A stretch of DNA of 51,816 nt from Phycisphaeraceae bacterium. Its GTDB lineage: Bacteria > Planctomycetota > Phycisphaerae > Phycisphaerales > Phycisphaeraceae. A model generated the notes under the pieces. It was given only the letters and a program-made list of their open reading frames with translations. It ran no database searches and was not told the origin of the DNA. Shown here in pieces: positions 1-51,816 of this stretch (position 1 is the stretch's first letter; the number at the start of each line of letters is the position of its first letter). The position numbers were made by a program, and so were the translations under genes. The stretch spans positions 1 to 51,816 of the forward strand of contig JAJDCU010000003.1 of the NCBI GenBank assembly GCA_029260655.1, given 5' to 3'.

Positions 1-27
1 AAGAGAAGAGAAGAGAAGAGAGGAGAG
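1..27. repeat. GA-rich low-complexity run at the window edge
   Basis: The first 27 bases are almost purely A and G, with four near-perfect copies of the pentamer AAGAG. The run lies directly downstream of the stop codon of the chimeric minus-strand gene. Low complexity at a contig end often marks an assembly break; a real simple repeat is also possible. Confidence 0.6.
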
Positions 28-38
28 CCCCGGGCGCC

Positions 39-1409
39 CTACGCCTCACCCCGCAGCGGGTACTTCCTCTCGACGTACTCGTCGACCAGACGCCGGAACT
101 CGCGCCCGAGAACCTCGGGTGGCCCCTTGAGGTTCGTCACCCTCTCGCCGTCGATGAAGACGGGGCAGGTCGGCTCCTCGCCGGTCCCGGGGAGACTGAT
201 GCCGATGTTCGCGGCCTTCGACTCGCCCGGTCCGTTGACGATACAGCCCATCACCGCGAGGCTGAGCTCCTCGACCCCCTCGCGCTCCTCCTTCCACCCC
301 GCCATGCGCTCGCGGACGTACGCCTGGATGTCCTCGGCGAGCTCCTGAAACACGGTGCTGGTCGTCCTGCCGCAGCCGGGACAGGCCGTCACGCTCGGCG
401 CGAAGGCGCGCAGGCCGAGTGACTGGAGGATCTCCTGCGCGGCGTACACCTCCTCGCACCGATCACCGCCCGGTTTCGGCGTGAGCGAGACACGGATCGT
501 GTCGCCGATTCCATCCCAGAGGAGAACGCCCATGCTCGTCGCCGACCAGACCGAGCCCTTGACGCCCACCGTCAGCAGCGACCCGCATCCCAGCAGGAAG
601 GCCAGCACGTACAGCACGGTCCCCTGGTAGAACGGCTGGAGTTTGTTGAAGAACACCTCGAAACGGGCCTTGCGTGTGATGTCGGGTATCTTCGCATCGA
701 GCATGTCGGCGTACAGGGCGACTTCCCGGTTAAACCGCTGGGGGTCCTGGGTCCTGTAGGCCGCGAAGATGTTGTTCAGCCGCTTGCCGGCCTCGCTGGG
801 CGCAGCGTGGCCCTCGTGTCCTTCGTGAGCCGCGTGCAGCTCGGACTTCAGCGGCCGCCATTCTTCGCCTTTTGCCAGCGGCGGGAGGGCGTAAGGCGAG
901 AGGCCCTCGCGGAGGTTGAGGTAGGTCGAGGTGTGTTGGAACAATTCCAGCAGGTGCCGTTGGTAGACCGTGCGCTGCCCCCGTTTGACTTGTTCAGCCA
1001 GGATGGCCTGCTGACGCAGCGCCTGTTCGTGTTCGCCGATCAGGTCAAACGAGAACCGCCGCTGTTTGCTGTCGTGGGCGTTGATCATGCTCCGCACGTC
1101 CGGGTGGTCGATGCGGAAGACCTCGTAGTGGCTGGACTCTACCGGCCGTGCGATCACGTCGATCAGCCACCGGATCGCCGGCTGGCGCTTGCCGTCGATC
1201 ACCGCGGTCTGCCGGTCGCTGACGATCATCAGGCTGTTGCGGGCGACCGAGTCCAGGGGCTTGGTCCGGCCCTGCGAGGAGACCGGCAGTTGGCCGAGCG
1301 TGTCCAGGTCGTACGCCCCGGCCGGTCCACGCGGGATCAACGGCTGGGCGATGATGACCAGGCTAAGCAGCAGCATCAAGGGGGGCATCAGTTTCGCAAG
1401 CGTTTTCAT
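39..1409 (-). CDS. Chimeric reading frame: CcsA/ResC-type cytochrome c biogenesis N-terminus joined to IspG C-terminus
   Basis: One open frame of 456 codons joins two unrelated proteins. Residues 1 to about 280 start with a hydrophobic helix (about 6-24), continue through a soluble periplasmic-type stretch with a His-rich segment ([10 protein letters not shown]) and reach a second helix ([11 protein letters not shown]). This fits the N-terminal part of a fused CcsA/ResC-type protein of cytochrome c maturation system II, and the gene overlaps the ResB-like gene by 4 bp. From about residue 283 (near position 563) the protein is instead the C-terminal [4Fe-4S] domain of IspG, the 4-hydroxy-3-methylbut-2-enyl diphosphate synthase of the MEP isoprenoid pathway. 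Its marks are [22 protein letters not shown] and GCIVNGPGE with the cluster cysteines. The CcsA heme-handling core and the IspG TIM barrel are both missing, so neither half should work. A misassembly or a real deletion/rearrangement are both possible; I favour misassembly. Confidence 0.75.
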
Positions 1410-2590
1410 CGCCGTGTCCTTCCGACAAACTTCCCGAGCATCACCCCGAAGTGGACGATCAGCCCGATCGATACCAGCGAGCAGGCGATATACGGCATCA
1501 GCCAGCCGGGGTTGCGGACGACCTGCAGGATCGTCCCAGATTCATCCCGTTTGAACGACGCCTGATAGAACGTCTCGCCGCGGTAGCGCAGCGGGTGGTT
1601 CATGTAGATCAGAGCCTCGCGGTCTTCGTTCTGCGTGGGGTCGACCAGCCGGACCTGGCTGGAGAAGTTCTTGGCGATCTCGGTGCCGACGAACTTATCG
1701 TGCTTGAAGTCGATCAGGTGCATGGTGTAGGGCTTGTAGTCGCGTCGGAAGCGCAGCTCGATGAGGTAGGTCTTGCCGCCGACGGTGACCGGTTGCCTGG
1801 GGTCTTCGAAAGCGATGCCGTGCAGCGAGACGAGGTAGGTCCCCAGGACCTGTCCGTTGTGAGTCAAGCGAAGGTAGGCCGAGGGTGCGTTGACCTCCCC
1901 GCCGTCCACACCTGTGGCCGTAGCCTTCGCCATGGCCAGCGCTATCGTGCCGAACCCGTGGGTTGCCGGGTTGCTGGCCAGAAGCGCCGGGTCGGCCATC
2001 CCCAGGCCGGCGAGCCCTGAATGGGGCATCCACCGCAGCACCTGGATATCAAACGGCAGCAGTGGGTCATGGATCGGAGCACCGTCGGCGTGCCCGGCGA
2101 GTATCCCCTGGGGAATAACGACCACGTCGTCGTGCTCGGGGTCGGACGGGTCGGTGACCGCCAGCTCCGACACGCGGATATCCTCGGCGTAGTTGATGCT
2201 TTGGCCCTCGTCGATCGTCATGTTCCACTCGACGGAGAACAGCCCGGTGAGGATCTCGCCAAGGATCAGCAGGATCATCCCAAGATGCGTGATGATGATC
2301 CCGGCCCGCTTCCAGGAAAACTTGAACCGTACGGTGTGGGCGGCGGTCAGGTTGACCAGCATCAGGATGCCCAGCGTGTACCCGCCGACGAACGGCACAC
2401 GCACGCCGGCGATACCGATCGGCATCCACAGCCAGATCGACCGGAAGTATTCGTTCACCACCTGCCAGTTGCCCTGGTCTTTCTGGGCGACCGTGCCGAC
2501 GAAAATCAGCACCATCGCCGCCGCGAAAAGCGCCACGGTCAGCCGAAGCGATGCGACGGGCTTTAATACTTGCTTGATCCACCCGCTCAT
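1406..2590 (-). CDS. resB: ResB-like cytochrome c biogenesis membrane protein
   Basis: 394 residues. Hydrophobic helices lie near residues 15-32, 70-85, 95-115 and at the C-terminal end (about 365-385), flanking a large soluble domain. The segment around residue 35 (FVGTVAQ) and the C-terminal helix after a soluble domain are typical of the ResB/Ccs1 family. That family, with CcsA/ResC, delivers heme to apocytochrome c outside the cytoplasmic membrane. The start overlaps the stop of the upstream lipoprotein gene (ATGA), and its own stop overlaps the start of the CcsA-type gene, so the three are translationally coupled. The family assignment is good; electron or heme transfer details cannot be read from the sequence. 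Confidence 0.8.
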
Positions 2591-3243
2591 GGATGGCCTC
2601 CTTCAAAGCTGATCGACCCGACGAAACCAACGAAGTCCTGCTTGTGTTTGTCGATCGCACCGCCGGGGCCGGTCATCTTGATGAACCATGTCTGGCCTGT
2701 TTCCTGGCGGGGGATCGAAACGACCAGCATCCTTTCAAACCTGCCCGCCGCGCCAGGCGGTGACACCAGGTCGACAAGGTCGGCGGTGAATTGATCGGTC
2801 TTGATCGAGGTGATGGGCTGGTCCTGGATCGCGGCGACGGTCCCGAGCCCGACCTGTCCACGCCAGCGGTTGATGTTCGCCAGCGTCCCGCCGCCATCAC
2901 CGGCGAGCTTCGTGACACTCACGCGCAGGTCGCCGGCCTCATCGGAGATGTTGAACACGGCCGTCACCATCGCGGACGGGGCCGGGTCGGCCTGCCAGCC
3001 GTCGGGCACGTCCCACCGGATCGTCTCCTGATGCGCCTGGCCATGGTCGTGCCCGGCGTGGGACTGGGCGGCGTCGATCGGCGCCGGCGGGGCGTAGGGC
3101 GGCGACTTGGCTGTCTGGTACGCACCGATCTCCTCTTCTTCGCACCCGGTCAACGATAGTGCCGAGAGCCCGATGACAACCACGGGTATAAGCCATAGCC
3201 GTCTGGTGTGAGTGGGTCGGTTGGGTTTGGGGTCTTTGGCCAT
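2587..3243 (-). CDS. Putative lipoprotein of the cytochrome c biogenesis block
   Basis: About 218 residues when started at the ATG at 3243. An upstream ATG in the same frame at 3339 is less likely, because the Arg-rich N-region (HTRRLW), helix and lipobox LTGC (Cys34) follow neatly from 3243. The mature part begins with a Glu run, then a His-rich patch (HAGHDHGQAH) that could bind metal, then a beta-rich domain of unknown function. It is the first gene of a coupled three-gene unit with the ResB-like and CcsA-type genes, so it probably acts at the outer face of the membrane in cytochrome maturation or a linked redox process. I do not recognise a named family. Confidence 0.65.
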   Translation of the reverse strand: MAKDPKPNRPTHTRRLWLIPVVVIGLSALSLTGCEEEEIGAYQTAKSPPYAPPAPIDAAQSHAGHDHGQAHQETIRWDVPDGWQADPAPSAMVTAVFNISDEAGDLRVSVTKLAGDGGGTLANINRWRGQVGLGTVAAIQDQPITSIKTDQFTADLVDLVSPPGAAGRFERMLVVSIPRQETGQTWFIKMTGPGGAIDKHKQDFVGFVGSISFEGGHP

Positions 3244-3395
3244 GGGCGAAAATATCCTGAAGCCGGTGGGGGTGGGGATTCTAGCATTAAAAAAGAGTAT
3301 TTGTATGGCTGTGGCGGCCAAGTGAATCCGCGCGTACAATCCCCGCTCTTTTATCCGTCGGCGGGCGTCCGGCCCGTCTAAAGAGGAACCGAAAC

Positions 3396-3791
3396 GTGCG
3401 GGCGTTGGTCTTGATGTTGTGGATTGCGGCGGGGGGCGCGATCGGTGCGGTCCTGCGCCATGTCCTTACCGCGGCGATCAACCAGGCCCCGACGGGTCCG
3501 TGGAAACTGGGAACCTTGTCGGTCAATCTGATCGGCTGCCTGCTGTTCGGGCTGATCTGGGCCCGAGCGGACATGCGAGGGCAGCTCGCGGCCCCGGCGA
3601 CCATCGCGCTGCTGGCCGGATTTGTCGGTTCGTTGACCACGTTCTCGACCTTCGCCTTCCAGACCGCCGAGCTGTCTCGGAACTCGGATTACCTATGGGC
3701 GGCGGTGAACCTGATCACGCACAACGGGCTGGGGATCGCGATGATTTTTCTTGGATACGCCTTGGCAAGGGGAATCACCCAGCCGGGATGA
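3396..3791 (+). CDS. crcB: Fluoride ion channel CrcB/FluC
   Basis: 131 residues with four hydrophobic helices. Family marks are GGAIGAVLRH near the N-terminus, GTLSVNLIGC in the second helix, and GFVGSLTTFSTF in the third, where the polar residues line the fluoride path and bind the central sodium. CrcB/Fluc dimers export fluoride across the inner membrane. The start is GTG at 3396, supported by AGAGGA eight bases upstream. It is divergent from the lipoprotein gene. I looked for the fluoride riboswitch in the 150-base leader and did not see its conserved sequence. Confidence 0.93.
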   Translation: MRALVLMLWIAAGGAIGAVLRHVLTAAINQAPTGPWKLGTLSVNLIGCLLFGLIWARADMRGQLAAPATIALLAGFVGSLTTFSTFAFQTAELSRNSDYLWAAVNLITHNGLGIAMIFLGYALARGITQPG

Positions 3792-3875
3792 GGGTTTACC
3801 CCATATGTGTGCAAGCGGGGCGGAGGTTGGCGATAAGGCAGGCCGGATCAGCCAAGAGTCGGCCCAGATAGAGCG

Positions 3876-3904
3876 TTGGTTGTGCTCAATGTATTCGATA
3901 CAAT
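3876..3904 (+). promoter_or_regulatory. Candidate sigma70-type promoter of the kor genes
   Basis: TTGGTT at 3876-3881 and TACAAT at 3899-3904 are separated by exactly 17 bases, about 52 bases before the korA start. The -10 box matches the consensus at 5 of 6 positions and the -35 box at its first three. No transcription data are available; this is pattern matching only. Confidence 0.45.
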
Positions 3905-3956
3905 AGTTGTTACAAGGCCAAAAGATCGGCAAACCGGGGAATAGGAGTCGCCGCCC

Positions 3957-5927
3957 ATGGGCACGGGGACGAAGCAGGACACCAAGTTGGTAACCACCAG
4001 CGAGATCAAGTCGGCGGTCGTGCGCTTCGCCGGAGATTCCGGCGACGGGATGCAACTGGCCGGGACCCAGTTCACCACCACGTCCGCGGTCATCGGCAAC
4101 GATATCGCGACCCTGCCGGACTACCCCGCGGAGATCCGCGCCCCGATCGGGACGGTCGCAGGCGTGTCGGGGTTCCAGGTCAACTTCGCCGCCGAATCTA
4201 TCTTCACCCCCGGGGACAAGGTCAACGCCCTGATCGCGATGAACCCCGCCGCCTTCAAGGCCCATATCGGGGACGTCGAGCCCGGCGGGGTCGTCATCGT
4301 CAACGAGTCGGAGTTCGGCAAGGTCAATCTACGCAAAGCCGGATACGAGGAGGGGTACAACCCCCTGGACGAAGGCAGCTTTGACCAGACGTATCAACTC
4401 GTGAAGGTCCCGATCACCCGGCTCAACGCCGAGGCGCTCAAGGACAGCGGGCTGGGCGCCAAGGACGCCAACCGCTGCAAGAATATGTTCGCGCTGGGGG
4501 TCGTCTACTGGCTGTACGACCGTCCGCTGGACACCACCATCGCGCAGATCGACAGCTTCTTCGGCAAGAAGAAGAACCTGCCCGAGGTCGCCAAGGCCAA
4601 TATCGCCTCGCTTAAGAGCGGCTACTACTTCGGCGAAACCGCCGAGGTATTCCCCGTCCGTTTCCACGTCGCCAAGGCCGCGATCGCCCCGGGCAAGTAC
4701 CGCAAGATCACCGGCAACGAGGCGGTCGCGATGGGGCTGGTCACCGCCGCCAAACTGGCGGGCAAGGACGTGTGCTACTGCAGCTACCCGATCACCCCGG
4801 CCAGCTCTGTCCTGCACGCCTTGGCGGGGATGCGGAACTTCGGTGTCAAGACCTTCCAGGCAGAGGACGAGATCGCCGCGGTCTGCTCGGCGATCGGCGC
4901 GTCCTTCGCCGGGCAGTTGGGCGTCACCGGGACGTCCGGCCCGGGACTTGCGCTGAAATCCGAAGCGATCGGGTTGGCGGTCATGACCGAACTGCCCCTG
5001 ATCGTCGTCAACGTCCAGCGCGGCGGCCCCGCCACCGGATTGCCGACCAAGACCGAGCAGTCCGACCTGCTCCAGGCGATGTTCGGACGCAACGGCGAGT
5101 GCCCGGTTGTCCTGGTGGCGGCACAATCGCCCGGCGACTGCTTCGACATCACCATCGAGGCCGTACGCATCGCCCTGCAGCACCGCGTCCCGGTCATCAT
5201 CCTGACAGATGGCTACCTGGGCAACGGCAGCGAGCCCTGGCGCATCCCAGACCCCGACAGCTTCGAAAAAATCGAAGTACAGCATCCCAAGGACCCCGAG
5301 CAATTCCAGGCCTACGCACGCGATGAAAATCTCGTCCGCCCCTGGGCCTTGCCAGGCACCCCAGGGCTGGAGCACCGTCTCGGCGGGCTTGAGAAGCAGC
5401 ACCTCACCGGCAACGTCAACTACGAGCCCGCCAACCACCAGCTCATGATGGAGGTCCGCAAGCAGAAGGTCGAGCGCGTGGCGAAAGTCATCCCCCCGAT
5501 CGAGCCCTACGGAGACGCATCAGGCGACCTGCTGGTCCTGGGCTGGGGCGGGACGCACGGCTCGATCTTCACCGCCGTCGAAAACGCACGCAAGGCCGGC
5601 AAGAACGTTTCCGGTGCTCACCTGCGACACCTCAACCCCATGCCCAGCAACCTCGGCGACCTGCTGAAAAACTTCAAGCGCGTGCTGATCCCCGAGCTTA
5701 ACCTGGGCCAGCTACGGCTGTTGATCCGAGGCAAGTTCCTGGTCGACGCACGCGGGCTGAACAAGGTCCAGGGCCGACCCTTCCTCGTCGAGGAGATCAC
5801 CCAGGCGATCGACCTGATGCTCGACGACGAGTTTGGTGACCGCGAGTACCTGCGGCCCCACGACGGGGTCGTCCGGCTCGAAGACCAGGACTATGATTTC
5901 ACAAGCATTGATGGCAGGTCTGGCTAA
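3957..5927 (+). CDS. korA: 2-oxoglutarate:ferredoxin oxidoreductase, fused gamma-alpha subunit
   Basis: 656 residues. The N-terminal part (about 15-200, starting VRFAGDSGDGMQLAG) is the gamma domain. The alpha domain follows, with CSYPITPASS near residue 278 and GLPTKTEQSDL near 360, the typical TPP-dependent 2-oxoacid:acceptor oxidoreductase signature. The enzyme interconverts 2-oxoglutarate plus CoA with succinyl-CoA and CO2, using ferredoxin; it can run oxidatively or in the reductive TCA direction. Substrate is inferred from the KorA-like fused architecture and could be another 2-oxoacid. A strong ribosome site (GGAATAGGAG) precedes the ATG. The catalytic beta subunit lies downstream, separated by a secreted protein gene. 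Confidence 0.9.
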   Translation: MGTGTKQDTKLVTTSEIKSAVVRFAGDSGDGMQLAGTQFTTTSAVIGNDIATLPDYPAEIRAPIGTVAGVSGFQVNFAAESIFTPGDKVNALIAMNPAAFKAHIGDVEPGGVVIVNESEFGKVNLRKAGYEEGYNPLDEGSFDQTYQLVKVPITRLNAEALKDSGLGAKDANRCKNMFALGVVYWLYDRPLDTTIAQIDSFFGKKKNLPEVAKANIASLKSGYYFGETAEVFPVRFHVAKAAIAPGKYRKITGNEAVAMGLVTAAKLAGKDVCYCSYPITPASSVLHALAGMRNFGVKTFQAEDEIAAVCSAIGASFAGQLGVTGTSGPGLALKSEAIGLAVMTELPLIVVNVQRGGPATGLPTKTEQSDLLQAMFGRNGECPVVLVAAQSPGDCFDITIEAVRIALQHRVPVIILTDGYLGNGSEPWRIPDPDSFEKIEVQHPKDPEQFQAYARDENLVRPWALPGTPGLEHRLGGLEKQHLTGNVNYEPANHQLMMEVRKQKVERVAKVIPPIEPYGDASGDLLVLGWGGTHGSIFTAVENARKAGKNVSGAHLRHLNPMPSNLGDLLKNFKRVLIPELNLGQLRLLIRGKFLVDARGLNKVQGRPFLVEEITQAIDLMLDDEFGDREYLRPHDGVVRLEDQDYDFTSIDGRSG

Positions 5928-5943
5928 GCGAAGGGATGCGGCC

Positions 5944-6486
5944 ATGTTTCGTAAAGCACCCATTATTGCTCTCGTTGCGTCGCTAGCGGCGTCGGGGCTA
6001 TGGCTGTCAACGACAGCGGGCGCAGACGACGAGCCTGTTAAGCAGATCGTGGCTTTGTCGGACTTGCCCACTTTGACCGTAAAGATACGTTCCGTGGCCG
6101 GGGGCAATTTCGGTTCATACAGCAGCCCAAGCGTCGGTACTACGGGGACGCTGGACTTCAAAGTCCTGGCGGAAGCGGAGCCCAGCACGCCCATACATTT
6201 TTACGCGGACGGCGAGAAGCACGAGGGATTGGGTGCGTGGTACATCCCGATAACCGGCAAGTTGCAAGTCGAAACCGTTGATACCAAAACCGGTATCGAG
6301 CGCATCCGCTTGGCTTTCCAAGAGCCCGAACACGGCGCGTTGACTATCGAGTTAGACCGACGACCCGGCAGATCCGACAGCGTGATGGTTTGGTTCATCT
6401 ATGAGTACGATGGTTTTATCGACAGCATCGCGTTCGGTGAAGCGTTGCATGACGGGCCGATCCTGATAGATCAGCCGTCCGAGTAA
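5944..6486 (+). CDS. Secreted protein of unknown function encoded between korA and korB
   Basis: 180 residues from the ATG at 5944, which has AAGGG nine bases upstream; the frame is open further upstream into korA, but that part has no start support. Residues 1-27 form a signal peptide with positive N-region, hydrophobic core and an AGA cleavage site before DDEP. The rest is beta-strand-rich with no cysteines and no motif I know. It sits 16 bases after korA and 12 bases before korB, so it must be co-transcribed with two cytoplasmic subunits. An extracytoplasmic product at this place is odd and its role cannot be told from sequence. Confidence 0.72.
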   Translation: MFRKAPIIALVASLAASGLWLSTTAGADDEPVKQIVALSDLPTLTVKIRSVAGGNFGSYSSPSVGTTGTLDFKVLAEAEPSTPIHFYADGEKHEGLGAWYIPITGKLQVETVDTKTGIERIRLAFQEPEHGALTIELDRRPGRSDSVMVWFIYEYDGFIDSIAFGEALHDGPILIDQPSE

Positions 6487-6498
6487 GGAACACAGCGA

Positions 6499-7506
6499 AT
6501 GCCCGAACTTCCCGTACTGACCGTTAAGGACTTCGCCTCCGACCAGGACATCCGCTGGTGTCCGGGCTGTGGCGATTACGCGATCGTTAACCAGGTCAAG
6601 AAGATGCTCGCCAAGACCGGCGCCAAGCGGGAGAACACCGTCTTCGTCGCCGGCATCGGCTGCTCAAGCCGGTTCCCCTATTACATGAGCACCTACGGGC
6701 TGCACTCGATCCACGGCCGGGCCCCCGCGTTCGCCACCGGGATCAAGATCGCCAACCCCGACCTGAACGTCTGGGTCGTCACCGGCGACGGCGATGGGCT
6801 GTCGATCGGCGGCAACCACCTGATGCACATCCTCCGCCGGAACGTCAATGTCAAGATCCTACTGTTCAACAACCGGATCTACGGCCTGACCAAGGGCCAG
6901 TACTCCCCGACTTCCGAGACCGGCAAGAAGAGCCCGTCCACCCCGATGGGTTCGATCGACCTGCCCCTGACCCCGCTGTCGGTCGCGCTCGCCGCCGAGG
7001 CCAGCTTCGTCGCTCGCTGCGTCGATGTCGATAAGAACCTGGCCGAAGTCCTCGCGCGCGCCGAGGCGCACAGGGGGTCGGCCTTCGTCGAGATCTACCA
7101 GGATTGCAACGTCTTCAACCATGGCGCGTTCAAGCACGCCACCGCCAAGGACGTCAAGGAAGACAACATCATCCGCCTTGAGCACGGCAAGCCCCTGATC
7201 TTCGGCAAGGAACGCAACAAGGGCATCCGCCTGACCGGAGACTACAAGCCCGAGGTGGTTGAGCTGGGCAAGGCGTGCAAGGAAGACGATCTGATCTTCC
7301 ACGACGAGGATGACGAGAAGCTCGCCTTCATGCTCAGCCGGATGCAGCACCCCGAGTTCCCAGAGCCGATGGGCGTCTACTACGCCGTCAAGGACGATTG
7401 CTACGAAGACCTGCTGACGCTGCAGGTGACCGACGCGATCGAACAGCGCGGCGAGGGCTCGCTCGAAAAGCTTTTCAACATGGGCGACGTTTACGACGTC
7501 GAGTAA
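6499..7506 (+). CDS. korB: 2-oxoglutarate:ferredoxin oxidoreductase, beta subunit
   Basis: 335 residues. WCPGCGDYAI near residue 18 provides the cluster cysteines, GIGCSSRFP follows, and VVTGDGDGLSIGGNH near residue 95 is the thiamine diphosphate/Mg binding motif, with NNRIYGLTKGQYSPTS after it. Together with KorA this forms the functional enzyme that passes electrons to ferredoxin. Length and motifs are normal for the family. AAGGAA lies nine bases before the ATG. A stem-loop after the stop probably ends the transcript. Confidence 0.92.
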   Translation: MPELPVLTVKDFASDQDIRWCPGCGDYAIVNQVKKMLAKTGAKRENTVFVAGIGCSSRFPYYMSTYGLHSIHGRAPAFATGIKIANPDLNVWVVTGDGDGLSIGGNHLMHILRRNVNVKILLFNNRIYGLTKGQYSPTSETGKKSPSTPMGSIDLPLTPLSVALAAEASFVARCVDVDKNLAEVLARAEAHRGSAFVEIYQDCNVFNHGAFKHATAKDVKEDNIIRLEHGKPLIFGKERNKGIRLTGDYKPEVVELGKACKEDDLIFHDEDDEKLAFMLSRMQHPEFPEPMGVYYAVKDDCYEDLLTLQVTDAIEQRGEGSLEKLFNMGDVYDVE

Positions 7507-7551
7507 CCCGCGCAGAGGCCAGCATTACCCATTATCCTGTACACCACTCTT

Positions 7552-7588
7552 AGCCCCGTCTGGTAAGGCGGGGCTTGGGATCGTTTTT
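7552..7588 (+). terminator. Probable intrinsic terminator after korB
   Basis: AGCCCCG at 7552-7558 pairs perfectly with CGGGGCT at 7569-7575, leaving a 10-base loop. A T5 tract follows at 7584-7588, but eight bases lie between the stem and the tract, which weakens the case. Confidence 0.45.
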
Positions 7589-7636
7589 GGTGTTGCGCCA
7601 ACACGGGCCAATCCACCTCCGCCAGGGACCCTGCTC

Positions 7637-8701
7637 ATGCCCGACTGGTTCGAACAGATCGACAGCGCCGTGCAGGCAGGTGGCTACCAGACCCACCGCC
7701 TGGTTGCGGCAGATGGCGAGCTGTTGATCACCGAGCGCGGCGCCCGGGTGCTGGGATGCCGGTTGCCCGGCGTCGATGGCAATGTCTTCTGGCACTGCCC
7801 GTCGATGTTGGACCCCTCCGGCGCGGCCCACATCGCTGGCGGCGACCGGCTCTGGATCGCGCCCGAGGTCGGCTGGTACTGGCCCAGCATCGAAAAAGCC
7901 CGGCAAGACCCCGGCAAATACGCCGCGACACCGCCACAGATCGACCCGGGCGAATACCTCACCGACAGCGCCTCACCCGTCCACGCTCAGCTATCGACAC
8001 GGTTGAAGCTTGCCGATGTGCGAGACGGCAAGTCGATCGAGTTAGCCGTGTCGCGCCAGGTCCGCGCGGTGGGGCCACCGGCCGGGTTGCCTGACGATCT
8101 CGTCTGCGCCAGCTTCGCTATCACCAACATCCTGCTGTGCCGCGGTGGCGACGACGGCGCGATCGCCGGGGCATGGGATATTCTCCAGGTCCCGCCCACC
8201 GGCACGCTGATCTGCCCAACCACTAGACCGATCGCACCCGGCGGGGGGCTACGCAGCTACTACGACCCCTTCGGCGATCGTCACGTCGCCTGCGAAGGCA
8301 ATTCCGTCCGTTTCCTCATCGACGGCAAGCGCAAGATCAAGATGGGCCTGCTCGCCGAACACACCACCGGCCGGATGGCCTACTACCGTAAGCTCGACGC
8401 CGGCCGGTCTTCCCTGATCGTCCGCATCTTCGCCCCCATGCCCGGCGAGCCCTACGCAGACCTGCCCATCCACGAAGACGAAACCAAACGCACCGGCGGC
8501 GATGCGCTCCAAGCCTACAACGACGACGGCAACGCAGGCGGCTTCGGCGAAATGGAGTATCACGACCCCGCCGTCATCATCGGCGATGGTCCCGCGTCAC
8601 GCACCGGCTCCTGCATTACCCACGTCCTCGCCGGCCCCGATGACGCGATCCGAACCTTCGGGCAAACACTGCTTGGGGCCGCGATCATGCCGATTCAATA
8701 A
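7637..8701 (+). CDS. Uncharacterised protein, possibly of a sugar-mutarotase-like beta fold
   Basis: 354 residues, no signal peptide and no membrane helix. The sequence has many short strands rich in Gly, Asp and Trp (EVGWYWPSIE, YYDPFGDRHV). This resembles large planctomycete proteins of the DUF6786 type with an aldose-epimerase-like fold, but that link is from memory and weak. It starts 48 bases after the korB terminator and is convergent with the SDR gene. Function unknown; a role in carbohydrate recognition is only a guess from the fold impression. Confidence 0.7.
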   Translation: MPDWFEQIDSAVQAGGYQTHRLVAADGELLITERGARVLGCRLPGVDGNVFWHCPSMLDPSGAAHIAGGDRLWIAPEVGWYWPSIEKARQDPGKYAATPPQIDPGEYLTDSASPVHAQLSTRLKLADVRDGKSIELAVSRQVRAVGPPAGLPDDLVCASFAITNILLCRGGDDGAIAGAWDILQVPPTGTLICPTTRPIAPGGGLRSYYDPFGDRHVACEGNSVRFLIDGKRKIKMGLLAEHTTGRMAYYRKLDAGRSSLIVRIFAPMPGEPYADLPIHEDETKRTGGDALQAYNDDGNAGGFGEMEYHDPAVIIGDGPASRTGSCITHVLAGPDDAIRTFGQTLLGAAIMPIQ

Positions 8702-8743
8702 ACCCAGCTTAAGCACAGTCGCTCTGTGGTCTATCCGGCTCTC

Positions 8744-9445
8744 TTAAGGGCTTGGCAGGAGAATCGTCTCGCCATTCTTGAATGTTCGCTCACCCGTGAC
8801 GCACTGGCAGATGACTTGAGCAATCTCTGCCGGGTCGAGCGTCTTGTCCACCGGGATCATCTGCTCATCAAACATCGACCGCAGCATCGGGGTTTCCACT
8901 GCGCCCGGCGCGACAGCCACGGCCTTCACGCCGATCGCCTCGCCTTCCTGTGCGGTGCATTGGGTAAACATGTTCAGCCCGATCTTCGCCGCCGCGTAGG
9001 TTGAGAAACCCGGGAACGGGTCGATGCTCGCCATCGACGAGACATTCACGACCACGCCCGACTCCTGCGCCTTAAACGTCGGCCAGACCGCAGCGGTCAG
9101 AAGCACCGCGGCGGTGAGGTTGATGTCGATCGTCCGCCGCCAGTGTTCCGGCGTGATCTGGTCAATCGACAACAACTCGGCATGCCCCGCGACGTTGATC
9201 AGCGCATCGATCCGCCCAAAGCTCGTCAACACATCTTCGACAAGCGTCTTGATCGCATCGCTTTCCGACAGGTCGGCCGGATAGACGAAGGTTTCGCCGT
9301 CGACCAACTCGGCGGTCTCTTCGAGTTTGTCTCGTCTCCGCGACACCAGCACGACACAGTACCCCGCCGCGCCAAGTCTCACGGCCGACGCGCGACCGAT
9401 CCCGCTGCCGGCCCCGGTTACGATCGTGATCTTGTCATCTGCCAT
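8744..9445 (-). CDS. Short-chain dehydrogenase/reductase
   Basis: 233 residues, normal length for classical SDR enzymes. TGAGSGIG at residues 10-17 is the dinucleotide-binding motif, NVAG marks the end of the fourth strand, and the catalytic residues are the Ser of NVSS, plus Tyr and Lys of YAAAK. These enzymes use NAD(P)H to oxidise or reduce alcohol/carbonyl groups. The substrate cannot be inferred. It stands alone between a convergent gene and a zinc-ribbon membrane protein gene. Confidence 0.88.
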   Translation of the reverse strand: MADDKITIVTGAGSGIGRASAVRLGAAGYCVVLVSRRRDKLEETAELVDGETFVYPADLSESDAIKTLVEDVLTSFGRIDALINVAGHAELLSIDQITPEHWRRTIDINLTAAVLLTAAVWPTFKAQESGVVVNVSSMASIDPFPGFSTYAAAKIGLNMFTQCTAQEGEAIGVKAVAVAPGAVETPMLRSMFDEQMIPVDKTLDPAEIAQVICQCVTGERTFKNGETILLPSP

Positions 9446-9461
9446 GCAAACATCCTATCGG

Positions 9462-10154
9462 TTAGTCATCGTACCTCTCACGCGCAGCGATCGGCCAACA
9501 AACCCAGGTCATTGTGTGTTCTCTCATCTTAACCACCCGTCTCAGCTGACGGTCGACCCACATAAGCCCTGCCGCACCAATGAGACAAGAAGGGATAAAC
9601 CATGCTACGTCCCATCCAATCTCGTCATATAGAGTTAACCCTTGTATTGACAGGGCAAAGTAGAGAGAAATGTGCGCAATTAATATCAAGAAACAACCCC
9701 ATGCTCTATTCTTTAGTAGACCAAGCCAACGCCGGATCTGACGGGTCCATAGCCAGAAGACGAATAGGGTCAAGCCCACGCTGATTAACACCCAGCCCCA
9801 AGCGCCGTCGATAGCGTTACTCAAAGACGCAGACATAAATACAACAATGAAGATCGACGTAAATATCGATGACAAATCTCGGATGCGTCCAACCGCGCCA
9901 GGAGATGCGGCTTTCTCCCAGAGTGGGAGCCTGCGTAGATCGTTGTTCTGACCACACTCGGGGCAAGTAACTTCTGGCCCCTGCAGTCCTTTGAGGTTGT
10001 ATAGGCACTTGAAACAAGGCCAATCCCCGTAGACCTTCCATTTCCAGAGGTCTTCCTTCTGGACTTCCTCGACTGGAATATCCAAGATAGCCTGCTCGTC
10101 ACAGTTTTTTAATTTTTCGATAAGCGAGGCAAGTGATTCTGAATCCTCAGACAT
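9462..10154 (-). CDS. Zinc-ribbon membrane protein of unknown function
   Basis: About 230 residues from the ATG at 10154 (GGGGG run upstream); a longer in-frame start at 10214 would overlap mqnE and looks less likely. A zinc ribbon (CFKC then CPEC) lies in the N-terminal third, followed by four hydrophobic helices in two pairs (about 95-140 and 160-205). The DNA is visibly more AT-rich than its neighbours and codon use is less biased, which suggests a lineage-specific or acquired gene. I do not recognise the family. Confidence 0.65.
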   Translation of the reverse strand: MSEDSESLASLIEKLKNCDEQAILDIPVEEVQKEDLWKWKVYGDWPCFKCLYNLKGLQGPEVTCPECGQNNDLRRLPLWEKAASPGAVGRIRDLSSIFTSIFIVVFMSASLSNAIDGAWGWVLISVGLTLFVFWLWTRQIRRWLGLLKNRAWGCFLILIAHISLYFALSIQGLTLYDEIGWDVAWFIPSCLIGAAGLMWVDRQLRRVVKMREHTMTWVCWPIAARERYDD

Positions 10155-10171
10155 GTGTACCCCCAGAATAG

Positions 10172-11365
10172 CTAGGCTGTGACTACATCGCGTCCTTCTT
10201 TCACCACACACCATTCCGCGCCGTCGCGCTTGACTTGACGGTATATCGTGTCGCGCTCGACCGGGTCGTAGCCCGCTTCGATAATCGACCGGCGTAGCTC
10301 GTTGACGCCGACCTCCTGATGGGTGTCGGCCCCGCCGACCTTGGTGATGTCGTACCAGACGACCGTGCCGTCGAGGTCATCCACGCCGAAGTCCAGGGAG
10401 ACCTGCGACATCGGCAGGGTCTGCATGATCCAGAAGGCCTTGACGTGCGAGAAGTTGTCCAGCATCAGCCGGCTGACCGCCAGCATCCGCAGGTTGTCCA
10501 GCCCGCTTGGGCCCGGCAGGTGTTCCAGCTCCGATCCGTCGGGGAAGAATGGCAGGGGGATGATCGTCTGAAACCGCCCGCCCCCCCCGGAAGTGTCCCC
10601 GCCCCCGGATTCACTATTCGCAATCGCCTCGTCCTGCGCCTCGCGGAGCAGGCAGAAGTGGTGGATGCGGTCTTCGAGTGATTCGATGTGGCCGTAGAGC
10701 ATGGTGGCGTTGGACATCAGCCCCAGCTTGTGGGCTTCGCGGTGGACGTCCAGCCACTTGTTGCTGCGGATCTTGCCCTTGAACGCCTCGTCGTGCACCC
10801 GGTCATCAAACACCTCCGCCCCGCCGCCCGGGAGCGACCCGAGCCCGGCGTCTTTAAGATCACGCAACACGCCCGCCAAAACATTGGGCCTCCGGTCGAT
10901 CCGCGCAAGATGCACGATCTCGACCGCGGTGAATGCCTTGATATGGATTGCCGGCGTCGCCTCACGGATCGCACGAAGCATGTCGGTGTAGTAGCCAAAC
11001 GGCAAAAACGGGTGCAGCCCCCCGACGATATGCAATTCCGTTGCGCCCCCGGCCGCCGCCTGCTTGGCCTGCTCGGCGATGTCTTGCACCGACATCTCGT
11101 ACGCCCCGTCCTGGCCCTTCTTGCGGTAGAACTCACAGAACTTGCACGACAGCGCGCAGATGTTGGTGTAGTTGATGTGCCGGTTGACGTTGTAGTATGC
11201 CGTCTTTCCGTGGAGCTTCTGCCGGACGTGGTTGGCCAATTCCCCGATCGTCCAGATGTCACGCGACTTTAGAAGCGCCAGCCCGTCGGCGGCGCTGAGG
11301 CGCTCCCCTGCGTGGACTTTGTCCGCGATGGGTTTGAGGTTAGCGTCGATCATGCGTCCTATCAT
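10172..11365 (-). CDS. mqnE: Aminodeoxyfutalosine synthase, radical SAM
   Basis: 397 residues. NVNRHINYTNICALSCKFC carries the radical-SAM cysteines C70, C74 and C77 in the CxxxCxxC order, and IVGGLHP and LPGGGAE motifs follow; this is the MqnE pattern. The enzyme joins a chorismate-derived vinyl ether to SAM to make aminofutalosine in the futalosine route to menaquinone. A Gly/Ser-rich stretch at about residues 246-263 is not expected in the family and is encoded by C-runs on the plus strand. Start may be at 11365 or at a second ATG at 11353. It lies just downstream of the CvpA-like gene. Confidence 0.9.
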   Translation of the reverse strand: MIGRMIDANLKPIADKVHAGERLSAADGLALLKSRDIWTIGELANHVRQKLHGKTAYYNVNRHINYTNICALSCKFCEFYRKKGQDGAYEMSVQDIAEQAKQAAAGGATELHIVGGLHPFLPFGYYTDMLRAIREATPAIHIKAFTAVEIVHLARIDRRPNVLAGVLRDLKDAGLGSLPGGGAEVFDDRVHDEAFKGKIRSNKWLDVHREAHKLGLMSNATMLYGHIESLEDRIHHFCLLREAQDEAIANSESGGGDTSGGGGRFQTIIPLPFFPDGSELEHLPGPSGLDNLRMLAVSRLMLDNFSHVKAFWIMQTLPMSQVSLDFGVDDLDGTVVWYDITKVGGADTHQEVGVNELRRSIIEAGYDPVERDTIYRQVKRDGAEWCVVKEGRDVVTA

Positions 11366-11377
11366 AGCAGCGCTGAC

Positions 11378-12613
11378 CTACCTGGTTCTGTGTTCCAACG
11401 CCTCATCGATGGCCCGTTCGATCTCATCGGCGATGGGGGACAGGTCGGCGACGATGTCGGTCTGGTCGAAGATGGCCAGCAGCGTCGGGCTGGCGAGGAT
11501 GGCGTGGAGGTTCTCGCCTATGCTCCCCTCTTCGAGGAGGCCGCTGATCTTTTCGTCATCGGCAAGCATCTGCACAGCCTGCTTGAACGACGGACGCTCC
11601 TGGATCTCTTGAATCGCCGGGTGGTTGATGAAGGCCTGATGCGCCCCGGGGTCGCTGAGAACGATGAGGCCTTTGGAGAGCAGCGAGAGCAGCCTCATCT
11701 CGTCGAGGGGGTTGACGGCGTCAGCCAATCGGCCGACCGTGCTGCCGCGCGCCGTTTGCGCGATGGCGACAATCTGCCGGGATATGACGTTTGAACCGGC
11801 GGCCCCATCGGATTGCGTTTGGGCGAGGCTCGTCGCCGCGATGGGTTCGAGGCTCAGCACGGCCCAGAGCACCAGCATGCCCAGCAAGGTCCCCTCAAGC
11901 AGACCCAAACCCGCACCGACCAACCGGTCGTAGCGCTTCCACTGGGGTTTACTTTTCTGCCACCTGCCGATCACGACCTGCAGGATAATCGTCACGGCGA
12001 TGACGATGGCCAGCGCGCACAAGGCGATGCTGGTCATCCGGTTGGTGGTCCCGGTCGTGTGGAACACCGCTTCGCTTACGCCTTCCAATGCCTTGCCCAG
12101 GGGCACCGCGAGCAATGCGCCGGCGAGCAACCCGCCAAACAGCGCCCCGATCTTCGCCGCGCCGATCCAGTACCCGTTGATCACAGCCAGCGCGATGAAC
12201 AGGCAAAAAAGGACGGTGACAAGATCGCCAAAGACGATCATGGCGAGTGAAATCACCGCAAGCAGACACAAACCGATCCCCCGCGGCGATAAGAAGAAGC
12301 CGACCCATCCAGTGTCCTGCCTGGGTCGCTCGGGCTTGACGGGCTCGGGGGTGTGTTTAGGTGGGGGGGGGGCGGTGTCCGTCGGAGGTTGTTTCAGCAC
12401 GCCGTCGAGCAGGTCGCCGAACACCGAAGGATCTTCATCTTCGTCGGCAGGGACCGGGGGAACCGGGGGGGGCTGGCTGTTCGCCGCCTGCTTCTGTTCG
12501 AGTTTGTGTTTGGCCCGTTCGTAGCAGGGCAGGCAGTAGTAGCGGCCCTTTGGGTCCTTGGTGCGCGGCCGCCCCGAACAATCCTCGCCGCAGATCACAC
12601 AGGTCTTGGTCAT
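11378..12613 (-). CDS. CvpA-like membrane protein with N-terminal zinc ribbon
   Basis: 411 residues. The N-terminus has a cysteine-rich ribbon (CVICGEDC then YYCLPCYE), followed by a Pro-rich linker of about 60 residues. Hydrophobic helices at roughly 105-175 and 190-270 follow, including GAGLGLLEGTLLGMLVLWAVL, which looks like CvpA/colicin V production family membrane proteins. A soluble helical C-terminal tail of about 130 residues ends the protein. CvpA-type proteins affect envelope processes; the reaction is unknown. The extra zinc ribbon and tail are unusual. Family call is moderate. Confidence 0.68.
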   Translation of the reverse strand: MTKTCVICGEDCSGRPRTKDPKGRYYCLPCYERAKHKLEQKQAANSQPPPVPPVPADEDEDPSVFGDLLDGVLKQPPTDTAPPPPKHTPEPVKPERPRQDTGWVGFFLSPRGIGLCLLAVISLAMIVFGDLVTVLFCLFIALAVINGYWIGAAKIGALFGGLLAGALLAVPLGKALEGVSEAVFHTTGTTNRMTSIALCALAIVIAVTIILQVVIGRWQKSKPQWKRYDRLVGAGLGLLEGTLLGMLVLWAVLSLEPIAATSLAQTQSDGAAGSNVISRQIVAIAQTARGSTVGRLADAVNPLDEMRLLSLLSKGLIVLSDPGAHQAFINHPAIQEIQERPSFKQAVQMLADDEKISGLLEEGSIGENLHAILASPTLLAIFDQTDIVADLSPIADEIERAIDEALEHRTR

Positions 12614-13109
12614 GGCCGTGAACCGAAAAAAAACCCAGGAACGAGATTCAGATCACAGTCCCGTGCTCGCGTAAGGCTTTGGTCATCAGGCGCCATTTGG
12701 CTTCCTTTTCGACTTCGCTCCGAAATCTCGTAAAGCCATCATATCTTGCCCGCGAGGTGATCCAGAATGATGACGAAGTCTCACCATTGAATAGTTGGCT
12801 TATGTTAGGCATAATGCCACTGCATGCCCTCGGCTTCTAACGCCAGCATCAGACACATATTACAACTGTCACGGGCGGACACCCGGACCTGGCTAAGAGA
12901 CTCTCAGGCAGGGGGCGGACGTCCTATCCCCTTTAGGCGGACACGCGATAAAGGTCTATGTCAAAGTAGGATACAGCGATTTTTCTCATTATGGGGGAGG
13001 GGGGTGGACACGGACGATGGCGGATGGCCGAGGGCGGATTTTGGATAGCGGATGCTCAGTCCCAACCACCCATGACCAACCCCTAACCCCCAACCCCTAT
13101 ACTGCCGCC
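12614..13109. other. 496-base intergenic stretch with possible gene remnant and short repeats
   Basis: No convincing complete gene. On the minus strand, about 12650-12740, a short open stretch encodes EVEKEAKWRLMTKALREHG before a stop, and a neighbouring frame holds MMALRDF just upstream. Together they look like a small gene broken by a frameshift. Between 12877 and 12941 the heptamer GGCGGAC occurs three times on the plus strand (near 12877, 12915 and 12935). The acpS promoter probably lies at the right end. All of this is weak. Confidence 0.3.
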
Positions 13110-13496
13110 ATGCAGATCATTGGTCACGGGATCGACATCGTGGAAACCGCCCGGGTGGCGAAGATGCTTTCGGACCACGAAGAGCGGTTCCTTCGGCGGT
13201 GCTTCACGCAGGGCGAGCGGGACTACGTCGCGGCGAACCCGGCGAGGCGGGCGGAGCATCTGGCGGGGCGGTTTGCTGCGAAGGAGGCGATCCTGAAGGT
13301 GCTGGGGACCGGCTGGTCTAACGGGATCAGTTGGACGGAGGCCGAGGTGGTCAGGCAGGTATCGGGCAAGCCGACGGTCGTGCTGCACGGGCGGTGTCAG
13401 GAAGTGGCGAAGGAGCTAGGGATTACGCAATGGCAGTTGAGCATCAGCCACAGCGGGTCGTACGCCACAGCCAGCGCAATCGGGGTCGGGGAGTAG
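13110..13496 (+). CDS. acpS: Holo-[acyl-carrier-protein] synthase
   Basis: 128 residues from the ATG at 13110, the usual length for AcpS. GIDIVE at residues 6-11 and FAAKEAILKVLG near residue 53 hold the Mg-binding Asp and Glu, and SISHSG near residue 110 completes the family marks. The enzyme moves the 4-phosphopantetheine arm from CoA to acyl carrier protein, a need for fatty acid synthesis. An upstream in-frame start exists but gives an atypical N-terminal extension. Confidence 0.93.
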   Translation: MQIIGHGIDIVETARVAKMLSDHEERFLRRCFTQGERDYVAANPARRAEHLAGRFAAKEAILKVLGTGWSNGISWTEAEVVRQVSGKPTVVLHGRCQEVAKELGITQWQLSISHSGSYATASAIGVGE

Positions 13497-13697
13497 GCGT
13501 TGAAGGAACAGGGATGAACTTGGATGGATCCGGATGAAGACGTTCAGAAAAGTCATGAATCCACAGATGGACGCAATAGACTGGATAGAATCTGGCATGT
13601 GATCCGCATCCTGCACATCCTGTCGATCTGTGGATCTGACTGATTCATAGGGTGTTTGGATGATGCCCCCGAGGTTTGACCGAGGTACATTAGATCG

Positions 13698-14417
13698 ATG
13701 AGCGCACGCCACCGTGACAACAAGCCGCCGTATGAGATCATGGGCCAGCGTCCCGTGACGCCTCAGGCGCCCGGGCGTGGTCCTCGGCCGGGTGCTGGGC
13801 CGGGCGCGGGGCTAGGCGGGGTAGGCCGGTCTTTGATAGAGGCCTGGCGTACCGGGGCGAGCGAGCCGATGGTGCTGCGTGTGCCCCGTGGGGTGGCGGT
13901 GGGCCTCTTGGCGGGGCTGGTGGGGCTGCTGGTGCTGTCGTACTGGGTGGGCTACAGCCGGGGTGATTCGTCGGCCCAGAGGCGTGTGCGGGCTGAGTAT
14001 GAGCCGGCGTTGACGGATTCCGGGCGCGTCCCGCCGCCGCGATACCGCAGCGATGGGGCTGGGACGGGCGTCCAGGGGGGGGCTATCTCCCCGCAGGGTT
14101 ACGACGACCCCCGCGTACCCGGGAGGAACTACCTGGTTTTGGCCCTGTACCCCCCGGATGAGGCCCGACGGCTACAGGCCTTCCTGGCGGGGCGTCAGGT
14201 TGATGTGATGGTCGGTCTGCGTAATAATAAGGAGCTCAGCCAGGTGATAGCCCTGAACGGCTTTACCCGTGAGCAGATGCGGGACTCGGACGCTGAGGAG
14301 ACGTTCAAGGCCAAGCTGCGGGGCCTTGGCCGGGAATGGAAGGCCGCCAACGGTGGCAAGGGCGACGACCTGAGTTCGATGTATTTCGACCGGTACGAGC
14401 CCCCGGCCGGTCTGTAG
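13698..14417 (+). CDS. Single-pass membrane protein with possible SPOR-like C-terminal domain
   Basis: 239 residues. The N-terminus is Pro/Gly/Arg-rich (about 1-60), one hydrophobic helix lies at about 66-86, and a compact domain at about 140-239 starts NYLVLALYPP and has an alpha/beta pattern reminiscent of SPOR peptidoglycan-binding domains. The match is an impression, not a motif hit. GAGGT lies upstream of the ATG. It precedes the lineage-specific small basic protein gene and probably shares its transcript. Confidence 0.65.
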   Translation: MSARHRDNKPPYEIMGQRPVTPQAPGRGPRPGAGPGAGLGGVGRSLIEAWRTGASEPMVLRVPRGVAVGLLAGLVGLLVLSYWVGYSRGDSSAQRRVRAEYEPALTDSGRVPPPRYRSDGAGTGVQGGAISPQGYDDPRVPGRNYLVLALYPPDEARRLQAFLAGRQVDVMVGLRNNKELSQVIALNGFTREQMRDSDAEETFKAKLRGLGREWKAANGGKGDDLSSMYFDRYEPPAGL

Positions 14418-14463
14418 CTTAAAAGAAAACCAACGCACACCACGCGGACAAAAGAGACACGAC

Positions 14464-14694
14464 ATGAGCATCGACCCAAGCCTCAAGACAGCCGGCAACC
14501 TCTCCCGTCACCGCAACGTCCTGACCCGGACCGAGCGGATCGCGAAACTTGCCGGGCTCGGCCAATTTGATTCACAAGAGAGCGACCCGATCGGCCTTCC
14601 CAAGGTCGGCAACCGTAAGGTCGTCGCCGCAGGCAAGACCAAGAAGAAGAAGGCCGCGGACGAAGAGGAAGAAGCTGCCCCGGCGGCGCCGTGA
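14464..14694 (+). CDS. Small basic protein of the Planctomycetes/Verrucomicrobia/Chlamydiae type
   Basis: 76 residues. MSIDPSLK, RHRNVLTRTERI and GLPKVGNRKVV match the small basic protein family (TIGR04137 as I recall it), followed by a Lys-rich run and an acidic/Ala tail. The family is conserved in the PVC group and thought to bind nucleic acid or ribosomes; its exact job is not established. The gene is strong evidence for the taxonomic placement. It begins 46 bases after the preceding membrane protein gene. Confidence 0.88.
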   Translation: MSIDPSLKTAGNLSRHRNVLTRTERIAKLAGLGQFDSQESDPIGLPKVGNRKVVAAGKTKKKKAADEEEEAAPAAP

Positions 14695-14856
14695 TCGGCT
14701 AAGCGGGCCGCGTGGATGTGATGCGGTCTCAAGCGCCGTGCCGTCAACGCATTTGCCTGTCCGTGTTCTGGATAGCGCAGCCGGGTTTCTCATCGTGCGG
14801 TCTGCGTGGATCGGTCTGCACTAGCGCCGGCCTGCCTCGCCGGACGCCACCACGTC

Positions 14857-16017
14857 ATGTTCGACCCTAAACACTTTATCACTGACCGTGCCCACGCCGT
14901 GGACGCCTCGGGGATCCGGCGGGTCTTCGACCTCGCCGCCACACTCAAGGACCCGGTCAACCTCTCGATCGGCCAGCCCGATTTCGACGTCCCCGACGCG
15001 ATCAAGCAGGGAGCGATCGACGCGATCCAGGGCGGGTTCAATCGGTACACACAGACTCAGGGGATCGCCGAGCTACGCGGCCAGATCCACAGTCGGCTAA
15101 GCCGGCAGTTCCCCGATACCGTCACGGACGACACCGGGCTGCTGATCACCTCCGGCGTGTCGGGCGGGCTGATGTTGGCGATGCTCGCTTGTGTCGGGCC
15201 CGGCGACGAGGTGCTGATCCCCGATCCGTACTTCGTGATGTACAAGCACCTGGTCGCCCTGGCCGGGGGCGTGCCGGTCTACGTCGATACCTACCCGGAC
15301 TTTCAACTCCGCGCCGAGCGGATCGAGCCGCTGATCACCAAGCGCACCAAGCTGCTGCTGTTCAATTCGCCGTCGAACCCGACGGGCGTGGTCGCGACGG
15401 ATACGGTTTGCCGTGAGGTGGCTGAATTGGCCCAGCGGCACAACCTGCTGCTGGTCAGCGATGAGATCTACGACGAGTTCTGCTACGAAAAGACGCCATC
15501 TCCAAGTGAGCCGGGCGTGTCTCGGCTGCCCTCGCCGATGAGCTACACCCCGAACGTGCTTCTGCTGCGTGGTTATTCCAAGACCTACGCTATGACGGGT
15601 TGGCGTTTGGGGTATGCCGCCGGGCCGGGTGCGATCATTGAGCAGATGACCAAGCTCCAGCAGTACTCGTTTGTCTGCGCCCCGTCGATGACGCAGATGG
15701 CGGGGGTGTTGGCGGCCGATGTGGACGTCTCCGGGCACGTCAAAGACTACCGCCGAAAACGCGACCGGGTGGTGGAGAAACTCAGCGGTCATTACGAGCT
15801 GGTCGCGCCGGGCGGGGCGTTCTACGCCTTTCCGAAGGTGCCCGAGCATCTGGGCCTGACCGCGACGCAGTTCATCGAGCGGGCCGTCGAGAAGGGGCTA
15901 TTGATCATCCCCGGCGACGTGTTCAGCCAACGCGACACCCATTTCAGGATCAGCTACGCCTGCGACGATGCGATGCTCGATCAAGGCTTGCGGATCCTTG
16001 TCGATTTGGCGAAGTAG
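14857..16017 (+). CDS. PLP-dependent class I/II aminotransferase
   Basis: 386 residues from the ATG at 14857; an in-frame ATG at 14806 would add 17 residues with no homology feel. Motifs are NLSIGQPDFDVP near the N-terminus, FNSPSNPTGVV, VSDEIYDEF, and RGYSKTYAMTGWRLGY, where the Lys of SKT binds PLP and the Arg of WRLGY helps bind the substrate carboxylate. This fits the aspartate/aromatic aminotransferase group (AspB-like). The exact amino donor cannot be told. Neither start has a clear ribosome site. Confidence 0.88.
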   Translation: MFDPKHFITDRAHAVDASGIRRVFDLAATLKDPVNLSIGQPDFDVPDAIKQGAIDAIQGGFNRYTQTQGIAELRGQIHSRLSRQFPDTVTDDTGLLITSGVSGGLMLAMLACVGPGDEVLIPDPYFVMYKHLVALAGGVPVYVDTYPDFQLRAERIEPLITKRTKLLLFNSPSNPTGVVATDTVCREVAELAQRHNLLLVSDEIYDEFCYEKTPSPSEPGVSRLPSPMSYTPNVLLLRGYSKTYAMTGWRLGYAAGPGAIIEQMTKLQQYSFVCAPSMTQMAGVLAADVDVSGHVKDYRRKRDRVVEKLSGHYELVAPGGAFYAFPKVPEHLGLTATQFIERAVEKGLLIIPGDVFSQRDTHFRISYACDDAMLDQGLRILVDLAK

Positions 16018-16031
16018 CTCCGATTAACTTC

Positions 16032-17015
16032 TTATTCAAGCACGGTTGTCGTTGCTGCGTGGAGGTGGGTGATCTCGCCGGTGTCCCGCCGGACAATCAG
16101 GCCGTCATCCGGGTCCAGGTCGATGACCGTACCTTGGATGGTCTTGCCGTTTGAACACAGTCGGATGGTCTGGTCGCGGAAGAGGTTCCTGACACGCCAC
16201 TCATCCACGAGCAGTGGTATGTTTGGAGCATGCAGACACCGATCGATCTCTGTGATCACACGCTCTGCGACATAGAGCCGGTCGGCCGACCAGCCCTGCA
16301 TGGCGAAGCTGGTGGCGTGGGAGCGTACCTCCTCCGGCATGGAGGCGAGGTGTTTTTGGGTTAACCCGATGTTGATCCCGACTCCCACGATCAGCGTCGG
16401 CGGGTCACCATTATTCGTGCAGATGGACTCGACCAGGATGCCCGCGAGCTTACGCTGATCGACAACCAGATCGTTGGGCCAACTGATCTGTATCAGGCCG
16501 TGGCCCGTGATGTGCTCGATAGCCTGCGCCACGGCGACCGCGGTGAGGAAGGATGTCCGGTCCACCGAGCCCGATTGATCCTTCCTGGGCTGAAGGGTCG
16601 TCATGCTGAACAACAACCCGGTCCCGGCGGGGGCGTGCCAACTCCGGCCCAACCTGCCCCGACCGCCCGTCTGTTCGTCTGCCAGGATCAGCGATGGTTT
16701 GTCGGCTCGCGCTTTGGCAAGGTCCTGTGTGCTCGTAGTTTGCTTGTAGACCTGAATGGCTCGTTCTGAATCTCCCGTCAGGGCATGGTGAAGGTAATCC
16801 GACCAGACGCTAAGACCCGAATCGATCAGCCGAATGCCTTTGATATCGTACTCAATGCGGCAGCCATTCCGGGTAAGCCTGTCGACACTACGTCGGATTC
16901 TCTTAGGCGTTGTTGCGTATTCCCATGTGAGAAACCCCTCGTCTAAATTACGGCCGCGTGCGCGGAGCAGTTGACCTAGTAGTTCCATTTCAGGCATTTG
17001 AAAGGGCTTGGTCAT
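16032..17015 (-). CDS. birA: Biotin-[acetyl-CoA-carboxylase] ligase with N-terminal HTH
   Basis: 327 residues. Residues 1-75 form a helix-turn-helix-like unit. The catalytic domain has GGRGRLGRSWHAP near residue 120, ISWPNDLVV, and KLAGILVES, which are the biotinyl-5-AMP binding motifs. The C-terminal SH3-like domain completes the BirA layout. It attaches biotin to carboxylase carrier proteins and may repress biotin genes through the HTH. Its ATG overlaps the nadC stop (ATGA), so the two are co-translated. Confidence 0.9.
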   Translation of the reverse strand: MTKPFQMPEMELLGQLLRARGRNLDEGFLTWEYATTPKRIRRSVDRLTRNGCRIEYDIKGIRLIDSGLSVWSDYLHHALTGDSERAIQVYKQTTSTQDLAKARADKPSLILADEQTGGRGRLGRSWHAPAGTGLLFSMTTLQPRKDQSGSVDRTSFLTAVAVAQAIEHITGHGLIQISWPNDLVVDQRKLAGILVESICTNNGDPPTLIVGVGINIGLTQKHLASMPEEVRSHATSFAMQGWSADRLYVAERVITEIDRCLHAPNIPLLVDEWRVRNLFRDQTIRLCSNGKTIQGTVIDLDPDDGLIVRRDTGEITHLHAATTTVLE

Positions 17016-17914
17016 CGTTGAATATCCAGCCCCAGGTCCAGGGCCGGCGCCGAGTGGGTCAATGCCCCGACCGAGATGCGGTCAACGCCCGACTCCGCGA
17101 TGGCCCGGATCGTCTCGAGCGTGACACCGCCGCTGGCTTCGAGCTCGACCTTGGGCGCGGTTCCGTCACGCAGCGCCACCGCCTGCTTGAGTTGCTCGGT
17201 ATCCATGTTGTCCAGCAGCACGATATCGACGCCGGTCGGGAGCACGTCCTTGAGTTGGTCAAGCGTGTCCACTTCCACCATCACGAATGTCAGGTCCGGG
17301 TAGGCCTCCCTGCTGCGCTTGACCGCGTCGGCGATCGCCTGGGTAAGCCCGCCGGGCTGGATATGCGCCAGGTGATTATCCTTCAGCAGCACGGCGTCGT
17401 ACAACCCCATCCTGTGCGTCGCGCCGCCGCCACAGGCCACGGCGTATTTCTCCAAGGCTCTCAGACCGGGCAAAGTCTTGCGCGTGTCATACACCTGTGC
17501 CTGGGTCCCGGCGGTTTGCTCGACGTAGCGCGCTGTCAGCGAGGCGATCCCCGACAGGTGGGTGATCAGGTTCATCGCCACCCGCTCGGCCGAGAGGATG
17601 CTGCGCATCGGGCCTGAGAGCGTCGCGACAGACTGTCCCGGCCGGATCGCAGAGCCGTCGGTGGTTTGGATGCTAACGTCCAAACGCTTGTCGTAAATAC
17701 CTGCAACGCGCTTAAGCAAAGCCGCCCCGGCCAGCCAGCCCGGCTCTCTGGCGATGACCGCTGCTTCACCGAGAAGATTGGCCGGCACAAACAGTTCGCT
17801 GGTCACGTCCAGGCCGTCTGGGCCGAGGTCTTCATCGCGGGCACGTCGGATCAGGGCGTCGAGTTCGTCCGACGAGATGAATGCTTCTAGCGGTGGTGGG
17901 GGCTTATCAGGCAT
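17012..17914 (-). CDS. nadC: Nicotinate-nucleotide pyrophosphorylase (quinolinate phosphoribosyltransferase)
   Basis: 300 residues, the usual size. DTRKTLPGLRALEKYAV with the following GGGATHRMGLYDAVLLKDNH is the diagnostic active-site stretch, and LEASGGVTLETI with ISVGALTHS closes the phosphate site. NadC makes nicotinate mononucleotide from quinolinate and PRPP in de novo NAD synthesis. It overlaps birA and lies 18 bases after the ASCH-domain gene. No nadA or nadB is in the window. Confidence 0.95.
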   Translation of the reverse strand: MPDKPPPPLEAFISSDELDALIRRARDEDLGPDGLDVTSELFVPANLLGEAAVIAREPGWLAGAALLKRVAGIYDKRLDVSIQTTDGSAIRPGQSVATLSGPMRSILSAERVAMNLITHLSGIASLTARYVEQTAGTQAQVYDTRKTLPGLRALEKYAVACGGGATHRMGLYDAVLLKDNHLAHIQPGGLTQAIADAVKRSREAYPDLTFVMVEVDTLDQLKDVLPTGVDIVLLDNMDTEQLKQAVALRDGTAPKVELEASGGVTLETIRAIAESGVDRISVGALTHSAPALDLGLDIQR

Positions 17915-17932
17915 GATGATCGTGCGGTGGTG

Positions 17933-18601
17933 TCAATCCTGTTTATGGAATGAGACACGATATCGCCCAGGCGCTACGGCGACAAAGCGGACGGTGTCGC
18001 CCGGGATCATTTCGTATTGCTGGTAGTAGCGAGCCCACCCGCGCCAGCGGATCCTCGGCTTGCCGTCGGCAAACCCGGTTTCAACCTCCGATCCATCCGG
18101 CATATGCAGTGTCAGCGGTCGGCAGCGCATCTTGTCAGATGAACGCGTCAGGGCGATATAGCGGTTACGGATAGCACCGTCGGTCAGCGGGATGTCCATC
18201 AGCGGGCTCAGCGCCTCGTCCAAGACGTGCCAGGCGCGCATCGACTTGGGGTACACCGGGCCGACCTCGATCGGTTCAACCTGCTTAAGGCGGATGAACA
18301 CCGCGAACCGGCTGTCGCGTTTGAGCTTCCAGTAGGCCGGGTCGCCGCAGACCGCGTGGTTGTGTCGGCTCTGAAGGCGTGCGATGGCACCGGGCGTCAG
18401 GCCGTCGTGCTGCTCGACCTGACCGGCCAGGGCGGTAGCCATGAAAGGCCCGGCGGAGGCCTTGAGAAAGATGCGCTCGCCGGTGACGATCCGCCCATAA
18501 GGCGGCTGGGCCGTGCGCGTGAGCCTGCTCTCGACGGTCTTACGACCGGCGAGGATCAGCTTCAGGTAGGGGCGCTTGAGGATCGCGACGTGGATCGACA
18601 T
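17933..18601 (-). CDS. ASCH-domain protein
   Basis: 222 residues. The opening AILKRPYLKLILAGRKTVESR is a typical ASCH/EVE-like start, a fold that binds RNA or modified bases. The second half contains MPDGSEVETGF and a basic aromatic stretch (RIRWRGWARYY) that could contact nucleic acid. It lies just upstream of nadC on the same strand. No enzymatic function can be assigned. Confidence 0.7.
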   Translation of the reverse strand: MSIHVAILKRPYLKLILAGRKTVESRLTRTAQPPYGRIVTGERIFLKASAGPFMATALAGQVEQHDGLTPGAIARLQSRHNHAVCGDPAYWKLKRDSRFAVFIRLKQVEPIEVGPVYPKSMRAWHVLDEALSPLMDIPLTDGAIRNRYIALTRSSDKMRCRPLTLHMPDGSEVETGFADGKPRIRWRGWARYYQQYEMIPGDTVRFVAVAPGRYRVSFHKQD

Positions 18602-18643
18602 GTCGGTATTCTACCCGGCGCAGCACCCGGCCCGCCGATCAAC

Positions 18644-20614
<1,971 letters not shown>

Positions 20615-20747
20615 GGGTCGGTCGTCCTGTTACGCGATCCCGGCCAAGCGGGGGGGCATGCAGCAGTGTAACGACACGGATAGTCTTGTGCCCGGTCTTA
20701 GCAGGGTGGGGTTGATGATTGGGGCACAGGGCAGAGGTGCTGCGATC

Positions 20748-20778
20748 AAAAAAATGCCCCGTCGTGTGATGACGGGGC
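20748..20778 (-). terminator. Strong intrinsic terminator of the PEP-CTERM gene
   Basis: GCCCCGTC at 20756-20763 pairs perfectly with GACGGGGC at 20771-20778 around a 7-base loop. A run of seven A at 20748-20754 becomes a U-tract on the minus strand one base after the stem. It sits 33 bases past the stop of the PEP-CTERM gene. Confidence 0.88.
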
Positions 20779-20810
20779 GGGGCGATGGTTTTAAATGCGG
20801 GAGACGGTGG

Positions 20811-21521
20811 TTAGGGTCTGCTCCGCCTGTATTCTCCGTGGTGCTTACGGCGTCTTAGCAAGGTTGTCAGGCCCAGCCCAAGCAGCGTCAGGCTGGCCGG
20901 CTCGGGGGCCTGTGTGAACGTCACGTTCAACGTCAGGGCCTTCTTGTCGATCAACGCCGCGTCGGCCGGGGCGTTGGCTGACGCGATCAGGGTGTTGTCC
21001 AGGTTGATCTGCACCTGGGTGACGTGCAGACCGCTGAGGTCGATGCTCGCCACACCAGACCAAACCCCCGAACCTGTTCCCATCAGCGGCATGAGCGGAT
21101 CAATCACGATCGTGTCGCTGACGAACCCCCCAAGAAGGGGGTTAAGAATCGTAGCCACCACAGTCCCTCCCGCGGTGACCTTTGACGTGTTTCCAAGCAT
21201 TAGGAAATCGCCGATCTCATCGAGGCTAATCGATTCTATGAACAGGCCCGGGTCGGCCTGGATAATGAATGAAAGTTGGCCCGAGGTGACGTCCGCGCCG
21301 ACCCCGGCCTGCGCCGCGGCGAACGGCCCGGTCGAGAAGGTCAGCGAATTGCCCACCACGGTCGGGTCGCCGAACAGCGGCCCGGGGTCGGGCGTGGACG
21401 ACTCCACGAGGTTGGATACCGTTCCTTCAACCAGGTTGTAGATCGTGGCCGCTTCTGCGGTCTCGTGCGTGAAGATCAACACCCCGGCACATATCAATCC
21501 CACCAAAGGCCTACACAACAT
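20811..21521 (-). CDS. PEP-CTERM sorting-signal protein
   Basis: 236 residues from the ATG at 21521, which has AGGAG upstream; an earlier in-frame ATG at 21608 would spoil the signal peptide. The N-terminus is a signal peptide ending AEA. The body is Thr/Ser/Gly/Asp-rich and beta-like. The C-terminus is PEPASLTLLGLGL followed by TTLLRRRK: the PEP motif, a helix and a basic tail that mark sorting by exosortase to the envelope or matrix. No exosortase is in the window. A hairpin with U-tract sits in its leader. Confidence 0.88.
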   Translation of the reverse strand: MLCRPLVGLICAGVLIFTHETAEAATIYNLVEGTVSNLVESSTPDPGPLFGDPTVVGNSLTFSTGPFAAAQAGVGADVTSGQLSFIIQADPGLFIESISLDEIGDFLMLGNTSKVTAGGTVVATILNPLLGGFVSDTIVIDPLMPLMGTGSGVWSGVASIDLSGLHVTQVQINLDNTLIASANAPADAALIDKKALTLNVTFTQAPEPASLTLLGLGLTTLLRRRKHHGEYRRSRP

Positions 21522-21580
21522 CCTCTGCTCTCCTGGAAAAAACCCCTGCTTCGCTTGGCAGAACAAAAAACCGGCGCACG

Positions 21581-21615
21581 AAAAAGGAGAGTGCGGACTT
21601 GGGTCCACTCTCTCC
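21581..21615 (-). terminator. Terminator-like hairpin upstream of the PEP-CTERM gene
   Basis: On the plus strand GGAGAGTGCGGAC (21586-21598) faces GTCCACTCTCTCC (21603-21615) across a TTGG loop, pairing at 11 of 13 positions. An A5 run at 21581-21585 gives a U-tract on the minus strand. It may end a transcript from the right or act as an attenuator, since it lies only 60 bases before the PEP-CTERM start. Confidence 0.6.
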
Positions 21616-22073
21616 TCTCCAGTGAATCTATGTTTTTAGTCGGCTAAAGAAACAGCTACCTAAAGTTCCCTTCTACAGAAAATAGGATAGCCGATAAACC
21701 GAGAAATGCAACGGTTAATTACTGAGATATAGGGTTAAAATGCTTTCTTTCTCCACTCCTTCACTTGTCTAGATTACCAAGCTAACTTAAATACCCATCC
21801 GAACACAGAAATGTGGGTGGGCATGCCTTCGCCTCTCCTGTGATGGCTGGTCTTAGCCAGTTTGCCCCACAGGTTGGCCTATCAGCCTAACCTACAGAGC
21901 GGGCAGGGTCAATCATTTTTCTCGTTAATTCTGTCGTCAACGAGTCCTCGAAGCGGCTTGTGCCGGCCGGTTGCGAGGCTGGTTGGCGGCGGAGGCTGTG
22001 ATTCGGCGCATCTTCTGGCGAAACAGTAAGTTGTGCGCGACTTAGGCCACCAGGTGTTGGGCTGTGGGGACCA
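21616..22073. other. AT-rich intergenic region with clustered inverted repeats
   Basis: No gene is supported here. Within 21794-21893 several stems are packed together: CCCATCC/GGGTGGG (21794-21800 with 21815-21821), CCTGTG/CACAGG (21837-21842 with 21868-21873), an inner TGGCT/AGCCA (21844-21848 with 21855-21859) and AGGTTGGC/GCC-TAACCT (21871-21893). The palindrome GGCATGCC lies between. This suggests a structured RNA. The T-G wobble in the first stem favours the plus strand, but the nearest gene downstream is on the minus strand. I matched it to no known class. Confidence 0.4.
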
Positions 22074-24077
22074 TCATTCCTCAGCAACCAGCCCCGCATT
22101 GACCTGATGGACCCTCTTTGGGTCCGTGATACTGTTTAGCAGCACATTCATGGTGTGGAATCGGCCTAAGTCGACCTGGTGGGCTGCCGCAGGCTTGGCC
22201 GAGTCTGGGTCCAACTCGGCTAGCCGGCCGTCACGCAGGCAGATGGTCACCGTGCCGTCGAAGAAGCGTAGGCCGTCGCCGGTACGGTCGAGTTTGCACG
22301 GAGCCCCATCGATTCGGCCAAGCAGAGACAACCCGTCCTGCCCGGTCACGACCAGGAACCCGTCGTGCGGGGCCCCTTCGTCGAGCGACTTTTGGCTGCC
22401 GAAGAAGCTCGGTTTCTTGATGTACGGCCCGTCGTACTCCGGGCAGAACGTGTCGCAGTTGCCGCAGCGGTTGCAGTAATCCGCAAAGTTGGCGATCTGC
22501 TGGGTCCGCTCGACCTTGAAGGTCTTGGCGTCATCAGCTTCGGCGACCGTCCCGTCGGGTGACACCGTCACATCCCGGTATGTCAGATCAACCTTGGGCG
22601 TCTCGTACAGGAAGTTGGCGTCGTTGGGGCAGACCGGGATGCACTTGTTGCAAGTCACGCAGTCGAACACCACCAGGTGCGAGTTGATCCGCTTGGGGAT
22701 CATCTGGTTCTTCGCCTGGGTGTAGCGTTTGTCGGCCTGCGCCTCTTTGACGATTTCGGGCGTGTTGAGGAACCCAGCGAGCACAGGGTCGCCGCCGGCT
22801 TCGTCGCTGTGGCCTCGTGCTTTGAGGATATATTCGCCGATCGTCTCCGCCCCGGCCTTGGTCATCGTGGCGACCAGATCACCTAAATACCCCGGCAGAC
22901 GTGCGTACCCCCCGGGCTTAAGCAGGTCCGTGCAGGTCGTGATCGGCGCAAACCCGCAGGCGACCATGTTCGGGAAGTTTTTACGGTCCACACCGGCAGA
23001 GAACGTGATCGGCATCGCGTGGCCCATCGCCTGGCGGAACTCATTGGCCAGCGTCAGCGAGATCATGTGCAGCGGCGTCCCCGAGAGGTACATCACCTTG
23101 TTGTCGGGCGTGAAGAAATCCTTGTGATTCACCACCTCCAGCGTGTTCGAGAACTTCGCCCCGAAGGACCGCCCGTTAGATTTTGCTACCGACGTCAGCC
23201 GTTGGCATATCCCAACCGCGTCATCGAACAAAACCCCGCTGGTGTACGCCTCGGGGCTGACCTTGACTTCGTGGAAGCCCATCACGCCGTGAAGCAGGTG
23301 TTCCAGCCGCTCTTTGCCGAGCATCGGGGGGTTCATCTTGACGATGACGTCGACCCCGATCTCGGTCAGCAGGAACTCACAGATCCGCTCGATCTCGTCG
23401 GCCGGGCAGCCGTGGAAGGTCGAAAGCGTGATGCTGCTGCTCAGCCGGGTGGGGTAATCCAGGTCGCGCAGGTGCTTGAGGCGGCCCGGGAGTTGGTCCC
23501 GCAGCGCGTTGATGTCAGCCGTCGCGTCGAGCATCCCATCCAGGAACCGCCGGACCGGGGGGGACTGGATGCCCTTGAGGTCGTACCCGACGGACATGTC
23601 AAACAGCGTCTCGCCGCCCGGGCCGTCCATCGGGGACTCCCCGAACGGGTGGCCGAAGGTCTGGGGGCTGCTGCGGAGCATGTGGATGAGCATCGCGCCC
23701 TGAACGTACTGGTCCAGCGACTCGCCTAGGCGCAGCTCCTGGGACCACTCGACGTTGTACCCGACGTTGGTTGCGTCGATGCAGGGCCTGGGGATATCCA
23801 GCCGGTCGTCGATCTGCACGGTCTTGAGCTCGAGGATCCGTGACCCTGCCAGCCAGGCGAGCACCAGGTTCTGGGCCATCTGTGTCTGGGGCCCCGCCGC
23901 TGGCCCGACCGGGTTGCCCGCCTTGCGGCCGTGGAACGTCACCGACAGGTCCGGCCCGTCCGGCGAAGGGACGAACCACTTCTTGGCGGGAAGGTCGAAC
24001 AGGCTCGATCGGGTCTGGTATTCCAGACGCATGCGGTCGATCAGGTCCACAAACGGTGTGCAATAGAGGTCAACCAT
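22074..24077 (-). CDS. ygfK: YgfK-like oxidoreductase, short form
   Basis: 667 residues. The N-terminal two thirds resemble a dihydroorotate/dihydropyrimidine-dehydrogenase-like flavin barrel (GNPVGPAAGPQTQMAQN, STFHGCPADEIE). Two ferredoxin-type clusters follow: C473/C476/C479/C483 and C535/C538/C541/C545. The name ygfK comes from the putative selenate reductase subunit of E. coli, whose gene lies with ssnA and xdhD. That protein is about 1030 residues and, as I recall, carries an FAD/NAD(P)-binding domain before the clusters; here it is absent. The gene is divergent from the PLP enzyme genes and likely supplies or accepts electrons in purine-derived substrate reduction. Electron donor unknown. 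Confidence 0.85.
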   Translation of the reverse strand: MVDLYCTPFVDLIDRMRLEYQTRSSLFDLPAKKWFVPSPDGPDLSVTFHGRKAGNPVGPAAGPQTQMAQNLVLAWLAGSRILELKTVQIDDRLDIPRPCIDATNVGYNVEWSQELRLGESLDQYVQGAMLIHMLRSSPQTFGHPFGESPMDGPGGETLFDMSVGYDLKGIQSPPVRRFLDGMLDATADINALRDQLPGRLKHLRDLDYPTRLSSSITLSTFHGCPADEIERICEFLLTEIGVDVIVKMNPPMLGKERLEHLLHGVMGFHEVKVSPEAYTSGVLFDDAVGICQRLTSVAKSNGRSFGAKFSNTLEVVNHKDFFTPDNKVMYLSGTPLHMISLTLANEFRQAMGHAMPITFSAGVDRKNFPNMVACGFAPITTCTDLLKPGGYARLPGYLGDLVATMTKAGAETIGEYILKARGHSDEAGGDPVLAGFLNTPEIVKEAQADKRYTQAKNQMIPKRINSHLVVFDCVTCNKCIPVCPNDANFLYETPKVDLTYRDVTVSPDGTVAEADDAKTFKVERTQQIANFADYCNRCGNCDTFCPEYDGPYIKKPSFFGSQKSLDEGAPHDGFLVVTGQDGLSLLGRIDGAPCKLDRTGDGLRFFDGTVTICLRDGRLAELDPDSAKPAAAHQVDLGRFHTMNVLLNSITDPKRVHQVNAGLVAEE

Positions 24078-24238
24078 GATGTTTAGTTATGGGTCCTACA
24101 GGTCAAAAGTGTTGGCTGGTGCAACCCTATAGCGTAATCGACAATCCCCTAATGACCAACAGATTTGTTTCAGTTAAATAAGTAGGGGTAGGTAGAATAG
24201 GCCCCGCGCGGTACAATGGTCGTTTTGGGATTTACCGG
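24078..24238. promoter_or_regulatory. Divergent control region between ygfK and the PLP-enzyme operon
   Basis: 161 bases, AT-richer than the flanks, must contain the promoters of both sides. I see TAGAAT and TACAAT -10-like hexamers on the plus strand but no well-spaced -35 partner, so no promoter is assigned exactly. Confidence 0.35.
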
Positions 24239-25522
24239 ATGACGGCATACCTGACGGGATATACCTGCGTCGTCTGCGACCGCTCGTTTGAGCCCGGCGC
24301 GCTGCGAATGACCTGCCCGGACTGCGGGCCGGATGAGGGGATCCTGGATGTCAACTACGACCTGAACGCGGTGCGCGCCGCTTGGGAGAAGTCGCCGCTG
24401 GCGGGCCGGCCGCTGAATCATTGGCGTTACCGGGAGCTGCTGCCGCTTGAAGATTCGGCCGTACGCGACGACTGGTCCGTCGGCTGGACCCCGGTGATCG
24501 ACGCATCCAGGCTCGCCAAAGACCTGGGCCTTCAGCAATTGCTGCTCAAGGACGAGGGCCGCAATCCCACCGCATCGTTCAAGGACCGCGCCAGCTCGGT
24601 CGGGGTCGCCCATGCCCTCCAGCACGGTGCCGGGACGATCGCCTGTGCCTCGACCGGCAACGCCGCGACCAGCCTCGCCGGGCACGCCGCGCTCGCCGGG
24701 ATGCCCTGTGTGATCTTCGTCCCGCACACCGCGCCCGAGCCCAAGCTCGCCCAGCTACTGGTCTTCGGCGCCGCCGTGATCTCGGTGCAGGGCAGCTACG
24801 ACCAGGCCTACCAACTTTGCTCGCAGGCCTGTGAGAAGTTCGGCTGGTACAACCGCAACTGCGCGATCAACCCCGTCCTGGTCGAGGGCAAGAAGACCGG
24901 CGGGCTCGAGGTCGCCGAGCAGAGCCACACGTTTGGCGGCGTCCCGGACTGGGTCGCCATCAGCGTCGGCGACGGCTGCACGATCGCCGGGATATGGAAG
25001 GGGCTCAAGCAGATGCACGCATTGGGTGTGATCGACCGGCTGCCGCGTCTGTTGGGCGTGCAGGCCAGGGGCGTCGCGCCGATCGCATACGCACTCGAAA
25101 AGGGAAAGATGCCGCCGGTGGACGATACCGGAGCCACCATCGCCGACAGCATCAACGTCGCGGTCCCACGCAACTGGCGCAAGGCGGTCAACGCGCTCAA
25201 GGACGCCGACGGCGTGGTCGTCTGCGTTAATGACGATCAGATCCTCGAAGCGATGCGCATCTCAGGCCGTCACGGGGTATACGCCGAGCCCGCGGCGGCG
25301 GCGGCACTGGCGGGCGTGAAGGCAGCGATCGCGGATGGGATAATCTCCGGGGGTCAATCCGGGGGCGGGGGCGATCGCGTGCTGGCGATGGTGACAGGCA
25401 GCGGGCTGAAGGACACACACGCCGCGATCCGGGCCGGCGGCGAACCGATTAAGATAAAGCCAAGTATAGATAACCTGGCATCGGCCCTGGCCGGCCGAGG
25501 CCTGACAGACGGAGTAAGTTGA
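24239..25522 (+). CDS. Threonine-synthase-like PLP enzyme with zinc ribbon
   Basis: 427 residues. A zinc ribbon opens the protein (C10, C13, C26, C29). LKDEGRNPTASFKDRASS carries the PLP lysine in the ThrC-style SFKDR motif, and ASTGNAATSLAGHAA is the substrate loop. Typical ThrC converts O-phosphohomoserine to threonine. The position inside a purine-catabolism cluster, first in a plus-strand operon with a second PLP enzyme and ssnA, suggests a catabolic beta-elimination or ammonia-lyase role instead, in the place taken by ygeX (diaminopropionate ammonia-lyase) in other clusters. This is inference; a plain threonine synthase remains possible. Confidence 0.8.
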   Translation: MTAYLTGYTCVVCDRSFEPGALRMTCPDCGPDEGILDVNYDLNAVRAAWEKSPLAGRPLNHWRYRELLPLEDSAVRDDWSVGWTPVIDASRLAKDLGLQQLLLKDEGRNPTASFKDRASSVGVAHALQHGAGTIACASTGNAATSLAGHAALAGMPCVIFVPHTAPEPKLAQLLVFGAAVISVQGSYDQAYQLCSQACEKFGWYNRNCAINPVLVEGKKTGGLEVAEQSHTFGGVPDWVAISVGDGCTIAGIWKGLKQMHALGVIDRLPRLLGVQARGVAPIAYALEKGKMPPVDDTGATIADSINVAVPRNWRKAVNALKDADGVVVCVNDDQILEAMRISGRHGVYAEPAAAAALAGVKAAIADGIISGGQSGGGGDRVLAMVTGSGLKDTHAAIRAGGEPIKIKPSIDNLASALAGRGLTDGVS

Positions 25523-26973
25523 TGCAGGTGAATCAAGAGGTGTTAGACCGAACCATCAAGCAGTGCCGAGACCGCAAGGTGTTGCTGCCGACCTTCGCGC
25601 AGATGCGCGACCCCTCGCTGGTCCCTAAGAAGGTCAAGGATCGGCTCAAGCAGGTGGGGCTGTGGGATGTCGATCCCGTAAACCTCTTCCGCATCTCCTG
25701 GAAGAACGAGCCGACCGAGAAGGGCGGGCTGTACAACAACGGCAACTTCGTCGAGTTCCCCCCCGAGCTGACCGGGGTGGACGCCACCATCGTCGGGATC
25801 GTCGGCAAGTATTTCCCGACCGGCGCGCACAAGGTCGGCGCGGCTTACGGCTGCCTTGCGCCCCGCCTGGTCACCGGGGAGTTTGACCTGACCCGGAACA
25901 AGGCCGTCTGGCCCAGCACCGGCAACTACTGCCGCGGCGGCGCGTTCGACTCGGCGCTCCTGGGCTGCGACGCCGTCGCCATCCTCCCCGAGGAGATGAG
26001 CCGGGAACGCTTCGACTGGCTTAAAGGCATCTGCTCGGAGGTCATCGCCACCCCCGGCTGCGAATCCAATGTCAAGGAGATTTACGACAAGTGCTGGGAG
26101 ATAAAAAACACCCGCCCCGAGTGCGTGATCTTCAACCAGTTCGAGGAGTTCGGCAACCCGACCTGGCACTACCACGTCACCGGGTCGATCATCCAGGAAA
26201 TCTTCGAGTCGTTGGGCAACGACCGGAGGCTGTCCGGGTACGTCTCTGCGACCGGCAGCGCCGGCACGATTGCGGCGGGAGATTTCCTGCGGACAAAGCA
26301 TCCTCAGGTGCGTGTCGTCGCCACCGAGGCCTTGCAGTGCCCGACCCTCTACCAGTTCGGCTTCGGCGGGCACCGGATCGAAGGCATCGGCGATAAGCAC
26401 GTCCCCTGGGTCCACAACGTCCGAAATACCGACATGATCTCTGCGATCGACGACGAGCAGTGCATGTCGCTATTGCGTCTGTTCAACGAGCCGGCCGGTC
26501 AGTCATATCTGAGGGCAAGCGTTTCTGATGAGCTCGCCGATCAACTGCCGCTGCTGGGCGTATCGAGCATCTGCAACCTGGTTGCCGCGATCAAGACCGC
26601 CAGGCACTACGACATGGATGGCCGGGATGTCATCTTCACATGCCTGACCGATTCGGCGGGGATGTACGAGAGCCGGCTCAGCGAGTTGTCCGATGAGCGC
26701 GGCGGCTACGACCGCGACCATGCGATCGCCGACCGGGCCCGATACCTCGATGGCGTCGTCACCGATCACCTCCGCGAATTGACCTACCAGGACCGAAAGG
26801 CCCTGCACAACTTCAAGTACTTCACCTGGGTCGAGCAGCAGGGCCGGACGATCGACGAGCTAAACCAACTGTGGGACCCGGACTTCTGGACGAAGACGTT
26901 TACGCAGGCAAGTGAATGGGACAAGCTGATAGAGTCGTTCAACGAGCAGACGGGCGTGCTGGGGGATCTTTAA
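25522..26973 (+). CDS. PLP-dependent enzyme of the cysteine-synthase/tryptophan-synthase-beta fold family
   Basis: 483 residues from ATG 25522, which overlaps the TGA of the upstream gene (TGATG) and has GGAG seven bases upstream. FPTGAHKVGAAYG holds the likely PLP lysine and WPSTGNYCRGGAFDSALLG the substrate loop; ATGSAGTIAAGDFLR binds the PLP phosphate. Longer than cysteine synthase, with an added C-terminal helical region. Substrate unknown. Pairing with the threonine-synthase-like gene and with ssnA suggests handling of an amino acid formed during purine ring breakdown, such as a diaminopropionate-like compound; this is inference. Confidence 0.78.
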   Translation: MQVNQEVLDRTIKQCRDRKVLLPTFAQMRDPSLVPKKVKDRLKQVGLWDVDPVNLFRISWKNEPTEKGGLYNNGNFVEFPPELTGVDATIVGIVGKYFPTGAHKVGAAYGCLAPRLVTGEFDLTRNKAVWPSTGNYCRGGAFDSALLGCDAVAILPEEMSRERFDWLKGICSEVIATPGCESNVKEIYDKCWEIKNTRPECVIFNQFEEFGNPTWHYHVTGSIIQEIFESLGNDRRLSGYVSATGSAGTIAAGDFLRTKHPQVRVVATEALQCPTLYQFGFGGHRIEGIGDKHVPWVHNVRNTDMISAIDDEQCMSLLRLFNEPAGQSYLRASVSDELADQLPLLGVSSICNLVAAIKTARHYDMDGRDVIFTCLTDSAGMYESRLSELSDERGGYDRDHAIADRARYLDGVVTDHLRELTYQDRKALHNFKYFTWVEQQGRTIDELNQLWDPDFWTKTFTQASEWDKLIESFNEQTGVLGDL

Positions 26974-28295
26974 TGGGAACCGTCTTTCAAAACGCGATTC
27001 TGGTTCAACTGGATCCGCCGAAGGTCGAGCACGGCGGCCTGCGTGTGTCAGATGGGAAGATCGTCGCGGTGGGCAAGGGTGTATCGCCCGAGCCGGGGGA
27101 CGATGTCATCGATTGCGGCGGCGCTGTGCTCATGCCGGGACTGGTTAACGGGCACACGCACCTGTACTCGGCCTTGGCCGCCGGGATGCCCGCTGCGCCG
27201 AAGACGCCGACGAACTTTTACGAGATACTGAAATACATCTGGTGGCGGCTGGACCGCGCCCACGACGTCCAGAGTATCCGCGCAAGCGGGCAGATCGGGG
27301 CGCTGGCGGCGCTGCGTTGCGGGACGACGACGCTGATCGACCACCATGCTTCACCGGACGCGATTGAAGGGAGCCTCTCGGAACTGGAAGGGGGGATCGC
27401 CGAGGCCGGCTGCCGGGGCGTGCTCTGCTACGAAACCACCGACCGTAACCACCCGGACGAGGCCCGACGCGGACTCGACGAGAATGAGCGTTTTGTCCTG
27501 CTCTGCCAAAAGCGTGACAACGGCCGGTTCGCCGCGATGGTCGGGGCACACGCGAGCTTCACACTCAACGACGACTCGCTCGCCGGCTGCGCGGACCTCG
27601 CAAAAGAACTGGGCGTCGGCGTCCACATCCACGTCGCGGAAGACCCCTGCGACGAAGCGATGACCAAGGCGGGCTACGGCAGCAATCTTTTTGACCGCTT
27701 CACCCAGCACGGCCTGCTCGACATCCCCGGCACGATCTTCGCCCACGGAACACACCTGTCCGAAGCCGACATCGACGTCGTCAACCAGTGTGACACAATC
27801 ACGATGGCGCACAACACCAACTCGAACATGAATAACGGTGTGGGCTACGCCCCGGTCGCCAAGTTCAAGAGACCCCCGATGCTCGGGACCGACGGGATCG
27901 GCGCCGACATGTGGCGCGAAGCACGCACCGCCCAATTTAAGAGCCACGACGGCCAACTACCGCTACCGTTTGGCCGACCGCTTGACATGATCGGCGAGTC
28001 CGCACGCTTCGCTTCCAAGTGCCTGGGCGTCAAGCTCGGCCTGCTCGAGCCCGGCGCCGAAGCCGACCTCGTCCTCACTCGCTACGTCCCCGCAACCCCG
28101 CTGAGCGCCGACAACCTCGCAGGCCACATGATCTACGCCATGGGCCCCGAGTTCGTATCCGACGTCATGATCGGCGGCGTCTGGAAACTAAGAAGCGGGG
28201 CGGTCGTAAGCTGTGATGAGGTGGCGATCCGGGCGCAGAGCGCCGAGATAGCCAGGGGGCTTCACGAAAGAATGAGCGAGATCAGTTGCGACTGA
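26973..28295 (+). CDS. ssnA: SsnA-type amidohydrolase/chlorohydrolase family enzyme
   Basis: 440 residues, matching SsnA length, when started at the ATG at 26973 that overlaps the previous stop (TAATG). Metal ligands are seen in GLVNGHTHLYSAL near residue 60, HIHVAED near 215, HGTHL and the Asp of LGTDGIGADM. The amidohydrolase fold hydrolyses C-N bonds such as those of ring-opened or deaminated purines. In gut bacteria ssnA is part of the gene set linked to anaerobic urate use. Its 3-prime end overlaps the convergent yqeA end by 14 bases. Confidence 0.87.
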   Translation: MGTVFQNAILVQLDPPKVEHGGLRVSDGKIVAVGKGVSPEPGDDVIDCGGAVLMPGLVNGHTHLYSALAAGMPAAPKTPTNFYEILKYIWWRLDRAHDVQSIRASGQIGALAALRCGTTTLIDHHASPDAIEGSLSELEGGIAEAGCRGVLCYETTDRNHPDEARRGLDENERFVLLCQKRDNGRFAAMVGAHASFTLNDDSLAGCADLAKELGVGVHIHVAEDPCDEAMTKAGYGSNLFDRFTQHGLLDIPGTIFAHGTHLSEADIDVVNQCDTITMAHNTNSNMNNGVGYAPVAKFKRPPMLGTDGIGADMWREARTAQFKSHDGQLPLPFGRPLDMIGESARFASKCLGVKLGLLEPGAEADLVLTRYVPATPLSADNLAGHMIYAMGPEFVSDVMIGGVWKLRSGAVVSCDEVAIRAQSAEIARGLHERMSEISCD

Positions 28296-29241
28296 TCCGC
28301 GTCCCACTTTTTCCATCCAGTGCGGCGGTGAGTTGGGGAAGCTCGGCGATGATCGCCACCGCGTCGGGGTTGCTGGAACCTTCCACAAAATCCACCGCCG
28401 CTTCGATCTTCGGGCCCATCGAGCCCTCGGCGAAGTGACCCTCTTTCAGATAAGCCTTCGCTTCGCTGATCGTCAGTGTGTCCAGCGCCTTCTGGTCCGG
28501 CTTGCCGAAGTTCAGGCAGACTTGTTCGACGGCGGTCAGGATCACAAGCGTGTCGGCGTTGAGCTTTCGTGCAAGCAGCGCGGAGGTGCGGTCCTTGTCG
28601 ATCACGGCCGCGGCACCACGGAGCATGCCGTGCTCATCTCGGGTCACAGGCACGCCGCCGCCGCCGCAGCAGATGACCAGTTCGCCATCGTCGACCAGCC
28701 GGCGGATCGTGTTCAGTTCGATGATTTCCTTAGGGATCGGCGACGGGACGATCCGGCGGTAGATGCCGTCCGTAACCTCCACGATAGACCAGCCGTCCTT
28801 GTCCCGATGAGTCTCGGCCTGATCCCTGGGCATCTGCGAACCGATCGGCTTGGTCGGCCGCCTGAATGCTGGATCGCTCTTATCGACCAGGACGTTGGTC
28901 ACCAGCGTCGTGACATCGGTTTCGAGCCCGCGCTTCTTCAGCGCGTTAACCATGCACTGGCCGATCATGTAGCCCATCCCTGCCTGGGTATCGGCAACGC
29001 AGACCTCAAGAGGCAGGGGGTACATCTCACTGGACGCAAGCTCGACCCGCCGCAGCACATTCCCGACCTGGGGCCCGTTGCCGTGGGTGATCACGATGTT
29101 CCGGCCGTCCGCCATCGCACCGGTCAGGTACCGCGCAGTATCGGACATGTGCGCGAACTGCTGGGGGATGTTCCCCTGCTCCCCGGGCACACTGATGGCG
29201 TTGCCCCCCAGGGCGATTACGGTTGGTCTGACGTTAGCCAT
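28282..29241 (-). CDS. yqeA: Carbamate kinase
   Basis: 319 residues from the ATG at 29241; an in-frame start at 29274 adds 11 residues inside the preceding terminator. Motifs are VIALGGNAI at the N-terminus, ITHGNGPQVGN, and VICCGGGGVPV, with FAEGSMGPKIEAA near the end, all standard for ArcC-like carbamate kinases. It makes ATP and carbamate from carbamoyl phosphate and ADP. In this locus it probably gains energy from carbamoyl groups released by the YgeW step. A terminator separates it from ygeW, so it may have its own promoter or depend on read-through. Confidence 0.92.
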   Translation of the reverse strand: MANVRPTVIALGGNAISVPGEQGNIPQQFAHMSDTARYLTGAMADGRNIVITHGNGPQVGNVLRRVELASSEMYPLPLEVCVADTQAGMGYMIGQCMVNALKKRGLETDVTTLVTNVLVDKSDPAFRRPTKPIGSQMPRDQAETHRDKDGWSIVEVTDGIYRRIVPSPIPKEIIELNTIRRLVDDGELVICCGGGGVPVTRDEHGMLRGAAAVIDKDRTSALLARKLNADTLVILTAVEQVCLNFGKPDQKALDTLTISEAKAYLKEGHFAEGSMGPKIEAAVDFVEGSSNPDAVAIIAELPQLTAALDGKSGTRISRN

Positions 29242-29256
29242 AGTTAGAAACCAAGT

Positions 29257-29290
29257 AAAAAACCGCAGGGGCATGTGCGCCTCTGCGGTT
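29257..29290 (-). terminator. Intrinsic terminator or attenuator between ygeW and yqeA
   Basis: AACCGCAG (29261-29268) pairs with CTGCGGTT (29283-29290). The A-run 29257-29262 gives a U6 tract on the minus strand, partly inside the stem base. It lies 18 bases after the ygeW stop and only 16 bases before the yqeA start. Confidence 0.75.
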
Positions 29291-29307
29291 GCTGTTTATC
29301 TTAATCC

Positions 29308-30345
29308 TTAGAACGGCCGTTCGCGCATCGTGCACGCCATGATCGCTTTGGCGGTGTGCAGGCGGTTCTCGGCTTCTTGGAAGACGATGGACTGTGGGCC
29401 GTCGATCACGGCATCCGTCACCTCTGCATCGCGGTCGGCGGGCAGGCAGTGCATGTAGACGGCAGACTTCTTCGCCAAGCCCATGCGGCGCTCGTCACAG
29501 ATCCAGTCCTTGTGCTTGTGGTTCATCTCTAAACAAGCCTGCTGGTTCGCGTCGATCTCGGCCTTGGTCGTGGCGTTCTGGCGTTCGAGCATCAGTTCGT
29601 AGACGCCCCAGCTCTTGGGATAGACGATATCGGCATCGGCGAAGGCGGCGTCCATGTCGTCGACGATCTCGAACGACCCGCCGGACTCTTTGGCGTTGGC
29701 TTTGGCCGATTCCACCGTGCGGTTGATCAGGTTGTAGCCCTCGGGGTGTGCCAGAGAAACATGCATCCCGAAGCGCGTCATCAAGGTGATCAATCCCTGC
29801 GGCACGCTAAGCGGCTTGGCGTAGGACGGCGCAAACGCCCAGGTGACGGCGATCTTCAGGCCCTGGACGTTGTCCTTGCCGAAGTGTTCGCGGATGGTCA
29901 TGATGTCGGCCAATGTCTGGGTCGGGTGGTCGACGTCGCACTGCATGTTGATGATCGGGACGTTGCACGCCGCCGCCATCTCACGCATGTACTTGTTGCC
30001 CTCATCCAGGACCAGGTCGTGGCGGACACAGATCCCGTGGCCCATCGCGGCCAGGATCTTGCCGGTGTCGGCCGGGGTTTCGCCGTGGCTGATCTGGGTG
30101 ACATCGGCGTCCAGGAAGTGCGCGTGCCCGCCGAGCTGGGTCATCCCCGCCTCGAAGGCGTTGCGCGTCCGCGTGGACTTATCAAAAAACAACAGGTACG
30201 CGGTCTGGTTATTCAACACGACCGTCGGCTCGCCGCGGTGAAACTTGGCTTTCAGCTCGTCCGAGGTTTCCAGTAGCAGGTTCAATTCGGCCAGGCTCAG
30301 GTCCTGGGTCTCGATGTAGTCTTTTCCTTTGAGGCTCGTCGTCAT
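29308..30345 (-). CDS. ygeW: YgeW-type carbamoyltransferase-like protein
   Basis: 345 residues. FFDKSTRTRNAFEAG is the STRTR phosphate loop of the carbamoyltransferase family, QCDVDHPTQTLADIMT is the carbamoyl-phosphate and dimer stretch, and YMHCLPADRD is the substrate loop. The pattern is that of the YgeW branch, close to ornithine and acetylornithine carbamoyltransferases but of unclear amino substrate. It probably runs in the phosphorolytic direction, giving carbamoyl phosphate for YqeA. It lies 8 bases after ygeY and shares its transcript. Confidence 0.9.
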   Translation of the reverse strand: MTTSLKGKDYIETQDLSLAELNLLLETSDELKAKFHRGEPTVVLNNQTAYLLFFDKSTRTRNAFEAGMTQLGGHAHFLDADVTQISHGETPADTGKILAAMGHGICVRHDLVLDEGNKYMREMAAACNVPIINMQCDVDHPTQTLADIMTIREHFGKDNVQGLKIAVTWAFAPSYAKPLSVPQGLITLMTRFGMHVSLAHPEGYNLINRTVESAKANAKESGGSFEIVDDMDAAFADADIVYPKSWGVYELMLERQNATTKAEIDANQQACLEMNHKHKDWICDERRMGLAKKSAVYMHCLPADRDAEVTDAVIDGPQSIVFQEAENRLHTAKAIMACTMRERPF

Positions 30346-30353
30346 CTGTTTAC

Positions 30354-31619
30354 TTAACCTTTCCTTCGCTTGACATTCATCTTGGTTTTGTTGGGTCGTT
30401 TAGCTGCCAGGTCGCAGTACGCCTCGCCGAACCCGGCGTAAAACGCGGCGCACTTGACCAGGTGGTCGATCGGGACAGAGTCGTTGACGGTGTGGGCGAC
30501 GTTCTCCGGGGCCGGCCCGAACCCGACGCAGGGGATCCCGTACATCCCAGCGATAGACACGGCGTTGGTGCTGAACGTCCAGCGGTGCAGCGTCGGGGCA
30601 ACGCCCAACACATCTCGGTGGGCCTTCACCGCCGCCTGGACCTGGAGCGCATCTTCCGGCTCGCACCAGGTCGGGAAGTATTTTTCGGTCTCGTAGGTCA
30701 GCCCCGTGTAGCTCGGTCGGGCGTAGCGCAGGACCTCGACCTTGGCCTTGACCCCGGCCCGCTTGACGGCGTCCTTCACTTCACGGACCGCGGACGCTTT
30801 GGTGTCCCCGACAGTCAGCCGGCGGTCCAGGTGGATGAACGCCTCACCCGGGACGGCACACATACTCGGGGTCTTGCAATCGACGTAGCTGACAGTGATC
30901 GTCCCCTTGCCCAGGAACTTGTCGGCCTTGAGCCGCTTGTTGAGTTTCTCGATCTCGTTGGCGACCTTGGCGATCTTGTAGATGGCGTTGTCGCCCTTGT
31001 GGGGCATCGAGCCGTGGCAGGATTTGCCCTTGGCGGTCACGCCGATCTCCATCCGCCCGCGGTGGCCCCGAAGGATCCAGCAGTTGGTCGAGTCGGTGAC
31101 GACCACGGCGTCCGGCTTGATCTTGTCCTCGTTGACGATGTACTGCCAGCACAGCCCGTCGCAGTCTTCCTCCATCACGGTGAAGACCACCAGCAGGTAG
31201 TATTCGGACATATCCAACTTTAGATCACGCATGATCTTTCCGGCGTAGACCATGGCGGGGACGGCCCCTTCCTGGTCGCCTGCGCCCCGGCCCCAAACCT
31301 TGCCGTCCGCGACTTTGCCCTTATAGGGGTCGTGTTTCCACTCCGAGCGGTCCCCGACGCCGACGGTGTCGACGTGGGCGTCGATGGCGATCAACTTCTT
31401 GCCTTTGCCGGGTTTGCCGACCTGGCCGAAGAGATTGCCCATCTTATCGGACCATATCTTGTCGAAAGCCCCGGTGGCTTTCATTTCCTGCTTGATACGG
31501 GCGATGACCTTGCCCTCCTCGGCTGACTCCGAGGGGATAGCGATCATGTCCCGCAGGAAGCGGATCATTCGGGGTTTATATTTTTGGGCTTGAGTAACGA
31601 ATCGGGAGGTTTGGGGCAT
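30354..31619 (-). CDS. ygeY: YgeY-type M20-family metallohydrolase
   Basis: 421 residues. Metal ligands appear in AIDAHVDTVGVGD, GRGAGDQEGA and the Glu pair of TVMEEDCDG, the standard M20/M28 two-zinc site; a lid domain lies in the middle (about 205-320). The YgeY group is classed as a putative selenium-metabolism hydrolase by old association, but newer work on gut bacteria places it in urate breakdown. It likely hydrolyses an amide or carbamoylated intermediate ahead of YgeW. First gene of the minus unit that starts in the divergent region before xdhD. Confidence 0.88.
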   Translation of the reverse strand: MPQTSRFVTQAQKYKPRMIRFLRDMIAIPSESAEEGKVIARIKQEMKATGAFDKIWSDKMGNLFGQVGKPGKGKKLIAIDAHVDTVGVGDRSEWKHDPYKGKVADGKVWGRGAGDQEGAVPAMVYAGKIMRDLKLDMSEYYLLVVFTVMEEDCDGLCWQYIVNEDKIKPDAVVVTDSTNCWILRGHRGRMEIGVTAKGKSCHGSMPHKGDNAIYKIAKVANEIEKLNKRLKADKFLGKGTITVSYVDCKTPSMCAVPGEAFIHLDRRLTVGDTKASAVREVKDAVKRAGVKAKVEVLRYARPSYTGLTYETEKYFPTWCEPEDALQVQAAVKAHRDVLGVAPTLHRWTFSTNAVSIAGMYGIPCVGFGPAPENVAHTVNDSVPIDHLVKCAAFYAGFGEAYCDLAAKRPNKTKMNVKRRKG

Positions 31620-31655
31620 AGACGTGTTTTTATACCAGACATGGGCTATGTCACA

Positions 31656-31682
31656 AAGCGAAATATTCTCGAAGTTTCGCTT
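31656..31682. promoter_or_regulatory. 8-bp perfect inverted repeat in the ygeY/xdhD divergent region
   Basis: AAGCGAAA at 31656-31663 and TTTCGCTT at 31675-31682 are perfect inverted copies around an 11-base spacer. The place between two divergent genes of one pathway fits an operator for a shared regulator. No regulator gene is next to it. A second palindrome lies 50 bases to the right. Confidence 0.45.
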
Positions 31683-31730
31683 GGTGATATTGGCCTCACC
31701 GGCGACAATGGGGATTGGTGGAAGGATAGT

Positions 31731-31743
31731 CCGGCTAAGCCGG
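31731..31743. promoter_or_regulatory. Palindrome CCGGCT-A-AGCCGG upstream of xdhD
   Basis: Thirteen-base palindrome with 6-base arms around one A, 74 bases before the xdhD ATG. It could be a second operator half or a small hairpin; chance occurrence in GC-rich DNA is possible. Confidence 0.3.
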
Positions 31744-31816
31744 GCACGAGTTGGCCACTTGTATCAAGAAAAAAACCGGGATCGCAGGCTTTAGAGCCGC
31801 GCGGAGGCCAACCGTT

Positions 31817-34477
31817 ATGAGTACATTGTCTCGTATGTCCGCCACGACCCAGACTTTGCGCTGCAACGTCAACGGCGAGCCGGTCTCGGTCGATCTCGTC
31901 GACGACGGGCTTACCTTGCTGGATGTCCTGCGCGACCACCTGGGCATCACCTCGCCCAAGAACGGCTGCCAGCCCCAGGCCCAGTGCGGCTGCTGCACGG
32001 TCCTGGTCGATGGCAAACCGATGATGTCCTGCACCATGAAGCCCAGCCGGGTCCAGGGCAAGACGGTGACGACCCTTGAGGGGCTTGACGAGGAACATCG
32101 CAAGCAGATCGCGGATAGCTTTGTGCAATGCGGCGGCGTGCAGTGCGGGTTCTGCATCCCGGGCTTCGCCATGCGGGGCGTGGGGCTGTGCACTAAGAAC
32201 CCGAATCCCAGCCGGGATGAGATCACCAAGGCCGTCCGCCCGCACCTGTGCCGCTGCACGGGCTACAAACAGGTCATCGACAGCATCGAACTCTACAGCA
32301 AGGTCCGCGAGGGCACAGTGGCGCCCACGCCCAACGAGGCCGACGGTTCGGGCAAGGTCGGGACCAGCCTTAAGCGTTACTCCGGGCACGATGCCGTGCT
32401 GGGCGACCGCAAGTATGTTGACGACATGACCGTCGCGGGCATGCTCTTTGGGGCGCTTCGTCTGGCGGATCATCCCCGGGCGACGGTGGTGAGCGTCGAC
32501 GCGAGCAAGGCCCTGGCGTTGGAAGGTGTGCATCGGGTGGTGACGGCCAAGGACGTCCCCGGCGAAATCTACGTCGGGCTGATCGAACGCGATTGGCCGG
32601 TCTTCGTTCCCCCGGGCCAGGACACCCGCTGCACCGGGGATGTGATCGCCGCCGTGGTCGCAGACAGTCAGCGTCTGGCACGACAGGCCGCCGAGCTGAT
32701 CGACATTGAATACATCGTCAAAGAACCCGTCACCGATCCGGTTAAGGCGCTTGAGCCCGGCTCGCCTTTGGTCCATCCCGAGCGCGGGACGAACCTGCTC
32801 AACGAGTCGAGTCTGAAAAAGGGCGACGCCGAAGCCGCGTTTGCTCAATGCGCCCACGTCATCGAAGACACCTACCGGACCCAGCACATCGAGCACATGT
32901 TCCTTGAGCCCGAGGCCTGCATCGTGGTCCCCACCGACACCGACAACGGCCGGACGCTGAAGGTCTACAGCCAGGGCCAGGGCGTGTTCGACGACCGCCG
33001 ACAGATTGCATCGTTACTGAACGTCGACCAGGACAACATCGAGGTTGCTTTGGTCAGCAACGGTGGGGCGTTCGGCGGCAAAGAGGACATGTCCGTCCAG
33101 GGCCAGACCGCGCTGCTGGCCTTCCTCACCGGCAAGCCGGTCAAGACCACGCTCACCCGACCGGAGAGCTTCCGCATCCACGTCAAGCGTCACCCGATCA
33201 CACTGACTTACAAGATCGGCTGCGACGCCGACGGCCACATCCTTGCGGTCAAGGCGAACATCATCGGTGACAAGGGCGCGTACGCCTCTGTCGGCGCGAA
33301 AGTCCTCGAACGGGCGGGCGGTCACTGCACCGGGCCGTATCGCGTGCCGAATATCGACATGCACACCAAGGCTGTCTACACCAACAACCCGCCGTGCGGC
33401 GCGATGCGAGGCTTTGGCGCGAACCAGGCGGCGTTCGCCATCGAGGGCCTGCTCGACCGGCTCGCGGAGAAGTGCGGGATCGACGGCTACGACATCCGCG
33501 ACCGGAACATCCTGGAGCTCGGCGACGCCTTCGCCACCGGACAGATCCTCGACAAAGCTTTCGGCCTGCGGCGCACCCTCGAAGCGGTCAAGGACCAATA
33601 CAAGAGCGCCAAGTACGCCGGGATCGCCTGCGGGATCAAGAACGTCGGCCTGGGCAACGGCATGCCCGACATCGGACGCGCCGCGATCACGGTGGAAGAT
33701 GAGAACACCCTGCACATCCGAACCGGGTTCACCGAGATGGGCCAGGGGCTGTTTACCCTCTGCATCCAGTTCGCACACGAAGCGACCGGGCTGGCTCCGG
33801 AACTGTTCAGGTGCTCGACCGATACGACACTCAAGCTCGATTGCGGACAGACCACCGCCAGCAGGGCCACGGTCCTGGCCGGCAACGCCATCGCGGAGGT
33901 CGGCAAGACGCTCAAGGCGCAACTGGATCAAGGCAAGACGCTCAAGGACCTTGTCGGGCAAGTCTTCCAGGGCGAGTGGCGCTGCGACTACACCAGCAAG
34001 CTCGGCAAGGATATGGACAAGCCCGGCGGGCCTAAGACGCACATCACCTACGGCTTCGCCACGCAGGTCGCCATCCTTGACGACGACGGCGCGCTGAAGA
34101 AGATGATCGCCTGCCACGATGTCGGCCGGGTCATCAACCCCACGCAACTGAAGGGTCAGATGTACGGCTCGCTGCACATGGGCATCGGCTACGCCCTGAC
34201 CGAAGATTTCGAGGTTGAGGGGGCGGAGATCCAGGCCAAGAAGATCAACGACTGCGGCGTTCTGCGGGCGCATCAGATGCCGGAGATGGAGCTGATGTTC
34301 ATCGAAGAGCCCGACCCCGAGTGCCCGTTCGGCGCACGCGGCGTCGGCGAGATCGGTCTGGTTCCCACCGCGCCCGCCATCGCCGGTGCGATGTATCAGT
34401 TCGACAAGATCGTCCGTCGGAAACTCCCGATGACCGATTCGCCCGCCGGCAAAGCCATTCAAAAGCCCAAGCGTTGA
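31817..34477 (+). CDS. xdhD: Fused iron-sulfur/molybdenum hydroxylase, XdhD type
   Basis: 886 residues from the ATG at 31817 with GGAGG nine bases upstream. The N-terminal ferredoxin-like domain has NGCQPQAQCGCCTV (C51, C57, C60) and the second [2Fe-2S] domain has CGGVQCGFC and RCTGY. The molybdenum domain follows from about residue 190, with GGAFGGKE, AMRGFGANQ and GARGVGEIGLVPTAP, whose Glu is the expected base. FeS and Mo domains are in one chain and the FAD domain is absent, as in XdhD of E. coli, a probable purine hydroxylase. The mocA-like gene next to it suggests a cytosine dinucleotide cofactor. Likely substrates are hypoxanthine, xanthine or relatives; not proven by sequence. Confidence 0.9.
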   Translation: MSTLSRMSATTQTLRCNVNGEPVSVDLVDDGLTLLDVLRDHLGITSPKNGCQPQAQCGCCTVLVDGKPMMSCTMKPSRVQGKTVTTLEGLDEEHRKQIADSFVQCGGVQCGFCIPGFAMRGVGLCTKNPNPSRDEITKAVRPHLCRCTGYKQVIDSIELYSKVREGTVAPTPNEADGSGKVGTSLKRYSGHDAVLGDRKYVDDMTVAGMLFGALRLADHPRATVVSVDASKALALEGVHRVVTAKDVPGEIYVGLIERDWPVFVPPGQDTRCTGDVIAAVVADSQRLARQAAELIDIEYIVKEPVTDPVKALEPGSPLVHPERGTNLLNESSLKKGDAEAAFAQCAHVIEDTYRTQHIEHMFLEPEACIVVPTDTDNGRTLKVYSQGQGVFDDRRQIASLLNVDQDNIEVALVSNGGAFGGKEDMSVQGQTALLAFLTGKPVKTTLTRPESFRIHVKRHPITLTYKIGCDADGHILAVKANIIGDKGAYASVGAKVLERAGGHCTGPYRVPNIDMHTKAVYTNNPPCGAMRGFGANQAAFAIEGLLDRLAEKCGIDGYDIRDRNILELGDAFATGQILDKAFGLRRTLEAVKDQYKSAKYAGIACGIKNVGLGNGMPDIGRAAITVEDENTLHIRTGFTEMGQGLFTLCIQFAHEATGLAPELFRCSTDTTLKLDCGQTTASRATVLAGNAIAEVGKTLKAQLDQGKTLKDLVGQVFQGEWRCDYTSKLGKDMDKPGGPKTHITYGFATQVAILDDDGALKKMIACHDVGRVINPTQLKGQMYGSLHMGIGYALTEDFEVEGAEIQAKKINDCGVLRAHQMPEMELMFIEEPDPECPFGARGVGEIGLVPTAPAIAGAMYQFDKIVRRKLPMTDSPAGKAIQKPKR

Positions 34478-34534
34478 GGTCTACCCCTATGCCGCACGCT
34501 GTGTAGCTGCGGCGGGTTTTAGCCAGGCCACGCC

Positions 34535-35152
34535 ATGCCCAGCATCCACGCCATCATCCCCGCCGCCGGCCGGTCGAGCCGAATGGGTCGGCCCAAGCAA
34601 TTGATGGAAGTAGCCGGCCGGCCGATGCTGCTTGCGGTGGTCGAGCCGATCGCCATGTGCCCGGCTGTTACCGCAGCGGTCATCGTGACCAACAGCATGG
34701 TCGCCTCATCCTTTGAACTGGCCGGGCCTAAGCTCAGCGTCGTACTCAACGACGAACCCGACGCCGAGATGATCGACTCGGTCAGACTGGGCGTGGTTCA
34801 GCTTCAGCGTGAGCACGACTTGGCCCCGGATGACGGCATCTTGATCTGCCCGGGGGATCAACCGGGGTTGACCACCGACGACATCGCACGCTGCTGCCAG
34901 GCCTTCGCGCAGACGCCCGGGAAGATCATCATCGCCGCGCACGACGGCAAGCGGGGCCATCCGATGATCTTCCCCGCGTCGATGATCCCATACGTCATGT
35001 CTAACGCCTGCGACGTTGGGTTACGAGAACTGCCTCAGGCGCACGAGGGCCGAGTTGTTACAACCGAACTTCCGAGCCCCGCGATTGTCCGTAACATTAA
35101 TACGCCGGAAGACTATCGCGGCCTGTCACGTGCGCCAGAACCACACTCATAA
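34535..35152 (+). CDS. mocA: MocA/MobA-like molybdenum cofactor nucleotidyltransferase
   Basis: 205 residues. IIPAAGRSSRMGRPKQLMEV is the nucleotide-binding N-terminus of the MobA-like family, ICPGDQPGL is the Mg-binding Asp motif, and GHPMIFP follows. MocA adds CMP to molybdopterin for hydroxylases of the xanthine dehydrogenase family, which fits its place 57 bases after xdhD. The gene symbol is by family; a YgfJ-type name would also fit. Its stop abuts the stop of the convergent sigma-factor gene. Confidence 0.85.
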   Translation: MPSIHAIIPAAGRSSRMGRPKQLMEVAGRPMLLAVVEPIAMCPAVTAAVIVTNSMVASSFELAGPKLSVVLNDEPDAEMIDSVRLGVVQLQREHDLAPDDGILICPGDQPGLTTDDIARCCQAFAQTPGKIIIAAHDGKRGHPMIFPASMIPYVMSNACDVGLRELPQAHEGRVVTTELPSPAIVRNINTPEDYRGLSRAPEPHS

Positions 35153-36676
35153 TCAACCCGGATCCTGCCTGTTCGCCGACTGCACAAACTCTTGTCTCGG
35201 CTCCGCCAGCCACTGGAATATGTTTGCCAGATAATCGCCCTGGTAGGCAGTGTGACGGAAGATCCCTTCGGGGCTTAAGACATTTAGAACGATCACCCGG
35301 CCGCGACCGAGTTCGCCGACAACCAGGGCGGGTATCCGCATCGCCGAAACCGCCATGGAATGTATCAGATCGTTTGGCTCGGAGATATCGTTGCGCGTCA
35401 TGAGTATCTCGGCTCCACGGACAGGTTTATATAAGGGCCCGCAACCGCTGACCAGGAATGTTGTGCCCGCAGAGATTCCGGGGAAGGCGGGGTGACGCTT
35501 GTGATAGGTTGCCCACCGTGGCGAGATGCACGGGGTGGCGTGGCTGAAGCCTATCTCCGACCGGGACAGCATAAGCCGGCGCATGCGCGGATCGCTCATA
35601 TCTGTCGTGAGTTGCGAAGTGAAGTGTTCGTTGTACAGCCCGACCCCTTGGCTGACGGCGCTTGCGGTCGCCTCCAAAGCGGCGGTGGATGTCGCGTAGC
35701 TCCAACCCAGATAGATAGCATCCAGCGAAAGAAGTGAGTCGACGTCCGTGATATCAATCAGGCCTGCGGTGATGCCATAATCTCGCAGTGTGCGTTCGAT
35801 CGGCGCGTGGGCCGAGGTCCCAGGTTCAACCAGACCCACGTACTGAAACCCCATGCCGGATGAGAATTTGAGCGTCTTGACCTGGTACTCCACGGGCATA
35901 TGCCAACCGTCAAAGTTCGGCGTAAAAATGGACTGGTAGCTCAGATACACACCGACGCGGATCGGCCGGGACCAGCCCGGGAGGCAGTCCGATGTAGGTG
36001 TGCGGATACGGTGAGTATCGTCTTGCGGAGCCGTGTGCCAGTCCGCCCCAAGCCGCAGACCGCCACCGTCGTCATCGTTTTCGCCGATCGCCTGACCGGC
36101 CTCCATCAGGCAGGCGCTGAGCGTGTCCGAGTCCAGTGAATCGATCCCCATGTCTCGCAGCACCGCGCCCAGATCCCCGACAGCCCTCTGTACATGTCGG
36201 CTGATCGTCGCCACAGAGACATCCCGGATCCCCGCGATCACCCGCATCGGCATGTTGTATAGGAAGCAAGCCTGCAGAAGTGTCCGTGACGGCTCGTCCA
36301 GGCAACCCAGCGCCTCGGGGAGCCGGTGGCGCGCCATCTGCCGGGCGAGCGCACGCTGTGTGTCTGGCCCCGGATGATGTGAGAAGCTCTCGATCCGAGA
36401 GCGCTCTCGGCCCTGCTTGCGGATGATGTCCACGCACGCCGTGTAGGCAACCCTGTGCAGCCACGGCATCAGATTGTGAATCTTGTCAGCCTGAAGCGCC
36501 AGTTTCGTGAAAGTCTCCTGCACCGCGTCATCGATATCGTCGCGGCTGACCAGATGACGCCGGCACACCGACACCACCAATGGCCGAAACGCCTCCATCA
36601 GCGCCTCAAACGACTTGGGGTCACGATCCTGTACGTATCGGCGCAGATGATCTTGATGCATGGTGATGGACCGCAC
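35153..36676 (-). CDS. ECF-type sigma factor fused to a possible glutamine-amidotransferase/ThuA-like domain
   Basis: 507 residues. Sigma region 2 covers about residues 25-90 (DDIDDAVQETFTKLAL, MPWLHRVAYTACVDIIRK). Region 4 covers about 120-180, with an HTH around ISRHVQRAV. A Gly/Asp-rich linker leads to a C-terminal domain of about 270 residues beginning RVGVYLSYQSIF, with alternating strands, LVVGELGRGRVIVLN and GDYLANIFQWLAEP near the end. That pattern recalls ThuA/class I amidotransferase-like folds, but I see no nucleophile Cys elbow, so it is probably a sensor. Start may be GTG 36676 or ATG 36661; neither has a good ribosome site. No anti-sigma gene is adjacent. The fold call is tentative. 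Confidence 0.75.
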   Translation of the reverse strand: MRSITMHQDHLRRYVQDRDPKSFEALMEAFRPLVVSVCRRHLVSRDDIDDAVQETFTKLALQADKIHNLMPWLHRVAYTACVDIIRKQGRERSRIESFSHHPGPDTQRALARQMARHRLPEALGCLDEPSRTLLQACFLYNMPMRVIAGIRDVSVATISRHVQRAVGDLGAVLRDMGIDSLDSDTLSACLMEAGQAIGENDDDGGGLRLGADWHTAPQDDTHRIRTPTSDCLPGWSRPIRVGVYLSYQSIFTPNFDGWHMPVEYQVKTLKFSSGMGFQYVGLVEPGTSAHAPIERTLRDYGITAGLIDITDVDSLLSLDAIYLGWSYATSTAALEATASAVSQGVGLYNEHFTSQLTTDMSDPRMRRLMLSRSEIGFSHATPCISPRWATYHKRHPAFPGISAGTTFLVSGCGPLYKPVRGAEILMTRNDISEPNDLIHSMAVSAMRIPALVVGELGRGRVIVLNVLSPEGIFRHTAYQGDYLANIFQWLAEPRQEFVQSANRQDPG

Positions 36677-36990
36677 GGCGTTAGCGTCTCTATCTTAAAG
36701 ACGCCGAGGCCGCAGCGATTTGCAGCGGACTCGGAACCTATGAAAGAATTCCGAAGATTCTCCCATAACCTCGTCTAAGATTATATGAGATGATGTATTA
36801 ACTCGATGGCCTGGTGAGAAAGAATCGCCTTGCGGGCCATGATCCAGGTCAATAAGCCACAGTGATGACAGGCCAGGGGCTTGAAGGCGGTTGCTTGCGC
36901 CATTAGTAAGGCTGAACAGGCTGTGATCTTGAAAGCCCCTGCCAGTGGCTTACCCCGCATGAGCCCGGCATGCGGATCGAGCCAACCTCA
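36677..36990. other. Intergenic stretch with sigma-gene leader repeat and a long inverted repeat
   Basis: No gene seen. Just upstream of the sigma-factor gene GCGTCT (36684-36689) and AGACGC (36699-36704) form an inverted repeat. Further right CAGGGGCTT (36874-36882) and AAGCCCCTG (36933-36941) are perfect 9-base inverted copies 50 bases apart, located after the prpD-like stop, and may form a long hairpin at the operon end. No U-tract follows. The middle (36720-36810) is AT-rich and may hold the sigma-gene promoter. Confidence 0.35.
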
Positions 36991-38424
36991 TCAGGCCGTC
37001 ATCAATTCCATCAGCTTGCCCACCGTGGCCTGCTCATCGATGGCCATGATGTGCTCGCCGATCTGCTTGCATCGATCTTCACCCACGACCTCTTTGCCAA
37101 GCGCTGTGAGCTTGACGGTGATCTCGTCCGGGGTCATCGGGTCACGCGGGTCGCCCTTGGGGACATCGACGCGGGTGGCGAAGCTCTTGCCGTCGTTGAG
37201 CGTCAGCGTCACTCGGCTTGGCTGGAACTCGGGGAACAGCGCCTCGAACTCATCGTTGGGAACGACCTTGACCTTGTCCATCACCGGGATCAGGGCAGGG
37301 TCTTCGATCCGCTCCTGCTTGAACTGCAAAGGCGTGACCATCCCGTCGATCAGCCCGGCGGCCAGGCAGTAGGGCAACGAGTGGTCGGCCGTTTCCTTGC
37401 CGGTGGGGCGGTACTTGTGCGGGTCGCCGAGGATGTCCGCCGCTCGGGCGATGACCTCGACCTTGATCTCGGTGACGTCGTCTGCCTTGATGTTGTTTTC
37501 CTTAACGCACTTCATCATCGCGGTCAGCGGGGCGTGGCTGAGCGCCTCGATCGGGAATGACTTCATGCCACAATCGACGATGCGGTAGTGGTCGCCCTTT
37601 GATCGGGGCAGGTCTTTGATCAGGCCGTCGGCGTCGAAGGCGCATGGCTCGTTGCCCACTTGCGAATGGCCGAAGACATGGAACAGACCTTCCTTGCCGT
37701 CGTAGATGTGCTCTGGCCCGGAATATCCCAGCTTGGCGAGCATGGCCGACTCGACCCCGACGCGCGTCGCCCAGGGGTCGACGGTGTTCTTCATATTCGT
37801 CAGCTTCCCGGCAGTGACGGCGCCCAGCGAGCCGGTCCGGCTGGCGCTGATGCCGATGGCGTTGACCATCTGCTCTACGCTTAGGTTTAGCAGGCGTCCC
37901 GGCCCGTAGGGAGCCGCAAAGCCGGTCAGCGTCGCGTGGTGCCAGCCGTACTCCCGCACGCCCGGCCGACCGATCTCAACCAGCCGCATCTCGACCTCGT
38001 ACGCTATCACCGTCGCCAGGATCAGGTCCTTGCCCGACAACCCGTTGGCCTCGCATACCGCCAGGGGCCCGGAGATCAGATCGCTTGGGTGCGAAGGGTC
38101 GGCCTTCCAGTAGATGTCGTTGTAATCCATCGACCGGATCATGTGCCCGTTAAGGAAAGCGGCGTCGACCGGGTTGGCTTTGAACCCGCTGACGAAGCAA
38201 GTACATGCGCCGCCGCCGTCTTCATTCATCGCCCGGTGGTGCTTGAGCAGTATCTGTGCGTCCTCCTGCTGACTGCCGCCCAGCGCACAGCCCAGCGAAT
38301 CAAACCAGAACAGCTTCGCCCGCTCGATCGCCTCGGCGCTGAGGTCGTCGTATTTCAACCCACACGCCCACTTCGCCAGGTCGTAGCTGATAAAGTCTTC
38401 CGTTTTGAACTTATCTGATGCCAT
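36991..38424 (-). CDS. MmgE/PrpD family protein
   Basis: 477 residues. The helical N-terminal domain contains FWFDSLGCALGGS and FLNGHMIRSMDYND, and the C-terminal alpha/beta lid has DCGMKSFPIEALSH. The family includes 2-methylcitrate dehydratase PrpD, cis-aconitate decarboxylase and iminodisuccinate epimerase, so the reaction is open. It is the last gene of a seven-gene operon for citrate-like tricarboxylates, 56 bases after the dehydrogenase gene. A dehydratase or isomerase acting on a citrate analogue is the natural guess. Confidence 0.85.
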   Translation of the reverse strand: MASDKFKTEDFISYDLAKWACGLKYDDLSAEAIERAKLFWFDSLGCALGGSQQEDAQILLKHHRAMNEDGGGACTCFVSGFKANPVDAAFLNGHMIRSMDYNDIYWKADPSHPSDLISGPLAVCEANGLSGKDLILATVIAYEVEMRLVEIGRPGVREYGWHHATLTGFAAPYGPGRLLNLSVEQMVNAIGISASRTGSLGAVTAGKLTNMKNTVDPWATRVGVESAMLAKLGYSGPEHIYDGKEGLFHVFGHSQVGNEPCAFDADGLIKDLPRSKGDHYRIVDCGMKSFPIEALSHAPLTAMMKCVKENNIKADDVTEIKVEVIARAADILGDPHKYRPTGKETADHSLPYCLAAGLIDGMVTPLQFKQERIEDPALIPVMDKVKVVPNDEFEALFPEFQPSRVTLTLNDGKSFATRVDVPKGDPRDPMTPDEITVKLTALGKEVVGEDRCKQIGEHIMAIDEQATVGKLMELMTA

Positions 38425-38480
38425 TGACTGGGTTCCTTCTGCCTTAGCGCTCTTCGCGCCTTCGCGGTTTGCTCAATATC

Positions 38481-39593
38481 TTACACATGCCGGGCAACTT
38501 CCTGGGCGACCTCCAGCGTCGTGTTGCTCAGCCCCACGTCATACGTCCCGACCTTGTGCTCCTTGATGACCTTGGCGACCGCGGCTTCCAGGCGCGACGC
38601 CAAGTCGTCTTCGTTGAGCCAGTCGAACATCAGCTTGACCGTCAGCAGCATCGCCATCGGGTTGACCTTGTACATCCCGTCGTACTTCGGCGCCGACCCG
38701 TGCGTCGGTTCAAACACCGCGTAGTCGTCGCCGATGTTCGCCGCCGACGCAAAGCCCAGCCCGCCGACCAGCCCGGCGCAGAGGTCCGAGATGATGTCGC
38801 CGAACATGTTCTCCGCGACCAGCACGTCGTAGTTCTGCGGGTTCTTGATCATCCACATGCAGATCGCGTCGATGTTGGCTTCCCACAGCGGGATGTCGTA
38901 TTTCTTGGCAACCTCACGGGCGACCCGGGTGATCAGCCCGCCGGTCTCGCGCAGGACGTTGGGCTTTTCGACGAGGGTGACGCTTTTTCGGCTGTGGGTC
39001 TTGGCATATTCGAACGCCTGGGTGACGATGCTCTCACAGCCCTGGCTGCTCATGATCCGTGTCGACAGGGCGACGTTTTCGAGCCCCTTGTCCTTCCACT
39101 TGACCATCTTGGGGTTGTCGCACATGGCCGTATAAACCTTCTCCGGCAGCGGGAACCACTCGACCCCGCCGTACATCCCCTCGGTGTTCTCGCGGAAGAC
39201 GACCAGGTCGACATCGTCGCGGTAGTTCAGCGGGTTGCCCGGAAAAGCCTTGCACGGGCGGAGGTTGGTGTGCAGGTTAAAGAGTTGACGCAGCTTGACG
39301 ATCGGGCTGAAGTAAACCAGCCCCTTGTCTTTGAGCTCGGGGGCGAGCTCGTCGTTCGCCTCATCGCGTGGCTTGCTGGTGATCGCGCCGAACAGTGCGC
39401 AGTCGGTGCCCTTGAGGGTCTGGATCGTGCGCTCCGGCAGGGGGTCGCCCTCCTTGCACCAGAACTCCCAGCCGATGTCCGCCGGGACGTACTCGGCGTC
39501 AAACTTCATGGCGTCCAGAACGATCTTCGCCGCTTCCATCACGTCATTGCCCACGCCGTCGCCGGGCATCCATGCGATCTTGTACTTAGCCAT
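38481..39593 (-). CDS. Isocitrate/isopropylmalate dehydrogenase family enzyme
   Basis: 370 residues. Marks are WMPGDGVGNDVMEAA at the N-terminus, NLRPCKAFPG and VVFRENTEGMYGG for the hydroxyacid site, ENMFGDIISDLCAGLVGG for Mg binding, and FEPTHGSAPKYDG for the adenine side. This family oxidises and decarboxylates 2-hydroxyacids (isocitrate, isopropylmalate or homoisocitrate) with NAD(P). Next to an aconitase and a citryl-CoA-lyase-like gene, isocitrate is the most likely substrate, but homoisocitrate cannot be excluded. 43 bases follow the aconitase stop. Confidence 0.88.
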   Translation of the reverse strand: MAKYKIAWMPGDGVGNDVMEAAKIVLDAMKFDAEYVPADIGWEFWCKEGDPLPERTIQTLKGTDCALFGAITSKPRDEANDELAPELKDKGLVYFSPIVKLRQLFNLHTNLRPCKAFPGNPLNYRDDVDLVVFRENTEGMYGGVEWFPLPEKVYTAMCDNPKMVKWKDKGLENVALSTRIMSSQGCESIVTQAFEYAKTHSRKSVTLVEKPNVLRETGGLITRVAREVAKKYDIPLWEANIDAICMWMIKNPQNYDVLVAENMFGDIISDLCAGLVGGLGFASAANIGDDYAVFEPTHGSAPKYDGMYKVNPMAMLLTVKLMFDWLNEDDLASRLEAAVAKVIKEHKVGTYDVGLSNTTLEVAQEVARHV

Positions 39594-39636
39594 CGGGGTA
39601 TCCTTGCAAAAAACCGTGTCTAGGGTGTCGGAGTTA

Positions 39637-41610
39637 TTACGTCGTGAGCCGGGAGCGTGCGATCGCCTCGGCGCCGCCTGCGACGACCAGCTCTTGCGCG
39701 GTCGCGCTCAGCGGGGGAAACGGGAAGGCCTCGCCGCCGACGCGGACGAGTGACGCCTGGAAATCAACTTCGATATCCGGCCCGATGATCGTGGGCTTGT
39801 CGTGTGAAGCCAACTCCTTAGCCAGATGGTCGACCAGCCCCGGGCATTCGATGCAGAGGAACCCGTTGTTAAACGCGTTTCGCCGGTAGGTCTCGCTGTA
39901 GCTGGCCGCGATCACGCAGGGCACGCCCTTATACTTCAGGCAGGTCGCCGCCTGTTCCCGGCTGGACCCGGTGCCGAAGTTTCGCCCGCCGACGACGATG
40001 TCGCCGTCACGGTAGGTCTCGTTGAACGCCGGGTCGTAATTCTCAAACGCGACCTCTTTCATCTGCTCCGGCGTCATGTCGTCCTTATACGTCCACTTCC
40101 CGGCGTAGATACCGTCGGTGTTCATGTTGTCCCTGGGCATATAGAGCGCACGCCCGGCGACCTTCGCGGGGAAGCCCTCAATGATCGTTACTGTCCCGGC
40201 GGCCAGACCCTTAGGCGCTTGGACCGTGATCCGCTTGACGGGCTCGGTGTCTTCATAGTCCGACGGTGCACAGATGTAGCCCGCCAGCGCCGACGCCGCG
40301 ACTACCGCCGGCGAGCCCAGGTACACCAGCGAATCCGCGCTGCCCATCCGGCCCTTGAAGTTGCGGTTGGTCGCGCTGATGGCGACCTCGCCGGGCTCGG
40401 TCGTGCCTTGGCCCAGCCCGATGCAGGGACCGCACCCGGACGGCAGGGGGGTCGCGCCGGCCTCGATCAACGCCTGCCAGTCGCCGTTATCTTCCGCCTT
40501 CTGCTGCACCTCCGCAGACGCCGCCGCGATGTAGAACGATACGCCCTCCGCGATCCGCTTGCCCTTCACAACTTCGGCCGCGTCGCATAAATCTTCCAGC
40601 CGAGCGTTTACGCACGACAATAGATACGCCTTCTGCACCGCGATCTTCTTCTTCTGTATCGCCGGCAGCGACGACATCGTCTTGACCTCGTTGGGCCCGC
40701 AGACGTGGGGGATCACCGTGCTAAGGTCCAGTTCAAGCTCGACAGCGTAAGCCGCGTCACCGTCCGCCTCCAATTGGTCGTTCCACCATCCGTCGACATC
40801 GGCTCGTGTGTAACCACCGAGGCTGCCGTCGCGCCGTGAACCTGGCAGTGGGCTTTCAGCGAAGTAATCTGCCCGGGTGTAGAGGTAGTCACGCAACACC
40901 TCATCGAACCCAAACGCCCCAGCCAGCGCGCCCCACTCGGTGGTCATATTGGCAATCGACATCCGCTGGTCCATCGACAGGCACGACACACCCTCGCCGA
41001 CGAACTCAACAGCGTGGTTAAGCACCTCGTCTTGATTGAATAATCCGCACAGTGCGATGATGACGTCCTTGCCGACCACCCCCGGGCGGAGCTTGCCCTT
41101 GAGCACGCAGCGGGCGACCTTGGGCACCTGCCACCAGGTCTGCCCCGTCGCCCAGAGGCAGGCCGCGTCCGTGCGCACCACCGGCGTGCCCAGCGCGCCG
41201 ACCGCGCCATAAATGTTCGAGTGCGAGTCGCTGCCGACGATCATGCTCCCCGGCACGGCGTAGCCCTGCTCGACCATCACCTGATGGCTGATCCCGGTCC
41301 CCGCCGGGTAAAAATCGATCCCGTGGTCGTCGGCAAACTTCTGGATCTTCGCGTACTTGCCCAGGTTCTCCGGGGTGTGGTTCTGGATGTCGTGATCGAT
41401 CGCGAACACCGGCTGGTGTGGGTCGGCGACCTTCGGCTCAATGCCATCGGGGAAGATGCTCTTAAACTTCCCTATCACCGCGCCGGTGTTGTCGTGGGTC
41501 ATCACGTGCTTGGGCCTGATCGTGACGATCGTCCCCTGTAGCGCGGACTCGCCTTCGCCAAGTCCCACGGCGTAGCGTGTCGCGATTTTTTCTACCAGTG
41601 TCAGGCTCAT
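39637..41610 (-). CDS. Aconitase/homoaconitase family hydratase
   Basis: 657 residues with large and small (swivel) domains in one chain. SDSHSNIYGAVGALG is the substrate stretch. Cluster ligands are in LLSCVNARLEDL and SGCGPCIGLG, and GTGSSREQAA in the swivel domain is the catalytic Ser/Arg loop. The enzyme interconverts citrate and isocitrate or a homologue through a cis-aconitate-type intermediate using a [4Fe-4S] cluster. It lacks the exact SCTNGR form of common aconitases and looks closer to the homoaconitase-like branch. Operon partner of the dehydrogenase and citryl-CoA genes. Confidence 0.87.
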   Translation of the reverse strand: MSLTLVEKIATRYAVGLGEGESALQGTIVTIRPKHVMTHDNTGAVIGKFKSIFPDGIEPKVADPHQPVFAIDHDIQNHTPENLGKYAKIQKFADDHGIDFYPAGTGISHQVMVEQGYAVPGSMIVGSDSHSNIYGAVGALGTPVVRTDAACLWATGQTWWQVPKVARCVLKGKLRPGVVGKDVIIALCGLFNQDEVLNHAVEFVGEGVSCLSMDQRMSIANMTTEWGALAGAFGFDEVLRDYLYTRADYFAESPLPGSRRDGSLGGYTRADVDGWWNDQLEADGDAAYAVELELDLSTVIPHVCGPNEVKTMSSLPAIQKKKIAVQKAYLLSCVNARLEDLCDAAEVVKGKRIAEGVSFYIAAASAEVQQKAEDNGDWQALIEAGATPLPSGCGPCIGLGQGTTEPGEVAISATNRNFKGRMGSADSLVYLGSPAVVAASALAGYICAPSDYEDTEPVKRITVQAPKGLAAGTVTIIEGFPAKVAGRALYMPRDNMNTDGIYAGKWTYKDDMTPEQMKEVAFENYDPAFNETYRDGDIVVGGRNFGTGSSREQAATCLKYKGVPCVIAASYSETYRRNAFNNGFLCIECPGLVDHLAKELASHDKPTIIGPDIEVDFQASLVRVGGEAFPFPPLSATAQELVVAGGAEAIARSRLTT

Positions 41611-41622
41611 CGTGAGTCCTAC

Positions 41623-42204
41623 TTATCCCTTGAGAGGGTGCTTGCCCAGATACTTGGCGATGTCGAAGTCAACGAAGTCGGCGTGGTGGAAGATGATCGA
41701 TTCGATCGTCCGCTCGACCTTGTCGCCCTCGTGGCTGTGGGTCGCGACGATATGCATGACCTCGGCGGGGATCCCGTGCTTGTAGCACATCGCCACGCCG
41801 CTGAATGGGTGCCGAAGCATCTCTCCGAAGTGGCCCTTGACCAGCTTGTCGTCTGCGTCACGGTCGAACTCCAGCGGCTTGCCCACGTCTGCCAGCATCG
41901 CCCCGGCGATGAGGACGTCCTTGTTCACCGGGATCTTCCCGGCGTAGATCGTCGTCAACGTGTCGGCGATCACGATGCACTGTCGGATGCAGGAGTTGAG
42001 GTGTTCGATGAAGCGCAGGTCGATGTCGCCTGCCAGCAGCGTGAACGGGATCGCGCGGAGTTCGTCGAACTTCCAGCCCTTGCCCCCCGCGCCGGTCTCG
42101 ATCGCCTCGGACCACACGGTCGCAACCTTGTCACGTAAGCCGGCGTCGGTGATGGCGGTGATGTCTGGGAATAGTTCCGCGATTTGATCAGCGGTGTACG
42201 GCAT
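41623..42204 (-). CDS. HD-superfamily-like protein with an altered HD doublet
   Basis: 193 residues, soluble. The helical layout, an early His (H68), and a later His-rich block (H132, H143, H151, H156, H158) resemble HD-domain metal phosphohydrolases. At the place of the HD doublet the sequence reads MLADVGKP, so the His is replaced by Ala105 and only Asp106 remains. Metal binding may be changed or lost. The gene sits 3 bases after the citryl-CoA-lyase-like gene and 12 bases before the aconitase gene, so it is a fixed part of this operon, but no reaction can be assigned. Confidence 0.75.
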   Translation of the reverse strand: MPYTADQIAELFPDITAITDAGLRDKVATVWSEAIETGAGGKGWKFDELRAIPFTLLAGDIDLRFIEHLNSCIRQCIVIADTLTTIYAGKIPVNKDVLIAGAMLADVGKPLEFDRDADDKLVKGHFGEMLRHPFSGVAMCYKHGIPAEVMHIVATHSHEGDKVERTIESIIFHHADFVDFDIAKYLGKHPLKG

Positions 42205-42207
42205 CGG

Positions 42208-42999
42208 TCAATCTCCTGGTAATGCTCTGGCTTCGGGCCCGTCGTAGCTGTGGGCCACCGGGTCGATCTTGCGCATGGGTTTCTGTCGTGATTGTTCTTC
42301 GGTGACGTGCGCGACCAGCCCCGGCGTGCGGGCGATCATGAACAGCCCGTTCATCACCGCCGGGTCGAAGCCGAGCTGTGCAAGCAACGCGCCGATCGCG
42401 CCGTCGACGTTGATCGGCAGCTTCTTGCCGGCGTCGGCGAAGATCTGCTCTACCGCACGCGCCGCGTCGAGGTACTTGCCCGAAACCCCTGCCTCGGCGG
42501 CCAGCTCGAACAGCCGCGCCGTACGGGGGTCTTGCGTGTGGATGCGGTGCCCGAACCCGCTCATCCGTTCGCCTCGTTCTTTCATCTCGGCCAGTTCAGC
42601 CTTCGCGGCCTCGGCAAGCGGCTGGCCATCACGCTCGGCCCGTTCGATGATCCGGCCAAGCTGGGTGGCGCAGTCCTGGACCGCGCCGCCGTGAGATTTG
42701 TTGATCGACATGATCCCTGCGGCGACGGACTGGCTCAGCCCGGCACCCGTGCTGGCTACGGTCCGTGCCGCCAAGACACTCGGCGGAGTCGCGCCGTGGT
42801 CGATCGACGAGACAAGGACAGCGTCCATCAGCTTCCCGACTGCCGCGCTGGGCAGTTCACCACGCAGGATCAGGTATACCGCCTGCCCGAACGTGACGTT
42901 GCCCATCAGTTCGGCGATGTCGTAGCCACGCACCGCCACGCGGTTGGGTTTGATCTCGGTGACGGCGGTGGTCCAGCTATTAGGATTGGCTTCGCTCAT
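42208..42999 (-). CDS. Citryl-CoA lyase-like protein (citrate synthase fold)
   Basis: 263 residues, the size of stand-alone citryl-CoA lyase and of the C-terminal domain of ATP-citrate lyase. Catalytic residues are visible: H68 in SSIDHGATPP, H151 in GFGHRIHTQDPR and D199 in INVDGAIGALL. It should cleave citryl-CoA to acetyl-CoA and oxaloacetate or the reverse. Its start overlaps the end of the ligase alpha gene by 4 bases, which fits a citryl-CoA synthetase/lyase pair. A homologue acting on a citrate analogue is possible. Confidence 0.87.
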   Translation of the reverse strand: MSEANPNSWTTAVTEIKPNRVAVRGYDIAELMGNVTFGQAVYLILRGELPSAAVGKLMDAVLVSSIDHGATPPSVLAARTVASTGAGLSQSVAAGIMSINKSHGGAVQDCATQLGRIIERAERDGQPLAEAAKAELAEMKERGERMSGFGHRIHTQDPRTARLFELAAEAGVSGKYLDAARAVEQIFADAGKKLPINVDGAIGALLAQLGFDPAVMNGLFMIARTPGLVAHVTEEQSRQKPMRKIDPVAHSYDGPEARALPGD

Positions 43000-43925
43000 G
43001 ATGCGCTCCCCGAGGTGGCTGCGATAGCCTTGAGTGTAGCATCCGGCAGGTCGCCGAAGCTGGCAACGACGGTCGCGCCGGCCTCGGTCAGGGCCTTGAC
43101 CTTCCCAGCATGTGTGCCCTTGCCGCCTTCGATGATCGCACCGGCATGGCTGAAGCGTGTGCCCTCCTTCGCCGCCTTGCCACCGATATAAGCAACGACC
43201 GGCTTGGTGACGCGACCCGACTTCATCAGCGCCGCGAGGTCTTCTTCCTGTGATCCGCCGATCTCCCCGAAGATCACGATCGCTTCGGTGTCAGGATCGT
43301 CCTGGAACAGAAGCGCGACGTCGGGGAACCGCAGGCCCAGTACCGAGTCGCCGCCGACGTGGCAGATCGTGCTCAGTCCGATGCCGACCTGGCCTAAATA
43401 GTAAGCGGTAGAAGAACTCATTCCGCCCGAGCGGCTGATCACGCCGACGTTGCCGGGTTTGAACCATGCCTTGGCCGACTCGGCGCGGCCGCCGATCATC
43501 CCCAGCACCGCCTTGCCCGGGCTGATGATGCCCAGCGTGTTGGGCCCGACAAAGTTCGCGCCGTGCGCCTTGGCTGCGTCGGCGATCTGGATCGCGTCCC
43601 AGACGGGGACACGGTCGGGCACGATGACGACCAGCTTGACGCCGGCCTCGATCGCTTCGATCGCCGCGGCCTTGACCAGCCTTGCCGGGACGAAAACGAC
43701 CGACACATCGGCCGGGCCATCGTGGTTCTGCCGGCAGTAGGCGTCTGCTTCCTTTACGGTATTAAAAACCGGGACGCCCTGGACCTCCTGCCCGCCTTTC
43801 TTGGGCGTGCAGCCTGCGACGACGTTCGTCCCGTAGCCCAGCATCAGCGCCGTCCGCGCCTGACCTTCTCGGCCGGTGATCCCCTGCACGATGACCCGTT
43901 TGGTTTCGTCGATCAGGATGGCCAT
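42996..43925 (-). CDS. Succinyl-CoA-ligase-like alpha subunit, probable citryl-CoA synthetase small subunit
   Basis: 309 residues. The Rossmann N-terminus starts VIVQGITGREGQ, VISRSGGMSSSTAYYL and VIFGEIGGSQEED match the ATP-citrate-lyase branch, and SHAGAI supplies the phospho-histidine at H260. The protein binds CoA and forms the acyl-phosphate with its beta partner. Because the next gene is citryl-CoA-lyase-like and the gene before is the beta subunit, citrate rather than succinate is the likely acid; true succinate-CoA ligase is the alternative. Confidence 0.85.
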   Translation of the reverse strand: MAILIDETKRVIVQGITGREGQARTALMLGYGTNVVAGCTPKKGGQEVQGVPVFNTVKEADAYCRQNHDGPADVSVVFVPARLVKAAAIEAIEAGVKLVVIVPDRVPVWDAIQIADAAKAHGANFVGPNTLGIISPGKAVLGMIGGRAESAKAWFKPGNVGVISRSGGMSSSTAYYLGQVGIGLSTICHVGGDSVLGLRFPDVALLFQDDPDTEAIVIFGEIGGSQEEDLAALMKSGRVTKPVVAYIGGKAAKEGTRFSHAGAIIEGGKGTHAGKVKALTEAGATVVASFGDLPDATLKAIAATSGSAS

Positions 43926-43928
43926 GAC

Positions 43929-45479
43929 CTAGTTTCCTCCCCCGGCCGCCGCGACACAACCCACGGCCTCGGTAAGCCCCGGGACGTCCAACTCAACATA
44001 CACCACCGGCTTGCCCGCCCGGCGCAATTCTATTTCGCAAGCGATGAACTCCGAGTCCTTGCCCGCCGCGTCTTGCTCGCTCACCGCCAGCACGGGCACA
44101 CCCGCTTCATCTTTGAGCAGCCCGTAGGCGTGTTCGACGACCAGCCGGGTTGTTTCAGCGTCGCAGGCTTGTGAGTCTATCCAGACACGCCCGCCGGTGA
44201 TGGCAAAGGAGGTGCCCGCCCCGACGAACCCGGGGACCCGTGGGGCTCTTGGCTGCCAGGGCTTCGCGTTCGAGTCGTTGACTAACTCGGCGAAACGCTG
44301 GGCAATCGTGCGCGGTGTGTCGTCTTTGCGGTAGCCCTGGACCTTGGCGGGGAGCTGCGCACAGGCGTCCTGCAGGATCTCGACCGCCCGGTCCTCGCTG
44401 TTGCCGCCGAGGCGGATCACCGCGGGGATGGTTAGTTCCAGTTCCCCAAACGCCTTAGCCAGCCCGTAGGCCGACCAGAACTGCTCCTGGCTGGCTACGC
44501 CCGAGCCCGAGCCGAAGTACCCGACGAGGTCCGGCTGGCTGAGGATGGTGCGTGCGGCGCGGTAGACCTTGGCGGCCGAAGGGTTGCCGGAGGTGTCGGT
44601 GAAGTTGGCGATGGTGAATCCCTCAGCCATGATCGCGTCCATGGACATCATGGACCCGCCGCCGCCTGCGCCGTGAAAACCGATCAGGCCTTTCGTGTCG
44701 GGTTCGGCCGCGGTGTTTAGTTGTGCAAAGTAAAACGTGCCGCGGTGGTCGGCCTGCTCGACGTCGTAGGCGACGCGCTCAAGCAAGGTGGGGGGGTGGT
44801 CCAATTCGCGCGCGATCTCGATGCCCAGCTCCGGATGGCGGAACACCGCGTAGTCGTCGATGGTCATCCGGCAGTCCACGGCGATCACCCGGCCGTCGGT
44901 CGTGGTTACCAGCGGGTTGATCTCAAGCGACCGCGCTTCGTGGGTGCTGGCGACCTCGAATACACCCCGCACAGCCTGAGTTACCTGGCCATGTAGCGTT
45001 TTATCGATGGAGGAACCGGCGATCAGGCCGCGGAGTTGATCGTCGTCGGGGCCGGTTTGCGGGTCGCAGGCCAGGCGATGCACATCGGCGGCGCGGTCCT
45101 CGATCCCTGAGCCCCCGGCCAGTGACAGCAAGATCACCGGGGCCCGGGCCGCGTCGTCCAGCGCCAGTGAGACGAACAACTCCTGATCGATCGGGACCCG
45201 TTCTTCGACGAGCACCTCGGTGACCGGGAAGTTGCCGACTTTCATCGCCAGTAGTCTTTCGGCGTGTTCGGCCACCTGCTGGGGGGTGTCTGCGGAAACC
45301 ACGCCTCCGAAAGCCTTGCGGCCGGTGGTCCATGCCTGGACCTTGACGATGACTGAGCCGCCAATCGATTCGGCGATCTGGGCCGCTTCCCGGGGTGTGC
45401 GGGCGACCGCTCCTTGAGGCACCTGGAACCCATGTTGGGTCAGCAGTGCCTTGGCCTGGTACTCGTGCAATCGGGCCAT
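43929..45479 (-). CDS. ATP-grasp succinyl-CoA-ligase-like beta subunit with C-terminal extension, probable citryl-CoA synthetase large subunit
   Basis: 516 residues, about 120 longer than ordinary SucC. The N-terminus MARLHEYQAKALLTQHGF and VKVQAWTTGRKAFGGV are typical ATP-grasp ligase beta features. LEINPLVTTTDGR holds Mg ligands. GGGGSMMSMDAI and ANFTDTSGNPS match the citrate-site region of ATP-citrate lyase in style. The extra C-terminal part (about 390-516) has no motif I know. First gene of the seven-gene operon, 3 bases before the alpha subunit gene. It activates the acid with ATP and CoA. Confidence 0.83.
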   Translation of the reverse strand: MARLHEYQAKALLTQHGFQVPQGAVARTPREAAQIAESIGGSVIVKVQAWTTGRKAFGGVVSADTPQQVAEHAERLLAMKVGNFPVTEVLVEERVPIDQELFVSLALDDAARAPVILLSLAGGSGIEDRAADVHRLACDPQTGPDDDQLRGLIAGSSIDKTLHGQVTQAVRGVFEVASTHEARSLEINPLVTTTDGRVIAVDCRMTIDDYAVFRHPELGIEIARELDHPPTLLERVAYDVEQADHRGTFYFAQLNTAAEPDTKGLIGFHGAGGGGSMMSMDAIMAEGFTIANFTDTSGNPSAAKVYRAARTILSQPDLVGYFGSGSGVASQEQFWSAYGLAKAFGELELTIPAVIRLGGNSEDRAVEILQDACAQLPAKVQGYRKDDTPRTIAQRFAELVNDSNAKPWQPRAPRVPGFVGAGTSFAITGGRVWIDSQACDAETTRLVVEHAYGLLKDEAGVPVLAVSEQDAAGKDSEFIACEIELRRAGKPVVYVELDVPGLTEAVGCVAAAGGGN

Positions 45480-45788
45480 GGAGATATCCCCTACAAGCTA
45501 CTTTCGGTTCGGGATCAATACGTTACGGGCGGACTATAATAACCATAATTATGTGTCGTGCCAGCCGCTTGGAGGGCATTTTCTCTGATTATTTCTCCAG
45601 GTGCTCCCAGACGGCTAGCCGGTTGGGGCCGCTCCAGAAAATGCCGGGTATCTGGACTTCTACAGCTCCGAAGTTCACTACCGTTGATAAATATCCGACT
45701 CAGGTAACAGAGTCTATCGCACCGCCATGGCCGACGGAGGCGTTGGTTCGTTTCCCCCCGGCCTGCCACTTAATAAGAGGCGACATTC
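45480..45788. promoter_or_regulatory. Divergent promoter region between the citryl-CoA operon and transketolase
   Basis: 309 bases without a gene. On the plus strand TATAAT stands at 45535-45540 but lacks a good -35 at the right distance. Just to its right is the perfect palindrome CATAATTATG, a possible operator. The stretch 45535-45560 is the most AT-rich part and probably contains start points for one or both sides. The remainder is unremarkable. Confidence 0.4.
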
Positions 45789-47876
45789 ATGGCCACTTTC
45801 AGCGCCCCCAGCGACAAGATTGATCAGCAGGCCATCAACACGATCCGTACGCTCTGCATTGACGCGGTGGAAGCCGCCAACTCCGGGCACCCCGGCACGG
45901 CGATGGCCATGGCGCCGCTGGCGTATCTGTTGTGGAACAAGCACCTGAAGTTCGACCCCGCCGACCCGATCTGGCCCAACCGCGACCGGTTCGTCCTCTC
46001 CGCGGGGCACGCCTCGACCCTGCTGTATTCGATGCTTCACCTGACCGGGGTCAAGAGCGTCAATGAGAAGTACGAGACGCTGGGTAAGCAGGCGGTGACG
46101 CTTGCGGACATCATGAACTTCCGTCAGGCCGACAGCAAATGCCCGGGCCACCCCGAGTATCGCTGGACGTCCGGGATCGAGACGACGACCGGGCCGCTGG
46201 GCCAGGGCGTCGCCACCAGCGTCGGGATGGCCATGGCCAGCCGGTGGATGGCCAAGCAGTTCAACCGCCCCAATTTCGATATGTTCGGCTACAACGTCTA
46301 CGCCCTGTGCGGCGACGGCTGCATGATGGAAGGTATCTCCAACGAGGCCGCTAGCCTGGCCGGACACCACAAGCTGTCGAACCTCTGCTGGATCTACGAC
46401 AACAACCGCATCACGATTGAGGGTAACACCGACCTGGCGTTCACCGAGGACGTGGCCACGCGCTTTATCGCGTTGGGGTGGAACGTGACGCGCGTCGGCG
46501 ACGCCAACGACCTGGCCATGCTCGACCGGGCGTTCCAGACGTTCCACAACGAGGAGCACCGCCCGACCCTGATCATCATCGACAGCCTCATCGCCTACGG
46601 CGCCCCGAATCTTCAGGACACGCCCGAGGCCCACGGCGCGCCGCTGGGGGACGTGGAGGTCCGGCAGACCAAACGCAACTACGGCTGGCCCGAGGATGAG
46701 AAGTTCCTCGTGCCCGGCGCGGTGCTCGAACACTTCGCCCAGGGCATCGGTCAACGCGGCAAGCAGGCCCGCGCCGAGTGGATCGAGCAGTTCAAGGCCT
46801 ACAAGAGCTACTACCGCGACCTGGCCGATCAGCTCGATCGGATGCAGCACCGCAAGCTCCCCGAGGACTGGGACAAGGATCTGCCGGTGTTTGAGCCCGA
46901 CGAGGAAGGGATCGCGTCACGCGCCTCCTCGGGGAAGGTGCTCAACGCCCTTGCACAGCGGGTACCCTGGCTGATCGGTGGGGCGGCAGACCTGGCGCCG
47001 TCGACCAAGACCAGCCTGACATTCGACGGGGCGGGCGACTTCTCGATCGAGGACCCCGGCGGGCGCAACTTCCACTTCGGCGTCCGTGAGCACGCCATGG
47101 GCGCGATTGCCAACGGGATGGCGCTGTGCAAAATCCGGCCGTTTACCGCTGGGTTTTTCATCTTCAGCGATTACTGCAAGCCGACCATCCGTCTTTCGGC
47201 CCTGATGGAGATCCCGGCGATCCATATCTTCACCCACGACTCGATCGGAGTCGGTGAGGACGGCCCGACCCATCAGCCCGTTGAGCAACTGCCGTCGCTG
47301 CGTTCGATACCGGGCCTGATCACGATCCGCCCGGCGGACGCCAACGAGGTGGTTGAGGCATGGCGGGTCACCGCCAAGCTGCGTCACGAACCGGTGGCGA
47401 TGGTGCTGAGCCGGCAGAACCTGCCGACGCTTGACCGAAGCGAGTTTGCGTCCGCCCAGGGGCTGGCCAAGGGCGCATACGTCCTGGCCGACGCCGCGGA
47501 GGGCGACCCCGAGGTGATCCTGATCGGCACGGGCAGCGAGCTTCACCTGTGCATCTCGGCCTACCGAGAGTTGAAAGAACAAGGCATCAACGCCCGGGTC
47601 GTGAGCATGCCGTCGTGGGAGCTGTTCGAAGCCCAGAGCCCGGCGTATCGCCAGCAGGTCTTGCCCCCGAAGGTTACCGCCCGGGTCGCCGTCGAGCAGG
47701 CATCGACGTTCGGCTGGGAGCGATACGTCGGCCTGACCGGTGCGATCATCGGGATGGATACGTTCGGCGCGTCGGCGCCGTTAAGCGAGCTTCAGGGCAA
47801 GTTCGGTTTCACACCCGAGGCCATCGCAGACGCCGCCCGGCGTCAGATCGGGCAGACCGGCAAGGCCGCCGCGTAA
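45789..47876 (+). CDS. tkt: Transketolase
   Basis: 695 residues, full family length. NSGHPGTAMAMAPLAY near residue 33 and LCGDGCMMEGISNEAASLAGH near 172 are the thiamine diphosphate/Mg motifs; VGEDGPTHQPVEQL near 478 is the transketolase active-site signature, and the C-terminal domain starts near 555. It moves two-carbon units between sugar phosphates in the pentose phosphate and Calvin-type cycles. AAGAGG lies about ten bases before the ATG, and a strong terminator follows the stop. Divergent from the citryl-CoA operon. Confidence 0.95.
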   Translation: MATFSAPSDKIDQQAINTIRTLCIDAVEAANSGHPGTAMAMAPLAYLLWNKHLKFDPADPIWPNRDRFVLSAGHASTLLYSMLHLTGVKSVNEKYETLGKQAVTLADIMNFRQADSKCPGHPEYRWTSGIETTTGPLGQGVATSVGMAMASRWMAKQFNRPNFDMFGYNVYALCGDGCMMEGISNEAASLAGHHKLSNLCWIYDNNRITIEGNTDLAFTEDVATRFIALGWNVTRVGDANDLAMLDRAFQTFHNEEHRPTLIIIDSLIAYGAPNLQDTPEAHGAPLGDVEVRQTKRNYGWPEDEKFLVPGAVLEHFAQGIGQRGKQARAEWIEQFKAYKSYYRDLADQLDRMQHRKLPEDWDKDLPVFEPDEEGIASRASSGKVLNALAQRVPWLIGGAADLAPSTKTSLTFDGAGDFSIEDPGGRNFHFGVREHAMGAIANGMALCKIRPFTAGFFIFSDYCKPTIRLSALMEIPAIHIFTHDSIGVGEDGPTHQPVEQLPSLRSIPGLITIRPADANEVVEAWRVTAKLRHEPVAMVLSRQNLPTLDRSEFASAQGLAKGAYVLADAAEGDPEVILIGTGSELHLCISAYRELKEQGINARVVSMPSWELFEAQSPAYRQQVLPPKVTARVAVEQASTFGWERYVGLTGAIIGMDTFGASAPLSELQGKFGFTPEAIADAARRQIGQTGKAAA

Positions 47877-47907
47877 CCAGACTGCGCCGATAAACCTGAT
47901 TCACACG

Positions 47908-47939
47908 ACGCTCACGGCCCGGTCCGTGGGCGTTTTTTT
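47908..47939 (+). terminator. Strong intrinsic terminator after transketolase
   Basis: ACGCTCACGG (47908-47917) pairs with CCGTGGGCGT (47924-47933) with one T-G wobble and a 6-base loop. A T7 tract (47933-47939) follows at once. It lies 31 bases after the tkt stop. Confidence 0.9.
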
Positions 47940-48020
47940 CTTGCGTCACATCCGGGGGCATGTCCGGTGTCCCGTCCACGAATCCACCTGCTACAATGCC
48001 CCCGGCTCAACCCAGCCGCA

Positions 48021-48093
48021 GCGGGCGTAGCTCAATGGATAGAGCATCGGTCTTCGGAACCGAGGGTTGGGGGTTCGAGTCCTCCCGCCCGCG
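48021..48093 (+). tRNA. tRNA-Arg, anticodon TCG
   Basis: All four arms fold. Acceptor GCGGGCG pairs with CGCCCGC, the D-arm is GCTC/GAGC, the anticodon stem is TCGGT/ACCGA with loop CTTCGGA giving anticodon TCG (reads CGA), and the T-arm has GGGGG-TTCGAGT-CCTCC. The discriminator is G48093 and no CCA is encoded, so it is added after transcription. A TACAAT hexamer at 47992-47997 may be its -10 box. Confidence 0.95.
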
Positions 48094-48304
48094 TTGCACA
48101 CACTTCAAAAAAGGCGTTTGAGGTCAAGCCCCTCGGGGGGCGAGGCCCGGGATCGCCCATGCCAGACGGACGTCTACCGGGAGAGTCGGGGTTACGAGCA
48201 AAACGTCTTCTCACGTGCCAGTTATCTGGAATAGTTTTTGGCCGCGCGTGATTGTTCTGGGTGTAGCAAGAAACATATTCCTTACCCCGCCAAGGAGCAC
48301 GCCG

Positions 48305-48556
48305 ATGCCTGCCAAGCAAACAAGGGGGGCGGGTGCAAAGAAGCCGGATCATACGACAGAGACAGGCAGGGCTGCCGCCCCGACACTGACAGAGAACGAC
48401 GGGCAACCGTCTTTGTACGTTCAAATCGCCGACCGTGCTTATTACATCTGGATAGAAAAGGGCAAGCCGGAGGACCGTGCGATGGACTTCTGGTTCCAAG
48501 CGGAAGCCCAGGTGCTTAGCGAGCATCAAGACCGTCTGGCAAGACGCGAGGCATAG
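48305..48556 (+). CDS. Small DUF2934-type protein
   Basis: 83 residues from the ATG at 48305 with AGGAG seven bases upstream. The N-terminal 35 residues are polar and basic. The C-terminal half (IADRAYYIWIEKGKPEDRAMDFWFQAEAQ) matches the short DUF2934 pattern: RAY, W, G-P, W and AE at conserved spacing. The family is common in proteobacteria and planctomycetes and has no known function. It precedes the phosphatase gene by 49 bases on the same strand. Confidence 0.75.
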   Translation: MPAKQTRGAGAKKPDHTTETGRAAAPTLTENDGQPSLYVQIADRAYYIWIEKGKPEDRAMDFWFQAEAQVLSEHQDRLARREA

Positions 48557-48605
48557 CCTCGATGTGACGTATACATCAACCACGCCCAGTTCAAGGGGTC
48601 ATGCT

Positions 48606-49469
48606 GTGACCGTGCCCAAGACATCGGCGATCTCGCCCGCCCATTCACTTCAGTGCCTGGACGTGTGGGGCGGCAACAACTCGTTCGACGGCGCGATCTC
48701 CGTGCCCGGGCTGGATGTATGGGTTTGGTCGCTGCCTTACGAATCGCAAGCGCACGGCGGAGACATCCACTACATATCCATGTGCCGGTGCCACAGCATC
48801 TCCCGGTTCGTCATCGCCGACGTCAGCGGCCACGGCGAAGAGGTGGATGAGCTGACGCGCCGGCTGCGCAAGCTGATGCGCAAGCACATCAACACCCCCG
48901 ACCAGACCCAGCTTGTCCGGTCACTGAACCGGGCGTTCGATAGACTCAAACAAGAAGGCCGGTTCGCTACGGCGTTGCTGGCGACCTATTACCCTCCGAC
49001 CGACGATTTGATTATCTGTAACGCCGGGCATCCGCCGCCGCTTTGGTACCACAAGGCTTCTGGGGCCTGGCGGTTGCTGACCGCGGACGTATCGGGCCCC
49101 GAGGGTGACGTCACGGACCTGCCCCTGGGCGTCATCAGCAAGACGACTTACACCCAGTTCGCGGTCAAGCTTGGGTTGGGGGATATCGTGCTGATCTACA
49201 CCGACCCACTGATCGAGTCGATGAATCCCGCCGGCAAGATGCTGGGCCCGCGAGGCTTGATGGACATGGCCGCCGGTCTTGACACGGACCAACCCCAGGA
49301 GATCCGCCAGCAACTCCTCGCCGAGTTGACTGAATACCGAAATGGCTCGCCCCCCGATGACGACCAGACACTCCTGGTGTTAAGCCACAACGCCTCGGAC
49401 CCGCCCAAGATGTCGCTGGCGGAAAAGATGCGGGTGATGACCAAGATGCTGCGCTTTGAAGGCGCATGA
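48606..49469 (+). CDS. SpoIIE/RsbU-type PP2C-like serine phosphatase
   Basis: 287 residues from the GTG at 48606, which has AAGGGG seven bases upstream; an in-frame ATG at 48477 would overlap the preceding gene deeply. GGDIHYI, VIADVSGHGEEVDEL, CNAGHPPPLWY and GDIVLIYTDPLIES with DDQTLLVL are the metal-binding and core motifs of the SpoIIE phosphatase domain. Such proteins remove phosphate from anti-anti-sigma factors in partner-switch systems. There is no sensor domain and no STAS or kinase partner next to it, so its input is unknown. Confidence 0.85.
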   Translation: MTVPKTSAISPAHSLQCLDVWGGNNSFDGAISVPGLDVWVWSLPYESQAHGGDIHYISMCRCHSISRFVIADVSGHGEEVDELTRRLRKLMRKHINTPDQTQLVRSLNRAFDRLKQEGRFATALLATYYPPTDDLIICNAGHPPPLWYHKASGAWRLLTADVSGPEGDVTDLPLGVISKTTYTQFAVKLGLGDIVLIYTDPLIESMNPAGKMLGPRGLMDMAAGLDTDQPQEIRQQLLAELTEYRNGSPPDDDQTLLVLSHNASDPPKMSLAEKMRVMTKMLRFEGA

Positions 49470-49536
49470 TACAACGGTAGGGGATCGTTCACGGACTCAG
49501 ACGTTTGTCGAACGTTGTGCGCAATGACTTGACCGT

Positions 49537-50256
49537 TTAAACCCCACGCCGCCGCCACATCGCCAGGCTGCTTAGGCCCATCAAGCCCAACAGCGCGGTG
49601 GTCATCTCGGGGACCGGCTCCAGGGTCAGGATGACCTTGCTGTCGTTGGTCGCGGAGGTACCCCTGTAGAATCCACCCTCGTCGATGGTTAATTGATGCG
49701 TCCCAGCGGGCAGGACTCCCGATTCGAAGAAGGTCTTGGATGGCGGATTACACGGCGGGCACGGGCCGACCGGGAAGGTCCCGCCGATCCCTCCGGGTCC
49801 ATCCCGGTCGAAGTATTTACTGGCAACAATCCCATTGAACGTGGCTTGGAAGGTGCCGACCACCTCTGAGCTATAGGGGTTGATTGCGGTGAACGTGAAA
49901 TAGGTGGGAATGTTGGTCGTGACGGTCATGTCAACCTCGACGTAGCCCTCCGTATCACTCCCGCCTTCGCCTGTGTGATCCATGGCGTAAAAGTCAAACA
50001 CCGCCTTCTGGCCGATCGAGCCAAGCGTATAGTCCAAGCCGGCCTGCGCGCCGGTGTATGACGAGGTCAGGGTTTGAGAGAATGTCTGGGGGAAGACGAT
50101 CGGTGTGGTCTGTACGGTTTCCGGAGCAAACGAAGCGTTCCCCACTCTCAGTGTCGCCGACCCCGAGACGGCAGACGGAACAAACGGCAGCGCCAACGCG
50201 GCGCTTCCAGCCAGTAATACAGCGGCAGCCGATACGGTCAGTGGCATCCTGGACAT
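49537..50256 (-). CDS. PEP-CTERM sorting-signal protein
   Basis: 239 residues. The start is ATG 50256 with GGAGG five bases upstream; an in-frame ATG at 50268 lacks a ribosome site. A signal peptide (residues 1 to about 22, ending ALA) is followed by a beta-rich body with a small Cys pair (CPPC). The end is PVPEMTTALLGLMGLSSLA then a basic tail RRR, the PEP-CTERM pattern in its VPE form. Such proteins go to the envelope or extracellular matrix through exosortase. A TATACT box on the minus strand at 50292-50297 may be its -10. Confidence 0.87.
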   Translation of the reverse strand: MSRMPLTVSAAAVLLAGSAALALPFVPSAVSGSATLRVGNASFAPETVQTTPIVFPQTFSQTLTSSYTGAQAGLDYTLGSIGQKAVFDFYAMDHTGEGGSDTEGYVEVDMTVTTNIPTYFTFTAINPYSSEVVGTFQATFNGIVASKYFDRDGPGGIGGTFPVGPCPPCNPPSKTFFESGVLPAGTHQLTIDEGGFYRGTSATNDSKVILTLEPVPEMTTALLGLMGLSSLAMWRRRGV

Positions 50257-50514
50257 GTTGGCCTCCATGGTGAGATGAGCGACCTGTAAAAAGTATAGAT
50301 TGTCTTTAGTTTACCGGGCTGCTCAAGGGACGCAAGCCGAAAACTCAGGAATCACAACAAAAATGCAGTCCACCCGGGTTTGGCAGGTGGGGGTGAGTTT
50401 GATTGGAAACAAACCAGACGCCGCGGTGTTTCAAAAGACCCATACCAAGGCGTCCGCCAACCCTGCGAAGCCGTAAGCGGTCTTTTCGCGACAAAGCTAT
50501 TTTTGTGGTGCCCG

Positions 50515-51336
50515 CTACTCTGAATCAGGCGGGTCAGGCTCTGTCGCCTGTGGCTTGCCCTCGATGGTCACCCGCCTTGGATGTCCGAACCAGGAGTGAT
50601 CCCCATCCGCGTGTTTCTCTTGAAGCACCTTGACCACGTCGGCCATGTTGCCGTCGGCATTGACCCACCCGTTATCGATGTCGGGGAAGTCTGTCTTGCA
50701 GTTCTCGCACTTGTTGCCGCTGTAGAAACGGATCGGGCACCAGAAGCTCTCGACGTTGCGGAGCATCTCCGAGCCCAGTGACCAGATCCCGGTCATCCAG
50801 TCGCAGTACAGGCACCAGATCAGGTCGTGCCCGATCAGCCCGTCGAACTTCTGCCGGGAGACGTTGACCCATTCGGCGCTCTTGTAGGGCGGGAGTTTGA
50901 CGATCCAGGTCAGCGGCGGATACACCACCCACTCCGCAAGCCGGACGAGCCAGAACAGCGGCACCGCTAGCGCGGTGATCCAGACGGCGGTGTGGTTGCG
51001 CCATCGGCCGACCGAACGGTTCAACGCCTTGACGATCCGCGGGCCCTTGCGCGCCGCGGGGTGGGCCAGTTCGTGCAGCCGGGTCCAGATCAAAAGCCCA
51101 ACGACTTGCCCGGCGACCGCGGCGAGCAGCCCCAGCCAACCCAGGACGCAAAACCCCACGATCATCGGTGCGACCGTGAAGTAGGTGATCATCAGGTCCA
51201 GACCCAGCCCACGGCACAGCGCTTCGGAAATCGCCCGGCCCGGCGCGCCAAGTTTAGGTAGCAGGTGCAGCACACCCGCGCCCAGGAGCAGGGCCATGGC
51301 CGTGGCGACAAAGTGGCAGAGTGAGTGTGTCATCAT
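50515..51336 (-). CDS. Membrane protein of unknown function with cysteine motifs
   Basis: 273 residues. Hydrophobic helices lie at about 5-25, 47-85 (two segments) and 115-145, followed by a soluble C-terminal part. That part has CLYCDW near residue 175 and CPIRFYSGNKCENC near 197-212, four or five cysteines able to bind metal or a cluster, and a Pro/Asp-rich tail. GGAG lies before the paired ATG codons. I do not recognise the family. It stands alone between a PEP-CTERM gene and a divergent phosphofructokinase gene. Confidence 0.68.
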   Translation of the reverse strand: MMTHSLCHFVATAMALLLGAGVLHLLPKLGAPGRAISEALCRGLGLDLMITYFTVAPMIVGFCVLGWLGLLAAVAGQVVGLLIWTRLHELAHPAARKGPRIVKALNRSVGRWRNHTAVWITALAVPLFWLVRLAEWVVYPPLTWIVKLPPYKSAEWVNVSRQKFDGLIGHDLIWCLYCDWMTGIWSLGSEMLRNVESFWCPIRFYSGNKCENCKTDFPDIDNGWVNADGNMADVVKVLQEKHADGDHSWFGHPRRVTIEGKPQATEPDPPDSE

Positions 51337-51580
51337 CTTTCTGAGGCTCCATGGCGGGCGTCGACTGATCCCAATGACAAACGCTGGGCCGATTGGGGCT
51401 ATTCCCCAGCGTGCCCACCGGGGCCCAGGTTCACCCGACCCAGGTGGGCTGATACTGTTGACCGGCAGAGGGGGCGATAATCACTAACAAACGACGGCTC
51501 GACCTTAATAGCTGCTCTACGGTGGCCGATGATACCACGCGGAGGGGGATCGCTCTTTCTATTTCTACAGAGGCGCTGCA

Positions 51581-51816
51581 ATGGCACAAGCGATTAGGCG
51601 GATCGGGGTATTGACCGGTGGCGGAGATTGTGCGGGGCTCAACGCGGTGATCCGCGCGGTGACCAAGAGCGCAATCGTTCAGCACGGGCTGGAGGTCTAC
51701 GGCATCGAAGACGGGTTTCTCGGACTGGTCCAGAACCGCATCCGTCCGCTGGGCCAAGACGACGTCAGCGGCATCCTCACCCAGGGCGGCACGATCCTCG
51801 GCTCCAGCAACAAGTG
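51581..51816 (+). CDS. pfkA: 6-phosphofructokinase, N-terminal part cut by window end
   Basis: Only 78 codons are in the window. [18 protein letters not shown] and [10 protein letters not shown] are the nucleotide/phosphate-binding motifs of the PfkA family. The GGDCAGLN form occurs in ATP- and pyrophosphate-dependent members; the residue that separates them (after GGDG/GGDD) lies beyond the edge. The ATG at 51581 is a normal start and AGAGG lies 11 bases upstream. The gene continues to the right. Confidence 0.9.

Follow-up and report, generated by a model that had tools for sequence, protein, structure and literature searches.

The locus at positions 22074 to 35152 of the window, as we call the whole stretch of 51,816 nucleotides analyzed here, appears to encode a variant of the reductive urate pathway, in which a threonine synthase-like (ThrC-like) PLP enzyme, P0001, is most likely the terminal lyase and a cysteine synthase-like (CysK-like) protein, P0002, would be a second pathway-specific PLP enzyme. 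We hold this reading with moderate confidence. The pathway itself, which runs without oxygen and occurs in gut bacteria, is already known (PMC12507026, PMC12990295), with its genomic linkage described earlier (PMC2276186), and was worked out only in 2025; our verdict is that the locus represents a widespread new variant of it, with putative enzyme assignments.

The window belongs to contig C3 of a 3.52-Mb assembly that is 95% complete, and the nearest relatives by the locus genes are Phycisphaerae (Planctomycetota) MAGs. Profile matches place the following genes at the locus:

22074..24077, minus strand: short-form YgfK (TIGR03315, 393.2 bits, cut-off 835.3, residues 7 to 405 only; Fer4 matches at 456 to 554)
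24239..25522, plus strand: ThrC-like P0001, a fold-type II PLP enzyme (separate clade, clade-specific residues, ThrC fold)
25522..26973, plus strand: CysK-like P0002, a fold-type II PLP enzyme with N- and C-terminal extensions (ATG at 25522)
26973..28295, plus strand: SsnA aminohydrolase (NF005540, 394.8 bits, cut-off 444; TIGR03314, 380.6 bits; ATG at 26973)
28282..29274, minus strand: carbamate kinase, YqeA/ArcC (TIGR00746, 355.4 bits, cut-off 358.25; NF009007, 337.2 bits, over the cut-off)
29308..30345, minus strand: YgeW-like carbamoyltransferase (best family YgeW, 312.9 bits, cut-off 453; next ornithine carbamoyltransferase, 240)
30354..31619, minus strand: YgeY M20 hydrolase (NF009555, 528.6 bits, curated cut-off 321)
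31751..34477, plus strand: XdhD-like single-chain molybdenum hydroxylase (TIGR03311, 928.1 bits, cut-off 830.5; Pfam domains)
34535..35152, plus strand: MocA-like molybdenum cofactor cytidylyltransferase (best family TIGR03310, 121.7 bits, cut-off 186.5)

The genes are arranged in divergent operons, with ygfK (minus strand) set against thrC-like, cysK-like, and ssnA (plus strand), and arcC, ygeW, and ygeY (minus strand) set against xdhD and mocA (plus strand). The original prediction had described a urate- or purine-type cluster with the named genes sitting together, and all of them are indeed found here. YgeY and the hydroxylase, the latter with the Se-type XDH profile, pass their curated cut-offs, while SsnA has the right family as its best match, yet is below both of its curated cut-offs, and YgeW, YgfK, and MocA are likewise best-matching families under theirs. 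The features of reductive urate degradation that are present are SsnA, an XdhD-type hydroxylase and a short YgfK linked to ssnA, and YgeW with YgeY; the cluster contains neither HyuA nor an FAD subunit (YgfM). The plus-strand genes overlap by a single base, with TGATG at 25520-25524 between thrC-like and cysK-like and TAATG at 26971-26975 between cysK-like and ssnA, which makes cotranslation of both PLP genes with ssnA very probable. Two related MAGs (L037 and L038) keep the same gene order with orthologues that are 83% (ThrC-like) and 88% (CysK-like) identical, which by sequence comparison identifies the two PLP genes as real, conserved genes.

Around the locus, the window encodes a weak PEP-CTERM-type exported protein (20811-21608, minus strand) and, adjoining mocA, a 507-residue protein with an N-terminal ECF sigma-70 domain and a long C-terminal extension (35153-36676, minus strand). 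Positions 38481-45479 (minus strand) and 3957-7506 (plus strand), taken together, hold citryl-CoA lyase-like, SucC/SucD-like ligase subunit, homoaconitase-like, and isocitrate-dehydrogenase-like genes, which form a single run, and genes for subunits of a 2-oxoacid:ferredoxin oxidoreductase, also on contig C3; a reductive TCA cycle of the citryl-CoA synthetase/lyase type is possible in this Phycisphaerae-like genome.

The absence of ygeX, originally noted for the locus, holds for the window and for the whole genome, where no protein passes the YgeX profile NF006058 (cut-off 276 bits) and the best match, a threonine dehydratase, reaches 45.5 bits. The genome carries a guanine deaminase, a multisubunit XDH, an XdhC-like protein, and an adenine deaminase on contig C40, and a reductive pyrimidine set with a dihydropyrimidinase over the TIGR02033 cut-off and an NCS2 permease on contig C28. 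Since deaminases and XDH are present and no PF01014 uricase was found in the genome, its predicted enzymes can take purines to urate, for which the window offers a reductive exit.

Both reductases differ from their E. coli counterparts. YgfK has 667 residues here versus 1,032 in E. coli, and the parts that match are the reductase domain, in the first 400 residues, and an Fe-S region, while the GltD-like flavin/NAD domain is absent. A frameshift as the cause was ruled out by a relative with a similar open frame of 692 residues. Short YgfK proteins lacking the flavin/NAD domain recur in other genomes, including Planctomycetota, Verrucomicrobia, Elusimicrobia, and SAR324, in open frames of about 585 to 745 residues. 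The XdhD-like protein has 2Fe-2S and Mo domains and no FAD subunit. Because YgfK lacks the GltD-like domain and the cluster lacks YgfM, NADH may not be the electron donor for either reduction, as has been suggested for Clostridium difficile (PMC12507026). Selenium dependence of the hydroxylase system was rejected, as a homology search of the genome (95% complete) turned up no SelD beyond a partial match of 21 bits to the E. coli protein.

That P0001 and P0002 simply serve threonine and cysteine synthesis and lie here by chance is hardly credible. P0001 does exceed the TIGR00260 cut-off (195.8 versus 167 bits), and P0002 stays well under the curated CysK cut-off (97.7 versus 351 bits), but two other ThrC proteins of the genome (on contigs C50 and C16) both score above P0001, with 279.8 and 248.7 bits, and the linkage of the pair to the pathway recurs in many phyla. 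In a tree of 79 proteins, built by a short search and containing some long branches, the pathway-linked ThrC-like clade is split from 19 outgroup ThrC sequences, including both other ThrC proteins of the genome and E. coli ThrC, with an SH-aLRT of 98, which places P0001 outside the biosynthetic ThrC clade. The pathway clade has its own residues, with A118 in 57 of 58 members and A142, R206, K218, and D245 in all 58, where the outgroup mostly has Gly, Thr, hydrophobic residues, Gln, and Asn or Gly. With two other ThrC in the genome, a separate clade, and its own active-site residues, P0001 does not look biosynthetic, and neither does P0002; the tree, the residues, and the further ThrC copies led us to reject ordinary thrC and cysK genes.

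Position 214 is Arg in 14 of the 19 outgroup ThrC and Thr or Leu in the pathway clade. We take this Arg to be that of the ThrC NPxRxEGQKT motif, which contacts the substrate phosphate in ThrC structures; our literature search returned no usable paper on ThrC phosphate-binding residues or YgeX catalytic residues. As the phosphate-contacting Arg is lost in its clade, the substrate of P0001 is likely nonphosphorylated. The P0001 structure model (pLDDT 88.7) has the ThrC fold and resembles threonine synthase (PDB ID 1uim, 2zsj, and 6nmx) at about 36% identity, differing at the five invariant or nearly invariant clade positions and in the loss of the NPxR Arg. YgeX (PDB ID 4d9m) shares fold type II, with an alignment that spans most of P0001 at 21% identity, but P0001 is far under the YgeX family cut-off and the active-site motifs differ.

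The P0002 model (pLDDT 86.3) adopts the CysK fold, with Z scores of about 33 to CysK-type enzymes. The fold-type II PLP fold is kept, and K105 aligns to the PLP (Schiff-base) lysine of CysK. Cysteine synthase/O-ureidoserine synthase (CysK; PDB ID 3x43) shares the core fold, the PLP lysine, and the Gln-Phe motif, whereas P0002 is only 20 to 25% identical, has about 160 extra residues, and carries an altered loop, STGNYCRGG, in which Cys138 and Arg139 are invariant. The gene lies immediately upstream of HyuA at two loci (L070 and L082), which hints that P0002 acts at a step near hydantoin opening.

The relation of the two enzymes to YgeX was examined in 50 P0002-bearing genomes, searched in full together with the source genome. 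The ThrC-like clade occurs in 41 of the 43 genomes lacking YgeX versus 3 of the 7 with YgeX over the cut-off (Fisher P = 0.002, in a set chosen by CysK-like presence and with related genomes treated as independent). The four YgeX genomes without the ThrC-like clade are labeled Acidobacteria, Aminicenantes, Bacteroidetes, and SAR324, and the other three (G209, G211, and G246) have YgeX, ThrC-like, and CysK-like together. The exchange is also positional: four Bacteroidota loci (L061, L072, L081, and L088) share the operon YgfK-CysK-ThrC-Xdh, and a fifth (L090) reads YgfK-CysK-YgeX, with YgeX in the exact ThrC-like slot and CysK-like staying in place. This argues that the ThrC-like enzyme performs the YgeX step and P0002 another one. 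Because the CysK-like enzyme accompanies either lyase, it is, by this gene distribution, not simply a YgeX substitute. Of the original proposal that two PLP enzymes stand in place of ygeX, the part concerning the ThrC-like protein stands, as it alternates with YgeX, and the part concerning the CysK-like protein, which occurs with both, does not; joint replacement is thereby weakened. The expectation that the late steps may differ from the known route agrees with the comparative data, which point to a different last-step enzyme.

A scan of 84,980 species genomes confirmed at least 593 P0002 relatives, the best 80 of which belong to Planctomycetota, Elusimicrobiota, Bacteroidota, Acidobacteriota, Spirochaetota, Verrucomicrobiota, Pseudomonadota, and others. 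The commonest pathway neighbor at these best 80 loci is ThrC-like (39, adjacent in 27), followed by Xdh (32), YgfK (31), SsnA (27), YgeW and YgeY (21 each), HyuA (8), and YgeX (3), all counts being lower bounds since many contigs are short. SsnA, used as a marker for the reductive urate pathway in PMC12507026, is found at an E value of ≤1e-55 in 50 of 51 CysK-like-bearing genomes, and YgeW over its cut-off in 27 of the 50 P0002 genomes, with weaker matches in more. Among 199 Planctomycetota, 16 have a strong SsnA (≥320 bits), and 14 of these have the CysK-like gene (Fisher P = 2e-13, again treating related genomes as independent); of the remaining two, G197 has YgeX and G123 is 59% complete. 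YgeX occurs in 3 of the 199, none with the CysK-like gene. ThrC-like matches of at least 260 bits occur in 14, all CysK-like positive, and 10 of the 24 CysK-like-positive Planctomycetota have no such match. These comparisons indicate that the YgeX-less cluster is a variant across many phyla, mostly environmental, and not a peculiarity of one locus; as the same PLP pair recurs in many phyla, it looks like a widespread, unrecognized version of the urate pathway.

A separate function for Elusimicrobiota CysK-like loci without pathway neighbors was considered and rejected, as their neighbors are unrelated genes and those genomes carry SsnA and ThrC-like, and most also YgeW, elsewhere. Three loci from Elusimicrobia and Cryosericum (L077, 15501-17890; L062, 7333-9595; L186, 858-4070) carry a carbamate kinase and a pair of YgeW-like carbamoyltransferases, adjacent or close to one another, near a ThrC-like or CysK-like gene; such paired enzymes might recover both carbamoyl groups as carbamoyl phosphate. 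In Spirochaete genomes, a second, weaker SsnA-like amidohydrolase adjoins ThrC-like or YgeW (L169, 6553-7938; L183, 4844).

What is observed is which genes are present and co-occur, that the operon genes overlap, and that YgeX can take the ThrC-like slot; the reactions proposed here are inferred, and their order is modeled on chemistry demonstrated in E. coli and Clostridium. Urate would be reduced by the XdhD-like enzyme, the ring dearomatized by the short YgfK, and the pyrimidine ring opened by SsnA. The hydantoin would be opened by a hydantoinase encoded outside the cluster, the dihydropyrimidinase on contig C28 being a candidate. YgeW and carbamate kinase would remove one carbamoyl group with a gain of ATP, and YgeY the second, to yield 2,3-diaminopropionate. 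The final ammonia-lyase reaction, catalyzed elsewhere by YgeX, would most likely fall to the ThrC-like enzyme, and the CysK-like protein would act on a C3 ureido or amino acid; our leading guess is a racemase or a lyase for the other isomer. The three genomes carrying YgeX alongside both PLP genes, the 10 of 24 CysK-like-positive Planctomycetota with no ThrC-like match of at least 260 bits, the two YgeX-less genomes of 43 without ThrC-like, the cluster without HyuA, and the YgeW and SsnA scores under their cut-offs count against this scheme. We entertain, as a tentative and rather doubtful extension, that the PLP reaction catalyzed by the CysK-like enzyme is one foreign to the E. coli pathway (e.g., racemization or beta-elimination of albizziin), with ureido acids bypassing the YgeW-YgeY-YgeX sequence in what would be the prevalent environmental anaerobic urate route.

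The two enzymes might instead act as a pair on one compound, dividing the D- and L-isomers or a two-step cleavage between them and so jointly replacing a nonstereospecific YgeX. YgeX is reported to be active on both isomers (PMC12507026), and the two genes are adjacent in 27 of the best 80 loci (of at least 593) and overlap in the window, but the CysK-like gene also occurs with YgeX, where a second lyase is unnecessary, and we consider this unlikely. It is quite unlikely, too, that diaminopropionate is cleaved by the CysK-like enzyme, leaving the ThrC-like one with some other reaction, e.g., racemization. The intact PLP lysine and the tighter conservation of the CysK-like family (mean column identity of 67% versus 50%) speak for it; against it, 7 of the 50 genomes bearing CysK-like also have YgeX (ThrC-like being absent from four), it is ThrC-like that alternates with YgeX, in position too, and in profile comparison the ThrC-like family aligns to YgeX and the CysK-like family does not. 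Finally, the heterocycle that the cluster breaks down could be a purine other than urate or a hydantoin, the late steps being unchanged. XDH homologues differ in the substrates they accept, and several Elusimicrobiota and other genomes have YgeW, YgeY, ArcC, ThrC-like, and CysK-like without the YgfK N-terminal match, but the near-constant presence of SsnA and, in the source genome, the urate-from-purine genes with no PF01014 uricase make this very unlikely.

With the ThrC-like enzyme as the putative lyase and the CysK-like enzyme at another step, two protein families gain a proposed, testable role that would explain how clusters in Planctomycetota, Bacteroidota, Elusimicrobiota, and others do without YgeX and that bears on how ureido groups are removed, in which order and with what stereochemistry. 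Our search of open-access papers found no description of the exchange of YgeX for ThrC-like or CysK-like proteins. Replacement of YgfK and YgeW is described in PMC12507026, that of YgeX is not, and the distribution given there used the broad Pfam family PF00291 to count YgeX, a family that covers YgeX, ThrC-like, and CysK-like alike and cannot tell them apart.

The E. coli cluster xdhD-ygfM-ygfK-ssnA-hyuA-ygeW-yqeA-ygeY-ygeX (PMC12507026) has homologues of XdhD, YgfK, SsnA, YgeW, carbamate kinase, YgeY, and MocA in common with the window, whereas the window cluster lacks YgeX, YgfM, and HyuA, adds the ThrC-like and CysK-like genes, and has a short YgfK. In E. coli, a GltD-like domain forms part of YgfK, and XdhD is paired with an FAD partner; the window cluster has neither. 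The C. difficile uricolytic cluster (UacX, UacY; PMC12507026) likewise has single enzymes swapped for unrelated ones and a reductase without the NAD(P)H flavin domain, like the YgfK of the window, but there YgfK and YgeW are the enzymes replaced and YgeX is retained, whereas the window cluster replaces YgeX.
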